38,018 nt of DNA from a virus: IMG/VR virus record IMGVR_UViG_3300014839_001404, positions 1 through 38,018 of that record. One strand, 5' to 3'. Below are positions 1 through 38,018 of the stretch, in pieces; position 1 is the stretch's first letter; every line of letters starts with the position of its first letter. Below the pieces are notes generated by a model. It was not told the origin of the DNA, did no database searches, and saw nothing but the letters and a program-made list of their open reading frames with translations. Made by a program: the position numbers and the translations under genes.

Positions 1-2421
1 TCATGCATTCACCAGAACTTTAAATTCGCGCCTTCCGACATTGTCGACGGAATCACTCACAATTACTCCCGCCTCATTTAGCGTCATCTTGCCGGCATTG
101 ACTATGTCCGCACCATCCAAACATTCGAACTGCATTAATGCCGCTGGCGATGGCAGGATATAAACCCTATGATAGACTGAGAAGAACTTATAGAGATTGA
201 ACGCCAGATCCTCCAGTATTTCATCTGGAATCCAATCGGAGTCTATTTCAAGCACCTTCTCTTTGTCAAATGCAACCGCGTCAAAGACGCTTCCGTCATA
301 ACTCACCTCGCGGTTTCCATTGCTGATCTTAACGATGTCATACGCGTCTCCATAGAACGATTCATCGCTCACATCGCGCATGTTATCCGCCGTCAAGGTG
401 ACTGAGTCACCCGATGTAATCACGTTGCCGTTGTCATCAGAACGACGTTCTATTCGAGCACTCTTTGTCGTACTTATTTTATACAGCAGATTAAAAGAAT
501 TGCACATTTTTTCAATTGCCGCACGGACAGTCATGCCCTCGAAATCAGCCGTTTCAACGTAAAGAACGACAGTTGTGTCGAACTGGAATAGCCGTCCAAT
601 GCCGTCAAGACCAAAACATGAAGAGCCATCATAAAAAATTTGACCATATTTCGAACACACCAACGTATTCGCATCTTCTAACGTCGCGACTCCGGCAGAG
701 AGCGAGTAGAGACGGTATTTACCTGGCGCAGATCCCATTGTGGTGAATAGGGCGTTACAACTATAGTACATCATTAATGGTCCCGCAAAAACGGTTGGGG
801 CAAAAACGAAACTGGCAGACGCGCTACCCGGCACCCAGGCATAAACTTCCGTGCCGGTATAATAGTAAAGCTTGTCCTCTACTTCGTGATATGCTCCTAC
901 AAAATTAGGAATGATGACGTTAGGGATGGAGTGTGCAAGAAAGCCACTATCACTCCATGATTCGCCGTCCGTAACGAGTTTCCTGATTTTTATATCCCAC
1001 CCGTCTGAAACGGATGCGTACAGTTCATTGCCATTTTTTATATAAAGAAGAAGTGGCTGTGCATATTCCGTGGTTGTCCAAACCAATGTATCGGCCAAAG
1101 AATCGCCATCGATCTCTCTTAGTTGATAATCCCTTATGTAACACAAACAGTACTTGTAATTGGAACCACCATATACATAGTCCATGATCGCAACCGCATT
1201 GAAGGAACTGGAATAGGGAAGCACCATTTCCGCGCTCATGCTATTCGCCCCGACAGTATATCGTCTTATTTTGGTGAACAATGCAGACGTTCCATAACAG
1301 ATCCATAGGTGATCGTTGCGTGCGTTGTAGAGCATCTTCACAATAATCTCATTTGGTCCAAAGGTATACATGACTTCGTAACTATTAGTTGCCATGTCAC
1401 GCTTTACAAGCTTGTTCCCAACCCCAACATAAATATTCGGAGGCACGCCGAAGAGCGCAAACCGATTACCGGTGATCGAGAGATCTTGTGGAGGACAATC
1501 GATGAACGAGATTTTCCTCCCTCCAGTCGACGTGTTATAATTAAGAGTATCAAAAACAACATTGGTAATTCCGATTTTCGCAAAAAGCGCTTTCAGAATG
1601 GACGCGGCCGAGATCCACGTGTGCCAATTCTTCGGGAATGTATCGCCAGGGACATTGACAACAACGTCGTCCGACAATGCGCCGCTCACCGGTATCGACG
1701 CGCGCGCATAGACCGTTACCTTCTGATCTCCAGCGGAATTTATCAACGTGTTCAACCCGGTCGAAAGTGTCACCCAATCGCCGTCATCCAATTTCGCCTG
1801 TTTCTCGGGAATATCGGTGACCTGATAACCGATTGTATGGACGCCTTTTTTCAAGACAAACGAAGACACATTGGCATCCGTCACAAAGAGATTCGGAATG
1901 TGTGGCAACATTAATCCGTCCGAGCCGGCGCCATCGATGTCGTCATCAACATATTGCGCAACCAAACTCGATGCCCATACTTCATCCGCATAATCCGGAT
2001 AGCTCCATACGTCAAATTTTACCGTATCCGAACGCTCGTTTCTTTTCACATCAAAAGAGTCTTTCTTCTTGGTGATCCACCCGGCGAACACCGGCACCGG
2101 CTCGGCGATCAGCTCATTCAGGATATACTCGATCTTCACCTCGAGGAAATTCGCATAATTAAAATAGTTGGAATCCCAAAACGCGATCCCGAATCCTGTG
2201 AACGAGACCTTTTCCGTGGAGAACTGCGACAAATTCATTTCAACGTCGTTCTTCAGTGTCGGGAGGCTCTTTACTGAAACAAAATCCGTAACATCATTCC
2301 ACGTTCCTTCATTTAACAATTCAGAACGGGAAGCAGTCTTTTTGATGGACACTTTTGCTGTGATCGTCCGGCTGGCTGCACGCGCAGCCGTTAGAAATGT
2401 TTCACTCGGCGTAAATCTCAT
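1..2421 (-). CDS. Large phage tail protein (tail tip/baseplate-like)
   Basis: An 806-residue protein directly downstream of the tape measure gene; its ATG overlaps the tape measure stop (ATGA), so the two are translationally coupled. Position and size fit a distal tail protein or tail-tip component that contacts the cell surface. The N-terminal 150 residues look like a folded tail domain. Residues about 300-600 are rich in short beta strands with repeated aromatic and Gly turns, compatible with a beta-propeller-like or repeat module. The last 170 residues are a mixed domain. No enzymatic motif is seen. I do not recognise a named family, so the role rests on gene order. The stop codon is the first three bases of the window, so the gene is complete, and further tail genes probably lie to the left. 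Confidence 0.7.
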   Translation of the reverse strand: MRFTPSETFLTAARAASRTITAKVSIKKTASRSELLNEGTWNDVTDFVSVKSLPTLKNDVEMNLSQFSTEKVSFTGFGIAFWDSNYFNYANFLEVKIEYILNELIAEPVPVFAGWITKKKDSFDVKRNERSDTVKFDVWSYPDYADEVWASSLVAQYVDDDIDGAGSDGLMLPHIPNLFVTDANVSSFVLKKGVHTIGYQVTDIPEKQAKLDDGDWVTLSTGLNTLINSAGDQKVTVYARASIPVSGALSDDVVVNVPGDTFPKNWHTWISAASILKALFAKIGITNVVFDTLNYNTSTGGRKISFIDCPPQDLSITGNRFALFGVPPNIYVGVGNKLVKRDMATNSYEVMYTFGPNEIIVKMLYNARNDHLWICYGTSALFTKIRRYTVGANSMSAEMVLPYSSSFNAVAIMDYVYGGSNYKYCLCYIRDYQLREIDGDSLADTLVWTTTEYAQPLLLYIKNGNELYASVSDGWDIKIRKLVTDGESWSDSGFLAHSIPNVIIPNFVGAYHEVEDKLYYYTGTEVYAWVPGSASASFVFAPTVFAGPLMMYYSCNALFTTMGSAPGKYRLYSLSAGVATLEDANTLVCSKYGQIFYDGSSCFGLDGIGRLFQFDTTVVLYVETADFEGMTVRAAIEKMCNSFNLLYKISTTKSARIERRSDDNGNVITSGDSVTLTADNMRDVSDESFYGDAYDIVKISNGNREVSYDGSVFDAVAFDKEKVLEIDSDWIPDEILEDLAFNLYKFFSVYHRVYILPSPAALMQFECLDGADIVNAGKMTLNEAGVIVSDSVDNVGRREFKVLVNA

Positions 2422-4874
2422 GTGCGTTTTTGATTCTTAAAAAGTGAATCGGCACTATTGGTACCGGCAACCCTCATAGCATCCTCAACAGTCTTTTTCA
2501 ATTTCTCAAAATCACTTTGACTTCCTGAGAAGTCTGCAATCGGAATTGTGACATAGAAATACTGGACCACTCCACCGCCACCAGCGGGCACGGCAATTGC
2601 CGCCAACACACTTGCCTTGATTTGCGGCAGAAGCACATCGATGAGACGTGGCGCCAGATCGTCTTTGAATACCTGGATGAAAGATTTCTCCGGCGCCACT
2701 ATTTCTGTTCCCGCCTCGCCGATCATCGCATACGTGGGCCGCGTTACCTTCCCGCCTTCTGCCAGGCCCGGCACCTCCTGTGAGTTGATCATTGCAACAT
2801 CTGCCAAACCGGCGGCGATGACTGCGGCCGCAGCAATAAAATTAAATGGCACGGGTACATCCTTCAACGCGCTGGCTGCGCCCGTATATGTACTTATCGT
2901 TGCGGCTATGATCGCCATCGCTTTTTGGCGATCCACCGCCGCCTTGTTCATCGCCTTCGCCTTCGCGTCCATGTCGGCATCAAGGGCGGTTTTCTTCGCA
3001 GCATAATCGTCTTCAATCTTTTGTTTTTGCGCATCCGTCGTGGCCGCCGCCAGCAGCTTTGCCTTCTCTGCATCCAATGCGGCCTGTTTCTTCGTTTTTT
3101 CATCGCCAAGCACCTTCGATGTCTGTGTCTGCTGCATCTGTGCAAGGGTGCTGAATGTGCTGTTCATATTCGAGGCGATTGATTGTATCGCATCCATCTT
3201 TGCCTTGGACTCCTGCTCGGATAATTGTTTGCGGGCATTAACACCGTCTAAGTCATTCTGTATCAGATCCTTCTCAAGTTGCGCTTTTCTCTCGAGCAGC
3301 TTGCGGTCCGACTGTTTGCCATCCGCCAACTGATCGTTTACCAGTTTCAGATCATTCTCTATGCCCTTCTTCTTCTCGGCAATGACGTCAACGTTGATTT
3401 GTTCTTCACTTTTTCTTTGTTCGGCGCCCTTTTTTTGTATGAGCAATATCTGTTTCTGAGATGCAAGATCGCCCATTGTCAGAAGATGTTGCTGTTTTTC
3501 TTCCTCCGTCTTTATGTCGTTTTGTTCTCCCGTTACCTGCAATGCCGCAATATCTTTCATCAAATTTGCAACCCGTAATTTTCGAGCTTCATCGGCCTGA
3601 TCGGAAGCCTTTAATTCGGCGGCAAGTTGCGTTTTCTTTCGACTCAGCGTTTCGGTATTAATCTGCCCATCGATGTCACTTTGTGCAACTCCTAAATTCA
3701 TGCCGGAAATTTTTACAAACGACATCTTTTCTTCAAATTTCGCCTCATCAATCTGCTTCTCTTGATCGTTGAACGTATTGATGCGCGAGATGCGATCTTG
3801 TTGTTGTGCTTTGTCAATTTCAATTAACTTCTCCGCCAATTGTTTGTCCAACGCGACGACGATTGCGTTCCCTGATTTCCTATCCTCGGACGCTCGGACT
3901 AATAAATTGAACTGATCTTCATACCATTTCTGAGCTTCTGCGCGTTGTCGATCATAACTATTAGTTATACCTGCAACTTCGAGACCGCGAATCGTATCTC
4001 TCCATTCAGCATGCGTTTTTTCAGTCGCCGTCAGGGCCTTCTCGACTTCGGCCAGTTCTGCTACTTTTAATTTTATCTGTTCGGTATTTTGTTTGACTAC
4101 CTCTGCCGTTTTCGTGTAGACAACCCCATATTCAGTAACATCTTCTATTTCGTGCTCATTCACTTTGCTGAGAGTCTTTAGGGTCTCAATTTGTTTATTA
4201 AGGCTATCACGATATTGTTCCAGTCCAAGACGCGACGCGCCTTTCAGCGTATCTGCAAAGCCCTTCATTACGCGATCAAACTGCTCCGCTTTTTCTTTTG
4301 AATTATCAAACATTCCCGCCACTGCAATTCCAACAGTTACCACCGCACCGATCGCGGCAGCAACACCACCACTGGCGATTCCCAATGTGCCAAGTATCGC
4401 GGCAAGGCCGAAACCTGCGGATACCCCTTTGTTCAAGCCTTGCTCGAGTTTATCTAATTGCTTGCTTCCCTCACCACTAGATGCGGCCATTTCTACTACA
4501 GACTGCGTAAGAAATGCCATCGCACCAAAGGATTCCAAGGCATTGCGCTTCATCGAACGAAGCCCCGTCGAATGCACCTCGGTCGTTTTCGCGGAACGAG
4601 CTACTGCCTTCTCCTGAACGTCCGCCGCGCCACCGAGCGCAATTGTTGCCTGCGTGGCTTCGCCGGCAACGGGCACCATTGTTTTTACTTTTTCGTTGTA
4701 ATCCCCAAGGGTCTTATCAATCTGCGAAAAGTCTGCTTTGTCGATCTGCACATTTAAGAGCGGCTTGAGTTGCGTGCCGGTCTGTTGCGTCATCGTCAGC
4801 ATCGACTTCAGGCCCTCAAGATACGGAGCCAAATCGATCGTAAAAGTAGTTTTAACTTCGCTTAAATTTCCCAC
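2418..4874 (-). CDS. Tail tape measure protein
   Basis: An 818-residue protein with the usual tape-measure make-up: long charged coiled-coil stretches (about residues 215-640, rich in Lys, Glu and Gln), a hydrophobic Gly/Ala-rich segment near residues 150-190 and another near 700-730, and an Ala-rich C-terminal part. It would set tail length and be ejected during DNA entry. The start is GTG, with a GGA-rich site just upstream that overlaps the stop of the frameshifted chaperone product. The order tail tube, chaperone with frameshift, tape measure is the classic order of long-tailed phages. The hydrophobic segments are typical for membrane insertion on infection. No lytic domain is visible. 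Confidence 0.9.
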   Translation of the reverse strand: MGNLSEVKTTFTIDLAPYLEGLKSMLTMTQQTGTQLKPLLNVQIDKADFSQIDKTLGDYNEKVKTMVPVAGEATQATIALGGAADVQEKAVARSAKTTEVHSTGLRSMKRNALESFGAMAFLTQSVVEMAASSGEGSKQLDKLEQGLNKGVSAGFGLAAILGTLGIASGGVAAAIGAVVTVGIAVAGMFDNSKEKAEQFDRVMKGFADTLKGASRLGLEQYRDSLNKQIETLKTLSKVNEHEIEDVTEYGVVYTKTAEVVKQNTEQIKLKVAELAEVEKALTATEKTHAEWRDTIRGLEVAGITNSYDRQRAEAQKWYEDQFNLLVRASEDRKSGNAIVVALDKQLAEKLIEIDKAQQQDRISRINTFNDQEKQIDEAKFEEKMSFVKISGMNLGVAQSDIDGQINTETLSRKKTQLAAELKASDQADEARKLRVANLMKDIAALQVTGEQNDIKTEEEKQQHLLTMGDLASQKQILLIQKKGAEQRKSEEQINVDVIAEKKKGIENDLKLVNDQLADGKQSDRKLLERKAQLEKDLIQNDLDGVNARKQLSEQESKAKMDAIQSIASNMNSTFSTLAQMQQTQTSKVLGDEKTKKQAALDAEKAKLLAAATTDAQKQKIEDDYAAKKTALDADMDAKAKAMNKAAVDRQKAMAIIAATISTYTGAASALKDVPVPFNFIAAAAVIAAGLADVAMINSQEVPGLAEGGKVTRPTYAMIGEAGTEIVAPEKSFIQVFKDDLAPRLIDVLLPQIKASVLAAIAVPAGGGGVVQYFYVTIPIADFSGSQSDFEKLKKTVEDAMRVAGTNSADSLFKNQKRT

Positions 4875-4883
4875 GCTTTTTTC

Positions 4884-5117
4884 CTATTGCCTAATGCCTG
4901 GTGCCTGATTCTGCCGGTCGTTTTCTTCGTTCAACAAATAAACCTGCTTGTAGACGTCTTCGAGCTTCTGTTTTTTCACCGCCCGGAATCTCGACTTGTC
5001 GTCGCCGCAGAGTATGAAGGCCAGACGGTCCTGCGATGTGATCGATGTTTCTACTTCGTCGTCATCGCCGCCGGCGAAAATGCTCGCGTACCGATTCCGA
5101 AGGCGCCGCTTCTCTGA
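4884..5117 (-). CDS. Tail chaperone -1 frameshift extension (GT-type)
   Basis: Reading on in the -1 frame after the T9 run gives 77 more codons without interruption, ending in TAG at 4884-4886, ten bases before the GTG of the tape measure gene. The joined product would be 216 residues (139 + 77). The extension is charged and ends in a Lys/Glu/Gln-rich helix (KKQKLEDVYKQVYLLNEEN), a plausible tape-measure-binding tail. It has no start codon of its own with a ribosome site, which fits expression only by frameshifting. Conserved -1 frameshifting at this place is established for lambda-like and Mu-like tail genes. Confidence 0.75.
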   Translation of the reverse strand, partial: SEKRRLRNRYASIFAGGDDDEVETSITSQDRLAFILCGDDKSRFRAVKKQKLEDVYKQVYLLNEENDRQNQAPGIRQ

Positions 5118-5533
5118 AAAAAAAAGTTAATGACCTCGTTCGCTGTCTCGCGATTGGCATGTTTTCCGAAGAAGCTTTCCAGCTCTCCAATTTTCGATGC
5201 GTCGAATTCTTCGCCTTCCGGGACGAGCGTGATTGCGAGGATCTTCTTTGCATATCCCTTTTTGTAAATCCATGCATGCACCTTAATCATATCCAGCGCC
5301 ACTCTTATGGCCGTGCCCATCTTTTCGCCAAGTCCCTTTCCTTCATCCCTCACGCGAACGGCCTCCTCGTTGAGCACCTCATCTGCCAAATCGATCATTC
5401 CCTCGCCCGCCCTCGTCAGTGTGCCCGGCTCATCCCTGATCATCTCATAGGATATGGCGCCAAGTAGCTCATCCTGTTCAAGCGTCATCGAAAAAACAAA
5501 GTTCTTCTCGCCGATTACATATTTGGGTTCCAT
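5051..5533 (-). CDS. Tail assembly chaperone (zero-frame product)
   Basis: A 160-residue acidic protein between the tail-tube genes and the tape measure, where tailed phages encode the G/gp41-type tail assembly chaperone. Family knowledge: this protein binds the tape measure and recruits tube subunits, and a minor longer form is made by frameshifting. Here the zero frame passes through nine T (positions 5125-5117, three Phe codons, residues 137-139) and ends 21 codons later. The -1 frame stays open to 4884. The start ATG lies downstream of a terminator-like hairpin. Sequence identity to a named family is not obvious to me; the call rests on position, size and the frameshift architecture. Confidence 0.75.
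   Translation of the reverse strand: MEPKYVIGEKNFVFSMTLEQDELLGAISYEMIRDEPGTLTRAGEGMIDLADEVLNEEAVRVRDEGKGLGEKMGTAIRVALDMIKVHAWIYKKGYAKKILAITLVPEGEEFDASKIGELESFFGKHANRETANEVINFFFQRSGAFGIGTRAFSPAAMTTK
5117..5125 (-). promoter_or_regulatory. -1 ribosomal frameshift site (T9)
   Basis: Nine T on the minus strand, read as TTT TTT TTT in the zero frame after AAC and followed by CAG. The phase fits a T_TTT_TTT slippery heptamer. The zero-frame and -1 products both end close to the tape measure start. Confidence 0.75.
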
Positions 5534-5551
5534 TTGTGTATGTCCTTTAAG

Positions 5552-5609
5552 AATGAATAAAAAGGGCGCGGTTTCTTTTCCCGACGCTGTCGGGCCGATT
5601 CGCGCCCTT
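5552..5609 (-). terminator. Rho-independent terminator after tail-tube gene
   Basis: Transcribed leftwards, the arms at 5609-5601 and 5570-5562 pair over 9 bases, with a nested 6-bp GTCGGG/CCCGAC-type hairpin at 5594-5580. The stem is followed by TTTTTATT. It sits between the 137-residue tail-tube-like gene and the chaperone. A leaky terminator here would give much more tube protein than chaperone. Confidence 0.75.
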
Positions 5610-5637
5610 CTGAAATATTGTACTTCTGCTCGGACGA

Positions 5638-6051
5638 CTACGCCAGCGTCAATGCCATCAGGTTCGCCTCGCTGTCGGCAAATCCGGATCCGGTCACAAC
5701 GCGCTTCCAGTTCTTCCCGGCTTCTTCCGGCTTTAGGTCCACGATCACCGTACAGTTTTTTAGAACGAGGGTTTGCGCGGTGTTTATGCCGGTGAATTTA
5801 AAGAACATCGGCGTATGTGCCGCCTCGGCCGCTATCAACTCGGTGTAGGTGGATGCCGTCAGATCCTCAGATTCGATGGTGAATTTCACACCCTTCCCTG
5901 CACCGACATTCTTGTTCGCCCCGTTCTCTTCAGTTGGCGTCGAGAATTCGATCTTGGTTGTCTTCATGGCTTCCGGGATCTCGGTGGCCGATGAGAAATT
6001 GACGCTATCGTCATACTCCACCTTGCTTAATCCGCCTTTGAATAATATCAT
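5638..6051 (-). CDS. Tail-tube-like protein, minimal paralogue
   Basis: A 137-residue protein, the shortest of three related proteins in this cluster. Shared features with the 6074-6940 and 8583-9152 products: a start resembling GG-x-SKVEYDD, a central TPTEE segment, a strand ending in an acidic TIES/TIRS motif, a TPMFFKF-type strand followed by a hydrophobic strand, and an end like GFADSEANL. Size, single-domain beta-rich make-up and position just before the chaperone fit the major tail tube subunit. A strong terminator follows, consistent with a highly expressed structural gene. The tube assignment is inferred from order and not from a recognised family. Confidence 0.65.
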   Translation of the reverse strand: MILFKGGLSKVEYDDSVNFSSATEIPEAMKTTKIEFSTPTEENGANKNVGAGKGVKFTIESEDLTASTYTELIAAEAAHTPMFFKFTGINTAQTLVLKNCTVIVDLKPEEAGKNWKRVVTGSGFADSEANLMALTLA

Positions 6052-6073
6052 TGCATCCTCCTATTGTATGTTG

Positions 6074-6940
6074 TTAAAAATTGGTTGATAACAAATTCGC
6101 TTCCGAATCGGAAAATCCTTCGCCGAGGATTTTGATTGCGTTGTGCTTGCCCGCTTCATTGACTTCAAAAACAATTTTCGGGATGATGCCATTGAGTACT
6201 GACACATATCCTGTTGCTGCCCGGACATCGTCGATATGAATAATTTGTCCCATCGTGAGCCCGGTGGATTTTATGCCGATTGAAATAATGGCGCCTAATG
6301 CATCGGGGTTGGCAAACACCAAGCTGCACTTCGTCCAGGTGTCGGCATCCAATGCGGGCAACGGCAACACCTCAAGAGGCGAGGCGCAGCTTGCGGAGTT
6401 ATCCAGCAACAAACTCAATGCGCCGGCGACCTTTGCCGCACTTGATTTTGCCCAGCAGGTAATTGCTTTATAAATTGTTAATTCCAGGGCGATGTTTTTC
6501 GTCGCCAAAACAACCTCGTCGTTAACAACGCCGGTCGCCGAAAGTTTTACGGAATTTGTTCCTGCCTTCAGATCGACAGCATCCACCGCTGATGTTATAT
6601 TTGAGCCGACCGATTCATTCCATGCGCCCTCGCAAGATTCAACCACCAACGGCTCGCCGAGCAATCTTACAAATCGAAAATAGAGCGGTGTTCGTTCCTC
6701 TTCGTATGTTTTCAAAAGCGCATAGACTGATCCGGTGGCATTGTCGACATTGGCGCTGCGGATTGTCATATCGAGCGCTTTGCCGGCAGCGCCCAAAGAA
6801 TTATCCGCGAACTCTTCCGTCGGCGTTTTTGGCGTGAATCCAGTTCCCGCCTTTAAGAGTCGATCGATTCTTTTGGGATTCACGAAATTCGATACGGTAT
6901 CGAATTCAACAAACGAATATCCGCCTTTTATGATTTGCAT
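6074..6940 (-). CDS. Tail-tube-like protein with inserted beta-sandwich domain
   Basis: 288 residues. Residues 1-102 and about 247-288 match the 137-residue neighbour end to end (EFD near the start, TPTEEFADN, TIRS, TPLYFRF, and GFSDSEANL at the end). Between them sits an insert of about 145 residues that looks like a carbohydrate-binding-type jelly roll: alternating strands, TWTKCSLVF, SIGIKSTG and a closing IIHIDDVRAA motif. The likely role is a tube or tail subunit that displays a glycan-binding domain on the tail surface. It may replace a fraction of tube subunits or form a terminator ring. The paralogy is seen directly; the glycan-binding role is inferred. Confidence 0.6.
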   Translation of the reverse strand: MQIIKGGYSFVEFDTVSNFVNPKRIDRLLKAGTGFTPKTPTEEFADNSLGAAGKALDMTIRSANVDNATGSVYALLKTYEEERTPLYFRFVRLLGEPLVVESCEGAWNESVGSNITSAVDAVDLKAGTNSVKLSATGVVNDEVVLATKNIALELTIYKAITCWAKSSAAKVAGALSLLLDNSASCASPLEVLPLPALDADTWTKCSLVFANPDALGAIISIGIKSTGLTMGQIIHIDDVRAATGYVSVLNGIIPKIVFEVNEAGKHNAIKILGEGFSDSEANLLSTNF

Positions 6941-6954
6941 TGTAAGCCTCTTCC

Positions 6955-7389
6955 TTAAGTTTCATCCCAGCCCAACACCAGCGCATACACAACTAAATTG
7001 TTCTCACTGAATAACAACCGATCTCCTTTATAGCCCAATGTAACAGCTCCGGCCCCGACCGTCATCGTCCGGCCGTCATAGCGTTCACGGAGATCATCCA
7101 GCAGGTCATAGTTGCCGCGCTGTGCTTCTTTGCGCGTGCGCTGCGACTCGGAACCGACTGACAAATAAAACTCGCGACTATTGAGTCCACTTGCCCCATT
7201 GGCATATCTTTCTTCTTCAATCGGGTTGGTCCCGCCGTACCGTATGAGGACAAACGGCGATCGTGGGAGAAGCGCCGAGAGAAGCATTTGATCGAATTCC
7301 TTCTCATGCGTCTCACAGGTTTTCACGCCGGTGATGTTCGCCTTCACATCTGTAATTAAAGCATCTTCTATGTCCGCCAAGCTCAACAT
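6955..7389 (-). CDS. Mu gp37-like (DUF1834) tail completion protein
   Basis: 144 residues from the ATG at 7389, four bases after the stop of the preceding gene; a longer frame to 7500 exists but would overlap that gene by over 100 bases. The opening MLSLADIEDALITDVKANI, a middle stretch beginning with RSPFVLIRYGG, and the end resembling the DUF1834/Mu gp37 family support the call. In Mu this protein lies between the gp36 (DUF1320) and tail sheath/tube genes and is thought to act at the head-tail joint or tail end. The same set of small connector genes is present here. Confidence 0.65.
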   Translation of the reverse strand: MLSLADIEDALITDVKANITGVKTCETHEKEFDQMLLSALLPRSPFVLIRYGGTNPIEEERYANGASGLNSREFYLSVGSESQRTRKEAQRGNYDLLDDLRERYDGRTMTVGAGAVTLGYKGDRLLFSENNLVVYALVLGWDET

Positions 7390-7390
7390 T

Positions 7391-7924
7391 TCAAGTTCGC
7401 CCTGACAAAAAGCGTTGCATAATATCTCCGAAGGTTTGTACGGCTTCCGGAGAGATGAAAGTATAGTCTCGCGCCGCATAATGGGCGACGTGAGCGCCAA
7501 ATGTCATACCGCGCCCGGACGAGGTGCCGCGTCTAAATTTGCCGTTTGCGGTTCGGTTGCGAACAAATGTTTCGGACCTCGCATGTCGTTGCACATCGCC
7601 GCCGTATGCAAGTAGCCTGAAAACTCTTGGGTCGGTGATGTGATTCTTCCCCAACATCGTTGGCCCGGCCGCAACGGAGGAGCCATTCACCTGGAAAATA
7701 AGCCCATGCATGAGGGTGCCGGTATCGAGCAATGTCTGCCCTCCGGTTTTGATCGCGCGCCCGGATTCTTGCCACTTATCCGGCCTTCCGCCGACACGAA
7801 TATTCTCCTGCATTTCGGATTGCATCACCACGCCGATCTCGGTCAATGGTTTGTGTGGATTGCTTGCGCGCGAAATCAATTCGCCCAAGGTGCGGTTAAA
7901 ATTATTTAGATTGGTATCGCCCAC
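7391..7924 (-). CDS. Virion morphogenesis protein, Mu gpG / tail completion-like
   Basis: I place the start at GTG 7924 (177 residues), just past the stop of the upstream gene at 7926. An ATG at 7972 would add 16 residues that overlap that gene. The protein shows the Phage_tail_S/virion morphogenesis pattern: an N-terminal helix, IGVVMQSEMQENI, GGRPDKWQ, a long KTGGQTLLDTGTLMHG motif, and a C-terminal HYAARDYTFISPE segment before the last helix. In Mu this family (gpG) acts at head-tail joining. It lies next to the gp37-like gene, as expected for the connector block. Confidence 0.75.
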   Translation of the reverse strand: MGDTNLNNFNRTLGELISRASNPHKPLTEIGVVMQSEMQENIRVGGRPDKWQESGRAIKTGGQTLLDTGTLMHGLIFQVNGSSVAAGPTMLGKNHITDPRVFRLLAYGGDVQRHARSETFVRNRTANGKFRRGTSSGRGMTFGAHVAHYAARDYTFISPEAVQTFGDIMQRFLSGRT

Positions 7925-7925
7925 A

Positions 7926-8486
7926 TTACACCGCAATCGATATTGTGTACTGAACGGTCGTTCCATTGCCATTCAGGACTTGCTTTGTGGATAACGTATG
8001 ATCGATCAAAAATTTAAAACCATTTTCGTTCAGCGCAACGATCCCGATCTCTCCGATATTGATTGTCGATCCGCTTTCGTTCGTGAAAGTCCGACTCATT
8101 GCGAAACTACGTACATTGGCAATCGTCTGGGGAACATCAAAGGTCATAACGCTATATCTCATTTTGAGAGACTCGCCGGTCGTGCTTTGCAAGATCTTTG
8201 TTTTTAATTTCGTGTCGCCTATCGCCACCGCGTCCGTTCCGGTGCCAACCTGTATACCGTAAGAATCGTTGCCGACCGGACCGCGACAATCGAATCCTCC
8301 GGTACTGGGAGTGCGGGACACATCTGTCGCATCGATACAGCCCGCAAGCGCTACCTGGGAAACGGCACAATAGAGCATGTTGCAGAAATTTATTACAAAA
8401 CTATTTGCCTCCCTTTCAACCGGGGTTCCAAATGGTTTCCCATGCCTGTCGAGATCTGTTATTTTTATGAATGCACTAATTTTCAT
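7926..8486 (-). CDS. Virion structural protein, unknown
   Basis: 186 residues, beta-rich, with several short Gly/Thr-rich loops and a stretch GIQVGTGTDAVAIGD typical of phage structural or tail-fibre-like domains. A closing region EIGIVALNENGFKFLIDHT is typical of tail-associated beta domains. It starts with ATG overlapping the stop of a 28-residue upstream frame (ATGA). No family is recognised. Its place between tail-tube paralogues and the gpG-like gene makes a tail or connector component likely. Confidence 0.6.
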   Translation of the reverse strand: MKISAFIKITDLDRHGKPFGTPVEREANSFVINFCNMLYCAVSQVALAGCIDATDVSRTPSTGGFDCRGPVGNDSYGIQVGTGTDAVAIGDTKLKTKILQSTTGESLKMRYSVMTFDVPQTIANVRSFAMSRTFTNESGSTINIGEIGIVALNENGFKFLIDHTLSTKQVLNGNGTTVQYTISIAV

Positions 8487-8569
8487 GACGTGGTGACCGT
8501 GCTGGTTGTATTTGTCGTTGTCGTTGCGATAGGGTAAACATCATTCATTGTCGCCGCTATCTGTCCCAT
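8483..8569 (-). CDS. Small Thr/Ser-rich ORF, 28 residues
   Basis: ATG at 8569 with an AGGAG site about ten bases upstream, ending in TGA that overlaps the ATG of the next gene. The product is low in complexity at its C-terminal half (Thr/Ser/Val). Coupling and the ribosome site argue for translation; function is unknown. It may simply deliver ribosomes to the next gene. Confidence 0.4.
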   Translation of the reverse strand: MGQIAATMNDVYPIATTTTNTTSTVTTS

Positions 8570-8582
8570 TATTGCAATTCTC

Positions 8583-9152
8583 CTATGAAGCCGTTACGCC
8601 GATTTGCATGTTGGATGGTGCATAAACAATCGCACCGACATCTGACGCTGTTACGGCGTTTTGCATGTTGGATGGTGCATAAACAATCGCACCAACATCG
8701 TTCAAAACACCTCTAATAAGCAGACCTTTAAGTAATTCTATCAATTCCCACAATGCACTTTCGGTTTCCGCAGATCCAACGCCGTAAATATCGAGCGAAT
8801 TAAATTTTCCGAACTCGTTCAGTTCCCGCGTCACGCTTTGCACTACATTCCGCACCACCAAAACTTTCCCGCTCAATAGCCAAAAACGAAACGCCAGGCT
8901 CGCGCGCGCCTCCTCGGCGTCGCTTAACCTTCGGTATGCCGAGCCAACTGAATCGTCATTATCCGCGCTGCGGATGCTGACATCCATCTCCTTAATTGTT
9001 GCATCATCATGCCCCTCGGCATCCTCTTCCGACTCCGTAATGGGAAGAAGGCTTGTGCCTTCTTTGAGCGGTAACTTAATTTCTGTCGGAGTGAGGAAAG
9101 AATCATTGTCGTCGAATTCAATTTTAGAGATACCACCGGCGATTGTCTCCAT
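8583..9152 (-). CDS. Tail-tube-like protein, third paralogue with C-terminal repeats
   Basis: 189 residues. Residues 1-140 align with the two other tail-tube-like proteins (GGISKIEFDD, TEI, TESEED, SIRSADN, RFWLLSGKVLVV, NEFGKFNSLDIYGVG). The end carries two near-identical 19-residue units (core DVGAIVYAPSNMQ) encoded by a 57-bp tandem duplication. The repeat could be a small adhesive or structural tail. This copy sits upstream of the gpG and gp37-like genes, apart from the other two, so it may be a minor tail protein. A strong ribosome site is not evident. Confidence 0.55.
   Translation of the reverse strand: METIAGGISKIEFDDNDSFLTPTEIKLPLKEGTSLLPITESEEDAEGHDDATIKEMDVSIRSADNDDSVGSAYRRLSDAEEARASLAFRFWLLSGKVLVVRNVVQSVTRELNEFGKFNSLDIYGVGSAETESALWELIELLKGLLIRGVLNDVGAIVYAPSNMQNAVTASDVGAIVYAPSNMQIGVTAS
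8586..8699. repeat. 57-bp tandem duplication
   Basis: Two copies of a 57-bp unit in the 3' end of the third tail-tube-like gene. They differ at only a few bases and keep frame (19 codons each). Confidence 0.85.
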
Positions 9153-9153
9153 A

Positions 9154-9234
9154 TCATAAAAATTCCGGAGGGAATGTATCGATGACTTTTATGTCATGTA
9201 AGGTCGGTGACCTATTTATGTTTGATCGATTCAT
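9154..9234 (-). CDS. Small ORF, 26 residues
   Basis: It lies between the gp36-like gene and the third tail-tube paralogue. ATG at 9234 has a CGGAG site six bases upstream, and its TGA sits one base before the next ATG. No recognised function; it fills an otherwise empty 100-base gap in a tightly packed operon. Confidence 0.35.
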   Translation of the reverse strand: MNRSNINRSPTLHDIKVIDTFPPEFL

Positions 9235-9256
9235 CTGCCACTCCGTCTCCGGATTT

Positions 9257-9724
9257 TTATAGGCCATTCATCGAATCTCTCGAGAACACTCGCTTATTGC
9301 CGGTCACTTTAGCGTTCGTCAGGGTGTTCGCTTTCGGAGGCGGGTCGATTCCAAGCGATGCAACACCCTTTGCCACGTCTTTTAGAAAGTTCACGACATC
9401 ATCACGGGAATCCCTTATCGCTTCGGGCATCCCGACCGACGTAGCGCGTTTCTCAAATAAATTGAAGGTCGCGAGCGCCGAGGAAAAATCCTTCACCAGC
9501 GGAGGAACGACTGCGAACGGCGTGGCATACTTCGCCCAATAGCCACCGCAATAGCCATCGATGAGGGAATCGCCACCTTCAATCGCGCCATCTATAATGT
9601 TCTGGTCAATATCATCCGGGTCATCTGTTTCGGATGTTAACTGCTGCAGCTGCCTGAGCGATATTCTCGCCGGCATGATGTCGCCGTCTTCGCTGCCGGA
9701 TTGTATGCAATATGGATGCGGCAT
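9257..9724 (-). CDS. Mu gp36-like (DUF1320) head-tail connector
   Basis: 155 residues. The pattern is typical of DUF1320/Mu gp36: a helical start (SLRQLQQLT), DDIDQNIIDGAIEGGDSLIDGYCGGYWA, then PPLVKDFSSALATFNLFEKR and a C-terminal helix RDDVVNFLKDVAKGVASLGID. In Mu the protein follows the capsid genes and is a head-completion/adaptor protein. The ATG at 9724 is eight bases after a GAGG site and ten bases past the preceding stop. An internal ATG at 9676 is possible. Confidence 0.8.
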   Translation of the reverse strand: MPHPYCIQSGSEDGDIMPARISLRQLQQLTSETDDPDDIDQNIIDGAIEGGDSLIDGYCGGYWAKYATPFAVVPPLVKDFSSALATFNLFEKRATSVGMPEAIRDSRDDVVNFLKDVAKGVASLGIDPPPKANTLTNAKVTGNKRVFSRDSMNGL

Positions 9725-9733
9725 GATATTACC

Positions 9734-10639
9734 TCAGAGTGAGAGCAGGGCCATGTTTGCCCCGGCCTTTAAAAATGAGTTGACAACAATGCAAGGTGTC
9801 TTTGTCGATTCCTGCGCAGAATCGTACGCCGAGATCTTATAGCAATAGGTTCGCTTTTTGTTGAGTCCGGTGTCGATGTATGCATTTGTCATGGATGATG
9901 CGACAAATTCATAGGTGCCATCCATTGTGTCTGAACGATAAATCCCGAAGTTGGGAGCATACGTCTGTGTATTCCATGTGAGCAAAATGCTCGTACCGTC
10001 ATTGCGCCGGGTTCCGACGAGATTAACCGGTGTGGCAATCGGAATATATGGATCGTGTGGGATGATGCCGACAAATGCGATGGCTGCCGCAATATCGATA
10101 ATTCCATAACCGTCATTTTTATTCCAGAGACCGATGCTTGCCGTCATTCTCCCTCGATAGCGTGCTTCCCACCACGAGCACCCGAGCGCATCTTTGATCT
10201 TTAAAAGTTTACCCGCGATGATGCCATTTGAGAAACTCGACGCTTGGCCGGGATCACCGTTGTCATCATCAAAGAACTCAAGTCCATTTCCGAATGCTAT
10301 CTTATTGTGTTGCGTGTCAGACGCGCCGCAGGTGACAATAACCGGAATGGATGATGGCGAGGATAGCTCAACAAGTGAATTGCTCCCGAGCGGCATAAAC
10401 ATTTGAATACCAGGATACTGCGCCAACGCATTCACGATGCAATTATTCAGGCCTACCAATGAACGAACAACTGCTATGGCGCCGACTGAACTTGCATAGA
10501 GTAGATCCGCCTCCAAGCCATAATTCCTAATCTCAACATCTATCTGAGTAAGACCTGATCCATATCCGGCCAGGATCGCTGCGCGGACTAATTCTGGATG
10601 GCCTGTCAGAACATTGTCGGATATGACTACTCTGATCAT
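9734..10639 (-). CDS. Subtilase-like domain plus FN3 virion protein
   Basis: 301 residues from ATG 10639, which overlaps the stop of the preceding gene. A frame open to 10747 would run inside that gene. The first 210 residues read like a reduced subtilisin fold: a start IRVVISDNV...GHPEL like the catalytic-Asp region, a buried IPVIVTCGASD strand, then SSFSNGIIAGKLLKIKDAL and GYGIIDIAAAIAFVG, matching the Ser-region helix and C-terminal part of subtilases. A clear catalytic His motif (HGTHV) is missing. Residues about 215-290 form a fibronectin type III domain (LLTWNTQ, FGIYRSDTMDG, YCYKISAYDS). It sits between capsid and connector genes, so it may be a virion or head-surface protein. Protease activity is doubtful. 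Confidence 0.6.
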   Translation of the reverse strand: MIRVVISDNVLTGHPELVRAAILAGYGSGLTQIDVEIRNYGLEADLLYASSVGAIAVVRSLVGLNNCIVNALAQYPGIQMFMPLGSNSLVELSSPSSIPVIVTCGASDTQHNKIAFGNGLEFFDDDNGDPGQASSFSNGIIAGKLLKIKDALGCSWWEARYRGRMTASIGLWNKNDGYGIIDIAAAIAFVGIIPHDPYIPIATPVNLVGTRRNDGTSILLTWNTQTYAPNFGIYRSDTMDGTYEFVASSMTNAYIDTGLNKKRTYCYKISAYDSAQESTKTPCIVVNSFLKAGANMALLSL

Positions 10640-11247
10640 AATATTTCTCGAAATATCACTATGGCCCGATATGTCCCGTCTGGTAATGCATCTGTTAAAT
10701 TGTAAGCCGGCGAGTTTTCGGCCTGGGCGGTGATTCTTAGGACCCAATTGGACTCACTTTGAACACCGTCCAAAAAGACTATGCTCCCTCCTGGGAAGAT
10801 TGATCCAGCGGGCACGCTGCACGGAATAATCGCGTAGGAGTCCTTGGAATAAAACGCTGCGCGAACCACTTCATAGGTGGCGGATGATGGTAATGGAAAA
10901 ATATCCGTGTAAACGCCGGCCGATATGTCAAAATCAAACAACACGGTAATTGTAATCCCATTAATGTTATCGCCTATTGTTCGGATGGCAATCCCATTCG
11001 CCGCGCACACCGACGCTTGCCCCGAGGTTGGTACGATCGGTGTTCCATCTGAATTCGATCCACATCTAATTCCGGCGGGATAGGTAATGCCGGGAGCGGG
11101 CGTAAGGCCGCTTAAATATGTGATTGCCGCATCGATCGCGGTAAAGAAAGGAGAAGGAGCATTGGCGAACGATCCATCGACGAAGGCGGCACGGAGCGGC
11201 ATTCCCACATTGGCGATCTTATTTAAGTTTCTCTGCGTGTAGAGCAT
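10636..11247 (-). CDS. Virion structural protein, unknown
   Basis: 203 residues directly after the major capsid gene and translationally coupled to the subtilase-like gene. Beta-rich, with a middle stretch IAIRTIGDNINGITITVLFDFDISAG and a C-terminal strand set ending GTYRAIVIFREIL. Contains four Cys. No family recognised. Position fits a head decoration, adaptor or head-fibre protein. Confidence 0.55.
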   Translation of the reverse strand: MLYTQRNLNKIANVGMPLRAAFVDGSFANAPSPFFTAIDAAITYLSGLTPAPGITYPAGIRCGSNSDGTPIVPTSGQASVCAANGIAIRTIGDNINGITITVLFDFDISAGVYTDIFPLPSSATYEVVRAAFYSKDSYAIIPCSVPAGSIFPGGSIVFLDGVQSESNWVLRITAQAENSPAYNLTDALPDGTYRAIVIFREIL

Positions 11248-11343
11248 GACCGTTTCCTCTTTTCATTTATCAAGATCGTGCATCATTCTTCTTAGCGGAT
11301 GTGCGCAGATCACTCCACGCACACCCGAGTACAACATCCTTGC

Positions 11344-12381
11344 TTACGCTGCGCCTGTTGAACCGTACGCCAACTGAGCCAAGCCATAACCGGCGTTGTC
11401 GCGCGAATCCGTGCCATACAAAAACTCTTTGCGCATGAAAACGTTCTCGTCGTTGGGCTGCGTCAGAGCCTGGAATTCCGGCGCCTTGCGCCTCTGAAAT
11501 ATCAACGGTTTGATGCCGTTATATTCGACCGTAATAAACCAAGCGATCGCGCTCGTTAATTGCGGAGACATGCGCAGTGCGGCAGTGCCTTTATAGATGT
11601 TGTTTTCCTGACTGCCACCGGAGACCGATATGAAATCGTTTTGGACGATCTTCTTTCCCGTGCTTTCCAATTCCGGCGGCACAACGAGCGTTAGTTTCTC
11701 GGCGCCCGTGAATAAAGGCTTCCCCTGATCGTCTTTAATCCGACGGATCAAGGCGAGTGCAACACCGTACGACGTTGCAGAGAGTGCGGAGGTCCCATGG
11801 TTTGAGCCGAAATCATGATTCGTGGCAAAAAATGCTTTGCCGTCATAACACAAATCGGTGAATCCATTTGTGAGAAGTGGATAAACCACTTCATCCGGAT
11901 GTGACTTGGCCGACGCGCCCATAGAAGACATGATCGGAGTAAAAATTCCAAACTGATCATCATCAATGCTATTGCGCGGCACCTTGACGGTAGATTCCCA
12001 ATCAAGATTCTCAATCTGCCATTTAAAGCTTTTCAAATTGGAAATAACGCGATCACCAACCCACTTACGCATTTTCGGGAATGCTCCAAGCCATGCGTGC
12101 ACCTCAATGGCCGTCGTGGAGGGAATCTCCATTGATACATCCAAATATGTCGGCGCGGTATCCGCAAATGCTTTATTGAAGACGGTTTTAAACGCTGTGA
12201 AAAGTGCCTGAAGGTTGCCGATATTGACAACCATTCCGAAGGTCAGTGCTCCGCCGAGTCCGAACATCCAGCCGGGAGATTGTACGTTTTGTCCCGCGAA
12301 CGCGGGAACTGCAGACATGGCAATCAGTGCTAGAACCATGACGAGAACACCGATCGTCTTGTGAAATAATTTGCTCAACAT
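11344..12381 (-). CDS. Major capsid protein, Mu gpT-like, with N-terminal signal-like segment
   Basis: 345 residues. From residue 51 the sequence follows the gpT/Mup major head subunit family: NIGNLQALFTAFKTVFNKAF, then MRKWVGDRVISNLKSFKW, TVKVPRNSIDDDQFGIFTP, CYDGKAFFATNHDFG, and the end region with RRKAPEFQALTQPND and KEFLYGTDSRDNAGYG. Before it lies an unusual 50-residue extension that looks like a signal peptide (basic MLSKLFHK, hydrophobic core, AFAGQ cleavage-like site). The start is well supported by AAGGAG seven bases upstream. It is flanked by the decoration gene and a hairpin. Confidence 0.85.
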   Translation of the reverse strand: MLSKLFHKTIGVLVMVLALIAMSAVPAFAGQNVQSPGWMFGLGGALTFGMVVNIGNLQALFTAFKTVFNKAFADTAPTYLDVSMEIPSTTAIEVHAWLGAFPKMRKWVGDRVISNLKSFKWQIENLDWESTVKVPRNSIDDDQFGIFTPIMSSMGASAKSHPDEVVYPLLTNGFTDLCYDGKAFFATNHDFGSNHGTSALSATSYGVALALIRRIKDDQGKPLFTGAEKLTLVVPPELESTGKKIVQNDFISVSGGSQENNIYKGTAALRMSPQLTSAIAWFITVEYNGIKPLIFQRRKAPEFQALTQPNDENVFMRKEFLYGTDSRDNAGYGLAQLAYGSTGAA

Positions 12382-12432
12382 GATTGATCTCCTTGAAAAT
12401 TGTTTGTGAATGTGAATAATCTCGAAAAGATT

Positions 12433-12457
12433 GCCCTCTCCGTGAAATGGAGAGGGC
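12433..12457 (-). terminator. Hairpin between the two major head genes
   Basis: A perfect 9-bp stem (GCCCTCTCC/GGAGAGGGC) with a 7-base loop. On the minus strand it is followed by AATCTTTTC, only a short T run. It may act as a weak terminator or as an mRNA-stabilising structure that tunes decoration against capsid protein. Confidence 0.55.
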
Positions 12458-12469
12458 TTGGGAAAAGGA

Positions 12470-13435
12470 TCAAGTCAAAATCAACACTGAAATTTCTGCG
12501 AAGGCCGCTGCATTGTCATTCGTTCCGCCGAGCAGGAATTGAATTTCGTCGCCTGCAGCTACGGTCTTTGCGGCCGATGGCGAGCAGCTGACTTTGTCGC
12601 CGATAGCAGATCCAGCTTGAGTAATCGTAAGGAGACCGGTCGTGATTGGCGTCCCTCCGATTTTTCCAGTCAAGGTCGCATTGCCAGTGGCCAGTGCATG
12701 CCCCTTTAGGACTGCATCGATTCTGCTGATTGTCCCGGCAACCGGAGAGACAACTCCATATATCGTCGCGGCGGAGCCGACAAGAGAACTCGCAAGCACG
12801 GTCAATACCACTTTGTTCGCACCGATATTCGAGCGGGCCGTCCCAGCCGTTACATCGCTCAAATTATTTGCAGCAACCACATCGCCATCTGCCGACAACG
12901 TGTTTCTGAATTCAACCCACACGCCGTCACTATCCACTTGGCGGATATATCCGGCAACGGAACGTGTGTTCGTCGCGGAAGTTTTTGCGACCGTCTCGTC
13001 GTCGACCAGGAAGCATGTATCGCCAATCTCAGCAATCGTAATAAGATCCGTAGCGCTGGAATTGCCGTATCGGAAAATGCCCTCGCGAACCGTCACATCC
13101 AAATCGCCACTATTCCCAAGCAGATTGTCCACCGTATCCTCGGCCCGACCGACGGCGACGAGTCCCGTGGCAGTAACGGCCGGCTTGGCGTATCCGGATG
13201 AATCAAGGACAACGATACCACCTGCATAAATTTTCGTCGTGCCTAAAACGGGATATGAAAATAGTTTCCCCTGGATCTCAGGCGTGTCCCGATCGGCGGC
13301 CAGCGCCATCGCCATCACGTAGGTCGTAGCGAATCCGGTCACATGATCAAGCGCAATAGCAATCAACGCGATAAGGACCGTTACAATGCGCAGCGGCGTG
13401 AAGTGTTCGGCGGCTTTCTCAAAGAACTTTTTCAT
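12470..13435 (-). CDS. Head decoration / capsid-associated protein with N-terminal hydrophobic segment
   Basis: 321 residues between the protease/scaffold and the capsid gene, where Mu-like and other phages encode a decoration protein. The N-terminus has a basic start and a hydrophobic stretch (about residues 16-45). The middle (about 60-165) resembles the parallel beta structure of capsid decoration or DUF2190-type proteins (IYAGGIVVLDSSGYAKPA, GLVAVGRAEDTV, TVREGIFRYGNS). The C-terminal 140 residues (SNIGANKVVLTVL onward) are a separate beta domain like those on phage surface proteins. The start has AAGGAG eight bases upstream. Confidence 0.65.
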   Translation of the reverse strand: MKKFFEKAAEHFTPLRIVTVLIALIAIALDHVTGFATTYVMAMALAADRDTPEIQGKLFSYPVLGTTKIYAGGIVVLDSSGYAKPAVTATGLVAVGRAEDTVDNLLGNSGDLDVTVREGIFRYGNSSATDLITIAEIGDTCFLVDDETVAKTSATNTRSVAGYIRQVDSDGVWVEFRNTLSADGDVVAANNLSDVTAGTARSNIGANKVVLTVLASSLVGSAATIYGVVSPVAGTISRIDAVLKGHALATGNATLTGKIGGTPITTGLLTITQAGSAIGDKVSCSPSAAKTVAAGDEIQFLLGGTNDNAAAFAEISVLILT

Positions 13436-13521
13436 GGTTCAAACTCCTTTTAAATTGTTGTTGAAACAAACTTTTGGCTTATTCATTTCCTCCGACTTTA
13501 GGCGGAGGATGGAGCGGCCCC

Positions 13522-14136
13522 CTACTTCCCGTACTTTTCGATGTCAGCTTTTGACACACCGGCTTTTGCCGCAACGGCCAGGGTCGTCTCATCGAGAACC
13601 GACGAATGTGGCGTCACATCTTTTGCGACGATCGCCTGCAACGGCACTGCGGAATAATCCGGAATCTTTGCCATGAGGTCGTTAAACTGTTTGACGTCTT
13701 TCAATGCAATCTTTTTGAACTCATCGATAGACGCCGGAGCGATCTTGCCTCGGCCGACCGCCAGAGTAATCGCGTCGTTCACATCACGCTCTTTCAACTG
13801 CAGTTGCACGGCTTCAAAATCGGTCTTCTTCACATAATCCTTAAGATCGAGTTGCTGCGTTGTCTTGTCCTTTGCAGCGACGATCACCTGTTTGATATGG
13901 TCGACGGTGTCCGTCGCCTTGACCCCCAGCTCCTGCAGGATCGTGTTATGCTTCAGCGCGAGTGCTTTCACATCCTCAACCGGCGCGTCGTCTTTCAGGC
14001 CGAGTTCCGTCATCGCCGATTTGTATTTTGCCGCAACCGTTGTCGCGGCGTTCTTCCACTCGTCAAGTTTTGCCTTTACCGCATCGATCGTCGCGGTCGG
14101 ATCAAGGCCGAGCAGTTTTAAGATTTGTTCCAACAT
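13522..14136 (-). CDS. Internal scaffold product, Mu gpZ-like
   Basis: An in-frame ATG at codon 192 of the protease-scaffold gene has a perfect GGAGG site seven bases upstream, starting MLEQILKLLGLD. Translation from here gives a 204-residue scaffold without the protease. Mu makes gpZ from its I gene in the same way, and lambda makes Nu3 from C. The sequence shows the ribosome site; expression is inferred. Confidence 0.7.
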   Translation of the reverse strand: MLEQILKLLGLDPTATIDAVKAKLDEWKNAATTVAAKYKSAMTELGLKDDAPVEDVKALALKHNTILQELGVKATDTVDHIKQVIVAAKDKTTQQLDLKDYVKKTDFEAVQLQLKERDVNDAITLAVGRGKIAPASIDEFKKIALKDVKQFNDLMAKIPDYSAVPLQAIVAKDVTPHSSVLDETTLAVAAKAGVSKADIEKYGK

Positions 14137-14709
14137 GGTATTACCTCCGTTGATTGGTTTTTGTGGTTCCGTTAGATAGATAACCGTTGTTGCTGCATTG
14201 TCTTTTGCCGTGATGGGTTTGTAGTTGTCCATAAATGGATTGTTGGTGAGCGCGAGAGACTTCACACGGAGCGGAACTCTCTCGTCGGTCTCTTTGTCAA
14301 CGCCGTTGAAAAGCAGCACCGGTGAGGCGTACCGGTATTCTCCATTGAGCAAATACTCGCTGGCCTTTTTTGTCCAATTCTTCACTCGCGCATAGATGCC
14401 ATCGTCCTTTTTAAAAATATCTGAGAACATCCATCCGGCCGCCGGAGCCTGCACGTCGATCTCTGATTGATGTTCATAATCGATGACGAGATCGCGCTGC
14501 GGGAATCGTTCTTTCAACGATCGATGATACGCGATTGCCTGATCGCCAAGTTCCGGCGTGACTTCGAATTCGATTTTCGATCCATCGTCCGCTTTATAGC
14601 CTTTCCATTTGCCGTACGGAGCAACCATGATTTCGGTGGGCACGGTGGCAATTGCACCGAGATCGTTGGCGCGGATGATCGTAAACGACTGTTTAGGATC
14701 CAATTTCAT
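13522..14709 (-). CDS. Prohead protease-scaffold, Mu gpI-like
   Basis: 395 residues. The first 180 match the Mu gpI protease: APYGKWKGY, DLVIDYEHQSE (likely catalytic region), APAAGWMFSDIFKKDDGIYARV, a stretch ending EYRYASPVLLF, and LALTNNPF. The C-terminal half is a long Lys/Asp/Ala-rich helical scaffold ending in VSKADIEKYGK. In Mu, gpI cleaves the scaffold during head maturation and gpZ is the scaffold made from the same frame. A strong internal start is present here too (see next entry). The gene ends about 90 bases before the decoration gene. Confidence 0.85.
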   Translation of the reverse strand: MKLDPKQSFTIIRANDLGAIATVPTEIMVAPYGKWKGYKADDGSKIEFEVTPELGDQAIAYHRSLKERFPQRDLVIDYEHQSEIDVQAPAAGWMFSDIFKKDDGIYARVKNWTKKASEYLLNGEYRYASPVLLFNGVDKETDERVPLRVKSLALTNNPFMDNYKPITAKDNAATTVIYLTEPQKPINGGNTMLEQILKLLGLDPTATIDAVKAKLDEWKNAATTVAAKYKSAMTELGLKDDAPVEDVKALALKHNTILQELGVKATDTVDHIKQVIVAAKDKTTQQLDLKDYVKKTDFEAVQLQLKERDVNDAITLAVGRGKIAPASIDEFKKIALKDVKQFNDLMAKIPDYSAVPLQAIVAKDVTPHSSVLDETTLAVAAKAGVSKADIEKYGK

Positions 14710-14965
14710 GCTTGCCTTTCTTCTTTTGCCGCTCGATCAGGAACTCGACAAAATCATCGCTTTTATAGAGACGCAACATCAACTTAGGATACAGCTCGTC
14801 GATAAATTTTTCTTCGAGCTTCCCCCAGAAAAAAAATGCCTGCATGACGACGGCAATCAGAACGACGGCAATGATGAGCACCATCTTCAACAAATCTTCG
14901 ACCGGCAGCAAGAATATCCCACCAAGAAACGAAGACATTGAAGCTATGTACTTTGCGCTAATCAT
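14693..14965 (-). CDS. Holin-like small membrane protein
   Basis: 90 residues with one clear transmembrane segment (LLKMVLIIAVVLIAVVMQAFFFW), possibly a second, weaker one before it, and a very basic C-terminal tail (ERQKKKGKHE). It is encoded after the endolysin and a coiled-coil protein, coupled by ATGA overlaps. This is the expected composition and place for a holin that opens the inner membrane. No named holin family is recognised; it overlaps the start of the protease gene by 17 bases. Confidence 0.55.
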   Translation of the reverse strand: MISAKYIASMSSFLGGIFLLPVEDLLKMVLIIAVVLIAVVMQAFFFWGKLEEKFIDELYPKLMLRLYKSDDFVEFLIERQKKKGKHEIGS

Positions 14966-15237
14966 TCGCCCGGCTCGCTCCCGTACAATTCCTCGTTCAG
15001 CATTGTAAGGTCTTTGCAGATTTTCGCCAGGACGGTATGCTTCTTCTCGATCTCCCGCATATACACCTTCATGGAGACGATATTGATCTTCTCGGTATAC
15101 ACGAGCTCCACATCACGAGGTTCAAACAGGTCGCGCAGAGCGCGCACGAGAAGATCTATCTCGATACGCCTGGATTGCTGAAGCTCAATGAGCTCGGCAC
15201 GCCGGCCCAATTTGTAAGTGCGTTCGTTCATGGTCAT
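14962..15237 (-). CDS. Small coiled-coil protein in lysis module
   Basis: 91 residues, mainly charged helix (ELIELQQSRRIEIDLLVRALRDLFEP ends a first helix; a second runs through the centre). It has no membrane segment. It is coupled by overlapping start and stop codons to the endolysin upstream and the holin-like gene downstream, so it probably works with them, perhaps as a holin modulator. No family recognised. Confidence 0.5.
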   Translation of the reverse strand: MTMNERTYKLGRRAELIELQQSRRIEIDLLVRALRDLFEPRDVELVYTEKINIVSMKVYMREIEKKHTVLAKICKDLTMLNEELYGSEPGE

Positions 15238-15917
15238 GATAGTTTGTACCGACGGATGATGGTGATCAGTTTAGTCGCATAATCGGGATCTGTCGCGTAG
15301 TGAAGAGAGATGATCTTGGCAAACTGTTCGGCATTGGTTGCAAAAAATGCGTCTCGATATAATTGCGACGTGGAGAGGTATTGTCCGTGCGCATCGAAGC
15401 ACTCTGTTATCGATCTATAACTTGCAAACTTTACCAGTCTTCCTGGTCTGCTTGTGCCACTGGCATTAATCAGCTCGTGGAATACAACAAATTTCGGAGA
15501 TGCAATAAACGTTTTGGTTGCGGCGTAGGTATGTCCAAAATAGTTCGATACGCCAAGATTATTTTTGCCCCAACGACTTTCGAGCGCCCATTGCGCAAGA
15601 GTGACCGCCGAGGGAACCTTATACCGCGCCTCGACCATAGCGGCAAGCGCGCGCACGGTGTCGGGAAAGAATCCAAGACGCGACATCGGCAATTCCTTTG
15701 CTGCGGAAAATTGAGCCTCATACCCGGGTGCACCGACGTCAACCGAATCGGCGCCGGTCCCGCCAGTCCATTGTGCGATGACAAAATCGATTAGATCGTT
15801 ACTGTGATTTATAGCTTCTTCGCTTTGCGCCCTTACCATAATCGATCGTAAGCAAGCGCCGGCGAGAATGCCGATCATCAGTGTTGCGAGAAGGGATTTG
15901 ATTGAGAATGAATGCAT
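15234..15917 (-). CDS. Glucosaminidase-type endolysin with N-terminal membrane/signal segment
   Basis: 227 residues from ATG 15917, which has AAAGGA nine bases upstream; a TTG at 15938 is less likely. Residues about 3-26 form a hydrophobic segment (SLLATLMIGILAGACL) that would export or anchor the protein. The rest matches the glucosaminidase/FlgJ-type muramidase family: VPSAVTLAQWALES with the expected catalytic Glu, RWGKNNLGVSNYFG, KFASYRSITECFDAHGQYL and YATDPDYATKLITIIRRY. It cleaves peptidoglycan glycan strands during lysis. A structured leader precedes it. Confidence 0.85.
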   Translation of the reverse strand: MHSFSIKSLLATLMIGILAGACLRSIMVRAQSEEAINHSNDLIDFVIAQWTGGTGADSVDVGAPGYEAQFSAAKELPMSRLGFFPDTVRALAAMVEARYKVPSAVTLAQWALESRWGKNNLGVSNYFGHTYAATKTFIASPKFVVFHELINASGTSRPGRLVKFASYRSITECFDAHGQYLSTSQLYRDAFFATNAEQFAKIISLHYATDPDYATKLITIIRRYKLS

Positions 15918-15942
15918 GGCTCGATGTCCTTTGTTCAAATTG

Positions 15943-16054
15943 GAGAAGCCCCGAAATGATGGAATAGACAGTCATGTCTATCACTCATTCGGGGCTCCTT
16001 GTTATCGGATAACCCTATGGGCCTACGACCCGTAGGGTCGTAGACCGCGAAACA
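15943..16054 (-). promoter_or_regulatory. Structured late leader, copy 3 (endolysin operon)
   Basis: Third copy of a leader also found at 16750-16828 and 30236-30317. Read leftwards it has the 13-bp palindrome GTTATCCGATAAC (16013-16001), AAGGAG, a GCCCCGAA/TTCGGGGC lower stem (15995-15988 with 15955-15948) and an upper stem TAGACA/TGTCTA. Unlike the others it carries about 30 extra bases between CGCGG and the palindrome. These hold a perfect inverted repeat at 16023-16043 (9-bp arms CTACGACCC). The lower stem is followed by TTCTCC, not a T run. A 17-codon frame opens at the ATG after AAGGAG and stops before the endolysin ribosome site. Confidence 0.7.
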
Positions 16055-16075
16055 TATTATTGAACTGCAGGCGCT

Positions 16076-16744
16076 CTATTTATACTGAACGTTGACGAAA
16101 CAATTTGCTGCGCCGATAGTTTTCGTGGCGGCCGTTGTGGAATTGCACCAGGTAATTCCAGCTGAGAAATATTTTCCGAAGACTCCAAAATCGAGAGAGA
16201 AGTTCGAATCCGTTGGCACGAAAAATACCACCAGCGGAACTGCCGTTTCTGCCGGCAAGGCAGTTGCATTGTGGATCTGGATGTATTGGTCCGGCCCCAT
16301 GTTGACTCCGGATATTTGGTATAATCTGCCTGGCGTCGCCTTTGACACGGAGCTCGCCTCCAGCGCTGCGCTGTCATCGGCCGCGAGCGCATCCGTTCCA
16401 AGCGCAGAAGGGGTAACGGCGGTTTTGAGATAGTGTGTTGTGGCATCCCACACGTCCGCGAGGATCTTCACAACTCCACGCAGATATTGATGAGTGCTTC
16501 CATCAGCGTCGGTGACGACAGCGGCTTCCGTCTTCGCACCGATTCTCGCCTCAAGCTCATCGGTGTCGACATTCACATCGCCGTTGAGCGCCATGCCCTT
16601 TACTTCCACCGGCAACGGATCGTCTGCAGTAATGTCTCCACGGATCGACACATATTTTGCATATATCCCCGACATAATTTCAATCCATCGCTGCCAGATT
16701 TTTCCGTCGACTTGCCTGTCTTGAGTGTCCATCGGAGTGCCCAT
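16076..16744 (-). CDS. Phage structural or surface protein, unknown
   Basis: 222 residues from ATG 16744; a frame open to 16777 would start inside the leader hairpin. The sequence has an N-terminal helical part, a run of acidic short repeats (DVNVDTDELEARIG), and a C-terminal beta domain with YIQIHNATALPAE and FSAGITWCNST, resembling the jelly-roll-like surface domains seen on phage head fibres or decoration proteins. It has its own strong promoter and leader. It is separate from the head operon. No named family. Confidence 0.55.
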   Translation of the reverse strand: MGTPMDTQDRQVDGKIWQRWIEIMSGIYAKYVSIRGDITADDPLPVEVKGMALNGDVNVDTDELEARIGAKTEAAVVTDADGSTHQYLRGVVKILADVWDATTHYLKTAVTPSALGTDALAADDSAALEASSVSKATPGRLYQISGVNMGPDQYIQIHNATALPAETAVPLVVFFVPTDSNFSLDFGVFGKYFSAGITWCNSTTAATKTIGAANCFVNVQYK

Positions 16745-16749
16745 AAATA

Positions 16750-16828
16750 AAAAAGCCCCGAACGGTGGGACAGGCATTCAAAGCCTGTCGTCCATTCGGG
16801 GCTCCTTGTTGTCGGATAACCGCGAAAA
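16750..16828 (-). promoter_or_regulatory. Structured late leader, copy 2
   Basis: Read leftwards: CGCGG, the palindrome with one change (16820-16808), AAGGAG, lower stem GCCCCGAA/TTCGGGGC (16802-16795 with 16762-16755), upper stem GACAGGC/GCCTGTC (16789-16783 with 16775-16769), then TTTTTTATTT. It looks like a terminator in the 5' leader. A five-codon frame (ATG GAC GAC AGG CTT TGA) starts six bases after AAGGAG. Confidence 0.8.
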
Positions 16829-16837
16829 CTAACTATG

Positions 16838-16868
16838 CAAATCTACAAAGCCGCTTTTTCATTGTCAA
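16838..16868 (-). promoter_or_regulatory. Promoter for the leftward gene at 16744
   Basis: TTGACA (16868-16863), 17-base spacer, TAGATT (16845-16840). The -10 region also reads TAGATTTG, matching the Bacteroidota TAnnTTTG box. The structured leader starts about 13 bases downstream. Confidence 0.75.
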
Positions 16869-16968
16869 GAGGAAAAACAAAAAATCCGCCCACGACATCG
16901 CGCGGGCTTGAGGCATCCTTCTATCTTGGCCGACTATTCGTTTTTGTTTTCAGATGAGAACACACGAC

Positions 16969-17196
16969 TTAATACAACCAATATTTCACGCCGCCATGAT
17001 GGGAACAAGCCCCCGATCCTGTTGCAGTCGTCGTGGTTCCATCATTGCACATCGCGCCCGTTCGGACTCCGCCGGTCTGGGCGGTGGAAGAAGACGATAC
17101 CGGGTCTCCATCCTTTTGGCATGAGAAGGCGGCAACGGCAATTGCTATCGCCAAAACAAATTTTAGGATGCGTAAGACAAATCGATTTTTATTCAT
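16969..17196 (-). CDS. Small lipoprotein
   Basis: 75 residues. An N-terminal basic and hydrophobic segment ends in a lipobox-like FSC (ILKFVLAIAIAVAAFSCQ), so the mature protein would be lipid-anchored. The short mature part is Ser/Thr-rich and ends with CNDGTTTTATGSGACSHHGG. This C-x-DG-T..GSGACSHHGG pattern is common in small secreted bacterial proteins (DUF3761-like/excalibur-like). GGAGG lies upstream. It is in line with a second exported small gene, suggesting a lysogen-expressed envelope pair or lysis accessory. Confidence 0.65.
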   Translation of the reverse strand: MNKNRFVLRILKFVLAIAIAVAAFSCQKDGDPVSSSSTAQTGGVRTGAMCNDGTTTTATGSGACSHHGGVKYWLY

Positions 17197-17199
17197 GGC

Positions 17200-17562
17200 T
17201 CATCCTCCATGTTGCCAGCAATATTTTGATCCGGGCTTCGCATTACGCTTGCACTGCGTTCCCTTCCTGGTTATCGCCTGGCATCGTCCAGGGGTCTGTG
17301 TGGCCGGCGTCGAGGGCATTACGTCAGATTTGGTAGTTGGTTGTGCGATCTGCTTTTGAGGTTCGGCCTTCGTTGTAGCTGATTTCGTTTCGAGGCTTTG
17401 GTGCTGCCAGCAGTAAGAAGATCCCGCCTTGGCATTTCGTTTGCACTGAGTTCCTTTCTTGGTAATCGCCTGGCATTGCTGCGCCGATGCGATGGCGACA
17501 ACAAAAAGTGACAGCAACAATACAATCAGTACCGATCGGAGATGTAAGAAGTGTTTTCGCAT
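17200..17562 (-). CDS. Exported protein with two Cys/His (DUF5763-like) modules
   Basis: 120 residues from ATG 17562 (AAGGGG six bases upstream). Signal peptide of about 28 residues (SVLIVLLLSLFVVAIASAQQ). The mature protein has two copies of the motif C-QAIT-K/R-KGTQCKRNAK..GS.YCWQH, at its start and end, joined by a Pro/Thr/Lys-rich linker. The C..(x7)..C..C-W-Q-H spacing is typical of a small zinc-binding module found in many phage and bacterial proteins. Export to the periplasm is predicted. Function is unknown; host surface change or superinfection exclusion is possible. Confidence 0.65.
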   Translation of the reverse strand: MRKHFLHLRSVLIVLLLSLFVVAIASAQQCQAITKKGTQCKRNAKAGSSYCWQHQSLETKSATTKAEPQKQIAQPTTKSDVMPSTPATQTPGRCQAITRKGTQCKRNAKPGSKYCWQHGG

Positions 17563-17745
17563 AACGAACCCCTTCATTATGACTGTGTAGAAAAAACCAC
17601 CCACGCTATTGCGCGGACATGTGGTGCTTTTCTATTTGTTGCGTCCGACAATTGGACAGGCCGGTGTTGAGGCACCATCATTGACCATGGCTGTGCACTC
17701 AGAATGCATACGAAACCTTCATCTTAGGACGCTTAGTAAAGAACG

Positions 17746-18093
17746 TCACCAGCCGGCCGTTGATGAACCCTTCAACGATTCCTGGGTGGAAAGTCTTGCG
17801 AAAAAATCCGTCAACAACTTTTGTGCAGCAGAAGAAGAGAACACTCCGGCGGACGCCGAAACACTGCATTCGACCTTCGTTCCCTTCTCCGACTTTGCAA
17901 TTTTCAGCGTTAAAAATTTGTCACCGCCAAAGCCAAAGACTGGCGTCCGAGCAGAGATAATTCCCGTTTCCTTTGAAATGCTTTTGATATTGAGCCCGAT
18001 CATTTTGATGGCGCCCTGGCACGCTTGCGCGACAACTGCCGGCTCTGCCGAAAACTCCACGGACTGTTCAAGCTTCGAATCGAAGATTGCCAT
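17746..18093 (-). CDS. Hypothetical cytoplasmic protein
   Basis: 115 residues with an AAAGGGG site upstream. An alpha/beta protein: FSAEPAVVAQACQGAIKMIGLNIKS then strands GIISARTP, FLTLKIAK, TKVECSVSAS and a C-terminal helix. The arrangement resembles small DUF1499-like or polyketide-cyclase-type half barrels used in bacterial envelope proteins. No catalytic residues are apparent. It follows the repressor gene by three bases and could be co-expressed in the lysogen. Confidence 0.6.
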   Translation of the reverse strand: MAIFDSKLEQSVEFSAEPAVVAQACQGAIKMIGLNIKSISKETGIISARTPVFGFGGDKFLTLKIAKSEKGTKVECSVSASAGVFSSSAAQKLLTDFFARLSTQESLKGSSTAGW

Positions 18094-18095
18094 GA

Positions 18096-18476
18096 TTAAC
18101 CCCTTTTTCTTTTGGGTTTATACCCCTCCATCTTCTCCGCAACGCGGAGCATGGGTGCAACAATCTCTTCAACTTTTTCGAGAGAATCAAGACCATGAAA
18201 CTTTAGATAATTTAGAATTTTATTTTCTTCTTTTTCCTTTTCATCTAAGCGCTTCTGCAATTCATTCGGATAATAGCCAGTGATCAGCCAGATGATATTG
18301 CAACCCAACGCTTCAAGCTTGGACTTCATCCGATTTCCGGGCGAGGTTTTGCCGGAAAAATAATCCGCAAGACTTTGTGGTTTCATGCCTAATGCCCTCG
18401 CAAACTCCGAATCAGACTTATAGTTCTTGTCCGCGAATTTGCGCAGCCTTTCCGCCATTTCTTGCTTAATATCCAT
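18096..18476 (-). CDS. Phage repressor (Cro/CI-type HTH)
   Basis: 126 residues with an N-terminal helix-turn-helix: FADKNYKSDSEFARALGMKPQSLADYFSGKTSP, followed by KLEALGCNIIWLITG as in Xre/CI-like repressors of the phage HTH group. The C-terminal half is charged helix, probably for dimerisation. It is transcribed away from the early operon, the classical place for the c repressor of a transposable phage. Its start codon adjoins an AGGTAAA half-site of the palindrome found in the early promoter. Autoregulation and control of lysogeny are inferred. Confidence 0.8.
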   Translation of the reverse strand: MDIKQEMAERLRKFADKNYKSDSEFARALGMKPQSLADYFSGKTSPGNRMKSKLEALGCNIIWLITGYYPNELQKRLDEKEKEENKILNYLKFHGLDSLEKVEEIVAPMLRVAEKMEGYKPKRKRG

Positions 18477-18477
18477 C

Positions 18478-18529
18478 AGGTAAAAAAAGGAAAATTGTAC
18501 TTGACATTACAGGTAATTTACCTTACACT
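18478..18529 (+). promoter_or_regulatory. Early promoter with operator
   Basis: TTGACA (18501-18506), 17-base spacer, TACACT (18524-18529). The spacer contains the perfect 13-bp palindrome AGGTAATTTACCT (18511-18523). A matching half-site AGGTAAA lies at 18478-18484, at the repressor's start. This is the expected site for the repressor and/or the small Ner-like protein. Confidence 0.8.
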
Positions 18530-18569
18530 TGTTTGTGATTTGATCGTCAACTTTGGACAAGGGAAATAT

Positions 18570-18764
18570 ATGCAAACGTCGACCTATCTGCAAACCAAAC
18601 TCCGCACGCGTCACCGTATTCAAATGACGGCAGCGAAGAAGGGAATCGCGATGCCGGCGCTTCGCAAAAAACTTAAAATGGAGAAGGCGCTCTTTTCCAA
18701 GGCCCTGTGCGGTGACAGGAAGAAAGCGCATCGCCGCATCGTTGAACTTCTCGAGAGTCTCTAA
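18570..18764 (+). CDS. Small basic DNA-binding protein, Ner/Cro-like
   Basis: 64 residues from ATG 18570, about 40 bases after the promoter; a longer frame would reach back through the promoter. It is very basic (KLRTRHRIQMTAAKKG) with a predicted short HTH around residues 20-48 (IAMPALRKKLKMEKALFSKAL). As the first gene after the early promoter opposite the repressor, it occupies the place of ner in Mu. Ner-like function is inferred from position and charge, not from recognised homology. Confidence 0.6.
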   Translation: MQTSTYLQTKLRTRHRIQMTAAKKGIAMPALRKKLKMEKALFSKALCGDRKKAHRRIVELLESL

Positions 18765-18766
18765 CC

Positions 18767-19078
18767 ATGATGACCCGTGAACAGCCGCCAATGGATCTCG
18801 AAGCTCCATTAATGACCCTTCCTAACGGTGATCTTTGGCTGTATAGCACGAAGCACACCCGCCGAGATATTTGTGGAGGCGGCTCCGAGTATAAAGTCTA
18901 TACCGCTATCCCCGAAATAAAAAAGGCATTGGCAAAACTCAACGGCGTAGAACAGGCATCGGAGTATTTTTTGCGGAAGGGAAAAGCCTACGATTTCATA
19001 GTTCAGGCTTATGCGATAAAACCAGTTTTGGACATGCTCCAGTCCGGCGAGCTCCGACAGTTGCCCCTCGTTTTTTGA
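18767..19078 (+). CDS. Hypothetical early protein
   Basis: 103 residues, two adjacent ATG codons (18767, 18770) just after the previous stop. Mixed alpha/beta, with a beta hairpin (LPNGDLWLYSTKHT), CGGG, and helices (IPEIKKALAKL, YDFIVQAYAIKPVLDML). No family recognised. A short inverted repeat (GTTGGG..CCCAAC, 19090-19107) lies just after its end. Confidence 0.55.
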   Translation: MMTREQPPMDLEAPLMTLPNGDLWLYSTKHTRRDICGGGSEYKVYTAIPEIKKALAKLNGVEQASEYFLRKGKAYDFIVQAYAIKPVLDMLQSGELRQLPLVF

Positions 19079-19141
19079 CTGTTTTAGCCGTTGGGGAATT
19101 TCCCAACGCGCCAGGACGAATGATCTTCTGAAAGACGTAAT

Positions 19142-19456
19142 ATGACACCACTCAAAGAAATTGTCGCCTCCTGCGGGAAATCTTACAAGGAACTCGCCGA
19201 TAACATCGGCAATTTTTTCCATTTCAATATTACTGCCGCCGATCTCAATCACTTCACTCATCGCCGGTTCAAAAAAATTGGCATCGCACAGAGAACCATA
19301 ATCCGTGGATATTTTCAGGGCATCGGTTGGCTTCCAAAACCGGTACCGCGTCCTCGCCATCAGTGTCCGACATGCGGTGCAGTTCATGTTATCAAATCTC
19401 AAAAGAAAAGCGGTTCGGTTCAGCACACACAAAAGGCGGAGCGTGCTATCGAATAA
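19142..19456 (+). CDS. Hypothetical protein with HTH-like part and zinc ribbon half
   Basis: 104 residues. The first 60 look like a small helical DNA-binding unit (LKEIVASCGKSYKELADNIG and QRTIIRGYF). A CPTCG pair at about residue 77 could form half of a metal site. The order of genes (between ner-like and transposase) suggests an early regulator. No family recognised. Confidence 0.5.
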   Translation: MTPLKEIVASCGKSYKELADNIGNFFHFNITAADLNHFTHRRFKKIGIAQRTIIRGYFQGIGWLPKPVPRPRHQCPTCGAVHVIKSQKKSGSVQHTQKAERAIE

Positions 19457-19536
19457 TTGGTACACGCTCTGTGCTTTTGTTAAAATAGAAATCTTAAAGA
19501 CTCGCGCAATCATAAACGCTCTACAAAATTGTCGCA

Positions 19537-19857
19537 ATGATTACTCTCGAAAAAATGCTGTACACAATGATAAAGACTTACGAGAATGAGCAACGCTTTC
19601 TCCGCGACGACTATACCTTCGATGCATTCGAATATCTCTCGGAAAAACTCGGACACAAAAATTCATCCACACTTCGAAAGATGGCCGGTCCGCAATCTTC
19701 CCGCTCGGGCGCGAAGCTCGGCTATGAAGACTCCATCATTCTGCAAATTGAAATGAACGACTTCCGGTTAATTGAGTACATGAGGGAAGATATGATCCGC
19801 AGGAAAAAAGAAACCCAACAGTTGAATTTGTTTTCACAACCACTCAGAACTCTGTGA
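19537..19857 (+). CDS. Hypothetical early protein ahead of the transposase
   Basis: 106 residues (an ATG at 19555 is also possible). Mainly helical: FDAFEYLSEKLGHKNSSTLRKMAGPQ could be a HTH of the kind seen in phage CII/CP76-type regulators. The rest is charged helix. Its TGA overlaps the GTG start of the transposase (GTGA), so the two are coupled. No ribosome site is evident at either ATG. Confidence 0.55.
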   Translation: MITLEKMLYTMIKTYENEQRFLRDDYTFDAFEYLSEKLGHKNSSTLRKMAGPQSSRSGAKLGYEDSIILQIEMNDFRLIEYMREDMIRRKKETQQLNLFSQPLRTL

Positions 19858-21692
19858 ACTCTGCACCCAACATACCTCCAGTGCCAATAGGTCGCATCAC
19901 GCCAGACGTGATCGCGAAAACCGATTTGATGCTGAAACTTATCGCCGTTGAAAATAATATCCGCGCCGCCGAAGAGCAGATGGCGCAAGAGACCGGACTT
20001 TCCTCCGGAGCGCTGCGGCATTACAAAAAACAATTGCGAAAAATATTCGAGATCCCGGACCGCGCGTCCATCGCGCACCTCGTCGATCATCCGCAGATCC
20101 GCCAGGCATTGGAATCGATACTTGCGCGAAGTGAGCGCAAGGACAAGCTACAGCTGCGCAGTGGAAAAAGATTGGACGTCGTCATGCCCAGCGGCGAGCT
20201 TGTGACTGTTGGAGATTTTTTGAAATCGCTTTATCCGGACGCGGAAGCAAGTGCAATCGGTTGTTACCGCGCGCTCATTGCGCGATGTAAAAATAATCGA
20301 GTCGTCAAAGAAGACGGCAAGGCGGCTGCGATCACTGATCTGCCGGCAGACGTCTCGGTCGTTCGGTTTTTGCGACAATGGAGAAAAGAATTCATCGCCG
20401 TCCGTCGCGCGCGCAGCCGCAAGAACGATTGGGAAAAATCACAGCAGCAATACGTGACGCGCGATGTAACGCAATACGAGCCCGGCGAATTGTGGCTCGG
20501 CGACCATACCGAATTGGATTTTATGGTGATCAACGAGCACGGCAAGCCAGACAGACGGTGGATCACATCGTTCCTGGATATTCGCACCGGACTGCTTGTT
20601 GGTTATCATCTTTCATGGCAACCAAATTCGACAACGATCGCTCTTGCATTCCGCAACGGCATCCTCGGCACGCAGCTGAGAGCATACACCGAGAGCGGCG
20701 ACTACAAAGACGTACACATCACGACCATTCCGGATGAAGTGATGATCGATAACGGCAAAGATTACCGGAGTCGATATACACAGCGCCTGCTCGGCAGAAT
20801 TGATTTTGACGACAGGGCGCGCCTTTCAATTTCCCGGCTGACCAAGCTCCATTATACTCTTCCTTACCACGGCCAGTCAAAAGCACAGCAGGAACGATGG
20901 TATGGTGCGTTTCAAACGATGATCAAACAGCTTCCGGGTTACAAGGGCAACGTCTACAGCAACAAGCCTGACTCATTGGCCGATGATCTCAAGCAGGGAA
21001 ATATCCTGCACGTCGAGCAGTTCGACACAATGATCTCACTCGCCATAAACGTCATCAACAACAGAATAAAGAAGGCGCTCGGAAATCAATCACCGATGCA
21101 GTGTTACCTGACGCATCAAAGCGTCCAACGTGCCATCGATCTGCGTGTGGTCGACTTCCTCATGATGAAATCCGAGAACAAAGTCGTCCAGCGTTGTCAG
21201 GTTAGAATGAAGAATGTGGAATACTACTCCGATCAGCTGATGGCCTTCAACGGTAAGCACGCTGATGTTTATTATGACCCAACGGATCTTGGTTTCGTCA
21301 GCGTCTACGTCGATGGAGAGTTTGCGGCCGTCGCTTGCAACAAAGAGGCGATCGGAAAAGATGAACGTGGATTCCAAAAGATACTCGCCGACCGCGCGCG
21401 CGGCGAAAAAGAGATGCACGGACAGATAAAACAATTTCGCCACGGTCTCTCGAAAGCAGATGCGAGAATGATGCTGTTGCACGGTGAACTGATGAACACA
21501 TCTCCGGTCGACGCAGCTCTACTCGCAAAAGATCCGTCGTCGGTGACAATTCTAACCGGCTTTGAATCCCGTGCGAACGAAACACAAAAGCATCTCGACC
21601 AGGAGAAAGTAAAAGTTGAAGTTGAAAAGCGCGCAAAAAGAAAAATGCGGAACTCACCGGTCACAGCGGAAATGGTTAGCAGATTAGGATAA
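19854..21692 (+). CDS. MuA-type DDE transposase
   Basis: 612 residues, GTG start coupled to the gene upstream. Carries out replicative transposition of the phage genome. The DDE core is visible: Asp217 in LWLGDHTELDF, Asp299 in EVMIDNGKDYRS, Glu347 in GQSKAQQERWYG; spacing agrees with the rve/MuA core. Residues 40-180 carry helical DNA-binding parts (a HTH-like SGALRHYKKQLRKIFE near 51-66). Residues about 410-520 match the Mu-transposase beta barrel (YYDPTDLGFVSVYVDGEF) and the basic C-terminal tail probably contacts the ATPase partner. It lacks an obvious Mu-style winged-helix enhancer domain and is slightly shorter than MuA (663). Confidence 0.95.
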   Translation: MNSAPNIPPVPIGRITPDVIAKTDLMLKLIAVENNIRAAEEQMAQETGLSSGALRHYKKQLRKIFEIPDRASIAHLVDHPQIRQALESILARSERKDKLQLRSGKRLDVVMPSGELVTVGDFLKSLYPDAEASAIGCYRALIARCKNNRVVKEDGKAAAITDLPADVSVVRFLRQWRKEFIAVRRARSRKNDWEKSQQQYVTRDVTQYEPGELWLGDHTELDFMVINEHGKPDRRWITSFLDIRTGLLVGYHLSWQPNSTTIALAFRNGILGTQLRAYTESGDYKDVHITTIPDEVMIDNGKDYRSRYTQRLLGRIDFDDRARLSISRLTKLHYTLPYHGQSKAQQERWYGAFQTMIKQLPGYKGNVYSNKPDSLADDLKQGNILHVEQFDTMISLAINVINNRIKKALGNQSPMQCYLTHQSVQRAIDLRVVDFLMMKSENKVVQRCQVRMKNVEYYSDQLMAFNGKHADVYYDPTDLGFVSVYVDGEFAAVACNKEAIGKDERGFQKILADRARGEKEMHGQIKQFRHGLSKADARMMLLHGELMNTSPVDAALLAKDPSSVTILTGFESRANETQKHLDQEKVKVEVEKRAKRKMRNSPVTAEMVSRLG

Positions 21693-21704
21693 AGGAGAAC
21701 GACT

Positions 21705-22658
21705 ATGCAGGCACAACAATCGACGCGCATCGGGTTGGTGGAACAGGCAAGGATCTCAACCGGCAATGCGGATGAAGTAAAAAAGAAATTGAACCAGCTC
21801 TTGGCCGAGCAGGAAATTTCCCAGCGCGATATTGCAAAATTCACCGGCTACTCCACCTCTGTCATCTCGCAAGTACTGTCCGACAATTACGAAGGCGACG
21901 TTGCAAAGATGGAAGATGGGCTCGCGCGCTTCTACAGAAACTGGCTCGCAAAAAACGCCGTCATCGAAACTGGCGTGGTGAAAGAAATCAACAATACAAT
22001 GTTGATGGCGTGGAAGCGGAAAGAAATCGCACGCATCACCGGACCGTTCGGTCGCGGAAAATCAAAAGCGACGTCACGCTTCGTTGCGTTGAATTCCGAC
22101 TACGCGTGCTACGTGGAACTTACATCAACGACATCTGCCGTGTCCATCCTACACCGGATCGCCGAGGCATTGAATTGTGAAGCGCAAATGTCCGGCAGCG
22201 CAGACGACAAACTCAACACGATCATCCGCAACCTCCAGCGCAAACCACGTCTGCTCGTCATCGACGAGGCGGATAACTTAAAGCCGAGGACGCTCGCGGT
22301 TTTGAAAGATATTCATGGCGGCGAATCTGCGGAACGCTGCGCAATCATATTGATCGGCACCGATCGGTTGAAGAAGCTGCTACTGGATCCCGCGCTCGGC
22401 TATCTGCGCCGGCGCATACGCATCGCGCGCGAGATCGGAGACATAACGCAGGCCGAGGCGAAGAAGATCCTTGAGATGTGGCCGAACAGCCTGGACAATG
22501 AGGACCTGAAAGAGATGTGGGCATGGAGCGTCCGGAAGTTCGGCGTTGCGTCGCTCGTGGCTTTAATGACGCGCGGATATGACTGCATGCAGATGCAAGA
22601 TAAAAAAAAGATCGATTCCGAATGCATTGAAATGGCGTACACATATTTGATCGACTAA
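21705..22658 (+). CDS. MuB-type transposition ATPase
   Basis: 317 residues, with AAAGGAG upstream. It is an AAA+ target-selection ATPase working with the transposase. N-terminal HTH of the MuB/Cro kind at about residues 36-60 (ISQRDIAKFTGYSTSVISQVL); Walker A GPFGRGKS at 113-120; Walker B LLVIDEAD at 183-190; sensor-1-like IILIGTD; arginine-rich LRRRIRIAREIG. Twelve bases separate it from the transposase. The combination of HTH plus AAA_22-type ATPase behind a DDE transposase is diagnostic for Mu-like phages. Confidence 0.95.
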   Translation: MQAQQSTRIGLVEQARISTGNADEVKKKLNQLLAEQEISQRDIAKFTGYSTSVISQVLSDNYEGDVAKMEDGLARFYRNWLAKNAVIETGVVKEINNTMLMAWKRKEIARITGPFGRGKSKATSRFVALNSDYACYVELTSTTSAVSILHRIAEALNCEAQMSGSADDKLNTIIRNLQRKPRLLVIDEADNLKPRTLAVLKDIHGGESAERCAIILIGTDRLKKLLLDPALGYLRRRIRIAREIGDITQAEAKKILEMWPNSLDNEDLKEMWAWSVRKFGVASLVALMTRGYDCMQMQDKKKIDSECIEMAYTYLID

Positions 22659-22695
22659 CATCTGCGCTAAACCAGAGAAATCGGCGTAATCAAAA

Positions 22696-23175
22696 ATGAC
22701 ACGCAGCGAATTAAACCAGAAAATCGGCGCTCTTGCCTTCGGTCGATTAAAACTCGACGAAGAGTTCTATCGCACGATCGTCGCCTCAATCGATCCGAAG
22801 AGTGAAGGCCATGTCACTCACTGCGACGACGAGCATGCAAATCTTGTGTTGATCGCCCTGCGCCGACTCGCCGATAAGAATCCGCCGCATGAAAAGAATG
22901 TTGCACAACAGAAATTCATCGCGCGGCTGATGGATTACCTGAAATGGAATTGGAAGACCACTGCCGAGTTCTGCGAACGCCAGACAGGGAAAAAAACAAC
23001 GCGGGCGTGCACCGCGTTCGAGTTGACAAAAACCGTAAACGGAATGATCGCCATCATCGATCATGACATTGCAACCGGACGGATTGCGCTCTCGCCGGCG
23101 GCTCTCGAACAATATCGACATTACACGCAACATCACCGCAGCAAACAATCTACAACAAACAAGGAGGCAGCATGA
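22696..23175 (+). CDS. GemA-like protein (Mu gp16, DUF1018)
   Basis: 159 residues. The first half (KIGALAFGRLKLDEEFYRTIVASI) and the C-terminal part (QQKFIARLMDYLKWNWKTTAEFCERQTGK, then TAFELTKTVNGMIAIIDHDI) fit the DUF1018/GemA family of transposable phages. GemA of Mu affects host gene expression; its exact role here is not known. It overlaps the next start by four bases. Confidence 0.8.
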   Translation: MTRSELNQKIGALAFGRLKLDEEFYRTIVASIDPKSEGHVTHCDDEHANLVLIALRRLADKNPPHEKNVAQQKFIARLMDYLKWNWKTTAEFCERQTGKKTTRACTAFELTKTVNGMIAIIDHDIATGRIALSPAALEQYRHYTQHHRSKQSTTNKEAA

Positions 23176-23507
23176 ACACAGTTCTCGTTCTTCTTTGCGC
23201 CATAGCGATCATCGCAGTTATTCTCATCCGTCGCCGTCGGGCGCGGGTTCCGAACGACAATTATTTGGTAGACCAACTTTGCAACGAGGCAAGAACAAAA
23301 TATCCGGGCATGTCGCTCCAGGATGCTCTCGGCGCTCTCTACCTGGACTATTACGATAGAACCTTGATCGCGCGCGGCAAGGGCGAAGATGTGACGGAGC
23401 TGATCGAGGCACGGAAGATCATCGCACAGGAGCGCGCGTTTCTTATCGTGCTCACCGCGCAATTGGAAACCGAAAGCAGCTTTTCGATTGAAAAATCTTC
23501 TGCGTAA
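23172..23507 (+). CDS. Small membrane-anchored protein
   Basis: 111 residues, preceded by AGGAGG. One N-terminal membrane helix (LVLLCAIAIIAVILI) followed by RRRRARV, so the C-terminal 85 residues, mostly helical and acidic, would lie in the cytoplasm. No family recognised. Membrane-anchored early phage proteins can affect superinfection, but this is only a possibility. Confidence 0.6.
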   Translation: MNTVLVLLCAIAIIAVILIRRRRARVPNDNYLVDQLCNEARTKYPGMSLQDALGALYLDYYDRTLIARGKGEDVTELIEARKIIAQERAFLIVLTAQLETESSFSIEKSSA

Positions 23508-23559
23508 TCCACTAATCAGCTTAATCTGCGATTCAATCTGCGATCAGAAAGGATGACTT

Positions 23560-23766
23560 ATGGATGCCAGCAAGATGAACAAAGTCAACAAAATCACGAG
23601 CGAGATCACGAAAGCCGTGGCGCCGCTCGGCGTGTCGCCCGACTTTTTCGATTTGAAAGACGGCAAAGGTCCGGATGGATTCAGAATGACGGTCAGCTTT
23701 GGACCGAAGGGAGTTGAAGACAAGACCGGAGATATGTTCGCCCGAGAACATCCTGCGGCAGAATGA
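23560..23766 (+). CDS. Small hypothetical protein
   Basis: 68 residues with an AAAGGA site. Basic helical start (NKVNKITSEITKAVAPLG) and a short beta part (GFRMTVSFGPKG). No family recognised; in line with the early operon. Confidence 0.55.
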   Translation: MDASKMNKVNKITSEITKAVAPLGVSPDFFDLKDGKGPDGFRMTVSFGPKGVEDKTGDMFAREHPAAE

Positions 23767-23785
23767 TCGGGAACCAGGAGTATTT

Positions 23786-23983
23786 ATGCCGAACGCAAAA
23801 GAAAAAATTGACATGGCAAAGCGCAACGGAATCCGCGATGCGAAAAAGCAACTAAGTTGCGATCCCAAGAGACACTTTTATAAGTCGCATACCATCGCGG
23901 AGACTATCTATAGAGTCTACTACGAAAAACAGAACGCGCATCAATTATCAATTTCAAAACAAACAGAAAGCATTCAGTCATGA
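23786..23983 (+). CDS. Small basic protein
   Basis: 65 residues from ATG 23786 with CAGGAG eight bases upstream; a longer frame starts inside the previous gene. Charged and Lys-rich, with one Cys. Its stop overlaps the next ATG. No family recognised. Confidence 0.5.
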   Translation: MPNAKEKIDMAKRNGIRDAKKQLSCDPKRHFYKSHTIAETIYRVYYEKQNAHQLSISKQTESIQS

Positions 23984-24615
23984 AGCAAGATCAAAAGACA
24001 CCGTCCGATACTCCGGGGAATCCTGGATACATGAAAGACCATCGCGGGCGCCTCATTCCAACCGATCTCATAAAGCCGATCGATAAAAAACGCGACGCCG
24101 TCGTCGCAAAGATCGCTGAAGAAGCACTGGTATTTTCCGCGCAACTGGCAGACTTTAAAGCGCGCGCAATGGCGCTCGTAACCGGCTTCATGCAGTCCTC
24201 CGCACGCGAGCACGGGGTAAGTTTCGGAGGCGTGAAGGGCAACGTCACGCTGATGAGCTTCGGCGGCGGATACAAAGTACAGATTGCGATCGCCGACCGC
24301 ATCATCTTCGACGAGCGCCTGCAGATTGCAAAGCAATTGATCGACACCTGCATCAAGCGCTGGACCGAAGGTAGCAGAAGCGAGATCCGCGTGCTCATCG
24401 ACAGCGCGTTTGAAGTAGACAAAACCGGCAAGATCAACACCGAGCGCATCCTTGGATTGCGTCGATTGAAGATCACCGACAAAAAATGGGTGGAGGCTAT
24501 GAGCGTCATCAGCGACAGCGTTCAGGTTGCCAGCTCGAAATCTTACATCCGAATGTACAAGCGGGACGAGAAGGGCGAATACAAACAGATCCTTCTTGAC
24601 TTCGCGTCGTTGTGA
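23980..24615 (+). CDS. DUF3164 protein
   Basis: 211 residues typical of the DUF3164 family of transposable phages: GYMKDHRGRLIPTDLIKP at the start, LADFKARAMALV, GNVTLMSFGGGYKVQIA, then IRVLIDSAFEVDKTGKIN, RILGLRRLKITDKKW and a C-terminal SKSYIRMYKRDEKGEY. The family is nearly always found in the early operons of Mu-like phages; molecular function unknown. Confidence 0.85.
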   Translation: MKQDQKTPSDTPGNPGYMKDHRGRLIPTDLIKPIDKKRDAVVAKIAEEALVFSAQLADFKARAMALVTGFMQSSAREHGVSFGGVKGNVTLMSFGGGYKVQIAIADRIIFDERLQIAKQLIDTCIKRWTEGSRSEIRVLIDSAFEVDKTGKINTERILGLRRLKITDKKWVEAMSVISDSVQVASSKSYIRMYKRDEKGEYKQILLDFASL

Positions 24616-24622
24616 CTCGGGC

Positions 24623-24687
24623 AGGCGCGATGTGGTATCCCCGAAGGGTCATAGCCTTTGGGGCCGGGTTCGACGCCCGGCACGCCT
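24623..24687 (+). tRNA. tRNA-like element, anticodon-like CAT, short D region
   Basis: 65 bases with three tRNA features in the right order. Acceptor: AGGCGCG pairs with CACGCCT (six of seven). Anticodon arm: GAAGG/CCTTT with the seven-base loop GTCATAG, which puts CAT in the anticodon place after U33. T arm: CCGGG/CCCGG with loop TTCGACG, matching the GGTTCGANNCC consensus. The space for the D arm is only 11 bases, too short for a normal D stem-loop, and no CCA is encoded. It could be a degraded tRNA, a D-armless tRNA-like RNA, or just paired hairpins. Confidence 0.45.
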
Positions 24688-24705
24688 CTATAAAAGAGTA
24701 CAATT

Positions 24706-25071
24706 ATGTCTGAAGATCAGTTAAAAAAAGTGTGTGATCAGGCCGGCGTGCAATACGTTGGCATCCAGTCGGGACGCGACGTCCAGTACATCCTTTTCAA
24801 CGACGTGATCACCGGTTCAACACTCGCCGTCGAGAAAAAAGGCTTCAGCAATGCAAAGATACAGGCAAGGGTCGCTTTTCACAGAAAGAAGTTCGGCGAT
24901 GATGTAATTTTTTTGTCGGATATTTTTGACGCAATCAAATTCATTACGCGCAAGCTGGTCATCCCAAGGGGAATATTATTGGATGCCTCCCGAGCAGCGG
25001 TTGCTGTCATAATGCAACATCTTAAAGAGCAAAAGGAGCAAGGCAATGGCACGTCAGAAGATGCAGCCTGA
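24706..25071 (+). CDS. Hypothetical early protein
   Basis: 121 residues, alpha/beta (VQYVGIQSGRDVQYILFND; VEKKGFSNAKIQARVAFHRKKFGDD), no family recognised. The next gene begins inside its 3' end (26-base overlap), with its AAGGAG site in this gene. Confidence 0.55.
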   Translation: MSEDQLKKVCDQAGVQYVGIQSGRDVQYILFNDVITGSTLAVEKKGFSNAKIQARVAFHRKKFGDDVIFLSDIFDAIKFITRKLVIPRGILLDASRAAVAVIMQHLKEQKEQGNGTSEDAA

Positions 25072-25621
25072 ATATTTTTTGAACCGCATCCGCGAGTTTG
25101 AAAAAAAGAACGGCCGGCCGCCGCGCTCCGATGATTTCAACGGTCCGTTTCATAAAAACATTATGAAGCATTTCGGATCATGGCAAAAAGCAATTGATGC
25201 TGCGCTCCATGTCAAAGTAAATTACGGCCGTAAAAGCGATGCGGAGCTGCTGAAGGAGATCTCCGACTTTGTCCTCGCCAATAAACGGATTCCGAACCAC
25301 TCTGAACTTAGAAATGAACAGCAGCTGAGCGATCATTTTGGATCATACGCTGCAGCAATCGAAACGGCTATCGGGTTCAATCCGCAGACGGCGATACTCA
25401 GAGCGCTGCAGCAATTAACTCTCAATACATCGTATGCCTCTCACGCTGAGATTGCCTCCGAGATGCAGCGTTGCGGCGATCCAATAACTCAGCCACAGAT
25501 CCGGGGCCTGCTTAGTCTGCTCGGACAGCGCGGACTTGTGGACGTCCGTCGTGGTGATCGCATACGGCTGTATCGGCTCACTTCCGAGGGCCGGAAAATG
25601 TTGAAAAAGGAGGATCTATGA
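25046..25621 (+). CDS. Regulator with two HNH-associated repeats and winged helix
   Basis: 191 residues. Two copies of the homing-endonuclease-associated repeat (about residues 10-52, FLNRIREFEKKNGRPPRSDD.. SWQKAIDAAL, and 67-110, LLKEISDFVLANKRIPNHSEL..YAAAIETAI), each a small DNA-binding helical unit. The last 75 residues look like a winged helix (TQPQIRGLLSLLGQRGLVDVRRGD; YRLTSEGRKML). No nuclease motif is present, so it is probably a DNA-binding regulator. Its place late in the early operon suits a middle/late activator such as Mor or C of Mu, but it is not homologous to these as far as I can see. Confidence 0.65.
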   Translation: MARQKMQPEYFLNRIREFEKKNGRPPRSDDFNGPFHKNIMKHFGSWQKAIDAALHVKVNYGRKSDAELLKEISDFVLANKRIPNHSELRNEQQLSDHFGSYAAAIETAIGFNPQTAILRALQQLTLNTSYASHAEIASEMQRCGDPITQPQIRGLLSLLGQRGLVDVRRGDRIRLYRLTSEGRKMLKKEDL

Positions 25622-25737
25622 TATGGTTGGCAGGCGTCGCAGGATATGCGTTAGCAGTATGGCTCTTCCTTCGCTTCTTCCACTTCATTTCTGAAGTCGA
25701 TGAGGACGCCGAAAGAAACTGGGCGTTACGAAAGTAA
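25618..25737 (+). CDS. Small single-span membrane protein
   Basis: 39 residues, ATG overlapping the preceding stop (ATGA) and with AAGGAG eight bases upstream. Residues 3-24 form one membrane helix (WLAGVAGYALAVWLFLRFF); the tail is acidic (SEVDEDAERN). Function unknown; size and topology fit a phage-encoded membrane microprotein. Confidence 0.6.
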   Translation: MIWLAGVAGYALAVWLFLRFFHFISEVDEDAERNWALRK

Positions 25738-25749
25738 TCGAGGTTCCGC

Positions 25750-26166
25750 ATGCCTGAATATCGTCGAAATAGATTGCTGGAGGAAAAGGTTGAGAGAGAT
25801 GCAACCTTTGGGTTGCCGCTCTTCGGCAAAGCCTCCACACCAAGTGCGCGTATGATGGAATCCGCGCCGGCCAGCATCGCCCTGGCAACCGACACGCGGA
25901 AGCTGTCGCATATCCTTATGAAATTCAATAAGCAAGATCTGAACCGGAAGCAACGGATCGTGTTCGGCGTCATAAAAGAGCATGGTCCGGTAACAAACGA
26001 GGAGATCAACAAGATCCTGGGATGGAACGCGATCAACCGGGTGGTTGGACGCACATTCGAACTGCGGTCCTACGGCATGGATAAAAAAGCACTCGTGGTT
26101 TTCGCCGGCAAGCGCGCCTGCAGCGTGACCGGAAATGTCGCATCTACGTGGATGGTCAATGAATGA
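25750..26166 (+). CDS. Winged-helix transcription regulator
   Basis: 138 residues. The C-terminal half has a winged helix: NRKQRIVFGVIKEHGPVTNEEINKILGW..RVVGRTFELRSYGM, ending in a wing. The N-terminal 60 residues are a flexible arm rich in charged residues. Together with the gene before it, it is a candidate for the switch from early to late transcription. No family name is claimed. Confidence 0.6.
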   Translation: MPEYRRNRLLEEKVERDATFGLPLFGKASTPSARMMESAPASIALATDTRKLSHILMKFNKQDLNRKQRIVFGVIKEHGPVTNEEINKILGWNAINRVVGRTFELRSYGMDKKALVVFAGKRACSVTGNVASTWMVNE

Positions 26167-26197
26167 TTTGAAGTCAGCGAAGAAGGAGGAGAACACA

Positions 26198-26467
26198 ATG
26201 ATTGAGCTCAATGAGAATGTCATCGCACCGCAGAGCAGAAAAGAACTGATGATTGAAATAATTACGAAGGCATTCCCATATCCAAAACAAATAACGAAAT
26301 GGAATATAACCGTCGAAGCCAATGCGATAAGATTCACATGGAGAGAAAGCCGTTTTCGCGTTGACATAAATTCGCTGATGGTTGAGGCGGTAGATGATGG
26401 ATTTTTGCGTCACGATAACATTGCCATTCTCGCCGAAAGTCTAATTAAGAGTGAAGCGCGTTTTTAG
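26198..26467 (+). CDS. Hypothetical protein before the cassette array
   Basis: 89 residues from ATG 26198, with a strong AAGGAGGAG upstream; longer in-frame starts would overlap the previous gene. Alpha/beta (ITKWNITVEANAIRFTWRESRFRVDI). It is the last ordinary phage gene before the first attC-like site. No family recognised. Confidence 0.55.
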   Translation: MIELNENVIAPQSRKELMIEIITKAFPYPKQITKWNITVEANAIRFTWRESRFRVDINSLMVEAVDDGFLRHDNIAILAESLIKSEARF

Positions 26468-26499
26468 AATCGGCAATTAAAAAAGGAGATGAAATATGG

Positions 26500-26572
26500 A
26501 ACAACGAGAAACGAACTATGAAAAAATCAAGCAAAGCAACGCGAGCGAATCGGGTTGAGCGGGTTGTTAGCA
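26500..26572 (+). other. attC-like site A (first, 5' half degenerate)
   Basis: The 3' half is well conserved: GGGTTGAGCGGGTTGTTAGCA, L' followed by R' GTTAGCA at 26566-26572, as in the other sites. The 5' half has CAACGAGA but lacks the GCTAACC inner stem, so it cannot fold as the others do. It marks the start of the array. It may be a decayed attC or an attI-like entry site. Confidence 0.6.
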
Positions 26573-26727
26573 GTCAAAAACTCTCGCATGAAACAAGGCA
26601 AGATCTTTGTGACTATGTCGCAAAGTTGCGGCGCGGATTGACGTTTGATCTGCCATTAACAACGGCACGATCTATTAGGCGCGACATCAGATTGATTGAG
26701 AAGTTTTTGCAGTGCCAACGAGACTAA
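26518..26727 (+). CDS. Cassette 1 protein, begins inside site A
   Basis: 69 residues. The reading frame starts upstream of L' and runs through L'-R', which encodes the peptide VERVVS, then continues in the cassette (SHETRQDLCDYVAKLRRGL, a helical region). It ends at TAA inside the next attC (CAACGAGACTAA). ATG 26518 has no clear ribosome site. A better-placed ATG at 26496 (after AAGGAG) reads another frame and stops after 20 codons at the TGA in L'. No family recognised. Confidence 0.5.
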   Translation: MKKSSKATRANRVERVVSSQKLSHETRQDLCDYVAKLRRGLTFDLPLTTARSIRRDIRLIEKFLQCQRD

Positions 26728-26773
26728 GATAAGCGGCGCGATTTACAGCTTCCGCCTTGATCGGTTGTTGGAA
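26713..26773 (+). other. attC site B
   Basis: R'' TGCCAAC (26713-26719), GAGACTAA, inner stem GAT-AAG-CGG pairing with CCG-c-CTT-G-ATC, then R' GTTGGAA (26767-26773). The unpaired G in L' is present. R'' pairs with site A's R' (GTTAGCA) at six of seven places. Confidence 0.85.
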
Positions 26774-26798
26774 TGCGCGTAATTAAAAAAGGAACACC

Positions 26799-26999
26799 AT
26801 GAAATTAGCACAATGCCGCAAGTGTCCATTCTTCCAGCGCCCAGCATGGCATTCGGGATATACCGGAAAAAGTGGATATGAAACAGGGCACACGTGCAAG
26901 CATAAGAACGAAGCGTTGCGACATATAGAGACATGTGAGCTTGAGGGGAACAAGGCGGCGCAGATGGAAAGACTAATCGAATTTCAACGGATGCAATAG
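26799..26999 (+). CDS. Cassette 2 protein, small Cys/His-rich (zinc-binding-like)
   Basis: 66 residues with AAGGA upstream. CRKCPFF near the start, CKHK in the middle and a third Cys (HIETCEL) give a C-x2-C, C-x-H, C pattern likely to bind zinc. It is the only gene of the 325-bp cassette between sites B and C. No named family; a DNA- or protein-binding role is possible. Confidence 0.6.
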   Translation: MKLAQCRKCPFFQRPAWHSGYTGKSGYETGHTCKHKNEALRHIETCELEGNKAAQMERLIEFQRMQ

Positions 27000-27003
27000 C
27001 GTC

Positions 27004-27098
27004 ATTCCAACGTCAGAGCTAACTTGCAAGCGAAGGAGATGAACTTATGAGTAAGAAAAAACCAAACGAAGCACGTCAAGTTGAGAGGGTTGTTAGCT
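27004..27098 (+). other. attC site C (contains ribosome site and start codon of the next gene)
   Basis: R'' ATTCCAAC (27004-27011) is the exact reverse complement of GTTGGAAT at the start of the cassette it closes. Inner stem GCT-AACTTG pairs with CAAGTT-G-AGA. R' GTTAGCT is at 27092-27098. The loop holds GAAGGAG and the ATG of the next cassette's gene. Confidence 0.9.
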
Positions 27099-27289
27099 GG
27101 CGCGATGGCGTGGCGATAGTCTCTGCAATGAGAAAACAAATAAAATTGTTACAGTGGTTCCACAGCCATACGACGGGTATTTATGAGGCGTGCGATGGAG
27201 CGAACAAGAAGCATCTGCAAGACATGGCAGAAATGTTCAACAGCCAGTTACGGGCAATAAATAGCACGATACCGAAAGAGTTTAGATGA
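27047..27289 (+). CDS. Cassette 3 protein, starts in attC loop
   Basis: 80 residues. The ATG lies in the loop of site C, eight bases after GAAGGAG, and the frame runs through L'-R' (VERVVS) into cassette 3. The remainder is helical (AIVSAMRKQIKLLQWFHSH, LQDMAEMFNSQLRAI). No family recognised. The N-terminal 18 residues are encoded by the upstream attC, so they would change if the cassette moved. Confidence 0.6.
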   Translation: MSKKKPNEARQVERVVSWRDGVAIVSAMRKQIKLLQWFHSHTTGIYEACDGANKKHLQDMAEMFNSQLRAINSTIPKEFR

Positions 27290-27294
27290 GCGCA

Positions 27295-27354
27295 CAGCTA
27301 ACGAGACTAAGCTAACCTGCGCGTATTGTGCGACAGGTTGAGCGGTTGTTGTGC
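27295..27354 (+). other. attC site D
   Basis: R'' CAGCTAAC (27295-27302) is the exact reverse complement of GTTAGCTG at the start of cassette 3. GAGACTAA follows, then GCT-AACCTG pairing with CAGGTT-G-AGC, and R' GTTGTGC (27348-27354). Confidence 0.92.
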
Positions 27355-27427
27355 GAGAAGCCTTTTAATTGCAGACAAATGATAAACGTGTAGAAACCAA
27401 AACATTGTGCGAGCGAATTAGGATGGA

Positions 27428-27849
27428 GCATCGGCAATGCTCACCCAAAAAGGAGAAGAATCAATGAAAATTCTGACAGGCGGACACCGCTACGAACTCG
27501 AAAACTTCGAGAACAAAGATGCAGATGGACAAATTTTGCAATTCATCCACAAAGAAAAGCTACCAGAGGCGCGGGAGTATATGGAAATCCCGGTTCTCTC
27601 GGAGAATGAGAAATACGACGAAAGCCACCTCTTCACGGTTCGAGATGGCACGACCAACGAGGAAGTTCTTGCGATGATGATTGATCGGATGAAGTTCCTG
27701 CAAGCAAAATTTCCATGCAGAGAAAATGCAATTGTCATCACAAAGCTCGAAGAGTCTTTGATGTGGCTCGAAAAACGCACCGCCGAACGAATGGCGCGTG
27801 GCGTTGAAGGAAAATGCGAAGCGTAATTAACCAAAGGCATTGCCGATGC
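27428..27849. repeat. 13-bp inverted repeat flanking the cassette 4 gene
   Basis: GCATCGGCAATGC (27428-27440) and its exact reverse complement (27837-27849) flank the cassette 4 gene. Each arm can also form a small hairpin. Confidence 0.7.
27464..27826 (+). CDS. Cassette 4 protein, Acb2/Tad1-like (putative anti-defence)
   Basis: 120 residues from ATG 27464 with AAGGAG eight bases upstream. The C-terminal 55 residues form a helical hairpin (NEEVLAMMIDRMKFLQAKFP, CRENAIVITKLEESLMWLEK) ending RTAERMARGVEGK. I recall this ending from phage proteins annotated as Acb2/Tad1 hairpin domain proteins. Members of that group bind cyclic nucleotide or ADP-ribose-type signals and block CBASS or Thoeris immunity. 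An N-terminal part of about 60 residues precedes it (HRYELENFENKDADGQ). Resemblance is from memory, not from a search. It is the only gene in its cassette, so an anti-defence role carried by a mobile cassette is plausible. Confidence 0.6.
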   Translation: MKILTGGHRYELENFENKDADGQILQFIHKEKLPEAREYMEIPVLSENEKYDESHLFTVRDGTTNEEVLAMMIDRMKFLQAKFPCRENAIVITKLEESLMWLEKRTAERMARGVEGKCEA

Positions 27850-27851
27850 CC

Positions 27852-27910
27852 GCACAACGAGACTAAGTTAAGCTGGGAGCGAAGCGACTCAGCTTGAACG
27901 GTGGTTAGGG
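27852..27910 (+). other. attC site E
   Basis: R'' GCACAAC (27852-27858; eight bases CGCACAAC) is the exact reverse complement of GTTGTGCG at the start of cassette 4. GAGACTAA follows, then GTT-AAGCTG pairing with CAGCTT-G-AAC, and R' GTTAGGG (27904-27910). Confidence 0.92.
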
Positions 27911-27976
27911 CTGCGGAGCTGAAAATAAAAACGCCCCACAAAATTGCAGGGCGTTGAAAAACAAAACCGGCGGCGG

Positions 27977-28153
27977 TTACTTAGGCTTGAGATCATGTTT
28001 GTCGCAAAAATCAGTGAGAGCAATGATTGCAGCGTGTGAGACATTGTGGTATTTGGGGGCGGCCTTTTCGACGGTCGCTTCAAACCGTGCGAGTAATTTT
28101 GTCGGGATGCGCACGGAGAACATCTTAATGTCTGAGGTGAGTTGCTTAGACAT
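27977..28153 (-). CDS. Cassette 5: ribbon-helix-helix protein
   Basis: 58 residues from ATG 28153, with AGGAGG upstream. FSVRIPTKLLARFEATVEKAA followed by a second helix (SHAAIIALTDFCDKHD) is a typical ribbon-helix-helix (Arc/MetJ/CopG type) DNA-binding fold. It is the last gene of a leftward three-gene unit. It probably binds the palindromes in that unit's promoter. This resembles an antitoxin or an autoregulator; no toxin is recognised. Confidence 0.65.
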   Translation of the reverse strand: MSKQLTSDIKMFSVRIPTKLLARFEATVEKAAPKYHNVSHAAIIALTDFCDKHDLKPK

Positions 28154-28343
28154 TGGATACCTCCTCGTATCGGTAGCCAAGTTCACACTCAGCGTAAATC
28201 TCTCCCTCTGTTGCCTCGCCCTTATTGAGTCGATCGGTCTGATCTGGCAAGAGTGTATAGCTGTAAGACGTTTTGCCCTCGTCGAGCACGTTGACAGTAA
28301 GCGTCTTATTATCATCGGACAATTTGAGCGTGTAGTGCGACAT
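28146..28343 (-). CDS. Cassette 5: small beta-rich protein
   Basis: 65 residues with an AGGAGG-type site; overlaps the next gene by eight bases. Strands SHYTLKLSDDNKTLTVNVLDE and TSYSYTLLPDQTD, then an acidic end. No family recognised. As the middle gene of an autoregulated-looking unit it might be the partner of the RHH protein. Confidence 0.5.
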   Translation of the reverse strand: MSHYTLKLSDDNKTLTVNVLDEGKTSYSYTLLPDQTDRLNKGEATEGEIYAECELGYRYEEVSNV

Positions 28344-28351
28344 ATATCCTC

Positions 28352-28579
28352 CTATTGGTTAAACATGATAGATCGGATTGACTTAATCGACTCTTTTGAG
28401 CCGTCGCCGTTTGCGAGATTGCGTGCATACGTCTCTGCTGTTTTGGCATTATCAAATGGCATATATGATGCAACCTCATTGCGAGAGTCGGACACGGACC
28501 ACATCTCTTCTTTTTTGGCGGTAAAATCGTTTGCGTCAGAGTGCTCGATTGTTACTGTTTTGATCGTTGTCTGTGTCAT
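28352..28579 (-). CDS. Cassette 5: first gene of the leftward unit
   Basis: 75 residues with AGGAG upstream (ACAGGAGATGAGACAATG). A strand-helix protein (TIKTVTIEHSDANDF; NAKTAETYARNLANG). No family recognised. Transcribed from the promoter at 28628-28656. Confidence 0.5.
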   Translation of the reverse strand: MTQTTIKTVTIEHSDANDFTAKKEEMWSVSDSRNEVASYMPFDNAKTAETYARNLANGDGSKESIKSIRSIMFNQ

Positions 28580-28620
28580 TGTCTCATCTCCTGTCTTGTG
28601 TTGTTATTGTCTCAATCAAC

Positions 28621-28656
28621 TGTATACAATGTATGACTATTGTAATACAATGTCAA
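28621..28656 (-). promoter_or_regulatory. Cassette 5 promoter with palindromes
   Basis: TTGACA (28656-28651), 17-base spacer, TACATT (28633-28628). The spacer holds the perfect 13-bp palindrome ATTGTAATACAAT (28639-28651) and a second palindrome TGTATACA (28621-28628) lies at the start region. This suggests binding by the RHH protein. Confidence 0.8.
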
Positions 28657-28771
28657 GAGAAATCTTTTATGTTTTCATTTTGTTTGGTCTAACCAATAAA
28701 TACAGGGTGTTTATGAGCGTCAAAAATCACGAAATATGCACGAGCCGCCGCCGTGGAGTCTGCTCCTGCAA

Positions 28772-28868
28772 GCCCTAACGAGACTAAGCTAACCCTTGCG
28801 GCGATTCAAGGCAGGTCAAAAATGGAAAATACCCTGCCGAGCCGCATAGGGTTGAGCGGGTGTTGGGC
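28772..28868 (+). other. attC site F
   Basis: R'' GCCCTAAC (28772-28779; nine bases with the A before it) is the exact reverse complement of GTTAGGGCT at the start of cassette 5. GAGACTAA, then GCT-AACCC with GGGTT-G-AGC and a second inner stem GCGGC/GCCGC. R' GTTGGGC is at 28862-28868. Confidence 0.92.
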
Positions 28869-28889
28869 GGTGGAAACAAAGGAGAACAC

Positions 28890-29105
28890 ATGCCAAAAGA
28901 TGCAGACTGGATTTGTGAAACAACGTGCATTGCGACAAAGACGTTATTAGTAAAAGCCACGACGCGAAAAGAGGCGATGCAAAAGTTGAAGGATGGCGAA
29001 GCCGAGGGGATTGACGTGGACTATGGGGGAATCAGGGCGCGAAGGGTAATTTGTCGAGATGGACGTGTGCGGCGTAAAACAACAATCCGCCCAACAAGCA
29101 GTTAA
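28890..29105 (+). CDS. Cassette 6 protein
   Basis: 71 residues, ATG 28890 with AAAGGAG upstream. Alpha/beta with three Cys (DWICETTCIATKTLLVKATT, RRVICRDGRV). The helix TRKEAMQKLKDGEAEGIDVD resembles DpnD/PcfM-type small folds. It ends at TAA inside the following partial attC. No firm family. Confidence 0.6.
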   Translation: MPKDADWICETTCIATKTLLVKATTRKEAMQKLKDGEAEGIDVDYGGIRARRVICRDGRVRRKTTIRPTSS

Positions 29106-29109
29106 CCGG
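29087..29109 (+). other. attC site G, 5' half only
   Basis: R'' CCGCCCAAC (29087-29095) is the exact reverse complement of GTTGGGCGG at the start of cassette 6. A GTTAACCGG left arm follows. No matching right arm or GTTRRRY is seen downstream, so the array ends in a truncated site. Confidence 0.75.
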
Positions 29110-29174
29110 AAAAAACCATATAGCTCCACAATGGCAAATATCTATTACACCATATTGAGTCAATTTAAAGCGAA

Positions 29175-29378
29175 ATGGGAACGTCGTTATCCCGGACGGC
29201 AGTTTTTCCCCCGGCGCCGAAGCCACAGAGTTCGCTCAGACGGTGCACAAAGTGTGAGAGCTGGTACCGGGTGGATGAGGAGCACTCGTGCCACGAGAAA
29301 ATGCAATACGATCACAGGAACAGGCCCGCCACGGCCGTTGGCGATGTGATAGACACATTTAGAGGAGCCGACAAATGA
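29175..29378 (+). CDS. Small Cys-rich protein, start or frame uncertain
   Basis: 67 residues. CTKCESWYRVDEEHSC could bind zinc. Its stop overlaps the next gene's ATG (ATGA), favouring this frame. The ATG at 29175 has no ribosome site. Another frame from ATG 29131 (MANIYYTILSQFK) could join this one if a base were gained or lost in the TTTTTCCCCC run near 29204. It may be a broken gene. Confidence 0.45.
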   Translation: MGTSLSRTAVFPPAPKPQSSLRRCTKCESWYRVDEEHSCHEKMQYDHRNRPATAVGDVIDTFRGADK

Positions 29379-29716
29379 GAAAAATCCCGATTAAAGAACT
29401 AAGACATGCAGTGCTGAATGGATTGAAGCAGAAGCTGATGGCCGGCAAACGGGCGGAGATCTCTTTTGGAGAACTGTGGAAGATATGTTCTCTCGCCGGC
29501 CCGTTGCTCTTCATTCCTCTTAACTCTGAGCTTCAAAGAGAGCGATTCACAATAGCCTTTTTTTTAAATATTAAGTTTCTTTCATCCGTCAATTTCATCG
29601 GCGTCAATACCGTCGAAAATGGAGAAAGGATTGAATCTATATTCCTAACGACTGAAGGAGAACGATACATTGGTGACGTCGAGTTTGTGATGCCGGTCCC
29701 ACGTGAAATGGACTGA
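29375..29716 (+). CDS. Hypothetical protein
   Basis: 113 residues with GGAG seven bases upstream. Helical start (IPIKELRHAVLNGLKQKLMAGKRAEI ends a helix-turn), hydrophobic middle (FTIAFFLNIKFLSSVNFIG), beta end. Coupled to the previous gene by ATGA. No family recognised. Confidence 0.5.
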   Translation: MRKIPIKELRHAVLNGLKQKLMAGKRAEISFGELWKICSLAGPLLFIPLNSELQRERFTIAFFLNIKFLSSVNFIGVNTVENGERIESIFLTTEGERYIGDVEFVMPVPREMD

Positions 29717-29784
29717 AGGATTCAATGCCGCTTGCTATTCATGTTCTACTTAAATAAATTATAATGTTCAAATCAAGTTCAAAT

Positions 29785-29868
29785 CAGCACACAACGTTGT
29801 CCGGCGGAATATTGCCGGGCAACACTCTCTTTGGCGCGAGCCTTGGAGGAGTTTTGCATTGTGTGCTG
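29785..29868 (+). ncRNA. Structured RNA candidate, three-way junction
   Basis: Outer arms CAGCACACAA (29785-29794) and TTGTGTGCTG (29859-29868) are perfectly complementary. Inside are a 9-bp hairpin TTGTCCGGC/GCCGGGCAA (29797-29805, 29814-29822) and a short GGC-GCGA-GCC hairpin. No gene is evident between 29717 and 29959 apart from a doubtful frame. It may be a small RNA, or a decayed attC-like hairpin. Confidence 0.5.
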
Positions 29869-29959
29869 AACCCGAACAAGTGTTGCTCGGCTTTCTTTGT
29901 CTATGAACGTTGCTACTTAATCGAACATATACATTTCACAATAAGCACAAGGGGTGTGA

Positions 29960-30211
29960 ATGTCTACGATTGAGCAGCAGAGCGAATGCGAACAAAAGTT
30001 TTCTGAGCTGGTAGAACTGCTCACAAAAATAGGACAATGTGATAAACCCTGCAAAGTCGATGTCAATTTTGATGGAGCGAAATTTGCGTCATGGCAGGTG
30101 CATGCGTCCAATTTGACGGCGGATGAATGGAACCCGGCCCTTCAAACAAAAAGAGTGACGGGAGGAATTAGCGCCGAAAATACGATGGCGAAGTTGCATC
30201 GAGGAGAATAA
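29960..30211 (+). CDS. Hypothetical protein
   Basis: 83 residues with AAGGGG five bases upstream. Helical start (CEQKFSELVELLTKIG) and a beta part (KVDVNFDGAKFASWQVHASN). Three Cys. No family recognised. It precedes the late leader. Confidence 0.5.
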   Translation: MSTIEQQSECEQKFSELVELLTKIGQCDKPCKVDVNFDGAKFASWQVHASNLTADEWNPALQTKRVTGGISAENTMAKLHRGE

Positions 30212-30235
30212 GATAGATAGCGGTTTTGATAAATA

Positions 30236-30317
30236 ATTTCGCGGTTATCCGATAACAAGGAGCCCCGAACTGGTAGGACAGGCATCATTGTCTGTCATTC
30301 CTTTCGGGGCATTTTTA
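30236..30317 (+). promoter_or_regulatory. Structured late leader, copy 1 (packaging operon)
   Basis: CGCGG, the perfect palindrome GTTATCCGATAAC (30244-30256), AAGGAG, lower stem GCCCCGAA/TTCGGGGC (30262-30269, 30303-30310), upper stem GACAGGCA/TGTCTGTC (30277-30284, 30289-30296, one G-U pair), then ATTTTTATT. Same layout as the copies ahead of the leftward late genes. The start codon place has CTG instead of ATG. Confidence 0.8.
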
Positions 30318-30331
30318 TTGCAGGCAATCTC

Positions 30332-30778
30332 ATGGCATACGAAGAAGAAAAAGCTGTTGCTCAATTAATGTTCGAGCAAGATCGGAAGTCGGCAAAAGAT
30401 ATTGCAACACAAATTGGCGTGCCCTTCCAGACAGTCTATCGCTGGATAAAAGACGGCAAATGGAAGCAATCGAAGGTGGAGCGCCTCTTGAATAAAGTTG
30501 AGCAGCTTAAAAATCTGCGCGAACTGGTCGACAAACAGACGCAGGAGCTGCTCTCTTCGGATAATCCAGACCAGGCAAAACTCAATGTCCTTCGAGGCTA
30601 TCAGAGACTTCTCGCCGAATTTGAGAAGACGGTCGACATGCGCGGGACGATACTGCAGGGCATGGATGCGTTCGTAAAATTTATGCGCAGTGAGCATCCG
30701 GAGGGAGTTGATACCCTTCTTCCATATTTCCAGGAATTCCCGACTTGGGTCAGAAAGAACTATCCGGAAATTAAGTGA
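30332..30778 (+). CDS. Small terminase subunit-like protein
   Basis: 148 residues. An N-terminal HTH (SAKDIATQIGVPFQTVYRWIKDGKWKQ) followed by coiled helix (LLNKVEQLKNLRELVDKQTQELL) and a helical C-terminus. This is the make-up of small terminases and of Mu gp27-like (DUF1804) proteins. It recognises phage DNA for packaging. Its TGA overlaps the large-subunit ATG. Confidence 0.75.
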   Translation: MAYEEEKAVAQLMFEQDRKSAKDIATQIGVPFQTVYRWIKDGKWKQSKVERLLNKVEQLKNLRELVDKQTQELLSSDNPDQAKLNVLRGYQRLLAEFEKTVDMRGTILQGMDAFVKFMRSEHPEGVDTLLPYFQEFPTWVRKNYPEIK

Positions 30779-32430
30779 TGGCAAACCTCAATCAAAAGCA
30801 ATTCGAACAGCAGTTTGAACAACTTGTAAAGAGTATCCGGCAGGAAGCGACTCCGTTCCTGAACGATTCCACCGAAAAAAAGATAGCCCGGAAGAAACGC
30901 GCACTCGCCGATCCATTTGCTTTTGCTGCATTCTATTTTCCGCACTACATCCAGCTGCGCGACGGATTTGAAAAAGATTGCTGGAAAAATCCGGATGCAA
31001 AGATTGATTGGGTGAAGATGGGCTTCGCGGAATGTCACGCGGAATTTTTCAAACTAACAGCCGTCAGGAATAAACTCATTCTGTTGGCCGGCTATTCCGA
31101 ATCTGCAAAGGATACGCTGATCGCAAAGATCGACGTCATTAAAAAGTGCATTACTGAAGACATTTGGTATCACATCCACGTCGCTTCGACGCACGATCGC
31201 GCTGCGTCGAAGCTCACGCCGCTTAGATTGGAATTTGAACATAATGAGCGACTGATCAGCGACTTCGGCAATCTCGTCGGATCCGTAAAATGGGAACAGG
31301 ATGAATTCATTTTAAGCAACGGCCGCAAGTTGCATGGTATGGGCCGTGACGAGACTATGCGCAGCGCTGAAAATGCCGGGCACCGGCCGGACTGGCTGAT
31401 TCTGAACGATCTGTGGGATCCGCTGCGCGAGAAGAATCCCGCGATTATAAAAGAGACCGTCGAGATCATCAAACAAGATTACGTTAAGCGTGTGAACACT
31501 CCGCGCTGGGGTGGCATCCTTCTATTCAACTATGTTTCCAAGCAAAGTCCGGAACATGAGCTCGTCCTCGAGCACGAAAGGCTCGGCTTTGAGTTGCACA
31601 TATACCGTGCGCTTGTGTACAACGAAAAGAGAACTGTCGAACAAAGAGAGATCGCTCATCAGTGCAGGCTCAAGATATATTCCGATGTCGAGAGGTCGGA
31701 CTGGGAATTCCGCCATACGACGCTAAACCTGCTTGCAGAGCGTGTCGCGGATCCGGATACCTTCGATGCCGAACGGATGATGCGGCCGAAGGATAGAAAG
31801 GACGCAAAATTTAAAGATAACGACTTCCATTTTTATCAACTCTCTATTATGAAGCGAGTCGGCATGACCTGCTACACATGGGTCGATCCGAGCGTGAAAA
31901 TAACCGCCGACTACAAGGCGATCATAACGCTTGGCGTGCCGCAGCAACAATTCTTTGAATGCGTCGTCATCAACGCATGGATCCGGCAGGCGTCGGTGGA
32001 TGAAATGTTAGAAGAAACATTTCGCGACTTTGCTGAGAACAAATCCCGCGTCGTCGGTTACGAGGGCGTGGCCGCCCAGGCATTTTTGGAACGCGAATAT
32101 CTCCGCATGATGCGCATAAAGGGACCGCTTCCCTTCTACATGCCCGATCATGTAGAATCAAAAGACTCCGACATCGAGAATTTGATACCGATCGTCCGGC
32201 GCGGGACTATGAAATTCGATGTATCGCAAGGCGATCAAGGTTTGCTTATACGACAGTTCAAGGGCTATCCGGATAGAACGCAGGTATCGCGTGGCGGCAT
32301 CGGCGATGACGGCATCGATGCCTGCGGAAAATGTTTCAAACTCATTCAACTGTTTCCACCGGGCGCGCAAAATGTAGAATATAAATCCGGTTCAAGGCGC
32401 GAGGCGCGATTCAAAAAGGGAGCATTCTAA
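30778..32430 (+). CDS. Large terminase subunit with altered Walker motifs
   Basis: 550 residues from ATG 30778 (a GTG directly before is possible). Terminase_6-like ATPase followed by nuclease. The P-loop place reads LLAGYSESAKDT (about residues 102-113), not the usual GxxxxGK[ST]; the Walker B place reads WLILNDLWD (about 206-214), with Asn-Asp in place of Asp-Glu/Asp-Asp. The nuclease part has CYTWVDPSVKITADYKAI (first Asp) and GDDGIDACGK near the C-terminus. In the usual order: small subunit, large subunit, portal. Confidence 0.85.
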   Translation: MANLNQKQFEQQFEQLVKSIRQEATPFLNDSTEKKIARKKRALADPFAFAAFYFPHYIQLRDGFEKDCWKNPDAKIDWVKMGFAECHAEFFKLTAVRNKLILLAGYSESAKDTLIAKIDVIKKCITEDIWYHIHVASTHDRAASKLTPLRLEFEHNERLISDFGNLVGSVKWEQDEFILSNGRKLHGMGRDETMRSAENAGHRPDWLILNDLWDPLREKNPAIIKETVEIIKQDYVKRVNTPRWGGILLFNYVSKQSPEHELVLEHERLGFELHIYRALVYNEKRTVEQREIAHQCRLKIYSDVERSDWEFRHTTLNLLAERVADPDTFDAERMMRPKDRKDAKFKDNDFHFYQLSIMKRVGMTCYTWVDPSVKITADYKAIITLGVPQQQFFECVVINAWIRQASVDEMLEETFRDFAENKSRVVGYEGVAAQAFLEREYLRMMRIKGPLPFYMPDHVESKDSDIENLIPIVRRGTMKFDVSQGDQGLLIRQFKGYPDRTQVSRGGIGDDGIDACGKCFKLIQLFPPGAQNVEYKSGSRREARFKKGAF

Positions 32431-32645
32431 TGAGACGGTGCAAGGCGTTTATTATCGCTGTGATCTCTCTATTTAATCGTGTCACGTTCAAAAGAAAACA
32501 GCGGGTTACAATCAATTTTAAGCGCAGACATAGAATCGTACTGGCTTTTCTCGATCTATTTTTTGATGCGCGCCGACTGCCGCATGATAAAATCCAATTA
32601 CGATTGAGGAAGCGACGAAAAGCAAACTACGAGCGCGGCATTTGA
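32430..32645 (+). CDS. Small very basic protein
   Basis: 71 residues; ATG overlaps the terminase stop (TAATG) and its TGA overlaps the next start. Arg/Lys-rich throughout (KRKQRVTINFKRRHRIV), with a hydrophobic start. No family recognised. It may bind DNA or serve mainly for coupling. Confidence 0.5.
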   Translation: MRRCKAFIIAVISLFNRVTFKRKQRVTINFKRRHRIVLAFLDLFFDARRLPHDKIQLRLRKRRKANYERGI

Positions 32646-33268
32646 TGAAAGACTATTTGAAATACGCGAGTTACATCATTGTTGCCGTCACAATCGCGTA
32701 CATTTGCGTCGTGGTGAAGGCTTGCGGATCGAGCGAGCATTATGGTGACATCGTTGTCATACCTGCGGACTCAGCGTTTTTACCTATTGTGAAGCGGGGC
32801 TATAGGCCAAATCCGTTGTCATTTAAAAAGGTATCGAAGCCGGTTGCAAAGCTCCCGAAAGGGATGCGGGAAAGCGATGTCGCGAGAACGATTGTGGTTG
32901 TGAACCATACAAAGGCGAGCACCGCGTTGATCATTGAGACCAAATCCGGCAAGGTGTTCGTTCCCAAAACAACCGACAGTCTTTCCGTTCTCGTCACGGA
33001 ATATCTGCCGGCTGTCGTTTCACTCAATCTGAATGCTGGTGTTGGCGTTTCGCTCGATCTCTCTGCGCGATTTTCGCCGTCGGCATCGCTCTCGTTTCTG
33101 AAATGGTACGGATTTGTCGATGCGCCGGTCATCGTCGCAGATCTGCGCGGTCTCGCTGTCGGCGTCGGTATCAAACTCTATCATGACATTTATACCATAC
33201 CGGCGATCAAATGGGAATATAATTCGCTGACCAAATCAATCATTCTAAATGTGAGTTATCAATTATGA
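32645..33268 (+). CDS. Membrane-anchored hypothetical protein
   Basis: 207 residues from ATG 32645 (a TTG at 32642 is possible). A single membrane segment at residues 8-27 (ASYIIVAVTIAYICVVVKAC), then a beta-rich exported or periplasmic part with a Pro-rich stretch and repeated SLSFLKWYG-type strands. It lies between terminase and portal, where no conserved structural gene is expected. It could be a lysis (spanin-like) or lysogenic-conversion factor; neither can be shown. Confidence 0.55.
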   Translation: MKDYLKYASYIIVAVTIAYICVVVKACGSSEHYGDIVVIPADSAFLPIVKRGYRPNPLSFKKVSKPVAKLPKGMRESDVARTIVVVNHTKASTALIIETKSGKVFVPKTTDSLSVLVTEYLPAVVSLNLNAGVGVSLDLSARFSPSASLSFLKWYGFVDAPVIVADLRGLAVGVGIKLYHDIYTIPAIKWEYNSLTKSIILNVSYQL

Positions 33269-34626
33269 AATTCTTCGACAAAACAAAGCTGGCCGCAAAG
33301 GCCGTCGCCGCGTCGTTTCGAGAACGTCCTGACACGAATGAAATCTCAACCATATCATTGTTCAATCGTTGGGGCACATATCCTTCGAGTGGTCTCACTC
33401 CCGAATCGCTGACCACCATCTTGAAGGAGGCCGATCAGGGTAATATCTCCAGGCAGATGGAACTGATGAGTGAGATCGAGCAGAAGGATCCTCACATATT
33501 CAGTTGCTATAATAGACGTAAGCGTTCAGTTCTGAAAAGAAAATATCAACTCATTGGTGCCGATACCAAAGACGCATCATTCAAGAAGCATGCCGAATAT
33601 GCCGACAGGGTTGTTTCGGGTATAAAGGATTTTCAGGACGTTCGCTTCAATGCGCTGGATGCCGTTGGGAAGGCATTCTCCGCGCAGCAAATAATGTGGA
33701 AAGTTGACGCGGCCAACAACGTCTATATCGACCGGTTTGAATCGTTGCATCAAAAAAATTTCCGCGCCGGGATTATTAGCGATCCAAAGTCCGACCTGAA
33801 TATCCTTCGGCGCCTGACTGATGAAGAACTGTCCGACGGCGTTGAGCTCGAAGAAAACAAGTGGTTCATACCGATAGTGAAAGCCGTCTCCGGCAACATC
33901 GGATCGTCTGGACTGTTGCGAACGAACACATGGTATTACCTTTTCAAGAACTTTAATGTGAAGGCGTGGGTACAGTTTGCGGAATTGTACGGATTGCCCT
34001 TACGTATTGGGAAATATGGCGTGGGTGCGAGTGAAAAAGAGAAGAATGATTTGCTCCGGGCGCTGCAATCCATTGCACAAGACGCATCAGCCACAATCTC
34101 AGAGAATACAAAGATCGAATTTGTTGAAGCGATGTCAAAGGCTGCATCGTTCGATTCTTTTGAAAAACTCGCGGACTATTGCGACAAGCAAAACTCAAAA
34201 GCCATTCTCGGCCACAGTGCTTCGATGGATTCAACGGCAGGAAGACTTGGAGGAGAACAAAGTGCCGAAGATGCAATCTATGACATTATCGAGTCGGATG
34301 CATTCGCCTTTGACATGGCATTCAACGAGCAGGTAATCAAACCCTTGATCATATTTCAATTTGGCCGACAACAATATTATCCGAAATTTCAGACGATCGT
34401 TTCGCCTCCCAAGGATCGAAAGGCCGAATTGGATCTCATGAATAGCTTCCAACAGCCGCTGGCAAAGCAGTTTTATTATGACAATGTCGGGTTTCCCATC
34501 CCGGAGCCAGGCGCGGACGTTGTGATGCCGGCTCCTCAAAATGCACCTAGTGGCAATCTCTTCGGCGGCTCAGGCGCGATTCCGCCAAAGCAAGTAACGG
34601 CGAGCGACAATAAAAAAAAAGTCTGA
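33265..34626 (+). CDS. Portal protein, Mu gp29-like (DUF935)
   Basis: 453 residues, coupled to the gene before (ATGA). Forms the head portal ring. Matches DUF935: DPHIFSCYNRRKRSVLKRKYQLIG; FNALDAVGKAFSAQQIMW; FKNFNVKAWVQFAELYGLPLRIGKY; and SKAILGHSASMDSTAGRLGGEQ. The last codons are nine A then GTC TGA. The -1 frame continues in the MuF protein, which has no good start codon, so a portal-MuF fusion of about 776 residues is likely made in part. Confidence 0.9.
   Translation: MKFFDKTKLAAKAVAASFRERPDTNEISTISLFNRWGTYPSSGLTPESLTTILKEADQGNISRQMELMSEIEQKDPHIFSCYNRRKRSVLKRKYQLIGADTKDASFKKHAEYADRVVSGIKDFQDVRFNALDAVGKAFSAQQIMWKVDAANNVYIDRFESLHQKNFRAGIISDPKSDLNILRRLTDEELSDGVELEENKWFIPIVKAVSGNIGSSGLLRTNTWYYLFKNFNVKAWVQFAELYGLPLRIGKYGVGASEKEKNDLLRALQSIAQDASATISENTKIEFVEAMSKAASFDSFEKLADYCDKQNSKAILGHSASMDSTAGRLGGEQSAEDAIYDIIESDAFAFDMAFNEQVIKPLIIFQFGRQQYYPKFQTIVSPPKDRKAELDLMNSFQQPLAKQFYYDNVGFPIPEPGADVVMPAPQNAPSGNLFGGSGAIPPKQVTASDNKKKV
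34612..34620 (+). promoter_or_regulatory. -1 frameshift site (A9) at the portal end
   Basis: Nine A in frame as AAA AAA AAA before GTC TGA. An A_AAA_AAA heptamer at 34614-34620 would place ribosomes in the MuF frame, which is open across the site from 34614. No standard ATG or GTG starts the MuF frame before residue 40. Confidence 0.65.
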
Positions 34627-35594
34627 CCGGCTTTGACGATCAGCAGTACCTGCAGACGCTCGACGATCTTGCGACAAATCAGATAGCGGAATCTTCTGAC
34701 ATTTACGGCCCACTTATAACCGCCTTCGAAGACTTGCTCGGATCGGCCGCATCTGCTGGGGAGTTCAGGCAGTCGCTCGACAAAGGCTTAATCTCACCGG
34801 AGTTTATTCGCAATTTGTCGGATAAATTGATCAGCGCCAGTCACGCGGCCGACGCATTGGGTAGAAGTTGTGTGGTCCGAAAGGACAAATTCTTCAGCGA
34901 TAAAAAAAAGGTGGTCTCTGCAAAATTCAAAATTGGCAAATATTTTGCACGAGCCGATGGTCTTAAATGGATAGTGGCGGACGACAATCAAAATGTGCAG
35001 ATTTCATTCAATCTCACGCCGGAACAGGCGGTCGAATATTTTCGCCGGAAGGCATTTTGGATCAGCGGCGTCGAGGACCAGCGCTTTATCGACGCCGTGA
35101 AATCAGAACTTGATCGCGTCCTATCGGAAGGAGAAACCTATGACCAATTTTCGGACTCATTTAAGATATTCTTCAATGAATATGGTATCACTCCAAATAA
35201 TCCAATTCGTCTTGACACAATTTTCCGGACAAACCTCTTCACGGCATATACTGCTGGGCAGGTAAAGCAGGTTGAAGAAGTAACGGATCGCTTTCCCATA
35301 TGGCGCTACATTGCAGTGCATGATAATCGCACGCGTCTTTCTCATGCTATGCTAAGTAACAAATTTTTTCGAAGCGGCCCTTACCCACCCATTAGTTATA
35401 ATTGCAGATGCACTCCGCAATTCATCCATGAGCTTCAATTACCGCAACTCGGAGAGATTCAGGTCTATGATTCCATTTATGACTTGATCGATCCTTCCGA
35501 GGTCATCGATTTCCTGAGTAATAATACCTTCGATCAGTGGATCAGCGACAATCCGGTTTCACCGGACATTCAAAACATTATTGATCAGGGGTAA
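34620..35594 (+). CDS. MuF head morphogenesis protein, no usual start
   Basis: The open frame runs from the A9 site to TAA at 35594, 324 codons. The first possible start, TTG 34734, lacks a ribosome site and would cut off a conserved-looking start (LTGFDDQQYLQTLDDLATN). The rest fits the MuF (gpF) family: helical middle with EFRQSLDKG and YFRRKAFWISGVEDQRF, then a stretch beginning with DTIFRTNLFTAYTAGQ, WRYIAVHDNRTRLSHAML, and the metal-binding-like YNCRCTP motif. The function in Mu is in head assembly and DNA ejection. The frame relation to the portal implies a fused or frameshifted product, or a single-base sequence error in A9. Confidence 0.8.
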   Translation, partial: SLTGFDDQQYLQTLDDLATNQIAESSDIYGPLITAFEDLLGSAASAGEFRQSLDKGLISPEFIRNLSDKLISASHAADALGRSCVVRKDKFFSDKKKVVSAKFKIGKYFARADGLKWIVADDNQNVQISFNLTPEQAVEYFRRKAFWISGVEDQRFIDAVKSELDRVLSEGETYDQFSDSFKIFFNEYGITPNNPIRLDTIFRTNLFTAYTAGQVKQVEEVTDRFPIWRYIAVHDNRTRLSHAMLSNKFFRSGPYPPISYNCRCTPQFIHELQLPQLGEIQVYDSIYDLIDPSEVIDFLSNNTFDQWISDNPVSPDIQNIIDQG

Positions 35595-35596
35595 AA

Positions 35597-35722
35597 ATGA
35601 CACAATGGCAGGAGCCATTCGCTTTCCAATCGGCGAAATTAAGCGGCAAAAGGCAATTGTTGAAATGCGACCCAAAATGTGAATCGTTGAAAATTCAACG
35701 CTATCGGCATTTATTATTTTGA
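35597..35722 (+). CDS. Small ORF at the phage end
   Basis: 41 residues; ATG has AGGGG five bases upstream, overlapping the MuF stop. A short basic protein with CDPKC, which could be a mini zinc-binding unit. It is the last gene before the phage right end. No family recognised. Confidence 0.4.
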   Translation: MTQWQEPFAFQSAKLSGKRQLLKCDPKCESLKIQRYRHLLF

Positions 35723-35754
35723 ATGACGATTTAATTAGATCGAAGGTTTCGCAA

Positions 35755-35864
35755 AAGTCGCGTTTTTCTCGCTTTGGCTAAAATAGCCTAAAACTTAAGT
35801 GATTGATATATCGCGACTTAGCCATTTCGGTACGCTAAAATAATGTGATTGTCTATACTATGCA
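35755..35864. repeat. Likely right phage end with transposase-binding repeats
   Basis: GCTAAAATA occurs twice, 57 bases apart (35777-35785, 35834-35842). AAGTCGCG and its inverse CGCGACTT occur at 35755 and 35812. A Mu-end-like stretch GAGAAAAACGCGAC reads on the minus strand. A candidate terminal CA lies at 35863-35864. The host kinase stop is at 35921. The exact end cannot be fixed without the other end. Confidence 0.5.
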
Positions 35865-35920
35865 ACAGAGCATCACACAACATTGATGCGCCGGGTGCCT
35901 GCTGGTGCTTGTTCGCGCGT

Positions 35921-37378
35921 TCATGCAAGCGGGAACGTAATGGTAAATGTCGTTCCAGCCGTTACGTCGAGTGCGATGGTACCCATAATCTGCTGGGTGA
36001 GTGTCATAACGAGATTCATTCCCATAGATGCGGTCTTTCGAAAATCAGCGCCCTTGGGAAATCCGATGCCATCGTCATGCACTGATAATTCTATTTCGTT
36101 AAGGTCTATCTTGCGCACGGAAATTGCAATCGTTCCGGGCTTGCGGTCGGGGAATGCGTGTTTGAGGGAATTTGAGATCAACTCATTTGCAATCAGTCCG
36201 CAGGGGATCGCGATATCGATGCCCAGGAGTATTTCTTCGCTCTTCACATGGAAGGAGATTCCATCTTTTTGGTACGAGCGGATAAGATGGCTTCCCAATC
36301 CCTGAAGGTATTCACCGAAATCGATGTTGGTAAAATTTTCCGATCGATAGAGACGTTCGTGAATAATCGCCATAGAGCGGACGCGGTTTTGACTATCCAG
36401 AAAAAGTTCCTTCATGCGCGTGTCCGCAATCTCATAGGCCTGGAGATTTAGAAGGCTGGAAATAACCTGCAGGTTATTCTTTACGCGATGATGAATCTCT
36501 TTCAGAAGGACAACCTTTTCCTTGAGCGATGCCTCCAGCTTCTGCTCGTGCAGGCGCAGCAACACTTCTGTCCGTCGATGTTCCGAGATTTCCCGCTCCA
36601 AATCTTTCGTGCGCACTGCGACGTGGGACTCCAACTCAATATTCGAAATCTCCAGTTCGGAATACGCGTGCTCGAGTCTGTCCAGTATGGAATTGAAGGC
36701 TGCGGCAAGCCGTCCGACTTCATCCTGAAAGACGATGGGCAATCGCGGTGTCATGTCTCCAGCTTGCACGCGTTTGACAACCTTTGCCATGCGACGAAGA
36801 TGTGCCGTAACCATGGTGGTGATTGCGAATGCAGCCAGAAAACCAACCACCAGCACAAGCGCGGCGGCTGCCTCTGCATGAGAGCGTGCGGTCCGGAGTT
36901 GTTCCAGGAGTTCAGAACGGGTGAAGCCGAGATACAGCATTCCAAGCAGCCGATTGTTGTACGCGATTGGGCGCTTTAGCTTCAAGATGCTATTGTCGGC
37001 GCTGACCGTGGACCGATCACCCACGTGCCGATAGCCGGCGGTATCTGCGCTTGCCATGTTGTAGGCGGCGTATATTTTTCCGGAGCTGTTTTCAACGACG
37101 GCATACGCAAGTGTATTGGCAAGACGTGCGATCTGAAGCTCGCTGTGAACTTGATCGGAATCACGGAAAAAAAGCGCCGGGCCGAGATTGGTGGATATCA
37201 TTGCCGCGACAACGTCGCACTTGTCCTGCATATCCTCAGAGGCCATACGATCGAGAAGCCCCGGATAATACCAGTAAAAGGAGAGAGCGAAACCAAACAT
37301 AACCGGGCTGATGATTCCGAAAAATTTCCAGCGAAGAGAAAGACCGGTGATTTTCGCAATAATATGGCGTTTGCCCAT
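35921..37378 (-). CDS. Host sensor histidine kinase (HisKA_2 type)
   Basis: 485 residues from ATG 37378, with AGGGG seven bases upstream; an upstream frame to 37495 has no support. Membrane helix 1 at about residues 20-39, a periplasmic sensor of about 130 residues resembling CHASE8, membrane helix 2 at about 171-193, HAMP (to about 246), coiled coil, then HisKA_2 with KEIHHRVKNNLQVISSLLNLQ (His296/297), and a HATPase domain with NELISNSLKHAF and DDGIGFP boxes. It belongs to the HWE/HisKA_2 group, often partnered with a response regulator encoded elsewhere. Not a phage gene. Confidence 0.9.
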   Translation of the reverse strand: MGKRHIIAKITGLSLRWKFFGIISPVMFGFALSFYWYYPGLLDRMASEDMQDKCDVVAAMISTNLGPALFFRDSDQVHSELQIARLANTLAYAVVENSSGKIYAAYNMASADTAGYRHVGDRSTVSADNSILKLKRPIAYNNRLLGMLYLGFTRSELLEQLRTARSHAEAAAALVLVVGFLAAFAITTMVTAHLRRMAKVVKRVQAGDMTPRLPIVFQDEVGRLAAAFNSILDRLEHAYSELEISNIELESHVAVRTKDLEREISEHRRTEVLLRLHEQKLEASLKEKVVLLKEIHHRVKNNLQVISSLLNLQAYEIADTRMKELFLDSQNRVRSMAIIHERLYRSENFTNIDFGEYLQGLGSHLIRSYQKDGISFHVKSEEILLGIDIAIPCGLIANELISNSLKHAFPDRKPGTIAISVRKIDLNEIELSVHDDGIGFPKGADFRKTASMGMNLVMTLTQQIMGTIALDVTAGTTFTITFPLA

Positions 37379-37862
37379 TCGAGTACCCCTGCAATTTGAG
37401 AAGCTATAATCTGAACTTCGTCCCTTCTGCATAGTCCTCCTGAGCAACAGTGTTGCAGGAAATATGCCACATCGAGAGAGAAATAATGGACGCATTCTTG
37501 GCGCATTGTGCCTAACCCGGTTCGGATTAGTGTATTGCAGAGAAGAACGGCAGGAGTGGGGAATCCATCACATTTACGATTCTACAAAGAGCAGAATAGC
37601 CAGCGGAATCAACTGCGGGCGCGATGAGTGTGGGAGATAAAATGAACTGAGTGCCATGGAAATCCAATTTAGAAAGACCATTCCGGGCGAACCGAATGCC
37701 AAAGGCATTACTTTGGGAGAATTTCTATCCCGATCTTATTTCCGCAAGTCGGATTTTCCCAAGCGGACAATTGCGGTATCTGATTCGCAACGGGGTTCTT
37801 CAGAAGTGCCAAATTGGAATTCGATGTTGCGGGCGGAATTGGACGCCTATTTTATTCAGGCT
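37379..37862. other. Host intergenic region
   Basis: About 480 bases between the PAP2 gene end and the kinase start. I see no convincing gene or RNA. A plus-strand frame at 37656-38018 runs antisense through the PAP2 gene and is considered spurious. Confidence 0.5.
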
Positions 37863-38018
37863 TCAATCCTGACGCTGCAGGTAATCTTTCTTCAGCAACG
37901 ATCCGTCCCAGCGGCTGCTGCGCCGGATGTTTGTCGATTGGAAATAAAAGAGAGTCCACAAAGCCAGTCCCGTTCCCAGCGCAGAACCGGCAATCACGTC
38001 ATTGAGAAAGTGTTCTGA
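37863..38018 (-). CDS. PAP2-family phosphatase, C-terminal part
   Basis: 51 codons from the window edge to TGA at 37863-37865. It begins with SEHFLNDVIAGSALGTGLALW, the signature H...D..G..LG of the last conserved region of PAP2 phosphatases, which dephosphorylate membrane lipids such as undecaprenyl pyrophosphate or phosphatidic acid. The rest is a short basic tail. The 5' part lies beyond the window. Confidence 0.8.
   Translation of the reverse strand, partial: SEHFLNDVIAGSALGTGLALWTLFYFQSTNIRRSSRWDGSLLKKDYLQRQD

Follow-up and report, generated by a model that had tools for sequence, protein, structure and literature searches.

The window analyzed here, meaning the whole stretch of DNA, is a complete 38,018-base virus record from IMG/VR without attached host genome. 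Its genes are those of a Mu-like transposable phage, with a MuA-like transposase and a MuB-like ATPase (19854 to 22658, plus strand; assigned by family matches and by comparison with relatives), a small and a large terminase, a Mu portal, and protein F (30332 to 35594, plus strand), as well as a protease and a gpT capsid protein. The capsid/tail module (1 to 15938, minus strand) is divergent from the early and packaging genes (19854 to 35594, plus strand), unlike the arrangement in Mu. The same divergent order in several relatives (L123, L128 to L130, L132, and L133) shows that it is characteristic of the clade rather than an artifact of assembly. A histidine kinase gene with HisKA_2, HAMP, and CHASE8 domains is situated beyond protein F (35921 to 37495). 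This region is probably flanking host DNA, and the kinase gene, the sole likely host gene in the record, would provide a handle on the identity of the host.

Seven relatives of the phage were found with an alignment of TerL and an alignment of MuA, the MuA identities ranging from 49 to 73%. Alignments were needed, as scans of viral contigs with single TerL or MuA proteins found no relative. The genes muA, muB, and gemA, together with g191 and g138, are present in the same order in all seven, followed by g83 (six of the seven) and the terminase genes. In the window, g138 (25750 to 26166, plus strand; 34 to 50% identity in the seven relatives) and g83 (29960 to 30211, plus strand; preceding the terminase genes) are the conserved left and right flanks of a slot that spans about 0.1 to 5 kb in the relatives and whose contents differ among those inspected. 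We note that g191 (25046 to 25621) harbors homing-endonuclease associated repeats (HNH_repeat), and that the slot of relative L033 includes a similar second ORF (4636 to 5142). The slot of another relative, L119, contains two ORFs (3778 to 5487 and 5925 to 6491), an ATPase-like ORF that weakly matches mad8 of MADS in PADLOC and one that appears transposase-like by eye.

In the phage studied here, the slot harbors an array of six cassettes (26506 to 29095), delimited by R box pairing, covariation, folds, bulge polarity, and boundaries, and directed by its attC polarity along the minus strand. The original prediction had placed seven sites at 26.5 to 29.1 kb, and all seven were located there. 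On the minus strand, these are a half-site, G, consisting of the R' box of the first cassette (29087 to 29095); the complete sites F (28771 to 28870, with a long terminal structure), E (27850 to 27912), D (27294 to 27356), C (27003 to 27100), and B (26711 to 26775); and a decayed attC, site A, belonging to the last cassette (26503 to 26574). The crossovers are positioned after plus-strand positions 26505, 26719, 27011, 27302, 27858, 28779, and 29095, and the array is read from 29095 to 26506. Sites B to F share one architecture, in which a hairpin body lies between a box ending in AAC and a GTT box. When the circular attCs were rebuilt on the minus-strand reading by joining the body of one site to the next R', sites B to F folded in the canonical manner, with z scores of -2.5, -1.4, -5.6, -3.2, and -5.8, respectively, against base shuffles, and the decayed site A gave -2.0.

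The boxes at the two ends of each cassette pair with one another, at 7, 9, 8, 8, 9, and 9 of 9 bases, the first value referring to the boxes of sites A and B and the last to half-site G and the R'' of site F. Exact pairing extends from the GTT core over 3 bases in the cassette between A and B and over 9, 8, 8, 8, and at least 9 bases in the others (scored as 3, 9, 8, 8, 9, and 9). The native assignment of starts to ends is the unique best among 720, with a run length of 46 against 44 for the next and 51 matches against 49. R box columns 1 to 6 covary, with two to four Watson-Crick pair types per column. The complementarity of R'' and R' within cassettes that the original prediction had pointed out is thus real: in each cassette, the R' at the start pairs with the R'' at the end. 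Paired and covarying boxes of this kind are the mark of circularising units, and neither chance nor ordinary terminators explain them.

A purpose-written scanner for canonical attC sites, which recovers the known attCs of class 1 integrons and of Shewanella phage M16-3 at a background of about 0.3 hits per 10 kb per strand, detected sites C, E, and F on the minus strand of the array region and nothing on the plus strand; sites B and D fail its box criteria. A pattern describing the site family matched three sites in the window and none in 100 shuffles. The same pattern found nothing in viral contigs. A single match in a genome contig was devoid of the AAC box and was taken as chance, and the host integron was not found. 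A covariance model built from the reference attCs was dropped, as its alignment misplaced L'. With five complete attC sites in 2.6 kb, where at least two with R and L boxes and a bulged hairpin are needed, and no integron integrase in the 38-kb record (no TIGR02249 or IntI1 match), the cluster is a set of six genuine integron cassettes without an integrase (CALIN), for which recombination by IntI is predicted. As no intI was present in the record, it does not represent a complete integron. The proposal that a Mu-like phage carries an integrase-less array between its early genes and its packaging genes is therefore upheld.

Comparing related phages at the same slot, as had been proposed, revealed a shared gene order and a variable slot, and none of the seven relatives carried different cassettes there. 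The attC scanner gave only isolated hits at background level in the seven relatives (0.21 per 10 kb per strand), none of them in the slot, and an IntI1 search of the same seven provided no match, although it does find the integrase of the control record Rctr41k. Because the slot is variable and the relatives do not have an attC cluster, the array was probably added in this lineage, at a place where accessory genes vary.

Five of the six cassettes carry genes on the plus strand, along phage transcription. Four of these include one ORF each, without a family: ORF A (26518 to 26727, 69 amino acids; stop codon inside attC B), ORF B (26799 to 26999, 66 amino acids), ORF C (27047 to 27289, 80 amino acids; starting inside attC C, with its start codon in the terminal loop), and ORF F1 (28890 to 29105, 71 amino acids counted from ATG; its final codons extend into the phage flank). 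The cassette at 27859 to 28779 instead holds three minus-strand ORFs in the sense of the attC, E1 (27977 to 28156), E2 (28146 to 28343), and E3 (28352 to 28579). It includes terminator-like hairpins (27978 to 27930) and a promoter-like site (28656 to 28628), a type of site that was no commoner in the promoter scan overall than in shuffles. ORFs F1 and B had zero matches in phage records, E3 had no relative in viral contigs, and PADLOC gave no family match for any cassette ORF.

The remaining cassette (27303 to 27858) encodes a 120-amino-acid protein (27464 to 27826, plus strand) of the Tad1 family of anti-Thoeris/anti-CBASS sponges, a gene not mentioned in the original prediction. The protein matches the Pfam hairpin domain PF24729 just over the cutoff and phrog_2428 with an E value of 8e-22, and its comparison with Tad1 proteins of solved structure (PDB) gave E values of 2e-13 and, by profile, 7e-17. 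With a model of the protein (pLDDT of 72), the five best Foldseek hits were all Tad1 chains. Sequence and fold homology thus both place the protein among the Tad1 proteins. It shares the C-terminal helical hairpin of Tad1 (PDB 7uav and 8kbb), and N-terminal strands are predicted; it differs from these proteins in being encoded in an integron cassette. An attC motif was not found near the Tad1 homologs in any of 26 viral contigs screened. Tad1 sequesters gcADPR and cyclic nucleotides (PMC12043709). The cassette product is a probable Tad1-like anti-immunity protein, which would capture the signaling nucleotides of the Thoeris and CBASS defences in the course of infection.

The polarity of the array was examined through the extrahelical base of the L stem. 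Among 17 attCs used as references, which came from few lineages (class 1 integrons and Shewanella phage M16-3), the extrahelical base was best placed in L'' in 15, with one tie and one site preferring L'. When read on the minus strand, the L stem of all five complete sites of the window (B to F) is perfect and has a single extrahelical C, located in L''. Extrahelical-base polarity, the join of the flanks described below, and the location of the decay together indicate that the array lies on the minus strand, with most genes antisense to the attC, and the direction given in the original prediction has to be reversed. On the minus reading, all decay is confined to one site, and the plus strand would be the strand that is folded. 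The five full sites that had been described stand, but the labels at the ends do not: the "truncated last site," G, corresponds to the entrance of the array, and the "degenerate first site," A, to the attC of the last cassette.

The flanks of the array, when joined at the crossovers, read ATG GAA CAA CAA GCA GTT, a sequence that follows a ribosome-binding site and is in frame with an ORF of 87 codons. The start of this gene (ATG GAA CAA C, 26496 to 26505, plus strand), recognized from the flank join, is preceded by a Shine-Dalgarno sequence, AAAAAAGGAGATG, and its putative continuation extends from 29096 to 29378 (plus strand), with a change of reading frame near 29215. Codon usage supports the joined frame over 29098 to 29215, and beyond that another frame scores best. 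We infer that an attG-like GTT following codon 3 marks the point at which a phage gene, likewise not mentioned in the original prediction, was interrupted, and that this gene has decayed since. This step is put forward with caution, because an in-frame join would occur by chance one time in three and because BLAST of the pieces against the relatives gave chance-level hits only, with no homolog detected. By eye, the pieces bear a likeness to zinc-ribbon genes in L119 and L127.

The explanation that we consider best on the whole, and hold with reasonable confidence, is that these are genuine cassettes in a minus-strand array, inserted at an attG-like GTT by an integrase acting in trans, with a Tad1-like cargo. 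The first cassette would have been recombined by a host integrase into a GTT that happened to follow codon 3 of the phage gene, and further cassettes would then have entered beside the first, with half-site G as the attG-like junction. Five cassettes may have been retained because their genes lie along phage transcription and are read by the phage operon, and the sixth would be expressed from its own promoter-like site. The array would reach new hosts through transposition and infection. Cassette exchange, anti-defence activity, and the part played by a host integrase are all presumed from the DNA.

Alternatively, the cassettes may have been transferred en bloc from a chromosomal array to the phage through homologous or illegitimate recombination, without an integrase. 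All sites are of one family, only one event would be needed for all six cassettes, and such routes have been proposed by Qi et al. (2023; PMC9892861) for phage CALINs. Against a transfer of this kind, both ends of the array coincide with predicted crossover bases and the flanks joined there form a continuous frame, and we regard it as unlikely.

The possibility that the array lies on the plus strand, with A as a first, partly lost site and G as a truncated last one, rests on gene direction, since it would bring the five plus-strand genes into the usual sense of the attC. On the minus reading, the genes run against attC polarity in five of the six cassettes, and the usual criterion of a gene in attC sense applies to one of the six. 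Genes antisense to the attC are unusual for integrons; a gene in attC sense is usual but not strictly required. The left half-site profiles alone also lean toward the plus strand at several sites; the half-site profiles by themselves are ambiguous on polarity and do not settle the strand. A plus-strand array, however, would put the bulge in L' at all five sites, would require a truncated site at G and decay in two places, and would lose the join of the flanks. It would also have ORFs A and C begin 45 to 48 bases ahead of their cassette, whereas on the minus reading both start inside their own cassettes and the ORFs in general keep to their cassettes, crossing the boundaries at most by a stop codon or by their final few codons. 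We consider the plus-strand array improbable. That the repeats merely separate small phage genes, as terminators or hairpins with a regulatory function, which the small ORFs of unknown function and an Rfam search of the array with no family matching at gathering scores might suggest, is hardly credible, as the boxes pair with covariation across cassettes, 200 to 900 bases apart, and not within a site, which terminators do not.

Returning to the minus-strand array entered by cassettes in trans, its junction invites comparison with attG insertion. Integron cassettes have reportedly been found by Loot et al. in 2024 to insert at such sites, consisting of a bare GTT outside attI, in bacterial genomes. 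The junction at a bare GTT is common to both; here it would lie in a phage gene, as judged from the sequence alone.

CALINs in phages are not a new kind of element, as screening of 10,705 phage genomes has uncovered 17 of them (TJE1, P12002L, PH101, and others) and IntI1 was shown to recombine five of the six sites that were assayed (Qi et al., 2023; PMC9892861). The array studied here shares with these an attC cluster, small cassettes, and the absence of an integrase from the phage genome. It differs in being carried by a Mu-like transposable phage, in its Tad1-like cargo (the cargo noted for the phage CALINs is DNA methyltransferases), in its mostly antisense genes, and in its defined insertion point in a variable slot. 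Shewanella prophage vB_SspM_M16-3, with a complete integron and a CALIN, has in common with our phage the attC bulge in L'' and the presence of cassettes in a prophage, but it is P2-like, encodes an integron integrase, and carries genes in attC sense. Our literature search found no paper uniting integron cassettes with anti-CBASS.

Integrons are familiar as carriers of resistance genes from one bacterium to another. A transposable phage whose array has clear limits, a probable anti-immunity gene, and an insertion point that can be resolved would link cassette capture to phage counter-defence. The present case suggests that phages may obtain useful genes from integrons, much as bacteria obtain resistance genes. 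As a speculative extension, the slot could act as an integrase-less dock for cassettes, fed in trans by hosts, in which antisense cassettes, useless from an integron promoter, are selected via phage transcription. The phages would in this way have a supply of counter-defence genes that can be renewed from the pool of bacterial integrons. Since the model names its sites, strand, and crossover bases, it can be tested directly.

Two further records deserve mention. In Polaribacter phage P12002L, the scanner placed an attC on the plus strand of the known attC region (L126, 30005 to 30059), and the annotated neighboring methyltransferase genes are on the minus strand, possibly another case of genes antisense to the attC. 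Virus Rctr41k (KX853513.1; L113, 4680 to 5678), from a methane-oxidising/anammox enrichment, encodes a phage protein that is 45% identical to IntI1 and is annotated merely as integrase-like.
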